A stretch of DNA of 64,000 bases from Eutreptiella sp. 'Long Island Sound 2002' (lineage: Eukaryota > Euglenozoa > Euglenophyceae > Eutreptiales > Eutreptiaceae). Position numbers and translations under genes: made by a program. Shown here in pieces: positions 1-64,000 of the stretch (its first letter is position 1; each line of letters begins with the position of its first letter). The notes below the pieces were generated by a model. That model saw nothing but the letters and a program-made list of their open reading frames with translations, had not been told where the DNA came from and ran no database searches. The stretch spans positions 24,636,853 to 24,700,852 of the forward strand of contig OZ038385.1 in NCBI GenBank assembly GCA_964036045.1, in the 5' to 3' direction.

Positions 1-26
1 GTAAAGGAGGGGGTAACATCCGTGCC

Positions 27-586
27 ATGAGTGAGGTTGAACCGGAAACCGGTGCACCCCCACTCTTCTACTGTAAACCTGTCAAAGACAAGGGAGGACC
101 CTGTCATGCCCCTGACTGCGATCATTGCAGTGGTTGTGTGCTGCAACTGAAAAGACAGCAGCACACTAAAGATGAGAAAACAGTGACCCATCAGGATCAT
201 TTCAGCTGTACCATCACCTGTGGGTACTGTGGCAAACGTCGTCATTGCGAGGACGAATGTCACATCAAAAAACGTGAGAGTGACAACACAAACGGCAGGA
301 GGCTGAACACCAGAAAGCCCAAACACCCACCAGAACTCCCCGGAATGGGGACAAGGGTGGTAAAGGAGCAGGCAAGAGGGGTGGCAAGGGTGGAAATCCC
401 AAGCCCCAGAGGCGCTCATCAGCGCCCACTACTTCTCCCTCTCCTGCCGAAGCTGACCCCAAGAAATGCCCACAGGGGGATAACGCCTCCCCTAAGGGGT
501 CTAACTCCAAGAAGAGGTGACTGGCCTGGATGGCAAAGTCTCTCATGGCTGCAGGGTTTGATGTGAAATTCCTTGCGGAGGAGTAG
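27..586 (+). pseudogene. Gy1 gag C-terminus: Cys/His cluster, zinc knuckle and basic tail
   Basis: This is the nucleocapsid end of Gag, which binds and packages the element RNA. The ORF opened at 27 shows a Cys/His cluster around CHAPDCDHCSGC and then a CCHC zinc knuckle (CGYCGKRRHCEDEC, spacing 2-4-4). Gy3 has the same pair of motifs at 52600-52800, so the upstream Cys cluster is a family trait. After about position 345 the coding frame shifts: a Gly/Lys-rich basic tail (DKGGKGAGKRGGKGG) runs in the frame that ends at 584-586. That tail contains a TGA at 517-519, probably a mutated Arg codon. The final eight codons before TAG align with the end of Gy3 gag. Confidence 0.75.
584..586 (+). other. 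In-frame TAG between Gy1 gag and protease, candidate readthrough stop
   Basis: The codons read GCG GAG GAG TAG GGG GAC GGC, with the protease frame continuing directly. Gy3 has a stop (TGA CGG GGA) at the homologous codon, eight residues after a shared Gly-Phe and about 25 residues before the LD(T/P)GAT motif. Conservation of position with different stop codons argues for function. Gammaretroviruses such as murine leukaemia virus use readthrough of a UAG followed by G at the same gag-pro junction. Confidence 0.55.
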
Positions 587-1250
587 GGGGACGGCTCTGA
601 AGAGGAGGACTTGGTTTTCTGGATCCTCATGAAAATCAGGGATCACGTTTTTCGTGCAGTGCTTGACACCGGCGCAACACTCTCTATAGTGGCCCGGCGG
701 CTGCTAAAGACTTTCAAGAAAACTAAGACAATGGCAATAAGAGTAGGGGATGGGTGTACCATCCATTCCTTGGGGGTCGTCGATTTGTCTATTTGTCTTG
801 GCGACGAAACTGTGACGCAACACTGCAGAGTGTTGGACACTGACGCCTTTGACATCGTCATTGGCACCGACGTCCTGCGAGGGAACCCCCAGGTAAAAAT
901 GTTGTCTCTCCAACGCCCCTATTCTCTACATTGCAACTTTGGCAGTGGGCTCTTCTCCGTACCTTTGGAGCTGTCAGGACGAAAAGAGCCTGGGCTGCGC
1001 TACGCAGCAAAGACTAACTATCGTACTGAGAACTACCAACTGGCCCATCACGTTCTTGAAAAGGGACAGGCGGCCCTGCGGGTATCCCTGGATGTGATCC
1101 AGGTTGATTTGTTCGCGAACCAACAACAGCACATCATGCAGTTGTATTGCTCGAAACATATGAATAAGGCTTTCCGTTTCTTCAGGAAAGCAATGGGCCC
1201 AGTTGTTTATGTAAAGTCCACATGGGTTTGGACTTCTGCTACCGACCAAC
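587..1250 (+). pseudogene. Gy1 aspartic protease and first half of the methyltransferase-like domain
   Basis: The retropepsin-like active site LDTGAT is at about 661-678, followed by a beta-rich segment containing TDVLRG, typical of retroviral-type proteases that mature the polyprotein. From about 1099 the protein reads QVDLFANQQQHIMQLYCSK, the start of a domain like that found in DIRS-type elements. It is cut at 1250 by Gy2. The reading frame drifts between about 1170 and 1250: the frame that joins to the right-hand half (LDFCYRP then AYANPPF) is not the one that carries the protease. No ATG is needed here because the product would be part of a Gag-Pol readthrough protein. Confidence 0.7.
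1246..1250. repeat. Target-site duplication of Gy2, left copy (CCAAC)
   Basis: CCAAC here pairs with CCAGC at 26435-26439, one transition apart. The five-base length is usual for Ty3/gypsy integrases. The assignment also fits the rejoined Gy1 reading. Confidence 0.6.
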
Positions 1251-2338
1251 AATTCGCCCTCAAGGTGACTTGAACTGAGTGAATCTTCCATTTTTCCCAA
1301 TTTCCAACCAACCAAATTTCCAACCAATAAAACCAGCAGAGATTTCCAAGCTCACAACCCACTCAAGTCCCTCAGAGCACGGCAATGACAAAAACAATTC
1401 CAACTGAAAGCCCACTGACGAAATGACCCAACAATCCAATACGGTCCAACAATGATCCAACCAAAAGGTCACCAATGGTCCACAAAAACCCACAAATGAG
1501 CCAATACGGGTCCAAGACGGGTCCACTAGTCCACACGGGACGAGCACGGGTCCAAAGAGCGTCCAAACGGGCACAATGTAGGTCCACCCTTGAGAAAAGA
1601 AAAAGAATTCACAAGTGCGGGTAAGACTCAACGTACTCTTCCGGTCAGACCACACGCAATGCAAGGACGTAGAGTTCATGGGCACGGGCATTATCGTATG
1701 GACTTGAGTCATGCATGCAAAAGTGTAAACCAAAATTCACACTACTTCTACCCGTCGACATGGATGATCTCACCGGGGGTGGAGGAGAGGAAAGAAATGA
1801 TCGACACCACCGTTGGGCCATCCCCAAAGAGCAAATGAGTCACACTTGAGGCTCCGGACGCCTTGACGACACCAACATGAGGGAAGGAAGTGCACATGCA
1901 CATACATGGTCACATGGGGCATGTAAACGCACCAACAAAGGCACCAAACCATGACCCGGTTAGCTCTTAGGATCAACAACTAATCTAAACCAAATTAGCA
2001 AATGAGCAATACACCATTGATATGGAGATCCACCTCTTGGCAACGAAGCACACAATAGGCCAATGGCCTCCCGGGCTACTCATGGGACCTAACCTCCACC
2101 CAAAGAGAGCACGTGCATGGAGAGATGATCCCACCCAAAAAGAGCACGTGCATGGAGAGTTGGTCTCATCCCGGAGAGCCAGAGAGAGTACATGCATCGC
2201 CTAACCATGCCCGAGAAGAGATATTCCCCAACCAAATCCCTTGAGAGAGATTGACCTATCAACCATGAGAGAGGGCATGCATGGGGAGAGAGTTTCGCCT
2301 AGCTTTGACCCAACAGAACATGCTTGCACTTGGCGAGA

Positions 2339-2426
2339 GAGTGGCAAAAGCTCGACCAATGCCTATCCGTGAGTATAATCATAAGACGGCAAAACCAGGG
2401 CATGTCTTAAGTGGATAACTACCAAG
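2339..2426. repeat. 88-bp target duplication of the LINE-like element, left copy
   Basis: This segment, GAGTGGCAAAAGCTCGACC to ACTACCAAG, is repeated at 8137-8224 with the same length and about five substitutions. In the 5' LTR of Gy2 (about 25391-25478) the sequence is present once. Very long duplications are typical of staggered nicking by non-LTR retrotransposons. Confidence 0.85.
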
Positions 2427-2926
2427 GTAGGTAGGTAGGTCGACTCAGGACTGGGGTTCCCCTGCTGGGGGGTCTTACAAAGGGGTTTTTGCTCACCCAC
2501 CCACGGCCCTACTGCACGTGCTCCCACAAAGCGGCTCCCCCACATGGGGGAAGGGCGCGGTTGCCGCAAGCAGTACCCTACAGCGGGTTCTGCCCAGAGA
2601 GGTAACCCATGTTCGACCGAAGTCTCACATTCCTCTCCTTCGGGCGGATGATACGTGGGGGAGGGTCCCATCGCACATCGTCATCAACCTCCGGATTCTG
2701 GGACCCAGGGGCCGGGAGCCAGGCCAAAGGCCCTGTCCTGCAGGCACCCCCACCTGGGTTGGTTTTCAGTAGGCGTGAGGCGACTTGAAGAAGCACGTGC
2801 TACAGGACTCGCATGCCGTGGCGCACACTCACGCCTCCTGACTTGGTCGAGCTTGCGCTCTCCCGGGGGGCCTGGGGTTCGAAGTAGGTCGTCGTGGTTG
2901 GTTGGTCGGTCGTTTAACAGTTCGGC

Positions 2927-4050
2927 GTAGTTTGTTGACGTTGGTTGGTCGGTTGCGTGATGGTAGAGGCACGGTTTTGTTCGTGGATATTGTTATCGGC
3001 GGGCGTGGCGCACCACGGTGTCGCCAACCCGTTGGACGCCGTTCCTGTTTCGACCCGTGCACGCCTGGCTGGTTTGGTGTTGGCCGGCTTGCGTGTGGTC
3101 TGTTTTCAGTCAAGTGGCGGCTGCAGCTGCGGTGTGGTTGGTACGCGGTTGTCTTGGCCGTCTCACGGTCGTCTTGGTTTGTGTGGGTTCCGTCGCGCTT
3201 CTGCCGGTGGTCGTATCGCCGAATGTTGTTTGTGCAGCCGGCACGTCCTTGTCGGTGCTGGCTAGTTGCGTCTTGGTTGGTCCAAGTGTAGCGTAGTGTA
3301 GTTTGTCAACGTTGGTTGGCCGCATTCGTACTGGTAGAGTTGCGGTGTTCTGTTGCGTTTCGTGGGTATGGTCGTCGGCGGGCGTGGCGCACCACAGTGC
3401 CGCCATCCAGTTGGACGCCGTTCCCGTTTCGACCCGTGCACGCCTGGCTGGTTTGGTGTTGGCCGGCTTGCGTGTAGTCTGTTTACGGTCATGTGGCGGC
3501 TGCAGCTGCGGTGTGGTTGGTGCGCGGTTGTGGTGGCCGCCTCACCGTCGGCTAGATTCGCGTGGGTTCCGTCGCGCTGCTGCCGGTGGTCTTATCGTCA
3601 AATCCTGTCTGTGTAGCCGGCACATCCGTGTCGGTGCTGGTTAGTTACGTCTGGGTTTGTGCAAGTGTAGTGTAGTGTAGTTTATTAACGTTGGTTGGTC
3701 GTGTTCGTAGTGGTAGAGTTACGGTGTTCTGCTGTGCTTGTGGGCATGGTGGTCGGCGTGCATGGCACACCACGCCGTGGCCAGCCCGTTGGACGCCGTT
3801 TCCGTATCCACCCATGCATGTCCGGCCAGTTTGGTGTTGGCCGGCGTGCATGTGGTCTGTGTATGGTCACGGCGTGGTCGCTGCAGTGGTTTTGTTGGTG
3901 CGCGGTCGTGTTAGCCGCATCTTGGTTGGTTTGTTCGGCATTGGTTCCTTGGCGCTGCAGCGGGCGCTTGCGCAGTCGGATCTTTTGCGCGTAGGTGCCC
4001 TGCTTGTTTCGGTGTTGGTTGGTGCCAGTTGTGTGGGGCAGGCGCGGTAC
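2927..4050. repeat. Three tandem repeats of about 371-379 bp
   Basis: Units begin at 2927, 3298 and 3677 with GTAGTTTGTTGACGTTGG or a close variant, giving periods of 371 and 379 bp. A shared landmark is TTGGACGCCGTT in the first third of each unit. The third unit fades into unique sequence after about 4050. The units lie in the presumed 3' UTR of the minus-strand LINE-like element. Open frames here are by-products of high GC and I call none of them. Confidence 0.85.
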
Positions 4051-4059
4051 GTTTTTACT

Positions 4060-4828
4060 GTGCGCCGTCCCCCCACCGTGGGGGAGAAAAGTAAAGATAA
4101 GTGATTTGACCGCTGTAAAAAGTTTTTCAAACTCGGTGCCATTTTCTCTGCCCGGCCCTGGCAGCGTTACATGCACAACCCATGATCTGGTACCTCGCGG
4201 TGCTCTGTGGCCATTCTTCCAGCTTCGCCTGTGCCATTCATATGTACACGCCCCGTTGGTGGCAAAGCCCCGTCGGTCCCCCTTGGTGCGTCCCCGTGCT
4301 CCCCATGGGAGCCCCAGGGTGCTGTTCCGGCTCGGTAGTGTGGTGCTCGTGCTCGTGTCTGCCTGCCTGCCGTGCGCCGTATCGTGCCGTGTTTCGCCGG
4401 TCATGTGGCTGGCGTGCCTGTGCCGCAGTGCTGAGTATGGCGGTTAGGATGGTTAGGGCGGCTCGGCTCGTGCTTTGGTGCCGGGACGTTCCGTCCGGCG
4501 TGGTAGGCTGGGCTCGGCGTAACACATCCGTGCCTGCTGGCAGGGGGTCGGCGTGGCCCTGTGTGGCGAGCCTGTGGTCCCTTGCGTGCCCCGGCCGGGG
4601 TTCGAGAGGATAGGAATACCGGGCAGCGTTGCAGCCCCCCTCTCGCTTCTTGAAGCTGTTAGCTTTCTGCGGGGAGTGTGTCCCTCTCACCATTCTCGCA
4701 GGTTATATGTGCCGAATCCCCCCCAGCGTCCCAGGCCTTTAACTTTCCCGGAGGAGGTGTGCGCTGGTCCCCGCGGTACATGTATCCCTTGATTCTCGCC
4801 TTGGAAGGTAACATTCTGGACGATTGTT
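4060..4828. other. GC-rich stretch without a recognisable gene
   Basis: Open frames occur on both strands because stops are rare at this GC content, but none shows a domain or motif. It is probably untranslated sequence of the LINE-like element. Confidence 0.5.
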
Positions 4829-6350
4829 TGATAACATTCCCGTGGTCATCGGCCCGGCCGTGGGTGCCGCGTGTTTGGCTGGCCCCTTTGCCCGGCCCCT
4901 TGAGTTACTCCTTGCGGATCCGGTTCGCGGGAGAGGAGGGTTAGGTGGAAGGACGGGTCCGGGTTTGGCGCCGCCCCTTTCTCTGTTGCAGGCGGGTTGC
5001 GGGGGTCCGGGAAGCGTGGCCCCCGCCCGGGGGATGTAGGAGGAAGTCGTTGGGTTTTTGTTCGTGTTCGACACCACCGGCTGCTAAGGCTAGGCTCTAC
5101 TCTTTGGGTGTCCGTTGCACGTGCCGGGCAGGTTGACGTCGTTCCCGCCGGTGTGCCCGACCGACAGGCGTCGCTGGAGTGTGTTGGGCGGCCGCGCGTC
5201 GTTGGGTTGTACGAGGGGGTCCTTTTGGGCGAGGTTGGCTCGCCCGGGGTCGTCGTAGTTTATGGCCGATTCCGCAGCCGTTGGTGTGACGTCCATCGCC
5301 AGGTCCTCCGGTGGGAGAAGGTGATCCCGCGGCCGCCGTGTCGTCTCCTCCCTTGCGCATGGCCGGTGCGGGACTCGCGTCGCGCGTGTGTGGCGGTGCG
5401 TCGTCGATGCAGGTCCTGTGGTCCGCTGCGCCTCAGGGCCCTGGGGGGTTTCCCACACGTCGCACAAGGAAGCTGCGGAGGGCACTGAAGATTTCGTGCA
5501 CAAGGGCGGCGTGTGCCGCCTGGGCCTCTGTCTCAGTGCGAATGGCGGGCTGCAGTTGCTCGCCCAGCGCCAGCGCCCGGATCTGGTGGATCGCGGTGTT
5601 CGATTACATTACCGTGGTCATCGGCCCGGCCGTGGGTCCCGCGTGTTTGGCTGGCCCCTTTGCCCGGCCCCTCGAGGATCCGGTTCGCGGGAGAGGAGGG
5701 TCAGGTCGAACGACGGGTCCCAGTTTGGCGCCGCCCCTTTCTCTGTTGCAGGCGGGTCGCGGGGGTCCGGGAAGCGTGGCCCCCGCCCGGGGGATGTGGG
5801 AGGAGGTCGTTGGGCTTTTGTTCGTATTCGACACCACGGGCTGCTAAGGCTAGCCTCTACTCTTTGGGTGTCCGTTGCACGTGCCGGGCAGGTTGACGTC
5901 TTCCCCGCTGGTGTGCCCGACAACAGGTGTTGCTGGACTGTGTTGCGTGGCCGCGCGTTGTTGGGTTGTACGAGGGGGTCCTTTTGGGCGAGGTTGGCTC
6001 GCCCGGGGTCGTCGTGGTTTATGGCCGATTCCGCAGCCGTTGGTGTGACGTCCATCGCCTGGCCCTCTGGTGGGAGGAGGTGATCCCGCGGCCGCCGTGT
6101 CTTTTCCTCCCTTGCGCATGGCCGGTGCGGGACTCGCGTCGCGCGTGTGCGGCGGTGCGTCGTCGCTGCAGGTCCTGCGGCCCGCTGCGGCTCAGGGCCC
6201 TGGGGGGTTTCCCACGCGTCCCACAAGGGCGCTGCGGAGGGCACTGAAGATTTCGTGCACAAGGGCGGCGTGTGCCGCCTGGGCCTCTGTCTCAGTGCGA
6301 ATGGCGGGCTGCAGTTGCTCGCCCAGCGCCAGCGCCCGGATCTCGTGGAT
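4829..6350. repeat. Tandem duplication of about 770 bp
   Basis: Sequence from about 4833 (CGTGGTCATCGGCCCGGCC) repeats from about 5607 with some substitutions and a 20-base indel (GAGTTACTCCTTGCG region only in the first unit). The shared part includes the 3' end of the Ulp1-like ORF (6192-6349 and its copy near 5430-5590), so the first unit carries a truncated duplicate of that coding end. Confidence 0.8.
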
Positions 6351-7184
6351 CGCGAAGACGGGGCACAGGTGGGGCGCAGTGGGGGTCTCTGCCGTCCGTT
6401 CCGGGATGGTTTCCAACTGCTGCCGGCCGTCGTGGTAGAACCTCCACGTCGCTGACCATACGCTGGTGTGTGGCCAGCGGCGCTGCGCCCACCGCCAGAG
6501 GCAGTAGAGGGCATGGCCTGGGTGCCAGGTGCCGGCCGTCCCCGACGTGATGGCCGTCAGGGGGTCCAGGGGCTGGCCTGGGAGCAGGGGGGTGGGGCTG
6601 TCTGGCAGGGCCGTGGTCGCCGGGAGCATGGAGTCGACGGCCTCCAAGCTCCAGTGGCTCTCCTGCGGGTGCGGGATGATCCGCACTTGGTAGTAGTGGC
6701 CATTCTCCAACACGATCATGGCGATGGTGCTGGGGTCACGTTCGCGCGGCGGGGGCGCCGCGCGCGCCGTCTCCAGGTAGCGTGCCGCCAGGCTCGTGAG
6801 GTTGCGCCCCCTGTCACGGGCGGTCCCGCTTTCCCATGCCGCCAGGCCTTCGTACGGTGGGATGCGGAGGGTTTCGGGCCTCGGTGGCGGGGCGGCCCGC
6901 TCCCGGCCCCCGGTGCTGGGCGCGGGCCTGGGGTCCGTCGGCGGTGCTATGAGCGTGTGTACCCAGCCCAGGTGTGGGACCCACACGCCCCCCTGGGCTG
7001 GTTGGTGGGTGTTGAACCACCAGATCCACGCTTCAACAAGGTCGTCTGAGACCTGTTCCCCGGGGGTGACAAGGGCCTGGAGCTGCCGCACCAAGACTTC
7101 GGTTTTTACGGCGTGTGGCAGGGGGACCACGGCGAAGAGCCTGTTCGGGTTGACGTCACGGAGGTGTTCCCGGAGGGCTGCCAC
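6192..7184 (-). CDS. Ulp1-like (C48) cysteine protease ORF
   Basis: This 330-residue open frame is the only ORF in the LINE-like element with recognisable protein features. It has a Trp-rich segment (EAWIWWFNTHQP, residues 51-62) and VWVPHLGW (67-74), then MIVLENGHYY (156-165) and ESHWSLEAVDSM (175-186). The last resembles the His-Trp...Asp-Ser core of Ulp1/SUMO-protease-type C48 peptidases, with His177 and Asp184 as candidate catalytic residues and Cys228 (HALYCLW) as a possible nucleophile. Such proteases are found in NeSL/Utopia-type LINEs and some DNA transposons, where they may process the polyprotein or act on SUMO-like modifiers. The annotated start is the first ATG in frame; the true protein could begin upstream and be part of a longer polyprotein. 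The end runs into the duplicated block. Confidence 0.5.
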   Translation of the reverse strand: MAALREHLRDVNPNRLFAVVPLPHAVKTEVLVRQLQALVTPGEQVSDDLVEAWIWWFNTHQPAQGGVWVPHLGWVHTLIAPPTDPRPAPSTGGRERAAPPPRPETLRIPPYEGLAAWESGTARDRGRNLTSLAARYLETARAAPPPRERDPSTIAMIVLENGHYYQVRIIPHPQESHWSLEAVDSMLPATTALPDSPTPLLPGQPLDPLTAITSGTAGTWHPGHALYCLWRWAQRRWPHTSVWSATWRFYHDGRQQLETIPERTAETPTAPHLCPVFAIHEIRALALGEQLQPAIRTETEAQAAHAALVHEIFSALRSALVGRVGNPPGP

Positions 7185-7274
7185 CAGCTCGCTCGAGGGT
7201 GTGGAAGCGTGGATGCCGTGGAGCGCTCTCAGTTCCGCTTCGTCGAAGGGACCCGTGCCCCTTTGCTGCGGTGG

Positions 7275-8136
7275 CTAGGGGGGTGGGGGGGGCATGGTCA
7301 CCCGTTGCTGGTCCAGCGCGGCGCTAGTCGGGGAGGGGTGCCGTGAGGTGGTGCCAGGATGTCCCCCAGGCACGTACTCCGTGGAGGGCTCCTGTTGCTG
7401 GGGCACCGAGCAGGTCGTGGCAGCGGGCAGTGGGCTTGCGGACTCCTGAGGGCCGGAGGTCCCTGCCATTTCTGCGTCCGCCCTTGGGCCGCTCGCGTCG
7501 TGCCCCGGTTGTTGCGATGTGCCCTCCGTGCCTTGACAGTTTGGGGGCTGTTGGGGGGGGCTGTCCCCCCGCTCCTTGCGCAGGCCTTGGGTCGGCCGCA
7601 GGCTCCCTTGGTTGCTTGTCCGCGGCGTGTGGTCCCCCCGACAGCGAGTTGGCCGCTGACCCTGGGAGGGAGGCGGCGGATGAGCTGGATGCTCCGTCCG
7701 CCGCCTGGGGGGGGTCCGCGTGAAGCGCTGCCTGCCGCTCGCGCTCGACTGGCGTGAGAATGGTGGGGATGTGCGCCCGTTTGGTGCGGGGCCTTTTGGA
7801 CCGGCGTCGGGGATCGCTGGTAGATGATGTCCGCTGGGCGTGGGGGTCGCAGGGGCCCCCGTGGTCCCTGTCCACACCCTCATGGAAGACGACTCGCTGC
7901 GCCGCAGGAGGCAGCGTGCGGCTGCAGCGACGGGATCGGCCAGGGTTCCTTGTCTCTTGGCGTTGTTCCGGCAAGCCGCCTTGCATCCCCGAGGTGTGAG
8001 GACTGCCCGAGCCCCTCTGCGGGGCGAACGGTCGCAGGGGGCTTCTGTATGTGCTAGAGGGGGAACCCATCCCGGGTGGTGGCCTCCGTGGGCGTTCCGG
8101 GGAGTTACGGCGCGCCGCCTGCCTGTGAGGCTCCGG
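7275..8136 (-). other. Proline/arginine-rich open frame upstream of the protease
   Basis: The frame is open to 8201, past the insertion boundary at 8136, so its start is not defined. The product would be low-complexity, rich in Pro, Arg, Ser and Gly, with no motif I recognise. It may be a LINE ORF fragment or simply a GC-rich open frame. Confidence 0.2.
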
Positions 8137-8224
8137 GAGTGGCGAAAGCTTGACCAATGCCTATCCGTGAGTCTAATCATAAGACGGCAAAACCACGGCA
8201 TGTCTTAAATGGATAACTACCAAG
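8137..8224. repeat. 88-bp target duplication of the LINE-like element, right copy
   Basis: Same length as 2339-2426 with about five differences. After it the Gy2 LTR sequence resumes with CCACGGGCACTTG exactly as in the other LTR. Confidence 0.85.
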
Positions 8225-9187
8225 CCACGGGCACTTGAAAAAAAATGAAAGAGCCCAAGAGTCTCAAAGGATGAAAGACAACGGTCACATGGCATTAAAT
8301 GCTCAATTTACCTCTTGAGGAGTATGATGTATTTGGAGAGAGCCGGAGAGTGAGGGAAGGCACCAAATCCACCTTGGGGAGAGGAGACACTACATGTTCA
8401 CCTTGACCATGGAATCATGGGCACCAGCAAGTTTGAGTCACACCATGAAGACACAAATGAACCATGCATGAATGACAAATGCAATGTCAACTCTTAGAAT
8501 GAATGAATGAGCCTCAAAACCAAATATGGTGTGGCACCCAAACGGAATCCAATTGCAAGGCAACAACCAATGTATCCCATGACCAATGGTGCGCCTGCCT
8601 ATGCTCCCCTTGGTCTCACCTCTCGTCCCCTTTGGAAGACACCCCATGTGACGTGGTAGGTTTTGCCGTGACTACTAGTACCACCATAGCAGAGATAAGG
8701 ACGGCCTTGGTTTCCAAAGGTACTTCCTCAGCACTTGTCCACAGAAGCGATCAACGTACATACTATGGCTGTCATATAGTCTTCCTCTGGTTGGATAAGT
8801 GATTCCAAATTCCACATGGTAGATCCAACACTATTAGCACCAAACTGGAAGGGTATTCGATAGGGTGGCCTGCATTACGGCGCGACCAAAGAGGGCGCGC
8901 GCACACACAGCAGCAGCCAATCAACGAATCGGAAATCCAAATAATGTTAGAACAAATGCTGGCCAACCGCAGAATTGAAAAAAATCAATGCAGCATAAAA
9001 AATGCAAAGACACAACTGAAATCTGCAGTCGGAATTCATTCTGGGATCGAAATCTGGGATTGGAATCAAATGCTGAGATCGGATAATAACTTACACCTGA
9101 AATGGCACGCAAGAAGCAACATGAGTGTGCAAAGGAGAAATAGGCAACAAACATGGATTCTGACATGGCTATGCCCCAAGTTTTACA

Positions 9188-9197
9188 CCCTCCTCCC
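9188..9197 (-). other. Gy2 polypurine tract
   Basis: On the minus strand GGGAGGAGGG lies immediately before the LTR start TGTAAAAC. This is the expected primer for plus-strand DNA synthesis and fixes the inner edge of the 3' LTR. Confidence 0.8.
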
Positions 9198-10707
9198 TGA
9201 CTCAGACATCCCCCATGCTCTGACACAGCGGAAATCTGGAAACGAGTGTCAGAGCCATCGAAAAGAGCACAAACAATCATCATAGGGCGGGTGGGCGGGT
9301 GCAAAATCCAAACGGGTGTGGGCATTGCATAAACACGCCCCTCCCTAGCCCTGAACACCCTGCATAACTCAATTGATGGTGTTTAGGCCATAAACTACCT
9401 ATGCAAAGCCCCTACACGTGCCATTGACACCCCCCTCCCTAGCTGCAAATTCCCGGTGACAAGCCAAGCCGCAGCGAAACAATGCCACCCAATGGCGCGA
9501 AGGGGAATCAACAAGCAGAATGAGAGTCATACAATGCTGAAATGCACCTTGAGGATTTCCGGCAAATTTTTTTTCGGAAAACAAATTTTTTTTTTCGGAA
9601 AATGTTTTTCCCGAAACTTTTTTTATCCACCAAATATTATGTCATTTGGGACCCAGGTGTAGGCAGGAAGCAAACAGATGCAATTGTTGCAGCCAGAATG
9701 AGTTTTCGAAGTCGGTAGGTACTCGCGAAATTTTCCAACTCAACGATATGTCAAAAATATGGCAAAAACACGGTTTTTGAGCCTAGCTAACCCTACCCTA
9801 AAAACGTTTTTCAGGGGGGTCTACCGGGGGCCACTGGTGCAAATGTAATGCAACCGGACCCCACGGTTGCGTCCGGCATGCAAATAAAAGGTCGAGAATC
9901 CGTTCGGAATGTCCCCAGGTGCCACCAACTCGGAGGAATGAAAAATCAAAGTTTTACTAAAAATAGTAACATTTGTTACCAAAAGTAGCGAAGCGGAAAA
10001 ATTGGATCTCAAAATGGGGCAGCCCTAGAGGGAAATGGACCCCACCAATGCGACAAGCGTGCAAAAATATGGCCGCAGACGCCGAGGAAAGGGCGAAACA
10101 GGGCCGGTGGGGAGGGGTTCTAAAAATAGAAAATTTGTTACTAAAACCAGCACAAAAATTCTAAAAGTAGAACGTGGTGTTCTAAAAATAGAAACACCCG
10201 GTTTTGAAAAAGTAGGTCCCCCCTAAGCACAATTGGCGGCCCCCATCGCGTCCGGCAACCTCAAAATTGGGGCGGGAGCTCAAACAACATAAGAATTCAA
10301 CGCGTCAAGCCAAAATCTATCCCAAGTGCCCAAAGATGTGGGCAGACCATGGAATAGGCACTGAAACACCCACAACAATACAAAACAATGGCATGGTTGC
10401 ATCCGGCAACCCAAAATTAGGGGGAAAATGCAATACAGGGACGAGGAGGACATCACAATGCAAATGGGAGGAGTAGGTCAAACAAGTGGAAAAGACATGT
10501 GGGCAAGAGAGACAACCACCATCAATCAATGGCAACGGATAAGGGCAAAGGGGTCATATGGCAAAGGGTTCAAAGCATCAATGCGAAATTGCCTGAATAA
10601 AGTGTGAAGAGATGGCAATCCACTCCAACGGGGAAAATTCGATGAAAAAACTTGCTGGAGGGCCAACCTGCCAATAGTTGGTAAAAAAATAGAAAATCAA
10701 CAATAAT
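9198..10707 (-). other. Gy2 3' untranslated region
   Basis: This is AT-rich sequence between the chromodomain and the polypurine tract with no gene. It contains T-rich runs at 9567-9622 and three copies of a short palindrome, TTCTAAAARTAGAA, at 10118-10131, 10159-10172 and 10180-10193. Confidence 0.6.
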
Positions 10708-12648
10708 TCAGCGCAAATCTGATAAAGACACATCAATCCCTTTCCGACGGTTGTACCGAGCCCATGTGTCGTTGATATTATGCAAGAAAGAGCCTGCATA
10801 ATGCCACTCGGGTTCGGGGAACCCCCGAAATTTGACTCGCCACTGTCGCTTCTCCCTAACGACACGATCCTCCAAAACACGCTCGACCACGTAGTGATCG
10901 GTCTCAATCAACCCTTCCCTATCCGTATAATAGTGCAAAGGCACTTTCTTGTCGTCCTTGTAAGGGACATAGGGCTTCAATCGCCGAGAAGTGAAGATCT
11001 CTTCCCTTCCTCGGATATTTACACGGTAGGTGCCCGGTGAGATGCGTCTCAACACTTCACAAGGGCCTTGCCAAACCCTTTCGAGCTTGCCATGCACAGG
11101 AGGGTCTACAATACGATTAGGTACCAATACACGGTCCCCCGGCTTGAACGATTGGTCCGGACGTTTGGCCAAATATTTGGCAAACTCCTTGGCATGGAGG
11201 TCTTCAAGGCGCTTTTTGACTTCAGCATGTTCGTCCAACATGCGACCAAAGAATTGTCCTGCATCCTCAGCCCCATCCTGTAGGGATACGGGCAAACAAT
11301 CCCCACAACCTACAGGATCTCTCCCAAAAAGAGGTCGATGTGGGGAATACTCACTGACTGCCCCCGGCAGATCGTTCAAAGCCCAAAGGGCCAATGGCAA
11401 GCTTTCCACCCAGGAGTGCTTGCTGGAACCCCCACGCTGCTCAAGGTACTGCCTAAGTGAGTTTACAATACTTTGGACAGCTCGTTCAGCACGTCCGTTG
11501 CTCTGTGGTCGGTAGGCCACCGAGCTATGTTGTTCAACTCCACTCATGGCAAACAAATCCTTCAAAAATTCGGAGTTGATAATGGACGCATTGTCACAAA
11601 TGAACTCTTTGGGCAACCCAAACACCTGGACGCATCGATCCAAAAACAAAGAAGCAGCACTCTTACTGTCCAATCCCTGTTCTTGACAAGGGATTGCCAA
11701 TACATACCCAGTTTGACGGCAGACGATGGCCATGTTATAGTCCACCTTTTTTGCAGTGGACTGCTGCAAACACTCGGGCAATTTACAAACGTCAATTGCA
11801 AGGGATGTGAAGGGATACTGCGAAACAGGAGCAAATTCACATGTGTCGGGTTGCTTGCCACGCATTGCCTTCGTGGTTTGACACTCATGACATCGCTCAA
11901 GAATTTTAGCAATGTTGGGTGACAGATTACGCCTACCTCTTGGCAAGTCATAGGCAAGGCACCAAAAATTTCTATCAAACAACTGCACAGTTTTCTCGAC
12001 CCGAGGGTGGCCATAAGAATGTATTGCCACCACCACCTCTTCAAAAAGAGCTGTAGGGCACACAATCTTTCCCTTGAACCAAATCTTTTTTTCGTCATCG
12101 TCCCACCTCATACCGTAATCCCAATAATTCGGGTTTGAGATGACTGGATCGGACTCAAAGTCCCAGTCAGGAAATTCATCCCAATAATGCTCAGTCCAAT
12201 CCTCATAGAGAATTTCGGACTGAGGTGGTATGTTCACCTTGGACACGGCACAAATGAGTCCTTCCGACTCCGGGCAATACGACAAATGACTCATCCGAGC
12301 TTGAAGATGGGCTGCATAGCCATCAACAGTCTCACTGGACCAATTAGCTGCACATCCCTTGACAGAAGCAATAGATGCAGCAAGGTCATTTATCTCTTTG
12401 TCCTGTCTGTCCTGAATGTCCTGAGGACTGTCGTGCAAACACTGAAGAATGGAGGGGCAAGGTTGTACCCATGCTTGATGAGCACTTAGACGCTGCACCG
12501 TGGCATATCCCAGCCATTGGAGAGTTAAGACAGCCCCCACGGCAGTGATGGCATTGAGAAGTTCTGTATCCGACTGGACTTGTGTGTCTCTAGCCCGCTG
12601 GGCCAAAACGTTTTCTTTTCTTTCCTTAAGTTCACGTTCTTGCTTCAT
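10708..12648 (-). CDS. Gy2 integrase with C-terminal chromodomain
   Basis: This 646-codon frame begins at an ATG and is intact. An N-terminal basic/coiled region leads to an HHCC zinc-binding motif (His210, His214, Cys253, Cys256). The DDE core follows: Asp286 (LAIDVCKL), Asp352 (FICDNASI) and Glu388 (SNGRAERAV), with 35 residues between the last two, as in retroviral-type integrases. A GPY/F-like segment (WQGPCEVL...GTYRV) precedes a chromodomain ending in QWRVKFRGFPEPEW. Chromodomains of chromoviruses guide integration to marked chromatin. It lies 6 codon-bases downstream of the RNase H frame and is in phase with it, separated only by a TAG (CAA TAG GGG GTC ATG), so it was probably one polyprotein. 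Confidence 0.85.
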   Translation of the reverse strand: MKQERELKERKENVLAQRARDTQVQSDTELLNAITAVGAVLTLQWLGYATVQRLSAHQAWVQPCPSILQCLHDSPQDIQDRQDKEINDLAASIASVKGCAANWSSETVDGYAAHLQARMSHLSYCPESEGLICAVSKVNIPPQSEILYEDWTEHYWDEFPDWDFESDPVISNPNYWDYGMRWDDDEKKIWFKGKIVCPTALFEEVVVAIHSYGHPRVEKTVQLFDRNFWCLAYDLPRGRRNLSPNIAKILERCHECQTTKAMRGKQPDTCEFAPVSQYPFTSLAIDVCKLPECLQQSTAKKVDYNMAIVCRQTGYVLAIPCQEQGLDSKSAASLFLDRCVQVFGLPKEFICDNASIINSEFLKDLFAMSGVEQHSSVAYRPQSNGRAERAVQSIVNSLRQYLEQRGGSSKHSWVESLPLALWALNDLPGAVSEYSPHRPLFGRDPVGCGDCLPVSLQDGAEDAGQFFGRMLDEHAEVKKRLEDLHAKEFAKYLAKRPDQSFKPGDRVLVPNRIVDPPVHGKLERVWQGPCEVLRRISPGTYRVNIRGREEIFTSRRLKPYVPYKDDKKVPLHYYTDREGLIETDHYVVERVLEDRVVREKRQWRVKFRGFPEPEWHYAGSFLHNINDTWARYNRRKGIDVSLSDLR

Positions 12649-12654
12649 GACCCC

Positions 12655-13200
12655 CTATTGATTGGCATCACTGCTGTGAAAATTGGTGTCATTCGCCAAT
12701 CCGGCCGGATATGCCCACCGGGACAACCCATCGGCGACGGTGTTGTCCTTGCCGGGTTTGTACACCACTTCAATGTGGTACCGGCTTAAAAAATCATGCC
12801 ACCGGCCACGCCTCCTCAAAGGCCCCGAGAGGGTACAAAGATCTTCTTTGTACCAACTCTCCAAAGACTTGTGGTAGGTGTACACAGTGACGTTTCGTCC
12901 CCATATCCAACTTTTAAATTTTAGCACGCAAGAGACTAATGCATAAGTCTCTTGCTCGCGGGTGCTCCAAGCTCTTTGTCCCTTCCCATCCTTCCCTTCA
13001 AGCTTGCGGCTAAAAAAGGCGCAAGGCTTCCACTCTTCTTCAGGGTTTTGTTGTTCCAGGACAGCACCGACTCCATGGTGGCATGCATCCACATGGATGT
13101 GATATTCACCGTCGGGTGATGGTATGTACAACTCAGACTCAGCACTGAGTGCTTCCTTCAACTGAACAAAAGCAGACTCCATCTTAGACGTCCACTGCAT
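12655..13200 (-). pseudogene. Gy2 RNase H
   Basis: This domain would remove genomic RNA during reverse transcription. Motifs in order are the first catalytic Asp in HVDACHHGVGAVL, Glu in STREQETYALV, and DNTVADGLSRWAYPA at the end. The third acidic position is changed: TYHKSLESW here where Gy4 has TDHKSLASW. The frame is separated from RT by a shift around 13205-13268 and ends at a TAG in phase with the integrase. Confidence 0.75.
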
Positions 13201-13267
13201 ACAATTACGCTCCCTTGGTACCCTACAACGTCGCTTACGACCATCTACCCCGGGGACACGCTCATAG

Positions 13268-14197
13268 TTACCTTGCGGGGGACGTCATCAACGGGGCTGC
13301 AATATTGGAAAATTTTCTTATGTAAATTGAATACCAATTTACAACCCCCAAGAATCCCTTCATCTGCTTTGCGGCTTTAGGCTTGGGCCAATTGCATACC
13401 GCATCCACCTTGCAGGGGGCAGGACTACGCATTCCCCCATGCAAAACATGCCCAGAATACTTGATTCTCTCCATAAAAAGATGAAATTTCTCAAAGCGGA
13501 CTTTGAGATGGCATTCCTCTAACTTTTCAAATAACTTAACCACGTTATGAAAGTGGTCTTCGAGGTATGCCTTTGAATCAAGTATTTTGCCCTTACCACA
13601 AAGCTTGGGTCGTGTCCCCGTGAGTAATTCATCGATGTAAATGTGTGTATGCGGCTGTAGCATCTTCAAACAATCACTCACCATTCTCTGGAAAGCTTGG
13701 GGTCCTACCTTCACCCCCATGGGTACGACCCTCCACTCGAATACCCCAAAAGGATCCCAGAAGGCAGTGTATTGCCTACTGCACTCACTTAGAGGCATTT
13801 GGTGGAACCCATCCTCGAGGTCGAGGAGGGTCCTGAGCTGGTTTCCAGCCTGTTTGACAAACAAGTCCTCGATTATCAGCAACGGGATCTCGCAGCGGCG
13901 GAGTTGCCTGTTCACGTACCGATAATCAATGACAAGTCGCCATTTATTTCTGCCAGGCTTTGGCACAAGAAACCCCCAGCTGACCCAGTGGGATTGGCCC
14001 GGCTCAATCCAGCCCTTTTCTTGAAACTCTTTTATTTTTTCAGGCATGGCCTCTTCCCCAAGGCCAACTGCACGAATGGGCTTGTCAGCCTTCGGCCTAG
14101 CATCCGGAATTGGCTCCAAGACACAAATCCCATTGGGACCCCGTTTGTCCATGTTTTTTTCAATCTCCAACCAATGATTACCTCCTTCCTTGAACAC
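13268..14197 (-). pseudogene. Gy2 reverse transcriptase
   Basis: The 309-residue frame covers most RT motifs: WGFLVPKPGRNKWRLVIDYR, LDLEDGFHQMP (catalytic Asp126), WRVVPMGVKVGPQAFQ and the active-site box at residues 187-190. That box reads YIDE instead of the YIDD seen in Gy4. Loss of the second Asp of this pair would be expected to impair polymerisation. The end GVVNWYSIYIRKFSNIAAPL is the usual connection to RNase H. Confidence 0.8.
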
Positions 14198-14883
14198 GGT
14201 ATCTTTGAACCGGTTGTAAATCCAATTCCTTTAATCTTGGCAATGTGGATGTTCAGCATCCGCCCCAATCATAGAAGGCACACACCTATCCCTCGTCCTG
14301 AAAATGGTAACTGGATCACCTGAGGTACCTGAAAAAGGCAAAGGGCGATCATTCGCCTTGAGAGACAGAGTTTGAGACTCCTCTGAAGTCAACTCCCTGG
14401 GAGAGGCATTCAGTAAACCTTTACTCCAATCAGAGATCCTGTCTTGAAGTGGGACCTTTTTTCTTCTCGGATGCACAAACGAGACCTTTGAAATTTGAGG
14501 CTCACACACTTCAGGAAGATCAGAGAAAGGGAGAGGATGACCACAATTTGTTCAATGCATACTCTTTTAACCAGTCGATCCAGAGATTGCTCTTGTTCCT
14601 GAGCTCTTAATTCGGTCCTCGAATCCTTTTCTTGAGACATGACTGTTGAGCAAGGGAGAATGGAATCAAGAATGGAATCATATTCTTGAGACATGACTGC
14701 TGAGCGAGGGAGAATGGAATTTAGAATGGAATCGGGCGGCACAGGTATAAGCCCTCTAGCCGCAGCTGAAACACGCTGGACCTTCCACGCTTTCCGACTC
14801 ATCCCTACGGGTCTGCGAGGGGAGGTGACACATGGGGGCGCATGAGATTTGGTTTTCGTTGAGGCTTCCCAAAATCTCTTGGA
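14198..14883 (-). pseudogene. Gy2 pol linker upstream of RT, frameshifted
   Basis: Short minus-strand frames at 14231-14509 and 14410-14802 overlap in different phases. They have pol-linker character but no domain. Position between methyltransferase-like domain and RT is the only basis. Confidence 0.4.
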
Positions 14884-15447
14884 CTAAGCTGTCGAGCGAC
14901 GACCCGGCCGGTTCCGATGATCTTGAGGAGGGGGATCAACATGTGATTTCTTGAAATCAGTTTGTCCCAAACCTTCTTGATCAGCCCCCAAGGCATCAAG
15001 AAAAATAACTCTTGCACCTGATTTCCCAGGAGAAGGAGGCGTATCTCCCTCATCAAGGAAACATAATGCATCATGCGGCAAATACCACCAATCAACCGTC
15101 ACTTCACCGAGGCCCCAAAACCATTCTTTGTTTTTATGGCGGGGAACAATCATGCTCCCTCGACTTCCTTGCCATATCGCTTTCTCTGCAACTTGTTGCA
15201 GAAATTTATGCGGACACATAACAAATATGGTGTCATCATGCCAAGGCTTGTTGAAACGTTGCGTGACTGCAGCTCCACCTTTAGGAGTGTTGACCCATAC
15301 CCCGGCGCGCTTTCCGGGGCGCTTGACTTTGGTTGTCGAGCGCGGATCTGCAAATGGGTAGCGCTGGGGTTCAAATTCATCTCCAGCCCAATGCAAAATG
15401 CGGTGAAACCATTGAGGATCCAAAGAGAATCGTCCTTCCTTATACAC
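14884..15447 (-). pseudogene. Gy2 methyltransferase-like (DIRS-type) domain
   Basis: The readable core is FNKPWHDDTIFVMCPHKFLQ followed by a Gly-containing turn, SMIVPRHKNKEWFW and a hydrophobic strand ending WWYLP. The order resembles the pattern seen in DIRS elements (PPF, then VVPxWPxxxW, then LP) and in Gy1, Gy3 and Gy4 between protease and RT. The NPPF-like motif has become NKPW, so the MTase motif is degenerate. Activity is unknown; the domain may bind nucleic acid. Confidence 0.5.
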
Positions 15448-15483
15448 TTGTGAGTGTATGGACGTCCTCCTGGATCGCGGCCT

Positions 15484-16065
15484 CTACCTTCCCGTGAGGG
15501 CTGCCACCTTACAATAATAAAGCTGACGCCTTTCCTTGCGATCCTTTGGATTCTCCCTTGGGCGCAACTCCATGCATTTCCCGGAATCCTGGGAATCAAA
15601 ACCTTGTCCTAATAAATTAGAACTCGAAATGGAAGATGATGTTTCAACTTGCTTAGCAAGCACCTGCAGAGTTTCCACTGGTTCCAAGCATTCCTCATCC
15701 CTAAGAAAGCCATACCGACCCAGAAACTTGTCGGGTGGCACGTCAGGGTCAACCGAGCCCTCATCGGATGAGGGGCTCGACTCACATTGTGAGTCCAATT
15801 CAGCACAGTCCAGGTTGGGATCAGCACGTTGCTGAACCCATCTCTCTATTACAGTCTCCGAGATCTCAAGATCCTTGGGACATTCATCGGGAGGCAATAT
15901 TTCTGGAACTGTCAATATCCGGTCTATTAGGGACTCAATGCTCGTTCCTTGATTCGCCCTACAACTATGTAACGCACGTAAAGGAGGCGTATCCTGTTCC
16001 GGTAATTTGGGCCACTCACCAGGGCCCAACTTCTGAAAATGCGCATGCAACATAATGGCTGACAT
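15484..16065 (-). pseudogene. Gy2 acidic pol linker
   Basis: This 193-codon frame is rich in Asp, Glu and Ser (SQCESSPSSDEGSVDPDVPP) with no catalytic motif. It lies between protease and methyltransferase-like domain and is probably a flexible part of the polyprotein. Confidence 0.45.
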
Positions 16066-16612
16066 TCCAGAAATGGCAAATCAGCAAATGGGAGAGAGCA
16101 AAGGACCATCCACATGTCCAATGACCTTAAGAAAAAGCCATCGGGAAGGGGCACCTCCACGTGATTTCTTCACTTGGAGGACAACACTATTGTTCAATGC
16201 CGTCAATGACCCAACGAACATTATTCCTATCAAACCCATAACTTGTGGTATTGAACACTCCACAACACTTGGGCAAAACTCAAGAGGATTTTTGTGTCCT
16301 TGCTCGAAAAAAGTCATCTAGGCACCTTCACAAGTTGCCAATTCATGAGAAGAAACGCCAAAGATGGGTCATGCAAAGAAGAGGATTCATGCAACTCCTG
16401 TAGTTGCAACAAACTATCGAAATATCGATAGTCCCCAAATCTTCATGCACCTCAGTGGCGTTCAATTTCTTGTCATCCACGCAAGACATTGTAGCCGAGC
16501 CTTGCATAGGGCGGCACAACTGCCCGTCATGCTCCACCCCATTGACATCCCGCTCAAGCTCCCGGCTGCCTGCGATACGCAACGATGTCCGTGCCTCCGG
16601 ACGAGGACATTT
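16066..16612 (-). other. Degenerate Gy2 pro-pol junction
   Basis: Only short overlapping minus-strand frames are present. No domain is recognisable. Confidence 0.4.
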
Positions 16613-17188
16613 TTAATCAAATTCATCCCATGGGCCGCCTTGACAAAGGTCCTCCACCAAAGCAAAGCATCCCAGATCAGGTGGGACAACATGTCCATAT
16701 CGGGCAAAAAAAGGTAAACCAGGAATGGCTCGCGCGCCAACCGAGGCCAAATAAACCAAGCAATTGGCGCAGCGCGCCATCACGACCCGGGAACCTCTTT
16801 GCACGGGCACAATGATATCGCTCCGCACCACATATTTTCCACCTTCCAACCCCTTCTCACCAACTCCGAGTAGTGGGAATGGTTGGTTGGCCACCTCCCA
16901 GAATTGTTCGGGGAATAATTCCCAACCAGCAACCACAATCCCCTCATTGCCGGTGTCTGCAAGCGATAGTGCCTCTATTCGTTCCGAGGTCCCTTTGTGA
17001 GGGATATATATCCCCGGAACGATGACGCCCTTCGGCAGCTTCTCGGCGTGCCCAGGTGGAGGCACCTGCAAAATTTCCTCGTCGGCCCCACTGATTCGCA
17101 GAACCGGACGCGTACAATATCCGTCATCCCATGCCTCGGCTTGGTCTACCCACATAATGGGGCATACAGTCGCCGGTGAGGGGCCCAT
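16613..17188 (-). pseudogene. Gy2 aspartic protease
   Basis: The 191-codon frame holds EALSLADTGNEGIVVAGWEL, whose ADTGN is a retropepsin-type catalytic Asp-Thr-Gly. A downstream beta-hairpin-like stretch (RSDIIVPVQRGSRVVMARC) fits the rest of a single-domain protease. It follows gag on the same strand. Sequence is far from the Gy1/Gy3 protease. Confidence 0.6.
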
Positions 17189-17246
17189 ATCCCTACCAGC
17201 CTGGTCAACCTTCTTGGATTTCCAGCGTTGCCGGCAACTTTCTCAG

Positions 17247-18019
17247 TTGTGTCGCTTACCGAGCCGCCCCTCGGCCTTGGCTTTCTCCCGCAACTCCGGA
17301 TGGAGCGTCCAACAATCCTCCGGCGGATGCAGCGTGCTCCCGCAGCCCTTGCAAGGCGGAAACTTCCCACCTTTGTGTGGTCCTTTTGCTTTGCCACCTT
17401 CTTACGCAGGGGGCTTCGCTTGGCCGCCCTTCCCAATTTTCTTGGATTTGAGTTTGTCCTGGAGCCACTCGGGTGCTTTGTGAGGATGCAAGACCCAGCA
17501 ATCCTCAGGGCTATGTCTTCCGTTGCCACATGCCAGGCACTTCGGGATGGAGCTCGCACCTGCGCCTGCCCGTCCTGACATAGCCAGCACCTGGGTTTCA
17601 CAAATCTCTCGAATCTCCGCAATGCTCAACTCCGGGTCCGCTTGTTCTTGATCTTGGTGAACTTCGGGATCCTCGGCTTTGTCCATGTCCTCGACTCCTT
17701 CCATGCCTCTCACCCAGCCTGATCCATACTTGTTCCCCGTCCGTTGAGGAGGCACTTGGGGCTCGGGTTGCGGAGCTTCTGGGATGGCATACCCAAGCCA
17801 CCGCATGATGTGCCCCTTCTTGATCGCCAATTTGTGGCGGGACATGACGGGGTTCATCACGTAGACGATCATCTCGAGGTAGTTGAATTCCAGCCCAACT
17901 TTGGTCTCCTCCTTGATGATTTCCTTGAGCAACCCATCCACCTTCATGGTTGCGATTACGTCCAGTAGCCGATCCTTCGCCTGCCGTTGCGTGATTCCAT
18001 CGCGAACGCGGCAGCCCAA
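17247..18019 (-). pseudogene. Gy2 gag nucleocapsid with two zinc knuckles
   Basis: The first CCHC knuckle is CLACGNGRHSPEDC and the second CKGCGSTLHPPEDC; both have spacing 2-4-4 and both are followed by W-x-LHP, so one is a duplicate of the other. A single in-frame TAA (17402-17404) lies between them (AKPPA stop EGGKAKG). The product ends at 17247. The upstream part (DRLLDVIATMKVDGLL, EFNYLEMIVYVMN) looks like the end of a capsid domain. Confidence 0.7.
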
Positions 18020-18426
18020 GGCTAAAAATGTTCCAAAAAATTAATAAACTCACGTGGCGTTGGAGTTAGTAAAGACGGCTTGACCGTGTGGAAGGCCTCT
18101 AAGATCACGTCGTGGTTCGCCTCCATGACGACTTCCTCCGTCACTTCCCTCAACAAATCTTGGTACCGGAATTGGTACCGATTCAGCATTTCCTCCAGTG
18201 GGTTGGATCAGGAGGCAGGAATAAGAGAAAGCAAGACAGCTCTTCTCATGGCATCCGTCAACCCGTACATCCAATCGCGCTCCCAAGCACGAAAATCCAA
18301 AAACCACTTAATGTCCGTGGTCCGACTTCCATCCCACCGTGGGGCGACGGACATTCCTTAAACGCCCCCCAAAGTTCGCTGGTCCATCACCGGGTTTGCA
18401 AGCCTTCCGTGGACCCCGGGAGGAAA
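18020..18426 (-). pseudogene. Gy2 gag capsid region, broken by stops
   Basis: One minus-strand frame reads DIKWFLDFRAWERDW, MRRAVLLSLIPAS, then a TGA, then NPLEEMLNRYQFRYQDLLRE and on to LEHF. This is the helical, Trp/Arg-rich style of gypsy capsids. The region joins the coiled-coil part upstream through one TGA and one TAA in phase, and shifts frame to the nucleocapsid at about 18020. Confidence 0.55.
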
Positions 18427-19932
18427 TCACCGCGGAGTCGATCCTTCAAGTTGTGGCTCTTCCCAGTCGAGCGGGGCATCCAAAAGTCGTTCAGGGCAGA
18501 CTTCATCAAACGCTATTGCCCGTTGAATTCCCGAGGGCTTTCGTTTCGGAAGCCCAAGCCGATCCTTGAGAGATTCTTGTCGGTTGAACAACTGAAACAC
18601 CATCCGCGGCATAAACCAACCATCACCATCCGCCTCGAAGTACCGGAGGTCCAACCCGGCGCAGTGCCTCCAGTCTCCCCCCATCGCCGGCGGGGTGTGT
18701 CCCTCGTGGGTGCGGGTCCCACTCCTCGCTCCCCTTGGGGCTCTTCCCCGGAAACCCCGGTCATCCGACCGCATGGACGACAAGTCATCCTCGGCCGGGG
18801 GGAATCCAAACCCAGATAGGCTTCCCGCAACCCATTCCTCCCGCGCAAACACTCCAAAAACTCGGACTCGTGGTTCAGACTTCGATGTCGGGATCCCCAT
18901 TGGACTCACCGGTGTTGTACCCGCATGCTTCAATAATTGATATTTGTTCTCCAAGAACAAATTTTTTTTTTGTAATTCACCAATGATATGAGAATCTGGC
19001 CGCATCCCTTTGAGTGGACCGCCATGGAGTCGGGTCCGGATCTCCTCCCTGAGTGCATGTACCTCATGCTCACTTTGTTCCAACCGGGTCATGAGCAATC
19101 GCACCTGTAACTCCAGGGCCTCAACCTTGGCCAATTCTGGCTTGGACATAGTTTCCCAATGGTGCATTCTGCCCGTGAGCGTGGCCACTTGTGCACTGGT
19201 GCTCTCCAGGTTCGCAGCTATGCGTCTCACCTCCATTGCGGGCACCTTCGCCTCTCCAGCTTCCCCTGTGGATGTTGATGAAACAGCAGGGTGCTCCAAG
19301 TTGTGTACCGTATTGATAAGCTTGGAAATAGATGCCTTGTGGCTTTCCACCATTGCCTCCACACCATGCACCCGTTTTTCGGCATCCCCAAAGTTGAGAC
19401 CTATCCGCCGGATTTCCTCCGCCATGTTGGTGGTGACCCGGTCACAATTCAACACCTTGCCTTCCAAACCCTTCAATTCCTAAACCGATTTGTCCAATTG
19501 GGCCCGGTGTGAACTCAATCCAGTTACTTCATTCAACACTCCCTCGAGTTGCCGTTTCAACTCATTGGTGGCTTGCTCCCACCCTTGGCGAGAATGGTTC
19601 ACCTTTGCCTCAAGTGCTTCAGCAACTTGGCGATATTCGAAAGCGGCTGCAGTCGCTTGTTCTAAAGTCAATTGCATTTCCGCTCTCTTCGAGTCCAACC
19701 GGGACCTCTGGTCCTGCACCTCGTTGTTTACCTCGTTCAACAATTGTCCCAACGCCTCTACCCGCGCCGTCAAGGCTGACCCATGGACCTGTACTCCCCG
19801 CGCATGGAGCTCAAGCTCGCGACAGAGGGCTTGGATGACCTGGCAAATTTCCGAAATAGCTGAAACCGCCTCCAAATTAAAGTTTTGGCGATAATTCAAC
19901 GCACCCGTTAGCTCCTCAACCTGCGCCGGCAA
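18427..19932 (-). pseudogene. Gy2 gag N-terminal coiled-coil region
   Basis: Two frames (19932-19480 and 19479-18427) are in phase and separated by a single TAG (GTT TAG GAA). The product is strongly heptad-like (VEALGQLLNEVNNEVQDQRS; ELAKVEALELQVRLLMTRL), followed by a Gly/Arg-rich segment. Long coiled coils at the N-terminus of Gag support particle assembly in other retroelements. No conserved domain is seen. Confidence 0.6.
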
Positions 19933-20264
19933 GGTTGCTAAATCATGAGTCTCAGGTGTCTACTCATCAATCAAGATCCTTTCGGCTGCTTCACTGAATA
20001 TATTCACCATCCGAATCCTCTCAAAGGACCGGTATCCCCATGGTGCTGACTCCATGTTGGTGTCTTCCTGAATGCAGTAGGATGGCTGGCCCTGCCTAAG
20101 TCCAACTGCCAATTCCAAAGGAGACCCAACCGACGACTCATGCCCTGTCGCATAGTCGGAACCCGATTCCTCTGGCCCTGCTGTGATCATCCCGATCATG
20201 GCTGTAACCTCTCCAAGAGTTGTCCCGCTGCCCGTGTTAGAGCCGTAGGCTAAACCCCCGCCCG
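19933..20264 (-). other. Gy2 leader between primer-binding site and gag
   Basis: Short untranslated leader with no gene. A minor open frame on the minus strand ends at 19960 and carries no motif. Confidence 0.4.
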
Positions 20265-20284
20265 GGTAAGCCTCTGCTACCACC
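20265..20284 (-). other. Gy2 primer-binding site
   Basis: The minus strand reads GGTGGTAGCAGAGGCTTACC directly after the LTR. TGGTAGCAGAGG would pair with a tRNA 3' end ...CCTCTGCTACCA, probably a methionine tRNA. Gy3 has TGGTAGCAAGAGGC at the same place, so both families appear to use the same primer. Confidence 0.65.
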
Positions 20285-21248
20285 AATTTGCCCTCAAGGT
20301 GACTTGAACCGAGTGAATCTTCCATTTTTCCCAATTTTCAACCAACCAAATTTGCAACCAATAAAACCAGCAGAGATTTCCAAGCTCACAACCCACTCAA
20401 GTCCCTCAGAGCACGGCAATGACACAAACAATTTGAACTGAAAGCCCAATGACGAAATGACCCAAGAGTTTATAACGGTCCAAGAAAGATCCAACCAAAA
20501 GTTCACCAATGGTCCACAAAAACGCACAAATGAGCCAATACGGGTCCCAGACGGGTCCAAAGAGAGTCCAAACGGGCACAAGGTAGGTCCACCCTTGAGA
20601 AAAGAAAAAGAATTCACAAGCGCGAGTAAGACTCAACCTACTCTTCTGGTCGGACCACATGCAATGCAAGGACGAACAATTCATGGGCACGGGCATTATC
20701 GTATGGACTTGGGTCATGCATGCAAAAGTGTAAACCAAAATTCACACTATTTCTACCCGTCGACATGGATGATCTCACCGGGGGTGGAGGAGAGGAAAGA
20801 AATGATCGACACCACCGTTCGGCCATCCCCAAAGAGCAAATGAGTCACACTTGAGGCTCCGGACGCCTTGACTACACCAACATGAGGGAAGGAAGTGCAC
20901 ATGCACATACATGGTCACATGGGGCATGTAAACGCACCAACAAAGGCACCAAACCATGACCCGGTTAGCTCTTAGGATCAACAACTAATCTCAACCAAAT
21001 TAGCAAATGAGCAATACACCATTGATATGGAGATCCACCTCTTGGCAAAGAAGCACACAATAGGCCAATGGCCTCCCGGGCTACTCATGGGACCTAACCT
21101 CCACCCAAAGAGAGCACGTGCATGGAGAGATGATCCCACCCAAAGGGAGCACGTGCATGGAGAGTTGGTCTCATCCCGGAGAGCCAGAGAGAGTACATGC
21201 ATCGCCTAACCATGCCCGGGAAGAGATATTCCCCAACCAAATCCCTTG

Positions 21249-22215
21249 TGAAGCAGATTCGGTAGGTGTGGCGTCATTCTTCTGATTCTTCCTTTCCACT
21301 TTGGAACATTTCGCTTACTTCAATTGCTTTCACTTGAGAAATCCCTTGAAGCTTTTTCCAAATCCTCAGTAGATCAACTTGAATCATCCAACATGGCCTT
21401 TGGCTCTCCGAATCTTTTGCCTCGCACTGCATCACGGTTGCTCTTTTGCACCACTGCCGTTTTGATAATAAAACTTTTATCATAAAATCCTGCTTGCTTG
21501 TTGCACGGATCCTGCTTGTTGGTTGCACGGAAGCACAGAACCTTGCTGCACGTGAACACAGACTCTTGTTGCAGAACACGGGCTATTGTCGCACCTAAGC
21601 ACACAGCTCAGAGCACAGCAGCAGCACAAATCAACAGAGGTCCAACCTTTTTGAAGGTTTCTTCAGTACCTTCATAGGCTGAGACCTTCAGACACTCTTG
21701 GTGCTCAGCTCCACGATGCTGGGCGACGCTGGCGTACAATACACCTTTGGCCCTCAACAAGGGCGCTGCTCTCCACGATGCTGTTGGCAGATTCCAACAG
21801 CGAGGGGACTCTCCATCTGCGGCCTCCTACACGCCGCACTCCATGGCCTATGCGCCCACGATGTCACTGGAAAGTCCAGCCACGAGGGGCGCTGATGACA
21901 GCGCTTGGCTTGCACAAATAAATCTAGGAGCCTTGCATGACTCCGGCTACATGCCTGAGATGCGCACATGCAAACATGCAAACAGCGCTACAAGAAAGAT
22001 GCGCTGCACTGTAGTCGCCAAATTTAATATTATAAAGTATATCCTCAAAAGACATTGAGATCCTTAAAAAAAAGCCTCCAGCACGCATTTAAAGCATGCT
22101 GGTCTTCTCTGTCCTCTAGCGTCAGCGACCCTTTGCGCGGAGCGCTTAGCGCGCGCCGATCCGCGCTGTTCTCTGAACAAAGACAGCGTTGGGCACAGGG
22201 GCCCCAACTGCATCA
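21249..22215 (-). repeat. 967-bp LTR, copy 1
   Basis: Runs from TGAAGCAGATTCGG to CCCCAACTGCATCA. Nearly identical to copy 2. Confidence 0.85.
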
Positions 22216-22454
22216 CGCCCCTCCCAAGAGAATAGCGCGGGTAGGCGTGCATCTTCCTGTGGCTGGTTGAACGGCGGGGAGCGCCCATACTGCCCTCAAG
22301 GACGCTGTCCTTCTTTCTCACCTTGTACACGCTGCACTCCCCATCTTGTGACACCTTCGTCCTCGCGTCTGTCCCATGGCACGTCGAACACCGTCAGCCG
22401 ATGTTACGCAAGTGGTCCTGCTGCACAGAGTGGCAGGACTGCATAGATTTTTTT

Positions 22455-23421
22455 TGAAGCAGATTCGGTAGGTGCGGCGTCATCCTTCTGATTCTTTCTT
22501 TCCACTTTGGACCTTTTCGCTTACGCCAATTGCTTTCACTTGAGAAATCCCTTGAGGCTTTTTCAAAATCCTCAGTAGATCTACTTGAATCATCGAACAT
22601 GGCCTTTGGCTCTCCGAATCTTTTGCCTTGCACTGCATCACGGTTGCTCTTTTGCACCACTGCCGTTTTGATAATAAAACTTTTATCATAAAATCCTGCT
22701 TGCTTGTTGCACGGATCCTGCTTGTTGGTTGCACGGAAGCACAAAACCTTGCTGCACGTGAACACAGACTCTTGTCGCAGAACACGGACTCTTGTCGCAC
22801 CTAAGCACACGGCTCAGAGCACAGCAGCAGCACAAATCAACAGAGGTCCAACCTCTTCGAAAGTTTCTTCAGTACTTTCATAGGCTGAGACCTTCAGGCA
22901 CTCTTGGTGCTCAGCTCCAGGATGCTGGGCGCCGCGGGCGTACAATACACCTTTGGCCCTCAACGAGGGCGCTGCTCTCCACGATGCTGTTGGCAGATTC
23001 CAACAGCGAGGGGACTCTCCATCTGCGGCCTCCTACACGCCGCACTCCATGGCCTACGCGCCCACGATGTGACTGGAAAGTCCAGCCACGAGGGGCGCTG
23101 ATGACAGCGCTTGGCTTGCACAAATAAATCTAGGAGCCTTGCATGACTCCGGCTACATGCCTGAGATGCGCACATGCAAACATGCAAACAGCGCTACAAG
23201 AAAAATGCGCTGCACTGTAGTCGCCAAATTCAATATTATAAAATATATCCTCAAAAGACATTGAGATCCTTAGAAAAAAGCCTCCAGCACGCATTTAAAG
23301 CATGCTGGTCTTCTCTATCCTCTAGCGTCAGCGACCCTTTGCGCGGAGCGCTTAGCGCGCGCCGATCCGCGCTGTTCTCTCAACAAAGACAGCGTTGGGC
23401 ACAGGGGCCCCAACTGCATCA
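22455..23421 (-). repeat. 967-bp LTR, copy 2
   Basis: Same ends and same length as copy 1. At 23233-23251 it holds the uninterrupted ATTATAAAATATATCC that marks the empty site of the MITE in copy 3. Confidence 0.85.
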
Positions 23422-24436
23422 CGCCCCTCCCAAGAGAATAGCGCGGGTAGGCGTGCATCTTCCTGTGGCTGGTTGAACGGCGGGGAGCGCCCATACTGCC
23501 CTCAAGGACGCTGTCCTTCTTTCTCACCTTGTACACGCTGCACTCCCCATCTTGTGACACCTTCGTCCTCGCGTCTGTCCCATGGCACGTCGAACACCGT
23601 CAGCCGATGTTACGCAAGTGGTCCTGCATAGACTGCATAGATTTTTTTTGAAGCAGATTCGGTAGGTGTGGCGTCATCCTTCTGATTCTTTCTTTTCACT
23701 TTGGACCTTTTCGCTTACGCCAATTGCTTTCACTTGAGAAATCCCTTGAAGCTTTTTCAAAATCCTCAGTAGATCTACTTGAATCATCGAACATGGCCTT
23801 TGGCTCTCCGAATCTTTTGCCTTGCACTGCATCACGGTTGCTCTTTTGCACCACTGCCGTTTTGATAATAAAACTTTTATCATAAAATCCTGCTTGCTTG
23901 TTGCACGGATCCTGCTTGTTGGTTGCACGGAAGCACAAAACCTTGCTGCACGTGAACACAGACTCTTGTCGCAGAACACGGACTCTTGTCGCACCTAAGC
24001 ACACGGCTCAGAGCACAGCAGCAGCACAAATCAACAGAGGTCCAACCTCTTCGAAAGTTTCTTCAGTACTTTCATAGGCTGAGACCTTCAGGCACTCTTG
24101 GTGCTCAGCTCCACGATGCTGGTCGCCGCCGGCGTACAATACACCTTTGGCCCTCAACGAGGGCGCTGCTCTCCACGATGCTGTTGGCAGATTCAAACAG
24201 CGAGGGGACTCTCCATCTGCGGCCTCCTACACGCCGCACTCCATGGCCTACGCGCGCACGATGTGAGTTGAAGGTCCAGCCGAGAGGGGCGCTGATGACA
24301 GCGCTTGGCTTGCACAAATAAATCTAGGAGCCTTGCATGACGCCGGCTACATGCCTGAGATGCGCACATGTAAACATGCAAACAGCGCTACAAGAAAAAT
24401 GCGCTGCACTGTCATCGCCAAATTTAGTATTATAAA

Positions 24437-25105
24437 CTTAGCCCACGCAAACCGCACCCTGTTTTCCAACTCAACGGCGGCATTTGTGTGCAAAAAAAAG
24501 ACGCGCAGTTTCCGCGTGTTTCCACCTGAAAACTGAGAATTAAAAAACGGAGGAATCTCAAATATATTTTTTTAGGCTATCAGCGGAATGCAAGTAGTCA
24601 GAGGTATGAAAAAAACGCTTTTTTTGGCATGTTGAGTGCGCAAGGCCTCGCGCACTCAATTATGCACAATGTGTATTTCCCAATGGTCCTGAATAAACAG
24701 TATTCCATGCCAAATGAGGCTCCGATGTCTTCATGGGTGCCTCATGGTGTACCGTTCGGGTCATGTCAGCAGCAAGAGTGGTCAATCAATGGACGCTTTG
24801 TACACGCCATGCACCATGTAAGGTGTAATAGATCTAAAAAGGCGGGTTGCCCTCAGTCCTTGCTAAACACACGATTTTCAGTTAGTTTACGGGGAAAATG
24901 ACCGGTGAACCCTCTGATTTTGGACTAAAGACTGGTTAATTGACCCCCCTAAAAACAGCAAAAAATGGGCAAAACTGATGAAGAATGCATTTTTCGGGAG
25001 GGTTTGAAAAACAGTTTTTTCAAGATGGCAAAAAAACTTTTTTTTTCGGTGACAAAATCTAGGTGCTTAGGTGAAAAAAAGGGGGTGCAGTTTGCGTGGG
25101 CTAAG
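24437..25105. mobile_element. 669-bp MITE of the Tp1 transposon family
   Basis: Ends are CTTAGCCCACGCAAAC and GTTTGCGTGGGCTAAG, matching the terminal inverted repeats of Tp1. It is flanked by ATAAA at 24432-24436 and 25106-25110. Copy 2 of the host LTR has the intact target ATTATAAAATATATCC, so precise removal of one ATAAA plus the element restores it. It carries one copy of the 22-bp palindrome and no coding frame, and depends presumably on the Tp1 transposase. Confidence 0.9.
24635..24656. repeat. Palindrome P0 (22 bp) in the MITE
   Basis: AGTGCGCAAGG followed by its near-complement, one mismatch from perfect; with flanks TTG/CAA the symmetry extends to 28 bp. Confidence 0.85.
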
Positions 25106-26434
25106 ATAAAATATATCCTCAAAAGACATTGAAATCCTTAAAAAAAAGCTTTCAAGACGCATTTAAAGCATGCTGGTCTTCTCTATCCTCTGGCGTCAGC
25201 GACGCTTTGCACTGAGTGCTTAGCGCTCGCCAATCCACGCTGTTCTCTGAACAAAGACAGCGTTGCGCACAGGGGCCCCAACTGCATCACTTGAGAGAGA
25301 TTGACCTATACACCATGAGAGAGGGCATGCATGGGGAGAGAGTGTCGCCTAGCCTTGACCCAAGAGAACATGCATGCACTTGGAGAGAGAGTGGCGAAAG
25401 CTCGACCAATGCCTATCCGTGAGTCTAATCATAAGACGGCAAAACCACGGTATGTCTTGAATGGATAACTTCCAAGCCACGGGCACTTGAAAAAAAATGA
25501 AAGAGCCCAGGAGTCTCAAAGGATCAAAGACAACAGTCACATGGCATTAAATGATCCATTTACCTCTTGAGGAGTATGATGTATTCGGAGAGAGCCGGAG
25601 AGTGAGGGAAGGCATCAAATCCACCTTGGGGAGAGGACACACTACATGTTCACATTGACCACGGAATCATGGGCACCACCAAGTTTGAGTCACACCATGA
25701 AGACACAAATGAACCATGCATGAATGACAAATGCAATGTCAACTCTTAGAATGAATGCATGAGACCTGAAAATGAAATATGGTGTGGCACCCCAATGGAA
25801 CCCAATTGCAAGGCAACAACCAATGTATCCCACGACCAATGGTGCGCCTACCTATGCTTCCCTTTCACCTCTCGTCCCCTTTGGAAGACACCCCATGTGA
25901 CGTGGTAGGTTTTGCCGTGACTACTAGTACCACCATAGCTGAGGACGGCCTTGGTTTCCAAAGGTACTTCCTCAGCACTTGTACACAGAAGCGATCAACG
26001 TACGTACTATGGCTGTCACATAGTCTTCCTCCGGTTGGATAAGTGATTCCAAATTCCACATGGTAGATCTAACACTATTAGCATCAAACTGGAAGGGTAT
26101 TCGATTGGCTGGCCTGCATTACGGCGCGACCAAAGACGGCGCGCGCGCACACATAGCAGCAGCCAATTGACGAATCGGAAATCCAAATAATGTTAGAACA
26201 AATGCTGCCCAACCGCAGAATTGAAAAAACATCAATGCAACATCAAAAGTGCAAAGACAGTACTGAAATCTGCAATCGGAATTCATTCTTGCATCGAAAT
26301 CTGGGATTGGAATCAAATGCTGAGATCGCATAATAATTTACACCTGAAATGGCACGCAAGAAGCAACATGAGTGAGCAAAGGAGAAATGGGCAACAAACA
26401 TGGATTCTGACATGGCTATGCCCCAACTTTTACA

Positions 26435-26439
26435 CCAGC
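26435..26439. repeat. Target-site duplication of Gy2, right copy (CCAGC)
   Basis: Pairs with CCAAC at 1246-1250. Confidence 0.6.
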
Positions 26440-27142
26440 GTATGCTAACCCTCCATTCTCTCTGCTCGCGAAGGTTCTAACCAAAATCCCTTATGAGGGA
26501 GCAAGGGTTGTCATGTGTACCCCTGACTGGGGTTATTCAGGTGAACACGCTTATCGGCGCCAACTGCTGGACCGAATGACTGTGGGAAGATTGCAACTCC
26601 CCGACGGTCCCATCTATGTGCCTGAGAATTCAGACACAGCAATGCAGGCCCCTGAATGGCCCAGTTTCTCATCCATTGTGGATGGATCCCCCAACCCTGT
26701 ACCCCTGTGTGATCTGGAACAAGTGCTACTGAAAGAGGTCATGGCCGAAAATCGTGACTTGACCCTTTTTGATCTCCAAAAATGATCTCCGGAGCACCTT
26801 TCAGCCACACTTACAGGGTGTGAATCCCCTGATGACAATCTGGAACCTGCTGCTGTGAAGGAGGATGCTGACGACCAACTGTCTGAAATCGCCAGCTCTA
26901 TTCCCCCTGTTGATCCCAGCTGTGTTGGACTCAAACATAGTGCCTTCCTGGCCCAGCTGTTGCTGGAGGAGGTAGATCTGGAGTCAACCTCAGAACCAAC
27001 CCCTCCTGCTGGAAAACCTATGCTGCACATGCAGCATACTTGCTCACGTGAACCTGTGGCTCAGATTCCTGATGCTCTAGCACGGCCTGCTTCCAATAAC
27101 ATGCCACTGTCAGAGCATGACACTCAGGAACTCTGACGGCTG
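26440..27142 (+). pseudogene. Gy1 methyltransferase-like domain (second half) and acidic linker
   Basis: The frame from about 26441 reads AYANPPFSLLAKVLTKIPYE, then VVMCTPDWG, matching Gy3 (AYGNPRFSKLGKVLTKV, VLCSPDWG). NPPF is the type of motif used by N6-adenine methyltransferases, and the PPF...VxxPxW layout is like the DIRS-type domain. A conserved C-terminal part follows (LLDRMTVGRLQLPDGPIYVP). Two in-frame TGA codons (26783-26785 and 27134-27136) interrupt the acidic linker leading to RT; both fit mutated Arg codons. Confidence 0.6.
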
Positions 27143-28399
27143 TTGTACCTGAGGGCCGAAGATATTGAGCGCCAGGAACGGCTGCAATACCTCAGACAGA
27201 CCTGGAAATCCTCCATCTGGTCTAAGGGGGACGACGAGTCTTACACGCTACCTGACCCTGAGATACTCCTAGTGTATTCTCTGCACTATGGGCAACAATG
27301 TTCCCCTGAGTGGGATGATAGCTCAGTACTTGCCAAAACTGCTGATGGGCAGAAAAAGAATGAGCGTGTTAACAGCAACCTCCATGCTGAGGAGGAGTTC
27401 CGGCAGAAAATCGAGAGTCTGAACCTTGACCCCCGACTGAAGAAACTGCTCATGACCTATGAGGAGGTGTTCGGCGCCTTGACGCCTCCCCTGTCCTGCA
27501 AAAAACTAGTTCAGATGGACCTGAAACTGAAGCCTGAGTTTGAGAAGACGCGAGTGAGACGTCGTCCCTATCCCGCTTCTCAGGAACAGGTTGAGGAAAT
27601 CGAGCGCCAGATGGAGGAATGCATTGATGCTGGCCTCGTTGAAGAATATAAGAAGGGGGACTACCCCCATCACTGCAGTCCCTGCTTCCTGGTTGCTAAA
27701 CCTGGATCGACTGCCCTGCGACTGGTTGTTGACTATGGTGAAGTCAACAAGAAAACCCAAAACCACTCCGGGAGTATTCCCAACATGGAAAACACCCTGC
27801 AGCGTATTGCCAAATGCCGGTACAAAACCAAGATGGACAAACGCAGTGGTTTCTGGCAGGTTGACCGAACAGCCGCAGCTCAGGAACTGCTGGCCTTTAT
27901 AACCCCTAAGGGTCGTGTGTTTAAATGGAAGGTCATGCATTTTGGGGTAGCCAACGCCCCGGCACTCTTCCAAGAACTGATGACCAAAATTTTGTACATA
28001 CTGAGGCGCAGACCTCTTGTACAGGAGTTGATTTCCCGAGGGGCACAAATGGAGGCCCACATCGATGACGTGAGTTTGGGTACCAATACCGAAGAGGACC
28101 ATGTGCTTCTCCTCCGTGAATTTTTTATTGTCAGTCAGGAAAACCATCTCCGAATCAAACTCCAAAAATGCGAGTTCATGAAAGAGGAGATGGAGTATTT
28201 GGGTTTCGGCGTGGGATATGTCTGGTGGAAAGCAGCCGCGTCTAAGATGCAGCCCCTACAGGACATGCAGATTCGCGATGACCCTAAGAAAGGTCTACAT
28301 GACGTGAGGAGTTTTGTGGGCGCCTGTAACTTATATAGGCGACACATCCACAATTTTACCTACTCTTCTGCCCCTATGTTCACCCTATCACTGACCTAA
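27143..28399 (+). pseudogene. Gy1 reverse transcriptase
   Basis: The 418-codon frame contains the N-terminal QMDLKLKPEF, RRRPYPASQEQVEEIERQ, SPCFLVAKPGSTALRLVVDY, motif A KMDKRSGFWQV, KVMHFGVANAPALFQELM and the active site EAHIDDVSLG. The HIDD box replaces the usual YxDD first residue, as it does in the homologous Gy3. The end leads into the RNase H connection, but a 1-base shift near 28385 breaks the frame (MF then PITDLSKKTTPWRW in the next phase). Confidence 0.85.
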
Positions 28400-29183
28400 G
28401 CAAGAAAACTACTCCCTGGAGGTGGACCGCCAGAGAGGAGGAGTGTTTCCAGGAGTTGAAGAAGAAAATTGCTTCCTCCAACTGCCTGGGGGTACCTCGC
28501 CCTAAGGGTGAGATAGTCCTGATCACTGATGCCAGTGATGTAGGGGGGGGTGGAATGATATACCAATGGCAAGAGCTTAACCGAGCTGAACTAACCCATT
28601 GCCATCATCGCACCACAGGACTGAACCGTGATGGTTCCCTGAAGCATGACTATCCCTCCAGTGAGTGGCGACTTGTACCACTAGGTCACTGGAACTGGAA
28701 ATGGAACCAGGCGTGTTCAAATTACAGCACCTACGACCAGGAGCTCCTGGCCGGTATGCTTGTGCTCTCATCCCAGTCCCGACTATGGGGATCTAACCCT
28801 ATTGTCTGGCTCTGTGACCAGGAACCGGTGAAGTCCTTTCAGAAGGGCCCACCACCAGAGAAAGCGAAACTAAAACGGTAGTGGACGTACCTCAGTTAGT
28901 TCAGGCTGACAGTCCATCATATCGCTGGTGTAAGAAATGAACCGTCTGACTACATATCGCGCAACAACTTTGATGCGCTTGGTGGTGAGAGCTCTGAGGC
29001 TCTTGCCAAAGAGGCTTTCCAGCGTATGGACGTCCAGCTGGACCTGTCTATGCGCACAGCTGGAATCCTCGAGGGATGGAGCCTAACTGACTATGAGTCA
29101 GAATATAAAGATATTCTCCAGACCCTCAGCACTGGTCTCGAACCCCCTCTCATTGACGGGCACCAGTGGTATAAAAAAAACCA
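28400..29183 (+). pseudogene. Gy1 RNase H and connection
   Basis: The first catalytic motif is LITDASDVGGGGMIYQW at about 28519-28570, and the Glu motif is NYSTYDQELLAGMLVL. VWLCDQEPVKSF holds the next Asp. The frame then meets TAG codons at about 28879 and 28909; in Gy3 these positions are Trp and Gln. SDYISRNNFDAL ends the domain. The remaining sequence to 29183 leads into the integrase zinc region. Confidence 0.75.
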
Positions 29184-30086
29184 ATGCCTCTTCTACGAGG
29201 ACCGTATAGTCTCGATGGGTGTCTACAGTGGTTTCATCTCAACTCAGGTCACACTGGCGCTAATCGCTCAGTGGACATCTTTCATGAGTGTTTCTACTCT
29301 GGTCTAACCCTGACAGAACTGAGGTCTCGAATGCAGACCATTGTTGATGCCTCTGGCTGTCATGCCACCAAGCAGAGCGATAGTAGGGATAGGGGACTGA
29401 TTTCCAGCCTACCCATACCCTATTGTACTGACTCTCTTATCTACGTGAATTTCATCCACGGCCTACCTCGCTTCGGCGGTTATGATAGTTGCCTAGTGGT
29501 CACCTGTGGCCTGTCACGCTTCACCCGTCTGTTCCCTTGCAAAAAGAAAATCACAGGCGAGCAGACTGTGAAAATGTTGGTGGAACAATGGTTCGAACCA
29601 TACGGAGCACCTAAACAGGTGCACTCTGATGTAGATGTACGCATCCGCAGTGACACAGGATTGTACAAGCAAGTGCTGAACGCCCTCAATGTTGAGGTAA
29701 CCACAGGTGTGCCCTATACCCACAGGTCTAATCCTCTTTGCAAGAGACAAAACTGTGTGGTGGAACAGAACCTGCGAATCCTGATGAAACAGGAGCGTAT
29801 CAAGGATTGGGTACGCCTGGTGCCCTGAGCAGTGTTGACCATGAACTCTCCGAGGAGCTCTTCTACAGGTTTCACCCCTCACGAGCTGTTTCATGGAGGG
29901 TGGCCTGCTTGGTTCTTCAAAACCCCCTTTCCTGAGGACTTCAAGAGCCCCGTTGGGGATTGGCGGGAACACACGCAGTCAATCGCTAACCAGGCTGGGG
30001 CTAACCTGAGACACATCTGTGAACGTGAACTGAGCTGACGAAATCGCCTACGGCGACCCGCCAGTTTCGAGGTTGATGACCTTGCT
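29184..30086 (+). pseudogene. Gy1 integrase core
   Basis: The frame 29184-29828 aligns with Gy3 integrase: SGHTGANRSVDIF, FGGYDSCLVVTCGLSRFTR, ITGEQTVKMLVEQWFEPYGAPK and VHSDVDVRIRSDTG. Two of three catalytic acids are lost: YVDY of Gy3 is YVNF (Asp to Asn) and LCERQ is LCKRQ (Glu to Lys). Both fit single G-to-A changes. A TGA at about 29826 and another at 30036 (Trp in Gy3) end the frames. Confidence 0.75.
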
Positions 30087-30620
30087 TTGGTTCACCATTC
30101 ACGACTACCCTCCTGGCTCTGTAAGTGCCTAGAGGACCCTTATTTTGGGCCCTATCGTATCATCAGGATAGATGGATCTAGAATCCATGTCAGGTGCAGT
30201 CCACGTCTAGGTGGTGAACTGCTTTGTGCTCCTAAGCAGTTGAGGCACTATCATTCCCCCGATGATTTGTCCTGGGATGAGTGGCACCTCAGCGACAGTG
30301 AGGTCGAGCGTATCGACCTAGAGGACGCTGCCAGCGCTGAGGAGGCAGATGAACTCGAAGAAATGACTGCCGATGAGATGGCAATCGATGGCTACTACGT
30401 GGTTGCAGGTATTGCCCGCCACGAGTATAAACAGGGGTGGAAATTCCTTACCCTGTGGGACGGATATGCGCTATCTGAGGCGACCTGGGAGCCCATGTCC
30501 GCCTTTATACAGCCAGATGGGAGTATCAACCCAATCTTTTGCTCCTACCTCGTTGAGAACAACGAGGGACAGCTGCTAACCCGTGCTGAGACTCTGTCCC
30601 AGCGGAAGAAGAAAAACTAA
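30087..30620 (+). pseudogene. Gy1 integrase C-terminus and chromodomain
   Basis: A GPY/F-like module (EDPYFGPYRIIRIDG, IHVRCSPRLGG) is followed by an acidic spacer and a chromodomain: GYYVVAGIARHEYKQGWKFL, LWDGYALSEATWEPMSAF. The aromatic positions Tyr and two Trp expected for a methyl-lysine cage are present. The frame ends at a TAA with a basic tail (SQRKKKN). Confidence 0.8.
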
Positions 30621-31901
30621 TCTCCTTGTGCCTATCTTTTTACTCGCAACCCCCTCTGTTTTCTACCCTCCCAGGGGCGGTGAGCACTCTTGTGCTGATA
30701 GCTAGGCCTACTCAGTGTGTGCCAGGACAGGTTTAGGAGTCCTGTAGAGCTCCAATTACGGTTAATGTACTAACTTCCACCCTCAATCGGGTTCGGCACT
30801 GCAGACACCTACACATCCGCTGCTTGCGGAGCATTGCTCCTGCCCTAGCTGTGCCCTGCAGTCCCATGCCTATGGTTACCAGCGTGAGCCAGATGGCCGC
30901 TGATTAGGTTGGCAGCCACCCAGCGAGTGTGTGCCTTGTTGACCATGTGGTGCATGCAAAGTGCCCTGATGTTATGACCATGGGGAGCCAACGAAGAGCG
31001 GTGGCTTACTACTCCAGGGGGGAAGGACAAGCAAGGTGCTGTGAAGCAAGGTGTGTCCACCCTCCTTGGGGACAAGCGTGCCCACAGTTAGGACCCCTGA
31101 CTTGTCCAGACCCATGGGGTTCTACCCTTCCTGACGGGGTTGCCATAGCCCTAAGTGTGCTACGTATGTCTGTATGTGTCTCACTTCACTCCTCGGCGTG
31201 GCTCCCGGAGACCGGGCTTCGCTGACCTCGGACCGAAGGTCCCAATCAGGTACTATTACCACTCCTATGGCACCGAATTTCTGTGCTGGCGCCTATCCTT
31301 TGGGGAAGACGGCAAAAGCCCTACCTACTAAAGGGGAGGGGTGGTCAAGTGTGCTAAGGGCATACCAAACGCCCATTTTTCTAATGGCCAAAAGCTAACA
31401 CACTCCCCTACCCGCAAGGAAAAGCACGCGGAGCAGGAGACACCACTACACTACACTCACTGATGCCAGCACCAGCCTTCCAAGGCAGGGTGAGCACAAC
31501 CGCACTCAGTCCCTGCCAGGCTTGCTGACCCTAGCCCCTACACACGCTACTGGCTGGCCAAGACAAAGAGGTCTTGAGCCCTATTGGCCCTCCTGTGACA
31601 TTACAAGAGAACACAGCGCCGCTAGGCAACTGTGGCCTGCCAGGGACGCCCTCGCGCATTTCCCTGACAGGCCTTGGAGGGAAGCAGTGCCGTGTGCACA
31701 GCATGTAGTAAGGGTTTTCCATGAAGATGTCGTTCACTAACCCAATTTGTTTGTGTGATCTGCGCCCCAGAAATCTCCCCCCAGAAAGATGTAAAGTCGC
31801 CGAAGGCAACTGCTGCTGCACCAATCACCCTGACCTTGCCCACCTGAGAACAAAGGCAGATTAGTTTCGGTTAGCGGCTGAGGAACATAACTACCCTCGC
31901 T

Positions 31902-31936
31902 GTATTATACAGGTCTTTGGGTAGAAAATAATATAC
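31902..31936 (+). other. Inverted repeat in the Gy1 3' UTR
   Basis: GTATTATA and TAATATAC flank a 19-base loop. Gy3 has a perfect 9-bp version (CGTATTATA/TATAATACG) at the same relative place, 46408-46442. This may be a promoter or an RNA stem. Confidence 0.4.
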
Positions 31937-31975
31937 TGTCCTCTAACCGAGCCGCAAGCTAGCAAACTTAAGGAT

Positions 31976-32007
31976 TCCGCCCGTTCTCTTATAGAACGTA
32001 GGGCGGA
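31976..32007 (+). other. Conserved hairpin with covarying stem (Gy1 copy)
   Basis: An outer 7-bp stem (TCCGCCC/GGGCGGA) carries a 3-base GTA bulge and an inner 5-bp stem GTTCT/AGAAC with loop CTTAT. Gy3 keeps the inner stem and the bulge but changes outer pairs in a compensatory way. The following CCTGGGTA..CCT is also conserved. Confidence 0.6.
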
Positions 32008-33182
32008 GCCCTGGGTAGCCTAAGCAAGGGTTATACCGTGTGCACAACTCGTGCGCTACAGCCCTTTGATGCATCATGTGTATGCAGGGAAGGGAGACGA
32101 AGGACAACATTTGTTTTTCGTATCATTAACCCACTTCTACCAAACATCACGAGACTCAACCAGGAGGTGAGCTCCTCCTGGGCTTACCTACCTTAGTCAC
32201 CACGCACCATGTGAATGCCGAAGGGAACACGAACGCAAGAACGACCCCAAGCGTTTAAACAACCTTACGGCGGGTTATGAACAACCCTAAACGATTAATG
32301 CATCGTCTGTCATGCATGCCCTTCTTACCTTGTTTCCTGCAGAAGAAGGAAGGGAATGGCGAGCAACTGGACAGCGCAAAACAAGCCTAAGCGTTTTAGG
32401 CGACCCCATTTTAGCGCTACGGCAACACGAGCACGAACAAGCACATTCCTTTCTGACCTGTGAAGAGAAGAGAAGGGTGGATTGCGGCTCAGGAAAAGCG
32501 CCACAACGTGTGAATGCCTAGATTAGGCACATGCATCGTGAGCACAGCGCATACACTAACCCTAGGTGCGCGCTGTGTGCTCCATTCGTTACACATACCT
32601 TTCATTTCAGTTTTGACCTGTGCAGAGCAAAGGAAGTGAATGCCCGGACCCCCAAGGAACGCAACGGTGACAACCCTGGCGTTTTAACGAAACTACCACC
32701 ACGAATGCAATGCATGCGTGTGACATGACACTAACATACCTGAGAGTTGGGTTGTCCACCTGCTCTGTTGTGTGGGGTTCTGTTCAATAGTTTTTCCTAA
32801 AGTTTACAACATTATTGATGCAATGGTGCAAAAATGTCTTTTAAAATCTTTAAAAACCACGGCTCATACCTTCTTTTTCAGGAGCCGTTTACGCTTGAGC
32901 AACTCCTTTTGGGAGTGCGCTCCTGTTGCGCTTGTCTGCGACTTTAGGTTTTGGCCTAAAAATGACCATTTCTAACGTTGTTTCGTCAATTTTTAGCGAT
33001 TTGACTTCTTAAATCGCTACCCCTTTCGCTAAACCACAAGATTGACTCCCTGTTGGTTGCATTTTCTCTTTTTTTCACCTCTTGGAGTTTTGTGCCCTCC
33101 ATTGGGAGTATTGCTCCACCCTGGCCCTTGGTCAGGACGTTTACTAAAACGCTGCTTCTGCAGCGATCGCCGTCCGCATTAG

Positions 33183-33272
33183 AGCGTTCGACTGTACCCT
33201 AGTGGGCAAGCATGTGTGCTGTACGGAGGGAGTCCTGGGTTCAAACCCCACTACCCCGAAATCTTAACCAAA
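33183..33272 (+). other. tRNA-like segment, possible SINE head
   Basis: The segment has a Pol III B-box-like GGGTTCAAACCCC, with a TAGTGGGCAAGC stretch in the A-box position about 45 bases upstream, and ends CACTACCCCG. It does not fold into a convincing complete tRNA by eye. Confidence 0.35.
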
Positions 33273-33488
33273 CGTTTTTGCCTCACGCTGGCACCTTTTG
33301 AGGAATGCCCCATCGAAGGGACATCATTCACGGTACATTACACTGTTTTTGAAGGGTACCTACAGTGTGATAGGCTTCTATGAACTGATGCGAATGTCTT
33401 TGGCTGGTTTGATGCATTTTCTGAGGTAATAGTGGGGAAATTTGAGCCTTTTTCCTTGGTCCTACTAGCTTGATCAACTAGTACTCCA

Positions 33489-33494
33489 GGGGGG
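33489..33494 (+). other. Gy1 polypurine tract
   Basis: GGGGGG directly precedes AGTAGGAAAA. In Gy3 the minus strand has GGGGGG followed by AGTAAGAAAAAG at the proven LTR edge. Confidence 0.6.
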
Positions 33495-33801
33495 AGTAGG
33501 AAAACGTCACTACCATGTCTTCTTTAGGGGACTTCATCCACGCCAAGCCCCCCCTAAAGGCCTTTTGTTGACGTTGAGACTAACTTAATCATTTTTATCA
33601 CTCTTTTGAAGTTTAAAGTACACTTTCTCAAAGTAACTAGGGTTATAACCCTAGCCTTCCCATGAAACTCACCCCTACCACTCAACTGAGCGGAGGTATC
33701 TTCCTTTATGGAGGTAATACCGAAATAAAGTAGGCACTTCATGCCTAAGGCCTTCTAGGTTACGCCTAGTGGTCCCCCACCTCAGGACCCCTATACTCAA
33801 C
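33495..33801 (+). repeat. Gy1 3' LTR, first part
   Basis: Start AGTAGGAAAAC is assigned by analogy with Gy3. It contains an 18-bp perfect palindrome, CTAGGGTTATAACCCTAG, at 33637-33654. It is interrupted by Tp1 at 33801; the continuation is at 43163 onward, but its end is not identified. Confidence 0.5.
33797..33801. repeat. Tp1 target-site duplication, left (TCAAC)
   Basis: TCAAC is repeated at 43163-43167, directly outside the two terminal inverted repeats. Confidence 0.85.
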
Positions 33802-33824
33802 CTTAGCCCAAGCAAACTGCACCC
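33802..33824 (+). repeat. Tp1 left terminal inverted repeat
   Basis: 23 bp beginning CTTAGCCCAAGCAAAC and ending in GCACCC; 22 of 23 bases match the right end. Confidence 0.9.
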
Positions 33825-33998
33825 TGTTTTGCGCGCCGAACGCGCAGAAAAGGACCGGTTCGCAACAGAGGAAAAAAACTATTTTTTTGGATGTTCGATG
33901 AACGTGATTTCGGGCGTAGTGAAATAAATTGCTTTTTTAGTGTTGTGCAACTCCGTGTTCCTCAATGTGACGTTTTTTTACATTTCTCTGGCGTTCTG

Positions 33999-34020
33999 AG
34001 TGCGCGAGGCCTCGCGCACT
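33999..34020. repeat. Palindrome P1
   Basis: Perfect 22-bp copy, AGTGCGCGAGG plus its complement, flanked TG/CA. Confidence 0.85.
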
Positions 34021-34223
34021 CAAGGTATTCAAAGTAGAGTTCATTACAAAACCTAAAAACCCGTAAGGACTGGCGTTTGCGGAAATACGCAGCTCCCACA
34101 CGGTATTCAAACTAGGATTGTGTTGCCCAAGGAGCATTGGAAGTGTATGACTGTCGGACTTCCCATGTAAGGCGAAACACATATACTGTAAAGTGAAAAT
34201 GAACTACAAATTTCGGCATCCGG

Positions 34224-34245
34224 CGTGCGCGAGGCCTCGCGCACT
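34224..34245. repeat. Palindrome P2
   Basis: Same as P1 except that the first base is C. Confidence 0.85.
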
Positions 34246-34409
34246 CAGGTCACGTTATGTATTAATTTACGGAAAGGATATGACGCGTACAATTGCACGT
34301 ACAACACCAGACAGACGAACACAGTTGAATCATTTCTGGTGTACGTGTGTGTAGACACAGTGTTGGTCAGATATAACACGGTATAGAACATTGCCCGGCG
34401 GAAACAATC

Positions 34410-34431
34410 AGTGCGCAAGGCCTCGCGCACT
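34410..34431. repeat. Palindrome P3
   Basis: One mismatch (AGTGCGCAAGG), the same variant as in the MITE. Confidence 0.85.
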
Positions 34432-34499
34432 CAAACGACGGAAGAAAATGAAAAAGCAGGCAGGTCAGGCTACGCCGGTATTTACCACCTGTGACATTC

Positions 34500-35830
34500 G
34501 ATTATACATCGGTAACCGTCGTCATATTTCTCAGGGGATCAGGGGAATGATTTGCTTTTTTGCTAACAGCCACTCGATGGCAGACGTGTCAAGTTCATGG
34601 CATCGCGCTCATCACATGGCACACGGGTTAAGGCTTACTCCTCTCTCCAAGCTCAGATGCCTAGATTCGTGTCAACGCAATTCGCATGGATCAAAGGACA
34701 CGCGGGATTTCAGGGAAATGAATGTTCTGATCTATTCTCCAAGTGGATTGCATACAGTTCATCATCCTCCCCTGAGTTGCAACCCCCACCCCCCTTGGGA
34801 ACTGTATCCTCCGGTAGCTTGCCTGTCTGCCACCGCCTGACCACCTCTGTATCAAGGGCCCTCATCCCCCGCCATCACCACCACAACATTCACGTGCCGT
34901 CCAGTTTTTTCTTCTACAAGCACTCATCGTGGTTCTCTGGACTCCCCTTCAAATGGTCGTCTGGCAACATGAATTTTTTACTTATGCATTCCACAACGAC
35001 CTAACTCCCCGAATATGTCACAAATGCTCACAACCACACGCCCTCGATGTAGCCTCCTTCCTATCCCACTGCCCTAGCGCTGACCACATTGTGCAAAGCT
35101 TCATACATGCGTGGCCTCCGCCTTTCAACCGAGTAGCAAGCATCTGGTCGGCCTAGTGCTCCCACCAAGGAGACAAACGAGATTTCGTCAAGCTCCTGGT
35201 GCCCTCCACCCTGTACGAAGCCATGATTACACCCACAACAGGCGAAAACAAACCCCAGCGCATCTTGTCTTCTAAAAATGCACTCCCCCGGCGCCAGCAA
35301 AAGTTGAAAGACGCTCTGTCCAAAGCACTCACTTGGCTAGCCGAAGATCCTCCCCCCCTCCCGCGCCCCCCCCCCCCCCAAGGCCCCAACACCTGGGGCA
35401 AACCAAACAGCATCTACAGCACGTCACACACCCCACGGGCGCACAGCGAATACCACTATCCCTTGCCCCCGGACCACCTGCCAAACTCAGTCCAATCCCC
35501 CCCCTCAAAAAAACAACGCACCCACAAAAACAAAAAGCCCATGCATCCCAAACAAAAACCCACGAAACGCGACCGGGACACTGAAGATCCCCCACCACGC
35601 AAAACTGGAAGTGACACCTACGCCCCTAAACCGGTGGCACCCCCCCAACCCCCCGGCGCTGACAGCTCCAACCGACGGATTACTGATTTCTTCCGAGCTC
35701 CAGCCCCCCGTCTATCTTCGGCTGAGCTGCGTCCGTCAGCAAGATCAACGCCGGGATCTTTTTCGCTCCCCCCCATCGCTTGCCCTACCCCCCCCCAGCA
35801 AGCGGTTTCATCTCGGCCAATAACAGAGTG
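34500..35830 (+). pseudogene. LINE fragment: RNase H domain, zinc finger and proline-rich tail
   Basis: FAWIKGHAGFQGNECSDLF (about 34684-34740) is the C-terminal RNase H motif of LINE ORF2 proteins, and FFANSHSMAD in another frame near 34560 is its upstream Asp motif changed to Asn. A C-terminal zinc finger reads ICHKCSQPHALDVASFLSHC (about 35017-35076). A frame from 35199 carries a proline/lysine-rich tail to 35831. Frames shift at least twice. It is probably a 5'-truncated LINE inserted in Tp1; I cannot fix its borders. Confidence 0.6.
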
Positions 35831-35831
35831 A

Positions 35832-37223
35832 ACCCTAGCCGAGCTAACGAGGCCCCTACCCCTTCCAGTCACTCATTCCACTTCTCAGCCTTTTTCCCCA
35901 TCCATTGCTATCATGTGGTACCTCGGCATCCACGGGTGTTATGAACCTGAAAGTCTTGGATACTACTATTGCTGGTTTTGGGTACCTGAACCCCGCTAGC
36001 CGTCCCCTGAAATCCTGTGGTACCTGGACTGAATGTATACAGCACTCGAGTGCACCCAGCCCACCCGCAATCGGCGTTTGTCTTGGCGTTGCACGCGGAC
36101 AGCCTGATAATGCACCCTAGGAGACCCTTTCTAATCCCTTCGAACACTGAAGTCAGTTTGTGAGGCACTGATCCATTACACACAGCGGTCGCGACTACCG
36201 AACACTTGGTCATCTCTGCGAGCTCCCTCCTGCCGCGACGTACACACATCTCCCAGCGGTCGGGTGTGGAGACAGCGACCGCGTCATTACTACGGTAAGG
36301 CCACCACAAGCGTCATCAGTGTTCTCGGAACTGGATCCAGATCTCCCCCCCCTCCTCCAGAATGCTAACTCGACTGTCGTCCTTCGACCACGACTGTTCT
36401 CGGGCTCTGTCAGTCAGTCTACCCATCAGTGGGACCCCTATTGCGCGTTGAAGCTTTCTCTGCTTAGGACCATCACTTCGCCAGAGATGATAACCGAAAA
36501 TAATTGTTCACATAGACGAATATGCATTCTACCCCGGTCCCCTCCGAGATCCTTCTCTATGTCTGCCTGCACACTTCACAGTAGTTACCGATTTGTTCCA
36601 CCAATTGAGTAAGCCTTGGCTGATTTTATCCACACCATCACGTCTTACATCACAGCGCCTCCGTTCCTCCCCTTGATCCTGATTTTTCCCTGTCACGCCT
36701 CCACTTCTCTATGCAACCAACCAGGCACCCAAACGGGCGCGCGCCAAGGCAACCTCGCTCTCTTCAACCCTACCCATCCATGACAGGGCGAGTTCCGAGG
36801 TTCCTCCATGGCTACACCCCTCACATAGTGCTAGGGAGAGCCAAGCACGTTTGTATTTACACTTCACTCTGATTGAGGGCTGTGTCCCTGTCCGGACATT
36901 AAACTGGCTGTACAGATAAAAAAAAAGACGTGTCCAGTTCTAGTACCGGCCGTAGCCTTCGCTGCCCGACAGATATGGTTTTTTTTTCCAACTGGGTTTA
37001 AAGACGGAAACAGAACAGGAAATTGTGGTTGCGAAAACGGTTTTCGGTTACTGGGAACGGAGCGCACGCAGACACCAAATACAATTTGCGGCGGCAGCAC
37101 GTGCACCAGAAATGACGACAGGAAAAGGCCAGATGTTTTCAAACACACTTTTTTTAAAGATCGCTGTGCGAAACGATAATTAAAATATGTGTGCAAATTT
37201 AATTCCACAGAGAAAAACGCAAA
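35832..37223. other. No gene recognised
   Basis: This part probably contains the rest of the LINE 3' region and the Tp1 promoter upstream of the transposase. Poly-A-like ATAAAAAAAAAGACG at about 36914 is the only notable feature. A minus-strand frame at 36864-37379 is a shadow of the transposase region. Confidence 0.35.
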
Positions 37224-39221
37224 ATGCCACTTCGAGCCAGAAAATCCGTAACGCATCGAATGATAGCAGAAGTAAGCAAGAGAGCAGCAGTAAAACGAGT
37301 GGCATGCGCGGCAGAACCAGCATACCAAACAGCAGACGACCTGTGGAAAGGACTGAAACAAAACAACTTGGCGGCGCAACTGGTGTTAACAGTTGCACAG
37401 CGGCTCAGGTTCAACAAAACAACGCGCCACAGATTACCAGCAGCTAAAAGGCCGGAGGACAAGCGCTGGGTGCGCATTTTGCAACAGGAGGGCTGGAACC
37501 TGTACCTGTTGATGCGTCAACGGGCAGTACCAAACAGGAAAAAACCGGGAAACACAACAGAGTACCTAACGCAAACAGAAAGACGAACAAAAGTACGACT
37601 TGGGCAAGCAGACGCTGCCGCAGATACAGTGGACGAACAGGCAGCAGCAGCACTTAAAGCAACGTGGTCACTGGTGCTTTCGTCGTGTTGCGTGCTGTGG
37701 ATAGACAACTGGTACCGGGCACAATACACGACACACCCAGACAAAAGTGACCGGTCGCAAAACTGTACTGCAATGGCAGTACTTCAACTGAACCAGAGGC
37801 CCACATATTGGGCAGGACATCCAGCCATTGAGGACCTGGCAGCACGGATAACGACAGTCGCAAGGGCTCTGCAACAGCGCGAACAAAGAATCCCCCAGAC
37901 TTTGCGTGACATGGGGTATGCAGATGGGTGTGTACCAGACACCGGAAATGTGAGAGCACCGTTGGATGTGAGGAGGTATGCAAGGACTGTGCAGGCACCG
38001 GTGTGGCGCCCGTTTGCCCTGTCAAAAGAAAAGGTAACTGGTGGTGTTGGTCTGTTAAACTTGTTACACTTTGCAAAGGACGTACCACAGCAGACAAACA
38101 GAGTTCTACCGCTGTTGGTTGACGAAAACATACACTACAGGATACTAAAGTTGTTGTACGGTGCCAAGAACCAACGATGGAACATGCGTGCGTACCTGCG
38201 TTATGTGCCTGTAGTTTACGGTGTCTGGCATGCCTACAAGTTCGTTGTTACTCATACTTTTCGCGTGTTCTGGCCTATACTAACCTACCTACGGAAAGGT
38301 CTGCTACGACCTGGTTCAACCATACTATCATACCCCAAACTGATGGTTATGGAAAAAACTATTGCTGCGCTGATGCTTGCCACACCCAGAATACTACGCC
38401 CGTATGGGCGCAAGGCACAAGCTGCACCCGCGATCAGTGGTCGTGACACTGCGCATGCCCACAGGGCAGCAGTGGCAAATGCAGTCTTGCATTTGTTGTC
38501 AAAATGGTGCCCGTTGTTGTTGTACTTGGGCCACGTGGTACCAGAATGCAACTGGTCGGGGGAAAACAACGGTACAGGGTCAGGAGCTCAGGAGGTGTTG
38601 CAGTTGAGTTTGTGTCTTTTGCGGAGGCTGCGTCGAGGACCGTGTGACACCGTACTGAAGTACAAACGCACAATCATGTGCACATTGTTGTACAACAGCA
38701 AGTGGCACCAGGACCTGCCCGGTCAGGCACACTCAGAGGAGTTTGGAGAAGGGATGTTGAGCAAGCTGGTGCGGGACAAGGCGAGAAACACGGGTTCTGT
38801 TACTGTTGAGGAGGTGGAAAACCACTACTTGTTACTAAAGGTTGGTCCTGGTGGCAAACGCGTGGGGATGCAAAACGTTCCCAAGAACCTGGTACACAGG
38901 ATGCGACAACGACTGAGAAGATTTTTGGCGACAAACCGGATTTGCATGGCCTACGTGGAATGGGAGTCCAACAGAGTCAGCACCGTTGCAACTTCGTGGC
39001 CGCGGAGGTTACCGAGATTTCCACCCTCACCTACACAACCCCTTGGTTACGACCACTACTGGCTACTTGATCACAGCGTACTAGATGCCCTCATTGACCA
39101 GAAAACAAATCCCCCCAACCAATTGAAACGGAAACTGGATGCTGTTGTGGGGCGGAGAACAGATGTGGATGCCGACAGACAGGAAGCAGCAACACGCAAC
39201 ATGCGGCAACGCTTGCGGTAA
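37224..39221 (+). CDS. Putative Tp1 transposase, 665 codons
   Basis: The frame starts at an ATG in a favourable context (AAAATGC), is intact and ends in TAA. The N-terminal 150 residues are very basic and may bind DNA. Residues 154-163 read SCCVLWIDNW (Asp161), 296-306 read LPLLVDENIHY (Asp300) and 331-339 read VYGVWHAYK (His336). This order, an Asp-Asn, then a polar Asp box followed by R, then a Gly-x-x-His strand, resembles the pattern in DUF6589-like transposase proteins, where GDQLT and PGxFH occupy the last two places. The catalytic Glu is not identified. The protein would act on the CTTAGCCC ends. This is a distant, motif-level resemblance only. Confidence 0.55.
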   Translation: MPLRARKSVTHRMIAEVSKRAAVKRVACAAEPAYQTADDLWKGLKQNNLAAQLVLTVAQRLRFNKTTRHRLPAAKRPEDKRWVRILQQEGWNLYLLMRQRAVPNRKKPGNTTEYLTQTERRTKVRLGQADAAADTVDEQAAAALKATWSLVLSSCCVLWIDNWYRAQYTTHPDKSDRSQNCTAMAVLQLNQRPTYWAGHPAIEDLAARITTVARALQQREQRIPQTLRDMGYADGCVPDTGNVRAPLDVRRYARTVQAPVWRPFALSKEKVTGGVGLLNLLHFAKDVPQQTNRVLPLLVDENIHYRILKLLYGAKNQRWNMRAYLRYVPVVYGVWHAYKFVVTHTFRVFWPILTYLRKGLLRPGSTILSYPKLMVMEKTIAALMLATPRILRPYGRKAQAAPAISGRDTAHAHRAAVANAVLHLLSKWCPLLLYLGHVVPECNWSGENNGTGSGAQEVLQLSLCLLRRLRRGPCDTVLKYKRTIMCTLLYNSKWHQDLPGQAHSEEFGEGMLSKLVRDKARNTGSVTVEEVENHYLLLKVGPGGKRVGMQNVPKNLVHRMRQRLRRFLATNRICMAYVEWESNRVSTVATSWPRRLPRFPPSPTQPLGYDHYWLLDHSVLDALIDQKTNPPNQLKRKLDAVVGRRTDVDADRQEAATRNMRQRLR

Positions 39222-39232
39222 CTGACACCCGC

Positions 39233-39254
39233 AGTGCGCGAGGCCTCGCGCACT
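39233..39254. repeat. Palindrome P4
   Basis: Perfect copy, 11 bases downstream of the transposase stop codon; could act as a hairpin in the 3' end of that transcript. Confidence 0.85.
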
Positions 39255-39272
39255 AAGCGTTACGAAAAACAG

Positions 39273-39455
39273 GTATGTAATGCGATGTGAGTGCGCGAGG
39301 CCTCGCGCACTGAGTAGTTCGCTAAGTCCCGTGGAATTAGTCACAACAAAGACGGTTGTAAAACAGATTTGCGAAAACGACCTGCAAAATACCGTTTCGA
39401 CTGATTTCAGAGTTCAAATGACTGTGTTTCATGTCCTGCCATTTGCCCTTTTCAG
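39273..39455 (+). other. Putative 5' UTR intron of the second Tp1 gene, 183 bp
   Basis: AG/GTATGT at the start and TTTGCCCTTTTCAG/G at the end, 15 bases before the ATG at 39471. It contains palindrome P5. Confidence 0.55.
39290..39311. repeat. Palindrome P5, inside the 5' UTR intron
   Basis: Perfect copy, flanked TG/GA. Confidence 0.85.
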
Positions 39456-40237
39456 GTATTTTTTGGCATCATGAGTGAACTAGGGTCGCCAGAACGTCCA
39501 GCACCAGACGCAGAGGCCATGGAGTCGTCACCAGGGACCGACCAAGGGGACACGCAGAAGAAAGGACGCAAAGGAAAGAGTGAGAAGACAATACCGGAGA
39601 TGAAGCTCACAGTCGACGTGCAACAGTGGCTGCGGCAGGAAAATGGTAAAGCCGTGAAGGTAAAGATTACTGATTTGAAATTGACAAGACCAAGGAGCGC
39701 GGACAAATCCGATCCATCAACTATGACGACAATGCCAGGAAGGTGACGGGATACCAAGCACTACCACCACCTGGTCCGTTGCGCGTAACGGCATGGGAGG
39801 ATAGTGGTATGACTCGCTTCGCGTTCGATCGAAGACGTTTCTTCTCTTTGCTTCGCTACATGATTTGCTTCCCAGATGGCTCACTTTACATTCTGAATGG
39901 TCAACAAGGCACAGAAACATGCAGAAAGATTCAGGAACTGCGTCTCGCAGAAGCCAAAGAATTGGAGGACCGGCAGGAGTTTTGCTACGTTGACATTCTG
40001 AAGTACGAAAGGCCTTGGAGGATCCGATCCAAGGTTGCAGGATTGCAACAAGCTCGCAGCCAGTCTGTGATGTGGCTTCCGCTGTCCGAGCTACTGGACA
40101 ACATGTTGTTGTACATTGAGGACCAGAAGCGGGAAAAAGAGCCACAAGATTTCGAGCGGTTCAAGATTGCTGTTGTCCAGGCTGCCGTCAACTTTGGGTT
40201 TCTTGCACCCGAGGCTTTGGAGGAAGCAGGACACACA

Positions 40238-40310
40238 GTATGTATTCGTGTATCGCAGGGTTATAGTGCGCGAGGCCTCGCGCACTCCATGACACTGTTT
40301 TCCCTCGCAG
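40238..40310 (+). other. Intron 1 of the second Tp1 gene, 73 bp
   Basis: GTATGT...CCCTCGCAG; splicing keeps the frame (ACA/AAC). Contains palindrome P6. Confidence 0.8.
40265..40286. repeat. Palindrome P6, inside intron 1
   Basis: Perfect 22-bp copy. Confidence 0.85.
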
Positions 40311-40614
40311 AACTCGACATTCAAGAACTGGAGGGACATCTTCTCCCTGGCGTATTACTGCGGCCGTGAGGCGGTTACTGGTATGAAGAACCTCGAGAGT
40401 AAGAGCAGGAAAGAGGACGTTACAAGGAATGCCTTCAAGAAGCTGGAGGGGCTGCATCTACCCAGCTTATTGCAGAACGTCTGTGCGCATATGAACCTGG
40501 AGGACTCGACCTTACGCTCCACCCAGAACTACATTGGCGCGCTGATTACGGAACAATTGGTTATTTTCCATCTTGACCATCCGGACAATAAGCTGTATGT
40601 CAACCAGAACGCAG

Positions 40615-40685
40615 GTATGCGTCAGTGTCGCAGCTTCAGTGCGCGAGGGCTCGTGCACTCAACCACCTTTTTCACATCCGCACAG
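40615..40685 (+). other. Intron 2 of the second Tp1 gene, 71 bp
   Basis: GTATGC...CATCCGCACAG; the split codon G/CT is restored. Contains palindrome P7. Confidence 0.8.
40638..40659. repeat. Palindrome P7, inside intron 2
   Basis: Two substitutions from the consensus (AGTGCGCGAGGGCTCGTG...). Confidence 0.8.
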
Positions 40686-41363
40686 CTGCCGATGCGAAGA
40701 TCCGAGCAGAAGTTGCAGCACTGGGCACGACGCAAGTAAAAGTTGGGCTGGGAAATTGGGGTTATTGGGAGGACGCAAAAAGTACGAAGTTTCGGTCGCC
40801 GTGGCCAAAGTGGAAGACTTTGACCGGTGCACCTCTTTGGCGGACCTCCATTACTGCAGACGCTGGCCGTGCGGAAACAACTGCAAAGGAAGACTGAGGC
40901 ACCATCATTGGCACCGCCACAGACACAGCTGAGTACTGGCGATGTGATCAATGTCTCCAAGCAGGACGAGCTAGGGAGCAAATTCGCTTTGACGGCATGC
41001 CGTATTGAGGATATTGAAGAGACACCACCAACCCGTTTCCGGGATCTGCAGTACCCGTTGTGGGTCATCAACGCTGACCTTTTCGTTCAATATGACTCTG
41101 CAGGATTTGTTCCGAAGTGGCTGTTTGATGTGATGCTGGGGAAGGACGTCATTTTCTATGGCGAGGCTGATCTTGTGCACCGTATTGCCCGCGACATGCA
41201 GAGGCTGTGGCGTATGGAGAAGGACAAGGATCCAACCACAGTGCCATTCTACCATGCCCGGTTGCCCCTATACTCTTGGTTATCGGGTCCCGTGACCAGC
41301 AATATGTATCAGTTCGACGAGCACTGTATGTCGATCGGAACAACGAGTCGCTGGGATAAGCAG

Positions 41364-41460
41364 GTATATCTGCTTCTTTCGCCGGTTACGATGCCGTTGT
41401 GTGCGCCAGGCCTCGCGCACTGCTGCCTCCGTTATTGGTCTTTATTCATCACATTTACAG
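41364..41460 (+). other. Intron 3 of the second Tp1 gene, 97 bp
   Basis: GTATAT...CACATTTACAG; splicing keeps the frame (CAG/TTG). Contains palindrome P8. Confidence 0.8.
41400..41421. repeat. Palindrome P8, inside intron 3
   Basis: Two changes from the consensus (TGTGCGCCAGG then a consensus right half). Confidence 0.8.
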
Positions 41461-42336
41461 TTGCCGAACTATCTGACGTATTCCGCTGGACATTTCGAAG
41501 AGATGCAGAACAAGAACCTAGGTGGTTTCATGCCTCTGATTCACGTGCTGTGGTACCTGGACAAAAATCTTTTGGGCAGTGGGCATGCTGATGCAGTAGT
41601 TGCTGTGGACGACACGCCTGCGATGACCGCAAAGATTGCGATGTTGGAAGAGACGAAGAGGACTAAAGTGGAGTTTCTGGCTGTTTCAGCGATCAAGCAA
41701 AAGGACCTTGCGAATGCCGTTGGAGGTGCTCTGCAGCATGCGATCATCATGCGGTACATGTTGGAGGCTGATCAGACGGAGCAGGGAGCAACAGCTGCAA
41801 CTTGGGATACTCAAGAAGAGTGGTCTCTGCGTGGCATTCCACTGTGGGTTCTGCACAGCAGCCGAGGATATGAAGGGCACCAGAAGGTGCAGGCTGCAAA
41901 AGCCGTTCAGGAAGATGTCGTGACTGAGGCCCCCGCTGACGACACTGAGCCTGTTGCGCCTGCACCTACCTTGCCAATGCACGCCAAGGTGAAGAAGACT
42001 GCCAAAGTTATACCAGATCAGGGTACTGCAGCCGGAAAAGGAACCCCCTCGAGTAGCAAGAAGCAGGCGAAAGGAAAAGACAAGGAATCGGACAAGCCCG
42101 GAGAATCAGACGATGACGATGCCGACCAGGAGGAGGAAGAAGAGGATCCGGAGCAAGTACTGGAGACCCAGCCGAAGCGCAAGCGGGCACCCGCCGCTCA
42201 CTTCGACGCAAGTCCCAAATCTTTCTGAGTGTCTATTTTTTTTCGACTGATGAGGGCCTAGTGTTGGGCCGAAACCGGTCTCGTTTTTTGGCTTTGTTTG
42301 TGGACGCTTGCATGTGAGCCGTGTGTGAAGTAGCCT

Positions 42337-42597
42337 GTGACCACCGCTAATTTTCTGATTGAGGACCCCTTCTCAGGATTTTCCGGCGAGGACAAGCTCA
42401 AAGCTCATCCCAAAAAATTCCAAAAACCGACGAAGAAAACGAAGACTGCTGCGAGTGCTAGTGCAGAGTTCAAGCCGCCGTCGCGTTCTGGTGCCCAGCC
42501 GTCTCGTGGTACCATTGCCTCCCCAACTGGGACACGTGTGGTGGCAAGAAACCTCGGTTCCAGGTTGGCTAAGGTTGCAGGACCGAAAACGAAATAA
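42337..42597 (+). other. Small basic open frame of Tp1
   Basis: The frame encodes about 86 residues rich in Lys, Ser, Ala and Pro (KKFQKPTKKTKTAASA) and ends in TAA. It has no ATG at its start. CCCCTTCTCAG at 42368-42378 could be a 3' splice site, making this a terminal exon. It could also be non-coding. Confidence 0.25.
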
Positions 42598-42639
42598 GTC
42601 ACCATTAACCCAAGTGTTTCGCCTCTTTTTGCAGTCATG

Positions 42640-42661
42640 TGTGCGCGAGGCCTCGCGCACT
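42640..42661. repeat. Palindrome P9
   Basis: Consensus except for the first base (T); lies just after TTTTTGCAG, a possible 3' splice site. Confidence 0.8.
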
Positions 42662-42798
42662 CGCCTTCGACGTGAATGCAATTATATGCCCTTAAGGGCT
42701 TGAGCATTTTTGCCGAGCTTTTATTTCAGTGTTTGTGCGATGTGCACTTCCTGTCCTGTTTTTGTTGTCTTCTATACACAATTGTTTCCGTGACCTTG

Positions 42799-42820
42799 AG
42801 TGCGCGAGGCCTCGCGCACT
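42799..42820. repeat. Palindrome P10
   Basis: Perfect copy, flanked TTG/CAG. Confidence 0.85.
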
Positions 42821-43139
42821 CAGGTACATAAAAAAGCAATTTATTTCGCAGGACAAAAATAGGTGCAACTGGAGACCCGCAGAATGTCATTTTTGAAAAT
42901 GAGCTCCCGAAAAGGCACGCACCAGTTGGTTTTTGAAATACAAAAACGACAAGATTGGTAAAACACACCCTTCAAATCAGACAAAATAATAGTTTATTTT
43001 AATAAACAAAAACTGGAAAAAAGCAGCAAATTGGGTAAAATTGTATTTTTTCGGTGGTATCTGGGTCATGTGTGCTGCAAATGTCCAAAAAGAATAGTTT
43101 TTCGGGCTGTCGTTTTTTGGGTCCTTCTCTTCCAAAAGG
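42821..43139. other. Tp1 right subterminal region
   Basis: AT-rich and non-coding. TATTTTTTCGGTG near 43045 is similar to TTTTTTTCGGTG near 25043 in the MITE. Confidence 0.4.
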
Positions 43140-43162
43140 GGGTGCAGTTTGCGTGGGCTAAG
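43140..43162 (-). repeat. Tp1 right terminal inverted repeat
   Basis: GGGTGC...GTTTGCGTGGGCTAAG, complementary to the left end with one mismatch; preceded by AAAAGGG as in the MITE. Confidence 0.9.
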
Positions 43163-43167
43163 TCAAC
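43163..43167. repeat. Tp1 target-site duplication, right (TCAAC)
   Basis: Matches 33797-33801. Confidence 0.85.
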
Positions 43168-44095
43168 TGATCCTACCACTTATTGTGGTTGTACTTTTTG
43201 ACTGATTCGGAATTCAGTTGCTTGGCCATGGTGGCCAAGCCATATCCTGTATCTGGCCCAGCTCTTATGCCCCAGATTTCTAACCAACTCCATTTTATCC
43301 AAACGAGTGCACATGAAGTGCTTGGTGCTACCTTGGAGGCCTGAGTCATGCCAGTTTTCACATAAAAATCATTTGTTTTATCCATTTGTGGTTGAATCTT
43401 TGTACTTAAGCCTGCTCCGTCTATCTGCAGCCCTTCTGTGATACACTTGATCTCAAAACTATTCATTGATTCGATCCACATCCTGTTTGTGCTCTACTTG
43501 CTGCTTTGGTGCTGTTTTTCAACACCAAAACATGCAGGATTTCATCAAAACTATTAGGCCATAAATCAAGGATATCTTTCTATTGCTTTTCGTTGAGACC
43601 TGGGAAGGAACTGCCGAAGGGGAAGAGTTTTGCAAAGAATTTTACGATGCATCAGTGCTGTGAGCAGGGCTGGCAGGGCAGGCGGGGAGGTTCCGGTGCT
43701 GGATGCGCTCAGGGAGACAATGTTCGAGCAAATATTGCGGGTCACACGGGCTGATTCCACATGACGTAAAGCCTGACAGAATATTTTGTGGTTTCACTGC
43801 ATCAACATATGCATCTGTCCACAGTTGCACACAGTCACCACGGGAGGGGGCTCTCTGATAATTTTTCCTTTTCCAGTGTTCTTCCTTTTTGCGAAACGAG
43901 GCCTTCATTGCCCTGAAAACGGCTTGTGCTGGTTTTGTTGCCTGGCCTTGTGCTTAGACTTAACCACTTCCCAACGCGACAGAAACCAAGACGTAAATGC
44001 CGCCCCTGAGCATCACATGGCTTCCCTGCCCACTAAGATTCAGGAACGTAGGAAGAGAACCCTGGAGCTCGTAGTGGCTCCACGACCCATAGATA
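43168..44095 (+). other. Sequence between Tp1 and Gy3, partly Gy1 LTR
   Basis: It starts as the continuation of the Gy1 3' LTR. I could not find where the LTR ends. A minus-strand transposase-like fragment is described separately. Confidence 0.35.
43642..43908 (-). pseudogene. Possible pogo/Tigger-type DDE transposase C-terminal fragment
   Basis: The minus-strand frame reads DAVKPQNILSGFTSCGISP and then CDPQYLLEHCLPE. The pattern N-I-x-x-G-F-x-x-x-G-I-x-P near the C-terminus is usual in pogo/CENP-B-like DDE transposases. No DDE triad is present, so this is at most a remnant. Confidence 0.35.
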
Positions 44096-44101
44096 GGAGC
44101 A
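44096..44101. repeat. Gy3 target-site duplication, left (GGAGCA)
   Basis: Identical to 55576-55581. Confidence 0.8.
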
Positions 44102-44892
44102 GAATGTTTTATAGTGATTTCAACACTGTGTGTTTGTTGTGCCTCTCCTGCTGCTTGCTACTGGTGTAGGGTTTCCTGCTGCTTGTTTTTGATGAGGAAA
44201 ATGTTTTGTTTGCTGAAATACAACCAATCCAGGATAGCCCAAGCCAGAGATAAGCAAGGAGAAGGGAATCAGGATCAAAGCATGAAGGGCTGCAGTGTAA
44301 ACAGTGAAAGATGTTAGAATATTCACAGAAACTGCAACTCAGGGCAAATCGGATTGCATATTCAGAAAGATAGCTGAAATGTTTTGGAAAAAGAGTTGGA
44401 AAACTGCCCCATGGTCACTCAATCTCCATAGTGCCATCTCAGGAGATGTGCACTCTTTGTTTTGGGTCCCATATGTGCTGAGGTGGCAGGGCATGTGGCG
44501 ATGAGGTCACTGCCATGTCACATGGGATCTTCCTACTTAGCTAGGCTGACCGGGAATTGAACCAAGGACCTCTCAAATAGAGGTGCCCAGCCCCCTAGGG
44601 TGCATACCACTAGGATAGCTAAGAATTCATGAGAAAACATAGATAAATTCATAGGCTCTGCCCTGGATATGTCAGTTCTCAGTCAACTCAGGAAAAGATG
44701 AATAGCCTCACATTGTTAGGGGATTAAGGGGTCCACTCCATATCCTGATTTAGTGTTTGGTTGCATAGGTCAAAATGTGTTATCACCACTTTTGGTTGGG
44801 CCAATACTAAGATAAAAATGCAAGAGTGCTTGGAGCGTCTCTAATACGACTAAAGTATACCGTAAAGCATTGGAAAAGCACTTTTTCTTACT
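44102..44892 (-). repeat. Gy3 3' LTR
   Basis: Matches 54786-55575 with few differences. On the minus strand it starts AGTAAGAAAAAG, right after a GGGGGG tract, and ends CTATAAAACATTC. The usual TG...CA ends are absent. Confidence 0.85.
44538..44625 (-). other. tRNA-like Pol III segment in the Gy3 3' LTR
   Basis: The minus strand has a B box, GGTTCAATTCCC (44552-44563), and an A-box-like TAGTGGTATGCACC about 45 bases upstream, with GGTCAGCCTAGCTA at the end. It looks like a tRNA-derived sequence captured by the LTR. Confidence 0.45.
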
Positions 44893-46330
44893 CCCCCCTT
44901 GTGCTGTGGTGGCCACCACTGTCGCACTTTCAGGAGAAAGGGATTTTTTCTTGGCCTTTCCTTGGTTTCCACATCTACTTTAAAATACCTATAGCTTCCC
45001 TCACACAGAAAAATGGACGCTCACCGTGGCTGGCACCTTTTTGCTGCTTTGTTCGTGACATTTCCTACAGAAAGCTCAGCGCTCATGGCGCTGCTGGGGT
45101 TCCTGTGGCTTGGGTGGGTTAGTTTGGGAGCATGCCAGAAACATATGCATGTGCATCCCTCCCTCCAAGACACAGCGCGACACTAACCCAACGCCAGACT
45201 CTGTATGGACATCCGCTCTGGTTGTTAAAACCTGCTGGCGACCTGCTGTCCTGATCTTAGGGCGAAGGGAGTCGTCAGGAAATTAAATTGCCCCTTGGTG
45301 GGGTCTTGGGTTCTGCTCAGTCTCCTGGCTGCTGCTTTTCGGCCCAGAAAGCGGCCTACTCAGTGACGCTTTCGCGAGGATATCTGCAGAGGCAGGAATG
45401 GGAGAATTATGGACGAATCCCCGCAAGCGCGAAGCGACAACACATAAATCCGTCAAATGACGGCCTAGAATTTTTCTAAGACAACAGACCTGACCAGAAA
45501 CCAATTGTGCATCAGATGCACATTTTTATAAAAATTGTAGTCATCTCTCGATTTTTTAAATCCAGAAATTCCTACGCAGAAAAAAGCGGCGCGCAGGAGC
45601 GGCTCCTAGCAAAGCACCGGTAAATACAGAAATAATGAGATTATAAACGTATGTCTCACGTAGACAGGAAAATGACGAGACACACATTAATAAAGAAACA
45701 TACAGATTCCACCCACACAGACAGTAAGAATCAAAAATCCAAGAATTCCAAAATCAACGAAAAGGGTTCAATGACTCAGGTATAAACCACAGGTGTGCTC
45801 GTCTCGTATGCAGCATGCAGATTGCTCGTCTCGTGTCCCCGTGAACGAGTCTTGTAGCTGCGCTAACAAACAATAGAGGGCCAGATTAGAAATATTGCAG
45901 ATGATTAGAGGTGAGATTAGGGAAAAAACAGATGGCCTTCGGCCAGGGAGTGGTTGTCACGGGGGGCTACCGGCCCTGCCCTGCGGTGCAATGCGGGGCA
46001 AACGTGACAACTGCTCTTACAGCCCAACCACCCTTTTTGTTGCACTGATTAGAACATACACACGGGTGCATAAACGATTTGCGTGCTTGTGTCTTAATTT
46101 GCACGCTTCCGTCTCGATCTGCACTCCACCTTGCTCTCTCTCTCCAGCGGTGAGTAAGGTAGGTAAGCCCAGGTGGGGCCACCCCCTGGTAGAGTCCGTG
46201 ATTGTGGGTAAGATTTGTAGGTTTGCCGCACCCAGATCGTCCACTCGTGCATGCTCGCGCATTCACACACGCATTAAAGGGTAGGCCACGCGAAATGCGC
46301 ACGGTAAACCTTGTTCAGGTTACCCAGGGG

Positions 46331-46364
46331 CTCCTCTGTACGTTCTTTAAGAGAACCTGAGGAG
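46331..46364 (-). other. Conserved hairpin with covarying stem (Gy3 copy)
   Basis: Outer stem CTCCTC/GAGGAG, one mismatch, one G-C pair, then the GTA bulge and inner stem GTTCT/AGAAC with a 5-base loop. Inner stem, bulge and position match Gy1 at 31976-32007 while outer pairs differ in a compensated way. Confidence 0.6.
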
Positions 46365-46407
46365 TCTCTTAACGCTTGCTTGCTTGACAGGGGTTGTTTG
46401 AGGACAG

Positions 46408-46442
46408 CGTATTATAGGTCACACTGAGAAGCGTATAATACG
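46408..46442 (-). other. Perfect 9-bp inverted repeat in the Gy3 3' UTR
   Basis: CGTATTATA and TATAATACG flank 17 bases; the Gy1 counterpart is at 31902-31936. Confidence 0.45.
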
Positions 46443-47210
46443 TGGAGCGTGGCTTGGTTCCTCAGCCGCAAACACCCCTTCATTGGCCTTTGCTTTACAG
46501 GTGGGCAGGTAGAGTGATTGGTGCAGCAGCGTCCCATTTTTTTCTTGCCCTGCTAAACAAGGGCGCTGATCACACAAACAATTGACTGCACCTCAGCCAG
46601 GAGTGGCGAGGGCAGTTCGACTCCATCGACATCCACGCTGTGCACGCAACAAGAGCACCCCTTCCCTCCAAGCCCTAGCAGGGAAACGCGTTGTGGCGTC
46701 CCTGTTAGGCCACAGTTGCTTAGCAGCGCTGTGTTCTCTTGTCTTCTTCACAGGAGGGTCACTAGGACTCACGACCTGACCTCCAACAACATGCAGTAGA
46801 GCGTGAGTGTAGGAGTGGTAATCCTGAGTGGGGGCTTGAGCCAGTTGCAGAAGTGCTCGCCCACCAGGTTGGTGCCACTGTAGGTAGGGTGTGTAAAGTA
46901 GTGGTGTCTCCTGTCCCGCGTGCTTTTCCTCGTGGGCAGGGGAGTGTGTCAGCTTTTGGCCTTTAGCAAAAATGGGCGTTTTGTATGCCCTTAGCACACT
47001 TGGCCACCCCTCCCCTCTAGTAGGTAGGGCTTTTGCCGTCTTCCCCCAAGGATAGGCGCCAGCACAGAAATTGGGCGCCATAGGAGTGGTACCAGTACCT
47101 GACCAGGACCTTCGGTCCGACATCAGCGAAGCCCGTTGATTCGGGAGCCACGCCCGGGAGAGAAGTGAGACACACACAGACATACGTAGCACACTTAGGG
47201 GTAAGGTTCA

Positions 47211-47873
47211 GTCCCTAGCTTTAGTCTTGGAGGCAAGCGTCCCAGCGAGCCTCAGCAACTCACCAAGGTTGTTCTGGGACAAGTAGTCAACCAGAACTGA
47301 GTTTAGGCGTCCCTCAGGTAGAACAAACGCAGAGAAGGGCTCCCAGGTGGCCTCTCCGACTCAAAACCCTTCCCAGAGGGTGAGGAAGCGCCAACCCTGG
47401 CAATAGCGGTGGCGTAGGACAGACTTCACCAGGTAGAAGCCCTCCTTAGCCATCTCCTCGGCGTTCATGTCGGGGAGTTCCCCTTCCACTTCCATAGGGC
47501 TGGCAGCCCCTTGTAGGTCTAGGGCGGCGATTTCCTCGTCGTTCAGCTCCCACTCCTCCCCACAGAGGTCTTCAGGATCATAGTAGCGCTTCAGGTGTTG
47601 AGCAGCGCACACCAGGGTCCCCCCTAGACGGGGACAACACCGCACGGTGATACGGTGTCCATCCACTGATAGAATCTTGTACGGTCCGAAGTATGGGTCA
47701 TCGCTGGTAGAGCGTGGCCAGGCGGGTAGTCGACTGTACCCACCAGCACCCAGTCCCCCTCTTGGTAGGTGGCCGGTACTCGGTGCTTGTTCTTCTTGTT
47801 CCACTGACGCTCCCTCACTCTCTGGAGCATAGCCTTGGCCTTGTCCACCTTCGCTTGTTGCTCTTGGACCCAT
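47211..47873 (-). pseudogene. Gy3 integrase C-terminus and chromodomain
   Basis: The frame from 47873 covers DDPYFGPYKILSVDGHRITV, an acidic spacer and the chromodomain start GFYLVKSVLRHRYCQGWRFL. A TGA (47361-47363) follows LWEGF; the same frame then continues VGEATWEPFSAF to a stop near 47211. The aromatic cage positions match Gy1. It overlaps the integrase frame in another phase, so a frameshift lies near 47700. Confidence 0.75.
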
Positions 47874-49345
47874 TCACCCACAGAAGAATGGGTGTCCTCT
47901 GGATAGGGGGCATGCAGGAACCATGCCGGGCGCCCTAGGAATAGCTCATGGGGCGAGTACCCAGTAGCTGAACTCTCTTGGGAGTTCATCATCAAGGATA
48001 TGACGGGGAGTAGTCTCACCCAGTCTCTGGTGCGTTCAGTTTTGCACCATATCCTTACATTCTCCTTGAGGACACGGCTCTGTCGCTCACATAGGGGCTT
48101 GCTCGTGTGCGAGTAGGGGATCCCCGTAGACACCTGGACATCGAGGGAGCTCAGGACGCTCTTGTACCAGCCGGTATCTGAGCGTACTCGTACGTCCTCA
48201 TCGGAGTTGATCTCCTTGGGCGCCCCATAGACACAAAACCTCTCCTCCAGGAGTATCTTGATAGTCTCCTCCCCGGTAATGTGCTTGGTACATGGGAACA
48301 CCCTGGTAAACCTGGTCAACCCACAGGTTACCACGAGGGCGAAGTCATAGCCCCCAAACTTCGGCATCTCCGTGTAGTCCACGTATAGAACACTGTTAGC
48401 ACAGTGAGGGATGGGCAGGGTCGAGTAGAGACCTCTGTCCCTGATATCCCCTGGTTTGCAGGACCTGCACGGGCACTTGTCCACGATAGGCTGGAGGGTT
48501 TTCCGCAGTTGGTCGTCAGTCCACGTAGTGTGGAACCACTGCTTGAACAGCCTCAGGGTACGGTCAGCACCCACATGACCGCTGGACTCATGGGTCCGTT
48601 TCAGCAGCGCTGGGACTCTGTCACTAGGCACCACGATGCGGTACTCGTGCCAGAGGTAGCTCTTGTCCCTCTTCCACGGATCTTGGTTGATCAGGAGGGG
48701 TTCAAGGCGTTTCTCCAGGCGCTTGTAGATATCCCCGAACTCCTTCAAGTACTCCGATTGTTGGAGTCCATTCAGCAGGCGTATCATCGTCATGTTGAGG
48801 TCCAAGTGGAAGTCCATACAGCTGAACGCCTCCTTAGCCAGCGCTTCAGACCGGGCACCAATCAGGGCGTTGAAGTTGTTGCGGCTGATGTAGTCTGCAC
48901 ACTCGTTCTTCACTCCCTGGATATGGTGTACCGTCAGCCGTAGTTGACTGAGGTAGGTCCACCAGCGCCGTAGCTTGGCCTTCTCAGGTTGGGGGCCCTT
49001 CTGGAAACTGCGGACCGGTTCTTGGTCGCACAGCCATACCACAGGGTTACTCCCCAACAGTCGTGCTTGTGAGGATAGCACTAGCATACCCGCGAGCAAT
49101 TCCTGCTCATAAGTGGAGTAGTTCCCCCTGGCCTGGTTCCATTTCCAGTTCCAGTGGCCCAGAGGTACTACGACCCACTTGTCGTCAGGGTAGCTGTGCT
49201 TGAGGGTTCCATCTCGGTTGAGACCTTCCGTCCCCCGTTGGGAAATGGCCGAGTCGAACTCTTTTTGCACTGAACGGCGCCTTTTGTGGCTGGCCAGGCC
49301 TGCCGAGTCGAACTCCTCCTTCTCTAGTGCTTGCCATTGGAACAA
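47624..49345 (-). pseudogene. Gy3 RNase H (most) and integrase
   Basis: The 573-codon frame begins in RNase H just after a TGA (49349-49351) that follows TDASNVGGG. RNase H motifs NYSTYEQELLAGMLVL and VVWLCDQEPVRSF are present. The integrase zinc-binding region is THESSGHVGADRT...CPCRSC. The catalytic triad is complete: YVDYTEMPKF, INSDEDVRVRS and PLCERQSR. It ends out of phase near 47624. Start codon is not meaningful because the product is part of a polyprotein. Confidence 0.8.
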
Positions 49346-49348
49346 CGT

Positions 49349-50290
49349 TCATCCACCGCCCACATTGCTGGCGTCGGTCACCAGGATAATCTCCCCTTGT
49401 GCCCTAGGCACGCCCAGGCACTTAGCGTTGGCCACCTTGTCTTTGAGCTCGTCAAACGCTTGTTGCTCTTGTGGGCCCCAGCGCCAAGTAGTACTCTTCT
49501 TGATCAAGTCCGTCAGAATGGCGCTGGTGTAGGTGAAGCTTTTGATATGGCGGCGATAGAGGTTGCACGCCCCAATGAAACTGCGTACATCATGAAGTCC
49601 TTTCTTGGGGTCTTCGTGTCGTACCTTAGCATCCATCAGGGGTTTGGCCTTAGAGGCCGCTGGGGTCCACCACCCATAGCCAACGTCAAACCCCAGGTAC
49701 TGCATGGTCTCCTGCATGAACTCACACTTCTCCAGCTTGAGTTGTGTGTGGTTCTCCTGGCAGACCGCAAAAAACTCACCCAAGAGGATTGGGTGGTCCT
49801 CCTGGGTATTGGTCCCGAGGCATACATCGTTGATGTGAGCTTCCATCTGGGCCCCACGGGATATAAGCTCCTGCACCTTAGGTCTCCTTCGTAGGATGGA
49901 CAAGATCTTGTTCATCAGCTCTTGGAATAGAGCGGGTGCGTTGGCCACGCCAAATGGCATGACCTTCCACTTGAACACCCTCTCCTGAGGGGTGATGAAG
50001 GCCAGTAGCTCCTGAGCGTTGGGCGTCAGGTCCACTTGCCAGAATCCGCTCCTCTTCTCCATCTTGGTCTTGTAGCGACAGGAGGCTATCTTCTCCAGGG
50101 TAGACTCCATATTGGGAATGGACCCTGAGTGGTTCAACGTTTTCTTGTTCCGCTCTCCGTAGTCCACTACCAGCAGTTTGGCTGTAGACCCGGGTTTAGC
50201 CACCAGGAAACAGGGGCTGCAGTGTAGGGGGTAGTCCCCGTCCTTGTACTCCAGGACTAGGCCAGTGTCGATACATCTTGTATCTCTCAC
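49349..50290 (-). pseudogene. Gy3 reverse transcriptase
   Basis: Motifs in order: SPCFLVAKPGSTAKLLVVDY, KMEKRSGFWQVDLTPNAQE, KVMPFGVANAPALFQELMNK and MEAHINDVCLGTN. The active-site box is HIND where Gy1 has HIDD, so the first catalytic Asp is replaced by Asn. The thumb/connection DVRSFIGACNLYRRHI is kept. The frame is shifted relative to the preceding pol frame at about 50285, where a TGA replaces an Arg codon of Gy1. Confidence 0.85.
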
Positions 50291-52191
50291 TCAATCTCGT
50301 CGGCCTGCTCTTTAGGAGCTGGATAGGGTCTCCTCCGGATCTTCTGACCCACGAACTCGGGTTTCAGCTTGAGGTCCATCTGTACCAGCTTGTCACATGA
50401 AGCTGGAGGGGGTAGTTCTCCGAACACCTCCAGATAGGTCCTTATAAGCTTCTGCACCCGCGGGTCCAATAGCTTGATTTTGTCCTCCATGTCCTCGTCA
50501 GAGTGTAAGTTGCTTGCCCCCTGAGTAATAGACGTCAGGAGGTGATCATCCACCAACTTCTCGCCCTTGGTAGTGTCCTTCAACCCTTGGTAGGCATATA
50601 GGAGGTCTTGTTCAACCATCTCCGATGGACGATGGCAACATAGGCAGGCTCGAGGGGGTTCACATACACATTCCTCCGAGAGGTCGTCCTTCTCTGGGGT
50701 CCTCACATGGGCGCCCCACAGGCTCTTCATGAGCTTAAGATCTACCTCCCTTTGGCAGGTGGTGTTCTTCTCTTCGAGGTCCTCCTTCAATTGGGATAGA
50801 TCTCCCATACGTCCTTGCTTCAGTGGCCATGAGCTGCGGGTAGGCTTAGCGTAGCATAGCTTTTTCGCCACCAACTTCCTCTTGGAGTCCACATACTCCC
50901 TTAGCCTGGATCGAGGGTCCAGCTCTTCGTCCACGGGGTCTTCCACCCTCATGGAGAGTAGGGGTTTCAGTGGGGCAACGTACTCGGCGTTTTCCACTTC
51001 CTCCACACAGGTCTGCACGAAGAAGGCGTTGTGCTCAGTTTTGTCATCTGAGTGGAAAGAGCTAGGTAGCTCGGATAGTCCACACTCAGAGACTCCATCA
51101 GGAACAGGTACATGGCAGGGAGAGTTGGGGGCGTTGGTGTCAGTCACGACGTACTCATCTCCTCCGGGTATAGTCTCAATAGCATCTTGAGGTCGTAGTT
51201 GATCCTTCAAGTCACCCAAGGCGAGTCCATCGCTTTCTCGTTGTATAGCCTGGACCAGAGTCGGGTCCAGATCCTCGCAGGGGATGGAGGTAAGACCTCC
51301 GTCCACCACGCTGAGCATACTCCCCCATCCGGGTTTCCCAATAGGCGTCTTACGCCCCGGAGACACGTAGATGGCCTCATCAGGTAACCGAACAGAGCTG
51401 ATAGTCAGCCTGTCCAAGAGGTTTCGCCAGTACTCGTTGCCCCCATGGGCTCCCCAATCGGGGGAACAAAGGACCATACGGGAACGTTCCAAGTCCACCT
51501 TGGTCAGGACCTTCCCCAGTTTACTGAACCTGGGGTTCCCGTAGGCCATCCCAAAAGAGGGCCAGTAAAATTTGTAGCTGCAGTTCTTCCCCTTGCTGCA
51601 GTAAAGGTCCAGTACATGCTGCTTGTCGCTGGCGAACAACTCCACATTCAGGTCTTCTCTAGAGTAACCCAACTCCTTCAGACCTTGGTCTAGGACTTCC
51701 CCCAATAGTTGATAGTCCTCAGTTTTCGAGGCCGCCATCATGTTGGAAGTCTCCTCCTTCGATAGCCTCAGGTAGCTCGAGGTATGTTCCGCCTGCTCCA
51801 GTGGCACAGACTCTCTGCCACTGCCGTGGTCCACGTGGAGGAGGTAGGGCGCTTGCAGCGTCAGGGATTGTATCTGGGAGTGCTTCACGAAGAAGTCATT
51901 CCTGAATACAAAGTCGAAGGCCTCAGTGTCCATCACATAGAACCGATGGGCAATCGTCCGGGAGCCCATAGGTACCTCCACTTCACAGTCCCCGCAGCTG
52001 TGCACCACATGTCCATCCTCCATTCGTATAGCCGCGGTGGTCATGGTGTTCTTCAGGCTCCCACAAGGTAAAATTTTCTTGGCCACTATAGATATGGTGG
52101 CGCCAGGATCCAATACCCCCAGGGTGTGGCGTCCCCCTAGTCGGATACGTACCCAAGACACCAGGTCCTGGGTGCCACCGGAGCGTCCCCG
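50287..52191 (-). pseudogene. Gy3 protease, methyltransferase-like domain and linker
   Basis: This 635-codon frame is in phase with gag across the TGA at 52192-52194. The protease motif is LDPGAT where Gy1 has LDTGAT; loss of the Thr makes activity doubtful. The methyltransferase-like domain follows: NVELFASDKQHVLDLYCSK, GMAYGNPRFSKLGKVLTKV, MVLCSPDWG and LLDRLTISSVRLPDEAIYV. An acidic and Cys-containing linker (CVCEPPRACLCCHRPSE) leads to the RT start (QMDLKLKPEF, RRRPYPAPKEQADEIE). Confidence 0.75.
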
Positions 52192-52194
52192 TCA
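52192..52194 (-). other. In-frame TGA between Gy3 gag and protease, candidate readthrough stop
   Basis: GAG TTC TGA CGG GGA. UGA followed by CGG is a known efficient readthrough context in tobraviruses. It is homologous in position to the TAG at 584-586 of Gy1. Confidence 0.55.
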
Positions 52195-53796
52195 GAACTC
52201 CGCGGGACAGGTCAGCTCGAACCCCTTGTTCCGCAGCTTGCGGGCCATCCTCATGAAACGGCTTCTCTTCTTAGCGTTGCCGTCATCACCACCATTGTGC
52301 TCCCGCTTGGCCCCTTGTTTCTTCTGGGCCTGCGTCTGTGAGCGTGTGGTAGGACCAGACTGCCCTCCAGAGGGCTCGGAGTTCCCCCCTGGATTCGGGT
52401 TGGGGTTGCCTCCGTTCTTGTTGGTGTTCTTGCTGTCCTTGTCTGGCTGGCGGTTAGCGCCTCCTCCTCGTCCACCTTGACTCTTGTCTTGCCCTTGTCC
52501 ACGTCCTTTCAACTTGCCCTTGCCGGAGTCGTTGCCTTTGCCTTTGCCTCCACCTTTGCCAGAGCCTTTGCCAGGATCTTCCCCCTTCAGCTTCGCCGAC
52601 AGGCGTTGCTTGTGGTAGCACTCATCCTCGTAGTGCTTCCTCTTCCCACAGAAGGCACAGGTAATGGTGCACCTGTAGTGATCCGGCAGCTTCACCTTGG
52701 CGCCGGTGTTCTTCTCCTGATGCTTCCCTTGGACTACGAAGCAGTCTCGCTGCTCGCAGTCAGGGGCGTGCTGCAGGTGGCCCTGCTTGTCTCTGGCATC
52801 ACACCAGAAGGGCTCCTTGACGTTTTCCATGATACGTGCGTGGGCGTGTTTGGGGGTAGTCCCCTGCCCAGGTCTGGATCCTTGGTACCCTTTGCCATGG
52901 CCTCCAGTGCCTCCACCTCCGGGACGGTAGTTGTTCAGGTGCTGGTCGCTTTCTTTCTCCAGCGCCAGCTCCAGGAGTAGTACACATAGATCCTCGTAGC
53001 GGAGGGATCTAGCCTTGCGCTCTGCCGTTGAACGGCACTCGTCCCACAGCTCTCGAGGGAGCTTAGCCACCAACCAGAAAAGCAGGTCGTCGCTGCTGTA
53101 GGAACCGGGCGTCCATCGTTCAGCCCAGTGATCCAGGTCAGCCAACAGCTCAGAGACCCTGCCAGGTTTGGGGTTGTTGGGCAGCACGGCCAGGTTCTGG
53201 ATCTCGGCCCTGATGGAGAGGTCGGTTTCATAGGTCGGGTACTGCCTCTCCAAGGCAACCAACACATCGGCAAAGGTGGCGGAATTAGTCACGATCTGTC
53301 TGACCTGCTTCTCCGGGTACTTGGTCTTGCAGCACTGCAGGAGCAGATCGCACTTGACCCGTCCACTAGCGTGGGTTTGGCCGGTCAATCGGAGAAACCG
53401 GCCAAAATTCTCAGCGAACTCGCTGAGGTCCTTGCCTGTGAACTCAGGCAGGTTCACCACGATCTTGAAGGTGGCAATAGCTTTAGCCTCCTGAGACCTG
53501 CGTCCCTCAGGGCGTCGGGTCTTCCTCTTCTTCTTCTTCTTCTTCCTACTTGGTTTCTCGGGGTCCTCCGGGTCGTCCTCTGAGGGCGAAGCAGAAGTCA
53601 TCGACGGCGGCTCATCATCGGAGGGGTCTCCGCCTAGATCACTAGAGCCATAGGGCTCCACGTCAACCATTGCCCTCAAGGCTGTCAGCCCCAGCCGGTC
53701 CAGCTCGGCTCTCGTAGAATTCGTCACGTGGCTGTAGGGCGGCTGGGCCGTTCTCGGTACAAAAGGGCTTCTCGGTATCGCTGCAGGGGTCGGCAT
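52195..53796 (-). CDS. Gy3 gag: basic region, capsid and nucleocapsid
   Basis: The 534-codon frame begins at ATG, in phase with the preceding gag frame through a TGA. A Lys/Arg stretch (RKKKKKKRKTRR) is followed by a helical capsid-like domain (NLPEFTGKDLSEFAENFGRF, LALEKESDQHLNNYRPGG). A Cys/His cluster (FWCDARDKQGHLQHAPDC) and a CCHC knuckle (CAFCGKRKHYEDEC) precede a long Gly/Lys/Asn/Gln-rich tail. It packages the element RNA. Confidence 0.75.
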
Positions 53797-54684
53797 CGGT
53801 CAGCTCCTCAGGCTCCCCAGGGTGTTTGTCAGCCCTGCCACCAGGTGGTTGGCCTGTACTCGATGGGGTGACACTCCCACCATGGTAGGTGATGCTTGGG
53901 GCGGTATCATCAGGGGCTCCAGTTTCTCTCGAATCTCTTGAGTGAGGTCGCCAACAATTTTAGAGGTGGCTCCTCGGAGCACCTCGTTGATCTCCGACCG
54001 CGTCAGGGACCTGTTGGAGGATCTCCCCGATCCTCTACTCCTGCCTCCAAGAGACTCAGGTCCTCTCCTCAACCCACTCAGGGTTGCATACCCAGGAACA
54101 TCCACATAGGCTCCCGTAGCAGGTAGAGGATGGTGATAGTCAGCCGCATACCATCGCGGCGCAGAACTGGAGGTCACCGGCTCACTGGTAGTAGTTGCCC
54201 CAGGAAACGCAGTGGTAGGTGGGTTCTCACCATAGGCAGGGTAGGTAGGCATACCAGTGAAGCCTGTGCCCTCAGCCATAGGCGGGTTGGTTATGGGTGT
54301 GGATGTTGCAGCGGCAGGGTCTGGAATTGGGAGTGTGGTGGTTATAGGAGAGGGTGATGCGTGGAGGCCAGAAGCGCTTGGTGCGCCTTCGAAGGTAGGA
54401 TCATTCGTCGGGTCGTGCCGTTGGTCTACTCCTTCGTCTGCTTCGTCTCCAGCATCCTTCTCTCTCTCTCTCTTTCTCTTCACAGGTTGGGCGTCCACCT
54501 CCTCGACTGAGAGGGCCCGGAAGGCCGACTGAAGTCCTTCCAACGCATCCTCTGCCCCGTCCACTGGCCCATGTAAGGGCTCCGAAGGTACAGCGCTAGG
54601 TCCAGGTCCAGGTTCACCAGGTGCTGGCATTGCTGGTGCCTCAGGCGCTGTCTTCACGTCGGTGTCCTCTATCTTTGTGTCCAT
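53797..54684 (-). CDS. Gy3 gag N-terminal frame
   Basis: The frame starts at ATG about 90 bases after the primer-binding site and ends in TGA 3 bases before the next ATG (AGC TGA CCG ATG) in the same phase. The product is proline-, threonine- and alanine-rich with a basic motif PVKRKREREK and a helical end (EINEVLRGATSKIVGDLTQE). Whether this is a separate protein, a reinitiation pair or one broken gag is open. Confidence 0.6.
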
Positions 54685-54771
54685 CTTCGTTCGCCCTTCT
54701 GCTTATATATGACTGATCTCGGCGCACTGGATGTACGGCACGGGGTTGCTGCCGGTACGCAGAGACAGTCT

Positions 54772-54785
54772 GCCTCTTGCTACCA
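54772..54785 (-). other. Gy3 primer-binding site
   Basis: Minus strand TGGTAGCAAGAGGC immediately follows the LTR end ...AACCTTC. It differs from the Gy2 site by one inserted A. Confidence 0.7.
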
Positions 54786-55575
54786 GAAGGTTTTATAGTT
54801 ATTTCAACACTGTGTGTTTGTTGTGCCTCTGCTGCTGCTTGCTACTGGTGTAGGGTTTCCTGCTGCTTGTTTTTGATGAGGAAAATGTTTTGTTTGCTGA
54901 AATGCAACCAATGCAGGATAGCCCAAGCCAGAGATAAGCAAGTAGAAGAGAATCAGGATCAAAGCATGAAGGGCTGCAGTGTAAACAGTGAAAGATGTTA
55001 GAAGATTCACGGAAACTGCAACTCAGGGCAAATCGGATTGCATATTCACAAAGATAGCTGAAATGTTTTGGAAAAAGAGTTGACAAACTGCCCCATGGTC
55101 ACTCAATCTCCATAGTGCCATCTCAGGAGATGTGCACTCTTTGTTTTGGGTCCCATATGTGCTGAGATGGCAGGGCATGTGGCGATGAGGTCACTGCCAT
55201 GTCAAATGGGATCTTCCTACTTAGCTAGGCTGACCGGGAATTGAACCCAGGACCTCCCAAAAAGAGGTGCCCAGCCCCCTAGGGTGCATACCACTAGGAT
55301 AGCTAAGAATTCATGAGAAAACATAGATAAATTCATAGGCTCTGCCCTGTATATGTCAGTTCTCAGTCACCTCAGGAAAAGATGAATAGCCTCATATTGT
55401 TGGGGGATTGAGGGGTCCACTCCATATCCTGATTTAGTGTTTGGTTGCATAGGTCAAAATGTGTTATCACCACTTTTGGTTGGGCCAATACTAAGATAAA
55501 AATGCAAGAGTGCTTAGAGCACCTCTAATACAACCAAAGTATACCCCAAAGCATTGGAAAAGCACTTTTTCTACT
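54786..55575 (-). repeat. Gy3 5' LTR
   Basis: Matches the 3' copy; contains the same tRNA-like segment with B box at 55236-55247 (minus strand). Confidence 0.85.
55222..55308 (-). other. tRNA-like Pol III segment in the Gy3 5' LTR
   Basis: B box GGTTCAATTCCC and a T-arm-like CTGGG/CCCGG pairing are better preserved here than in the 3' LTR. Confidence 0.45.
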
Positions 55576-55581
55576 GGAGCA
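55576..55581. repeat. Gy3 target-site duplication, right (GGAGCA)
   Basis: Identical to 44096-44101. Confidence 0.8.
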
Positions 55582-56829
55582 TTACTGAGCAACCGCCCCA
55601 CAAAGCTGAAACTTAAAGCCTGGTTGAAACTCGCAACTGATTTGTAGAAGAAAAAAACACTCTGAAACTTAGAAATGCACCAAATGGGCAGGATGACATG
55701 ACACTCATCATGTACTCCCGGAGGGGCGTTAGTCTGATCTCCACACCAACCCAAGCTTAGATCACCGTAAAACCCCTTATTAGGGCGTCCTTTGTCCATT
55801 TTGGAGCCAAAAAACCATGGCTGGGCTCTAAACCTTGCACAACACTGAATTTAGGCTTTGGCCTGCCTGCTTCAAAGTAGCGCAATGACACAACGATCAA
55901 CCCCAAAAAAATCGGAAACACCCTCTGCACCAAGAAACAAGAAGAAGTCACAAGGGCAATGCGTCACAGTGAAATCTAAATGTACACAAATGAAAGTAAT
56001 GATAGTATACAAATGATAACGAACATGCAACAATCAATGCATCAATGTGCCCGCAATGTAAGTGTGCGCGCTCATCCGGTTACAGCTACGCCTTACACAA
56101 CTTCACGTAGATGATCTTTTCAAGTAGTTTTCAAGTCCCTCTACTGTTCCTAAATCCTTCAAATCAATCCCTCCAACCTTTATTGTAGCGCCTACACGTT
56201 TTTATCACGAATATGGATGCTAATTATACGAACGCATGAGCGAGGCACTAAGCAAGCAATACCTGTAAACCCGAGATACCTATATATATTTTGCTGTTTT
56301 CTGGATTTTCCAAATTCTTAATTCTTTGAGGTTTCTGTGAACGTGGGTGGAATCTCTTTCCTTAGAATTATCGTGATGTTTCATCATTGTTTCTTGAATG
56401 CGTAACATACTGATACAATCTTATTCTTCCGGCATATTTGCGGCTGTGAATTAGAATGCGCTCCGGCGCGCCGCCTTTTTATGCGCAGGAATACGGAAAT
56501 TTAAAATTTCCCCTGATGACAAAAAAGGACAAAAAAGTGTGCATTCAATGCACAATAGAGTTGTGAGAAGGTAGGTGCCATCAGAAAAATTCTAGGCCAT
56601 TCTACGGATTTTGGTGAATCGTCGATCGTTAGCGATTTTTCAGGCCCTCAGCCCATGCATCCCTTCTCCGCAAATGTCCTTGAGCCGTCGCAGAGCCGCA
56701 GGCCGTGTTGAGGCCGAGCCTGCAGCCTCATGGAGACGGACCACAACCAAAAAGCCCGTTAATGGAGCAATAAAGATCTGCTACTTCCAGCGCGTAAAGG
56801 GACAGGACAGGTGAGTCCAGCAAATTGAG
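55582..56829. other. No gene recognised
   Basis: AT-rich sequence. Short frames on both strands show no motif. Confidence 0.4.
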
Positions 56830-57240
56830 GATGGACCTCGACAGCGACGCCTGCATATGTGAAGCACGTAGTTTTCTGTATTGCCTCTTTGGGAGAGGGA
56901 TGCATGAGAATGACCCAGCATGCCCTTTTTAACCTCTGCCAAGCCACTATCACCCCTAAGACGCTTCCAAGCGCACTATAGGCTGTGTTTCGACAAGGCA
57001 TAAACTGGCGACTGCATTGTTGCAGCGCCTATTTTTGGTGTGAGGGAGGTTATCGGGAAATTTAAAAAGATGCAAAAAGCCCATGAGTAGGGGGAAAAAA
57101 AAGCCTTTTCCCGTAAAATGCGACACTGGTGGCCACCACAGCACAAGGGAAGAGTAGGAAAAAGTGTATGTCAACGCTTTTGGGTAAGCTTTAGTGTAAC
57201 GGCATCAGTGTGACAGCACTCAATTCATACATCAATGTGA
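56830..57240 (+). mobile_element. 3' fragment of a Gy3-family element
   Basis: The end of a 3' UTR (with TGGTGGCCACCA, as in Gy3) is followed by AGCACAAGGGAAG and AGTAGGAAAAAGTG at 57153, the family LTR start. Similarity to the Gy3 LTR fades after about 57240. Orientation is opposite to Gy3. Confidence 0.55.
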
Positions 57241-57495
57241 TCAGAATTTCAATGATTCTCAGATGTACATTAGTACAGTAATTGTTCCGCTTGTTTTCAG
57301 GTTTTCCGTTCGCCGCCAGACGTGGCCCATGAGTGCGCGTCGAGTCGCATTTATCTTTCGTGATTTCCCAATCCGAATTCTTCAAATTATTTCGAATGAT
57401 TTCGCAATGAGTCATTATGTTCGATGAATGCACAATGAAATTCTATGTCTGCTCCATTTTTGTAGACCGGGTTCTCTGACTATTCATATTCCACC
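57241..57495. other. Short stretch before Gy4 gag
   Basis: No LTR or primer-binding site of Gy4 could be identified here; no gene. Confidence 0.35.
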
Positions 57496-58967
57496 ATGGA
57501 GTTCAATGACCCTCAAAATGCTTTGCATATGTCGCTCCTAGAGGCTGGATATGGGTTTGGAGATTGTCAATCAGGTTCGGAGATATCAGGGGCAGTGTCG
57601 GGTGTTACCAACGTGGGGTATCAAGGCTACAGGCGTAGCAGTTACAAGAAAGATCCGCCAATACACAGCGGCCTCATGGTAGCAGAGGAAATCATCACTC
57701 TGCTTGTGGAATCTCCACGGACACCCTTAGATCATCGGGCTTTAGCGGGGCTATCACTCCACTTGAGTCACTTCGTGTTCCCCCAGAGGTTACATTCGTG
57801 GCATCTCCCCAGCGGACCAAAGATCATCCTTCTGAGTGTCCTTACTGTGTTCATAGACATTGGCCTGGAGTTCATACTTGCGCTAATTGCTGTATGAACG
57901 CCCCACCTAACCTTAAACCCGGTCGAGAATCTTCCTCGTCAAGTAAATCTGGTTCCAACTCTCCGTCTGTGCCTGATCTTGAAGACAGCAGCAGCGAACG
58001 AGAGCCGTTGAATACTGGAATTAGTGAGATATCGGGTGAATATTGGGAAAATCACCTCCAGGAATTCTGGAATCAGGAGTTCCTGAACCGCCAGAATCCG
58101 CTACTCGCAGAGGCGAACTACCGAGGCCGCCTGAGGGATTGTTTCAGGGCGTGCTGCCAGTTCATCAGGGAGAGCGGCCGCCTGAGATTGGACGCCACAT
58201 TGCAGGAACAAGAGGACTGGGAGGGGCTTATGGACCAGTTTGACCACCAGGCTGCCGTGATGGTGCAAATGGCCATCATTGCGGAGGAAAGACGCCAGAA
58301 TGTCCAACAAGATGCTGGCCCGTCGAGCGCCTGGGGTCCGAACGGCAAAGATGTCGACGAAATGAGGTGTGATTCGACACATTCTCACCTCTCCAGAGAG
58401 CAATTGTCCAAACTCCCCAACTCTAACGCCAGTGTTGACACTTGGGTTGATGATGTAAGATGTAAAGGAAAAAGCACTCGATGCCCATCATGTGGTGAGT
58501 GCGCCAAGGACTGCTCCTGTCGGCGCCACATTTCGTCCTTGGAGGACAAGGTGAAGAGGCTGAAGAAGGCCGCCAAGGAAAACAAGCGGGATGATGACAG
58601 CAAGTGGAAGGAGATGGAGCAAAAGCTTGAAAAATTGACTACTTTGTTTCAAAATCTCAGCACTACTGGGCTCACTGGACCAGCGCCGGCATCGGCGAGC
58701 CACCCAGCACCTACCTCCTCAGCTGCACCTACATCCACGCCCTACGCCGTTCCTCACACTCTGGCACACCCAGCTTTTACTGGTTCCCTCCCAGCTTTTA
58801 CTGGAAATCCTGGCATCCCCCTTCCTGGAATTACAAGTCCTATTTCTTTTAATCTGGGTACTGAAGGAGGAGAATCTTCGTCAGAGAGGTCGATACTGTC
58901 TGTTGGTACCGTTGGCGATATTGATGAAGAAGCAAGAACCACCGTGAAGGAGAGATCAATAGATTGA
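57496..58967 (+). pseudogene. Gy4 gag N-terminal region
   Basis: The ATG at 57496 has a strong context (CCACCATGG). The first frame runs to 57897, but from about 57790 the coding frame appears to be the next one, giving a Cys/His module, ECPYCVHRHWPGVHTCANC, then a Ser-rich stretch and helical segments (EYWENHLQEFWNQEFLN). A second Cys cluster (RCPSCGECAKDCSC) precedes a coiled coil (LEDKVKRLKKAAKENKRDDD) and a Pro/Ala/Thr-rich tail. A frameshift separates it from the next part at about 58960. Confidence 0.6.
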
Positions 58968-59883
58968 AGAAGAAAGGCAAGGAAAAGAAGGAAAATGAGG
59001 CCAAAATGAAGGAGAAACAGAAGAGTTTGGAAAAGATGAGGTATCATCAAGTTCAATCAACACTGTTTGTGCAGCCTACTGTGGACCAGACGTTGTTGGC
59101 GGCCGCAATTGCTCAAGCACAAGCAATTGGAGGCGCCGCCGTCAACCCGGTTTTCGTCAATCCCGTTGGTACATCCCAGGTTTGAATCTGAGTCACCTGC
59201 TCAATCCGCTGCATTTGAGGCTTACAGGTTCTGTGATGAAGCAGCCCAAGTTCTCAGGACACCCAAATTATTGGGTGTGCTTCGAAAGACAATTCATGGT
59301 TTGGCTGCAGACGGAGAAACTTGACAAGGAACTCTGGATTCTCGGTTTGAGGGACTGTTTGACTGGTAAATTCAGGGAAAGCACATATAATCTCTATGTG
59401 GAAAGGCAGAACCAAGGAGATCCCCTGACCTACGATGAGCTGTGGCGAATGCTCAAAAAGAAGGCCTCCCCACTCCCTGAGGATCATTACAGAGACCGCC
59501 TGGAGAATTTCTGGGCGATCAAGAAGCTCTTTCTGGAAGAGATCCAAATTGCAAGGCAAGATTGGGAGTTTTTGGTGCAGGAAGCGGAGAGCGCTGGAGA
59601 AGGTCTTTCTGAAGGCGAAATGGAGAAGATTCTGTTGAGCAAGCTGACGCCGGAGACCAAGCAGAAAATCAGGGACTCCCAAGCGAACAAAAATCTCCCG
59701 GGCAATTTGGTTGAAGTCCGAGGATTGCCGGAGACGATGAGCAAAATGGAAGTGCGGGAGGTGCTGAACTCCGTCAGTGCCATTGGTATGAAAGACAACA
59801 CCCTTCGTATGGGCAGATGGAGAGTCGAATTCCACGATGCTGAAAAATCGGAATTTTCTGCAACATCGTGGACGGCAAGGTGA
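58968..59883 (+). pseudogene. Gy4 gag capsid region
   Basis: A Lys/Glu-rich helix (58968-59060) and an Ala-rich segment lead into FSGHPNYWVCFERQFMVWLQ and PEDHYRDRLENFWAIKKLFL. Tryptophan-rich helices of this kind are usual in gypsy capsids. Frames change near 59180 and 59870. Confidence 0.6.
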
Positions 59884-60755
59884 AGTTTAAGGGGACAGTG
59901 TTGAAGGTGCGGCCGTGGATCTTCTGGAACGGGGTCGAACGGATCTGGCACCAACTTGAAAAGCACGCAAACTTAGAGCGCCAGAAGTCCCAGGATGCGA
60001 GAAGATTCGGCACCAAGATCAGTGCCGTCGGTGAGAAGGGATGCGCTGTGTGCCTTTCCCTTGGAAAGGAAGGTCGAGCGGCGACTCATTCCACCGCAGA
60101 CCACAGATGGGCACCCTCAGATCTCAAAACCATTCAGTCCAAAATGAACGGAAAGGAAAATCTCCCCAAGAATTCCCAGCAGGATGGAGCACGAGATGCT
60201 GACCAGCATGGAAGGGGAAAGGCTAAACGGCAGTCGAAAGGAAAGAACAGAGATTGGACGCCAAAAGATTACTCGCAGCAAGGCGGAGATCCAAGCGGCT
60301 CAAGATCGACCGATGCTGGTGGAAAATCTGGTGGAAAATCTGGTGAAAAATCTGGTGAAAAAGGTGGCAAAGGTCAAGGAAACTCCGGGAATCAAGATGA
60401 TTCTAAGGTGAATGGCAACCCCCTGTACACGGAGACGGCAGCTAACAAGATTTTTGGCAAGTACAAGGACTCTGGAGGTCGTGGCAAGGGCAAATCCAAC
60501 GAATTCAACCCCCATTTCAAACACCTATCAACAACAAAGGCCAAGGTGGAGAAAAAGGTGGTGTCGGAAATTCATTTGGTGGTCGTGGACGTGGAAAAGG
60601 AGTCAATGCTGTTGAGACAGGAGAAGAATGGGTTGACGAAGGACAGGTACAAGACGTGCAGCCGAACGGCAAGGAAGAATGGCAGTAGGGAGGCCAACTT
60701 GACCCGACCCGCAACATTGGTGTTGAGTGGCAAGAACCAAAACCCATCAGGGTAG
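59868..60755 (+). pseudogene. Gy4 gag nucleocapsid region
   Basis: A CCHH-like motif (CAVCLSLGKEGRAATHSTADH) is followed by a basic, Gly/Lys-rich tail with short repeats (GGKSGGKSGEKSGEKGGK, about 60316-60369). This resembles retroelement nucleocapsids that bind RNA. The end is out of phase with the protease. Confidence 0.55.
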
Positions 60756-61167
60756 TGGGGCGGTGGATGGACACTGCTGGGATCGTCTGGCGCATTCCTC
60801 CGGCCCCCTCTACCCTGCCTGGGTCCTCAGCGCTGTCCGTCGAGGCAAGCAGCGACAGTTTGTCTGCTGGATCGAGGTCAGGACGGCTGATGGCAAGGTT
60901 AAACTTGCCAAATGTCTGATTGACAATGGATCAGAGGTCAATCTGGTGAGGAAAGGCTTTCTGCAGGAGGATGAAGCGAAGATTTCTTCGACGCCTGTCC
61001 AGCTGGAAGGAGTGAGCGGACATCGCCTTGAAGGTGGTGAAAGGGAGGGGGACTCGGCGGTCAGACTGGTGAAACAGTCAGTTTGGAGTACGGAGAAGGT
61101 GAAGGAGGAGTGGTTCTCTAGAAAATTCTATGAGGCCACCATCAGGTATGATTTGTTCTTGGGTTAA
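60727..61167 (+). pseudogene. Gy4 aspartic protease
   Basis: The motif CLIDNGSEVNLVRKGFLQ holds the catalytic Asp in DNGS, a variant of DTGS/DSGS. A Gly-rich turn (EGVSGHRLEGG) follows. The frame ends at a TAA at 61167; sequence after it leads to the methyltransferase-like domain in another phase. Confidence 0.65.
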
Positions 61168-61188
61168 CCTTGGCTTCATGCTCATCGT

Positions 61189-61905
61189 GTGTCCCCCATG
61201 GGACACAGGACATGCTTCCTCCAAGATCCGTCAGCCAGCGACCCATCCAAACTGTATTATCTGCACACATACACCAAGAGTGTTCAACACTTCAAAGAGC
61301 GAAATAAGCTTCAAATTCAAGAAGATGGGCAGGAATGGACAAGGAATCAAGAGCACCTCGACGAAGGAAAGGTGGAATCATTGAACTGCAAGAAGTGGAA
61401 GTCAGTTTGCTATCGCGTCGTTGACAAATGGAGGGACATTCTGGTGGATTATTTCGAAAAGAACCACAATTTTCGTCCTCAAGTTGATGCATTCGCAAAC
61501 AAGAAGAATAAAAGATTTCTGAACTTCTACGACGATGCCTGGAGTGAGGACTGGTCTGAACCTCTTTGGATCTATCCGCCCTTCGACGTTTTTCCTCTTG
61601 TGGTACAGAAGCTGAAGCAATCCGGCGCAAAAGCGATCTTAATTGTCCCCAATTGGCCAAAACAAACTTCGTTCAAGGACATTATGGACATTTCGATCGA
61701 CATTGTCGAGTTACCTCACAAAGGAGTGAAGGTGTATTGCGAAGACAATGGCAAACCTTTGCCACAGCGTTCGTGGAGCACGTTGGTGTGCTTAGTTGAC
61801 GGGAATCTGGGAGATTATTGGCAAGATGCAAGTGAGATGGGAACAGAAGAGTTCGTTTCACATTCCTCAAGAATCGACGAAATTGAGGTGGATCGAGACG
61901 ATTGA
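61189..61905 (+). CDS. Gy4 methyltransferase-like (DIRS-type) domain
   Basis: This is the clearest copy of the domain in the window. FRPQVDAFANKKNKRFLNFY, DWSEPLWIYPPFDVFPLVVQKL, AILIVPNWPKQTSF and IDIVELPHKG follow each other as in DIRS-type elements (DLFASxxN, then W...FPPF, then VVPxWPxQxW). YPPF is a possible N6-adenine methyltransferase motif IV. In Gy4, as in the other three elements, it lies between protease and RT. The start is not an ATG of its own protein but part of pol. Confidence 0.65.
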   Translation: MSPMGHRTCFLQDPSASDPSKLYYLHTYTKSVQHFKERNKLQIQEDGQEWTRNQEHLDEGKVESLNCKKWKSVCYRVVDKWRDILVDYFEKNHNFRPQVDAFANKKNKRFLNFYDDAWSEDWSEPLWIYPPFDVFPLVVQKLKQSGAKAILIVPNWPKQTSFKDIMDISIDIVELPHKGVKVYCEDNGKPLPQRSWSTLVCLVDGNLGDYWQDASEMGTEEFVSHSSRIDEIEVDRDD

Positions 61906-62219
61906 GAGCAGAATCCCGACACTTCGTCGCGGAAGGAGGAAAGGAATACAGGCGTCGCTCAAGAGAACGCCTCCATCCATTACAATTCGTCCCCATCAGA
62001 CAAGAATTAAGTCAACAATGTCAAGATTTCAAGCAAGAATGACGACAAATCTCCAAGAATCTCGCCTGAATTGACGGAAATGCAGCTGAATTCGTCAAAC
62101 CATCCCTTCAAGACATTCGTGGACCCCCTTCATTGGTGGGACCCCACGGAGGAGCGAGCTCAGGTGAGCTTCATCCGTCAACAATGCGAAGAGGAAGTTT
62201 GGAATGAAGTGGCCAATGA
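61906..62219 (+). other. Gy4 pol linker
   Basis: Charged, Ser/Lys-rich sequence without a domain; frames shift several times. Confidence 0.4.
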
Positions 62220-63253
62220 ATGAGACCACGACCAACAATTCGCAAATTGGTGGACATAATGTCGGTGATTAAATGTGGGAATCAGGTCGACGGAGACAAG
62301 ATATCTGCAAGAAGGGACGCAGTGTTCGAAGATTATAAAGATGACGTGCTGAATGGGAAGTTGAGGAAAACCCCCCCGATTCGAGGTGAACATGGGAAAG
62401 CCAAGATTGAGATGATCCAAGGCTCAAAGGTGCACAAGCAACGCCCATTGGATCTTCACGGCACCAAAGCAGATGCCCTGCGAAAGATTATTGAGCGCAA
62501 TCTCCATGAGTTTGGTTGGTTGGAGGGCTGCATGAGTTCTGAGTGGTGTTCAGCCCCATTTACTGTGCCAAAGCCCCCACCAGCTGACTAATCCAGCATA
62601 GGGGCTTGCCGTCTAGTGGTGAATTATAGAGCTCTGAATGCCGCCACAGTTCCTGACGCGCATCCCGTTCCCTACATCGAGGAGGAGCCGCCAAAAGGGC
62701 AAAAGGCAAGATCTTCACTGTGCTGGATCTGCGCCATGGCTTTCACCAAATGCCCCTTCGAAAGGAGGACAGGCATTTGACGGCAATGTGCACGCCCTGT
62801 GGCACTGTCCGGTGGACTGTAATGCCGATGGGTCTCAAGAATGCGCCGTCGATGTTCCAGGAGATGATGGAGAACGTGCTGTTCCATAAGCACGAGTCTC
62901 TGGGTTTACACGCTTTCTGCAGCATCTACATCGACGACCTTCTGATTGCCACGCCGTTCGGAAAAAACTTTGATGAGTGCCTGAAGTTGCACGAAGAACA
63001 AGTTCGCAAAGTTCTCGAAGTGCTTCGACAAGAGAAGCTCGTGTGTGGACCCAAGAAGGGCAAAATGTTTCTCCAGAGTGTGGAATTATGTGGCTCAATC
63101 TTGGAAGATGGGACAAGAAGACCTGCCCCAGGAAAGATGGCTGCCCTGCAGCTCTGGGAAAGGCCTGAAACCATCAGGCAGCTTCGTGCCTTTTTAGGCT
63201 GCTGCAATTAGTACCACGAGTTCCTGCCTCTCTACGCCAAGTACTCTGGTCTC
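62220..63253 (+). pseudogene. Gy4 reverse transcriptase
   Basis: The frame 62220-62591 has GWLEGCMSSEWCSAPFTVPK and is cut by TAA; the same frame then gives ACRLVVNYRALNAATVPDAH. From 62720 in another phase come LDLRHGFHQMPL (catalytic Asp), WTVMPMGLKNAPSMFQEMM and the intact box SIYIDDLLIATP. LRAFLGCCN is followed by TAG where the family has Tyr, then YHEFLPLYAKYSG. RT active-site residues are all present. Confidence 0.8.
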
Positions 63254-63862
63254 TTGACAGAGTTACTCAAGGTTGGCAACGTAGAAGGAAAGAAGGGATC
63301 TCAAGTCCAGCTCAAGTGGACGCCAGAATGTGAAGAGGCTTTCACTGGTCTCAAGGAAGCACTGGCAAATGTCGTTACATTAAAAACTCCGCGGCTAGAT
63401 GGACGACCTTTTTATATTGGTACAGACGTCAGTCGTTACGCCATTGGTGCTACGATCGAACGAGTCAACGACGAAGGTCACCATCACCCCCTGGCTTTCT
63501 GCTCTTGCAAGCTTACAACAAGACAGCGAAATTGGAGTCCAAGGGAAAAAGAAGCCTACGCGATCCTCTGTGCCCTACGGCGCTATGAGGGATGGATTCT
63601 GGGTCATCGCGTCGAAGTACTGACTGACCACAAGTCTCTGGCAAGCTGGAGGACAGAGCATGTGGATACCCCTGGTGGACAGACTGGGAGAAGAGGCCGT
63701 TGGCATGAATTTCTCAGCAAATTCGACCTCCATTTGACTTACATTCCGGGTCGCTACAATACAGTGGCGGACGCCCTGAGTCGCTGGGCCTACCCAGCCT
63801 CAGAGGCTTACTCCGAAGTGAGTTTTGATGGGACATCAAAGGATAAAGCCAAAGTTATCTAG
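63254..63862 (+). CDS. Gy4 RNase H
   Basis: Catalytic motifs: FYIGTDVSRYAIGATI (Asp), REKEAYAILCALRRYEGW (Glu), VLTDHKSLASW (Asp) and YNTVADALSRWAYPAS (Asp). All four acids are present. The frame ends at a TAG but continues in phase with FDKEEQALIKKHCLQC to the window end, probably the start of the integrase. Confidence 0.8.
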   Translation: MTELLKVGNVEGKKGSQVQLKWTPECEEAFTGLKEALANVVTLKTPRLDGRPFYIGTDVSRYAIGATIERVNDEGHHHPLAFCSCKLTTRQRNWSPREKEAYAILCALRRYEGWILGHRVEVLTDHKSLASWRTEHVDTPGGQTGRRGRWHEFLSKFDLHLTYIPGRYNTVADALSRWAYPASEAYSEVSFDGTSKDKAKVI

Positions 63863-64000
63863 TTCGACAAGGAGGAACAAGCACTGATCAAGAAACATTG
63901 CCTCCAATGTTCGAAAAAAAATCGGATGAAAGTGGAATTGGTCAGATGCAAGGAGATTACCAAGGCAGATCAGACTGAAAGGGTTAATTCTGACTCTGAG

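Follow-up and report, generated by a model that had tools for sequence, protein, structure and literature searches.

Results

The window, by which we mean the whole 64-kb stretch of DNA that was analysed, harbors an autonomous-type transposon, referred to here as family 1, and a short non-autonomous element (MITE), both of which carry copies of a 22-bp palindrome [Table 1]. The transposon is delimited by terminal inverted repeats (TIRs) and encodes a predicted transposase, ORF1, and a second gene with predicted introns, gene 2. Owing to an insert around 34471-36927, the window copy is ~2.3 kb longer between its third and fourth palindromes than full copies of the element. The initial annotation had described the genes surrounding the palindromes as decaying, which proved accurate for gene 2, interrupted by frameshifts and an insertion, but not for ORF1, whose reading frame is open. 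The gene-2 introns are predictions; the only relative that stems from a transcript, P0271, spans exon 4 plus the tail, preceded by ~30 unrelated residues. More distant relatives (P0044, P0048 and P0055) come from metagenomes.

Table 1 Features of the short element and of the family-1 transposon in the window
Feature	Position	Strand	Remarks
Short non-autonomous element	24437..25105	+	5-bp duplication ATAAA
Short-element palindrome	24635..24656	no strand	198 bp from the element's left end
Autonomous-type element, family 1	33802..43162	+	TIRs; 5-bp duplication TCAAC; site distances compared with L023, L024, L027, L033
Left terminal inverted repeat, CTTAGCCCAAGCAAACTGCACCCTGTTTTG	33802..33831	+	
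Palindrome 1	33999..34020	no strand	197 bp from left end
Palindrome 2	34224..34245	no strand	5′ of ORF1
Palindrome 3	34410..34431	no strand	5′ of ORF1
ORF1, 665 aa, predicted DDE transposase	37224..39221	+	Candidate residues D161, D300, E506/E509
Palindrome 4	39233..39254	no strand	Directly 3′ of ORF1 stop
Gene 2 leader intron, predicted	39273..39455	+	GT-AG boundaries
Palindrome 5	39290..39311	no strand	Within predicted leader intron
Gene 2 exon 1	39472..40237	+	Single frameshift in window copy
Gene 2 intron 1, predicted	40238..40310	+	Reading frames join across
Palindrome 6	40265..40286	no strand	Within predicted intron 1
Gene 2 exon 2	40311..40614	+	
Gene 2 intron 2, predicted	40615..40685	+	
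Palindrome 7	40638..40659	no strand	Within predicted intron 2
Gene 2 exon 3	40686..41363	+	Frameshifted in window copy
Gene 2 intron 3, predicted	41364..41460	+	
Palindrome 8	41400..41421	no strand	Within predicted intron 3
Gene 2 exon 4 and tail	41461..42600	+	Broken by insertion near 42220-42378 in window copy
Palindrome 9	42640..42661	no strand	501 bp from right end
Palindrome 10	42799..42820	no strand	342 bp from right end
Right terminal inverted repeat	43133..43162	-	

All 11 palindromes listed in the initial annotation, ten in the transposon and one in the short element, were recovered with zero to two mismatches to the 22-mer. The 64 kb held no other match with up to three mismatches, and 100 dinucleotide shuffles yielded none; the statement that the word occurs nowhere else is thus correct for the window but not for the genome, where it is frequent. 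The copies had also been called nearly all perfect, which was an overstatement: the exact 22-mer is present in five of the 11, and in seven an inverted repeat 20-26 bp long is free of mispairs, the remaining four showing one or two mispaired positions. Symmetry in the short-element copy extends up to 28 bp with one mismatch. The sites stand singly, 57 bp to several kb apart, rather than in tandem arrays.

A full family-1 copy has three sites before ORF1, one after its stop codon, one in each predicted gene-2 intron and two near the right end, and this ten-site order is identical in the window copy, L023, L024, L027 and L033. All ten sites fall outside predicted coding sequence (p ~1e-5). Site 42640 exists in two versions, two positions apart, one of which equals the usual word of site 40638. 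Most of the intron-1 word has apparently been lost from P0115.

A predicted RNase H-like fold and D-D-E residues in ORF1, together with TIRs and a target-site duplication, place the transposon in the DDE class. The 5-bp duplication was exact in 12 of the 14 copies for which both ends were found (the exceptions being L024 and L039). P element and hAT superfamilies generate 8-bp target duplications, and both assignments were rejected on this ground. Transib elements duplicate 5 bp, in agreement with our elements, and have CACWRTG-type ends, at variance with the CTTAG...CTAAG ends of both families described here. Searches of Pfam and NCBIfam returned no credible family for ORF1 or gene 2 (best E-value 0.0003, for one member of 25), and family-model searches recognised no DNA-binding domain in the element proteins. 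PDB sequence searches with these proteins gave nothing credible, Foldseek alone no significant match to ORF1, and the prokaryotic and viral collections no confirmed ORF1 relative. The structure model of gene 2 had a pLDDT of 36, and no fold is therefore claimed for it. A G-Q-H stretch in gene 2 of both families resembles ParB/DGQHR domains; we regard it as a lead only, no family model having matched.

Across the 2.28-Gb genome, the exact core GCGCGAG-NN-CTCGCGC occurs 13,633 times vs. 57 for its reversed control. The 20-mer allowing three mismatches is found at 18,811 sites, a count that includes the sites of a second family, two bases off the 20-mer, vs. 151 for the reversed control. The proposal that the palindrome is confined to these elements was borne out in all 23 clusters among the matches listed, which come from a single contig and lie within its initial 22 Mb: each belongs to this transposon group, which comprises four related element types (21 were assigned from fetched DNA, one from overlap with a family-2 transposase match and one from site spacing only). 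Viral contigs contained no exact 20-mer, and a prokaryote collection (257 billion bases per its description) had it once each at five loci, which we take as chance.

Family 2 encodes a predicted DDE transposase 44.9% identical to that of family 1 and has a different TIR. Ten sites are likewise present in its copies L036, L038 and L039, and their arrangement closely follows that of family 1, with none in intron 2 and with a palindrome-bearing predicted intron at a place that is exonic in family 1. Nine sites were paired between families by their order, without alignment, leaving out this extra family-2 intron site and the family-1 intron-2 site. Over these, 124 of 126 core bases are identical, vs. 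107 of 360 flanking bases, which is near chance; each core matches at 13-14 of 14 bases, internal sites being conserved like end sites. That the palindromes are recent, as one reading of the initial annotation would have it, is not supported, since nine positions are matched, order included, in a family whose transposase shares only 44.9% identity.

The alternative offered there, that they are under selection, is supported by the 13 family-1 copies compared (columns with at least four copies only). Palindromes differ at 1.8% of bases (34/1920), other non-coding DNA at 5.0% (849/17112) and coding DNA at 4.0% (1439/35743), although conservation is somewhat inflated because 12 of the 13 copies had been fetched for holding at least one exact palindrome. 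At CpG bases, 15/700 differed in palindromes vs. 141/1790. When the columns of intron 1 were compared, five splice-site columns were removed from the intron group.

Family 1 has the half-site AGTGCGCGAG, whereas that of family 2 is mostly NWTGCGCGAG; the two halves enclose a 2-bp variable centre, and the outer bases follow the TIR. Position 2 is G at 99 of 100 sites in TIR-1 elements (autonomous 86/87, short 13/13) and at none of 55 in TIR-2 elements (autonomous 0/47, short 0/8); position 21 is C at 85/87, 13/13, 0/47 and 0/8 sites of the same four types. Short elements of each TIR type thus carry the code of their own family. As many family-1 regions had been found by a word containing these very bases, we also scored the non-exact sites of word-selected regions together with sites not so chosen, and obtained G at 48/49 and C at 47/49. 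The regions sampled were L021-L035 (family 1, places listed for holding an exact 20-mer), L036-L039 (family 2, by transposase match, four of 85 scored places) and L040-L045 (by core match, six of eight new clusters).

The short element in the window can be aligned to portions of an element of 1.2 kb that bears three palindromes. The outermost left site lies 195-198 bp from the end (204/205 bp in the second short type) and the outermost right site 339-347 bp, or 374/375 bp. These spacings are similar in autonomous and short elements although the DNA is mostly unalignable: between the two family-1 types, similarity is near chance from the left TIR to the site (z 2.6) and between the right sites (z 1.2), and weak in the right outer DNA (z 5.6), whereas copies of one type are 93-96% identical. 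Short elements are too short for ORF1 and gene 2 and lack the sites found further inside (3′ of the ORF1 stop and within the leader and predicted introns of gene 2), yet they keep the end sites.

Discussion

A word shared by two families, in near-identical order, only in predicted non-coding DNA and with family-specific outer letters is likely to be a docking site for an element-encoded protein. Judging from these sequence comparisons, we think it probable that the palindromes are conserved two-half sites of both families and their short derivatives, bound by an element-encoded dimer and serving end assembly as well as marking or regulation of the whole element. Such a dimer would dock on the two mirror-image halves around the variable centre. 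Since the outermost sites lie at 195-205 bp and 339-375 bp in autonomous and short elements alike, they probably help assemble the ends, bringing both together for transposition. Through the internal sites, this protein would probably also mark or regulate gene-bearing copies over their whole length, in a manner comparable to anti-silencing by the VANC proteins of Arabidopsis VANDAL elements. The earlier suggestion of transposase binding sites is retained in that an element-encoded protein is the candidate binder; this protein may stem from gene 2 rather than from the transposase (ORF1). More tentatively, and as a possibility we would not put at even chances, the 14-base core with family-specific outer bases at ~10 fixed places could be a family-recognition code by which an element-encoded dimer docks over the entire element, whereby introns would carry docking sites into the gene and short derivatives would be mobile only with the code of their own TIR.

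That short elements keep end sites at similar distances would also be expected if only these mattered, as P-element-like subterminal transposase sites, the internal ones being remnants. We find this unlikely, for internal sites are conserved between families like end sites. Binding by a protein of the host, be it an insulator, a repressor or a replication factor, would fit with the lack of a recognised DNA-binding domain in the element proteins and with the retention of end sites by elements too short for genes. It appears quite improbable, however, given that all 23 clusters examined lie inside these elements and that the two families, though residing in one genome, differ in their outer bases, which track TIR type in short elements too; a single host protein is not expected to demand both codes.

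A difficulty for the docking-site reading is that point mutation alone hardly accounts for a near-identical word at ten unrelated positions, so that the word may have been spread by some form of copying. Small mobile palindromes, or insertions of the introner kind, moving about inside the element and partly creating introns, would explain near-identical words of 22-26 bp amid unrelated flanks (among 220 pairs of flanks, three attain the 99% null), the family-2 intron where family 1 is exonic, and the two versions of site 42640. Such units are nonetheless a very doubtful explanation: by eye, none of the 11 window sites is flanked by a duplication longer than 1 nt, the nine shared positions are kept in family 2, and the intron-1 word is present in 81 of 91 gene-2 frames running into that intron, with no clean empty site seen by eye in the other ten. 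An introner element is disfavoured, as the introns are not similar over their length and their flanks are unrelated; among 12 comparisons beside the palindrome (six intron pairs, both sides), one gave p 0.018 and the rest at least 0.11.

Hairpins, likewise proposed in the initial annotation, would here be RNA structures with a 9-bp stem and a GGCC loop, acting in splicing, processing or stability of the transcript. One palindrome per predicted family-1 gene-2 intron (chance of ten random non-coding sites filling all four, 0.009), pairing of the arms in all six predicted folds (full 9 bp in five) and an excess of complementary bases at family-2 pair 1/22 (18/37 vs. 10.5 by composition) speak for them. 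Only three of the six folds, however, clearly surpass shuffles in stability (z -2.0, -3.3 and -5.7; the others -0.7 to -0.9), six of the ten sites are not in predicted introns, gene-less short elements keep end sites, and changes in family 1 are one-sided in 53 cases and compensating in none, albeit in copies so similar that compensation had little time, so that we hold hairpins to be a most improbable explanation. No Rfam model matched at its gathering score. Pairs 2/21 and 3/20 of family 2 behave as composition predicts (2/21 complementary in 24/37 vs. 21.9 expected), which, with the lack of two-sided changes, suggests two-fold recognition without base pairing.

Docking by an element-encoded dimer can be set beside several known systems. 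Transposase sites in the interior, together with subterminal repeats of 11 bp, characterise the Drosophila P element; it differs by its 8-bp duplication, vs. 5 bp here, and is not known to have a ten-site grid or a second gene of this kind. En/Spm likewise encodes two proteins, the second of which, TnpA, binds repeated subterminal motifs, but Spm motifs are 12 bp and not long palindromes, and the element has CACTA ends and a 3-bp duplication. Many near-identical dispersed palindromes, as found here, are also typical of ParB/parS and of KorB operators, where one dimer binds them. Our literature search, with most subscription journals outside its coverage, found no description of such a site grid.

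Introner elements of Amoebophrya have inverted repeats at both intron ends and direct repeats at the borders (PMC7789003). They share with our elements the association of palindromic motifs with introns, whereas here a single palindrome lies inside the intron amid unrelated flanks, and sites occur outside introns too. The match between sites and introns raises the question of whether introns are kept because they host regulatory DNA.

In Arabidopsis VANDAL transposons, the VANC protein binds a short non-coding motif of its own family and removes silencing, related families differing in motif; the target motifs are tandem repeats that diverge rapidly (PMC10398659). Family-specific short motifs in non-coding parts of the element are common to both systems, but the palindromes described here, known from sequence, are single and dispersed, with position and core kept across families. 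If their internal sites counteract silencing, the VANDAL strategy would recur in a different transposase lineage, there with sites that are dispersed and have been conserved for long. The elements further amount to a natural experiment in which to study how transposons distinguish copies of their own family from related ones that share the genome; given two codes, four types of element and a site grid that is fixed, protein-DNA co-evolution is directly testable by a simple binding assay. As to the variable centre, that of palindrome 7 is GG, not GC, in all eight copies covering the site.

The palindrome in the window and in the host genome

The 22-mer AGTGCGCGAGGCCTCGCGCACT was found at all 11 positions where the initial annotation had placed it, with 0-2 mismatches each, and its claim that the word occurs nowhere else held for the window, in which no further match was detected at ≤3 mismatches; 100 shuffles of the window did not contain it. 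The copies had also been described as nearly all perfect, which overstates their regularity: the exact 22-mer is present in 5/11 copies, and in 7/11 an inverted repeat is perfect over 20-26 bp. Inspected by eye, 0/11 copies displayed the flanking duplication (a direct repeat >1 nt beside the 22-bp unit) that had been envisaged, and the flanks were unrelated, 3/220 flank pairs reaching the 99% null with ~2 expected.

In the host genome (2.28 Gb, 2205 contigs), whose size together with the predicted introns marks a eukaryote, the 20-mer yielded 18,811 sites at ≤3 mismatches, a count that includes family-2 sites, which lie inside this limit, versus 151 for the reversed control; the exact core GCGCGAGNNCTCGCGC yielded 13,633 versus 57. 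The places examined, the first ones listed for 20-mer and core and all within 22 Mb of the start of the 201-Mb contig C1, formed 23 clusters. All 23 fell in four element types (the gene-bearing autonomous-1 and autonomous-2, and the non-autonomous short-1 and short-2 carrying the respective family TIRs). Twenty-one clusters were assigned by comparing fetched DNA, the short-2 members L040 and L041 by TIR; one was assigned through overlap with a family-2 transposase match (C1:3680046), and the last, C1:8542671, on the spacing of its sites alone.

A second family has nearly the same grid of sites

The family-2 transposase is 44.9% identical across 642 aa to ORF1, the predicted DDE transposase of family 1, and scored in at least 85 places. 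Three of the four fetched copies were full (6.37-6.40 kb, TIR CTTAGGCGGCTCAAGTTGC...) with ten palindromes each; the fourth, L037, was deleted and held seven. Family 2 has an additional palindrome-bearing predicted intron (L036, L038, L039) where family 1 is exonic, and its intron 2 is without a palindrome site. When nine sites were paired by order, 124/126 bases of the 14-base core were identical between families, and 107/360 bases of the 20-bp flanks on each side. A family-2 relative in region L043, at ~79-80% nucleotide identity and carrying the family-2 palindrome code, is a diverged subfamily.

Features and site positions in the window and in related copies
Feature	Location	Observation
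Left sites before ORF1	distance from left end	family 1: 197, 422, 608 bp; family 2: 195, 423, 481 bp
Right sites	distance from right end	family 1: 501, 342 bp; family 2: 455, 347 bp
Middle sites, family 2		one abutting ORF1 stop; one each in leader intron, intron 1, intron 3
Family-2 intron 2	L036 6311-6384	GTGCGCCGCAC, seen in this one copy; looks like the palindrome with its centre deleted
Deleted palindrome	site 33999	in L021
Partly deleted palindromes	sites 39290, 42799	in L024 and L028, respectively
Site with two versions	42640-42661	L025, L026, L027, L033; versions differ at two positions
G-Q-H stretch, family 1	gene 2 exon 1	LNGQHGTETCRKIQE
G-Q-H stretch, family 2	L036 5575-5943	VSGQHSVEAIAKIRE
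Other palindrome	window 33637-33654	CTAGGGTTATAACCCTAG; 18 bp, sole other perfect palindrome ≥16 bp in the window
C-run-rich segment	window 34471-36927	~2.3 kb, RNase H-like frame, A-run at end (by eye); resembles an inserted LINE-type fragment
Insertion	window 42220-42378	breaks gene 2 tail; related proteins continuous there
Tandem unit	window 21231-23945	~1.2 kb, three copies, 92-99% identical in compared parts
Retroelement-like frames	window 10708-14197, 27143-30620, 47624-54684	reverse transcriptase and integrase-like peptides (by eye); last two partly inverted repeats of one another

A family-specific code at similar distances from the ends

Among sites located by core match only, in copies that are related and thus not independent (as also for pairing below), G occupied position 2 in 86/87 autonomous-1 and 13/13 short-1 sites, versus 0/47 in autonomous-2 and 0/8 in short-2; the corresponding counts for C at position 21 were 85/87, 13/13, 0/47 and 0/8. 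Because regions L021-L035 had been found with a word containing positions 2 and 21, their exact sites were left out of a recount (29 other autonomous-1, 6 other short-1, 11 window and 3 L042 sites); of these 49, 48 had G at position 2 and 47 had C at position 21. Every family-2 site seen carries A or T at both positions. Across 37 sites of four family-2 copies, pairing stayed close to composition at 2/21 (24 vs 21.9 expected) and 3/20 (29 vs 29.8), and exceeded it at 1/22 (18 vs 10.5).

Both short types have little beyond the TIR in common with their own family's autonomous element, yet keep its code. The outermost left site lies 195-198 bp from the end (204/205 in short-2), the outermost right site 339-347 bp (374/375 in short-2), and the next right site, for family 1 and short-1, 498-502 bp. 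When autonomous-1 is compared with short-1, similarity of the intervening DNA is close to chance level on the left (z 2.6) and from one right site to the other (z 1.2), and weak in the right outer part (z 5.6), compared with z ~30-42 within one element type. Four full copies have sites 3 and 4 closer together than the window copy by ~2.3 kb, about the length of its C-run-rich segment.

Conservation and placement of the sites

In 13 family-1 copies, 34/1920 palindrome bases were off majority (1.8%, or ~2.1% upon dropping one exact site per copy, 12 of the 13 having been chosen for an exact palindrome), versus 849/17112 (5.0%) in other non-coding DNA, 1439/35743 (4.0%) in coding DNA and 2/534 in TIRs. 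CpG bases were changed at 15/700 in palindromes and 141/1790 in other non-coding DNA. The 946 palindrome base pairs scored in these copies showed 53 one-sided and no two-sided changes. Not all palindromes are intact, single ones being wholly or partly deleted in some copies. The centre depends on the site, being mostly GC and GG at site 40638 in 8/8 copies. One version of site 42640 is the word that site 40638 usually carries, with near flanks unaltered; exchange between palindromes may lie behind the two versions.

All ten sites of the window autonomous element avoid predicted coding sequence (chance ~1e-5), and there is one in every one of the four predicted introns (for ten places drawn at random from non-coding DNA, the chance of this is 0.009). 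Scoring a palindrome as present when at least 70% of its translated residues were found in any frame, we observed it in 81/91 gene-2 frames of the protein database that start in exon 1 and extend sufficiently deep into intron 1; the other ten displayed, by eye, either remnants altered by substitution, truncation or frameshift, or different sequence, and no clean empty site, most of the palindrome seemingly being lost in P0115. It was likewise present in intron 2 (4/4), intron 3 (4/5 frames entering from upstream; 44/46 from downstream, biased upward by frames beginning at GTG within the palindrome) and at sites 42640 (11/12), 42799 (3/4) and 39233 (1/2, the miss being the distant relative P0055). 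Over 75 aligned frames, the mean commonest-residue frequency in intron 1 was 0.92 in palindrome columns versus 0.75 in remaining intron columns, five splice-site columns removed (p 0.002), and did not differ significantly from that of nearby exon columns (0.84, p 0.25). Some gene-2 relatives seem to be transcribed, as P0271 comes from a transcript source (mmetsp).

Proposed role and relation to known systems

The symmetric core, the free 2-bp centre, the half-site changes that run in parallel with no requirement to pair, and the family-wide switch tied to TIR type together point to a dimeric protein that reads the palindromes as double-stranded DNA and co-evolves with its family. Such a dimer would dock on the two-fold palindrome, the outer bases matching its own family's code. 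Short elements keep the end sites at similar distances, which suggests that these sites take part in assembling the ends. Internal sites are conserved between families to the same degree as end sites, and short elements have three or four sites only; internal sites thus likely serve the gene-bearing copies. There they would regulate transcription or shield the element against silencing, much as VANC does for VANDAL21 via motifs in non-coding regions (PMC10398659). VANC targets are described there as tandem and fast-diverging, unlike the palindromes in both respects; Amoebophrya introners (PMC7789003) differ in that inverted repeats lie at the ends of the intron, with direct repeats at its borders.

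Target duplication and ends, set against the usual definitions, ruled out P, hAT and canonical Transib. Given these mismatches, we class these elements as a group of DDE transposons whose cis-site grid is unusual, belonging to none of those families. The G-Q-H stretch in gene 2 of both families is reminiscent of ParB/DGQHR proteins; no family model matched it. Two database frames, P0037 and P0047, one per family, fuse gene-2 pieces with ORF1 and are rearranged or internally deleted copies.
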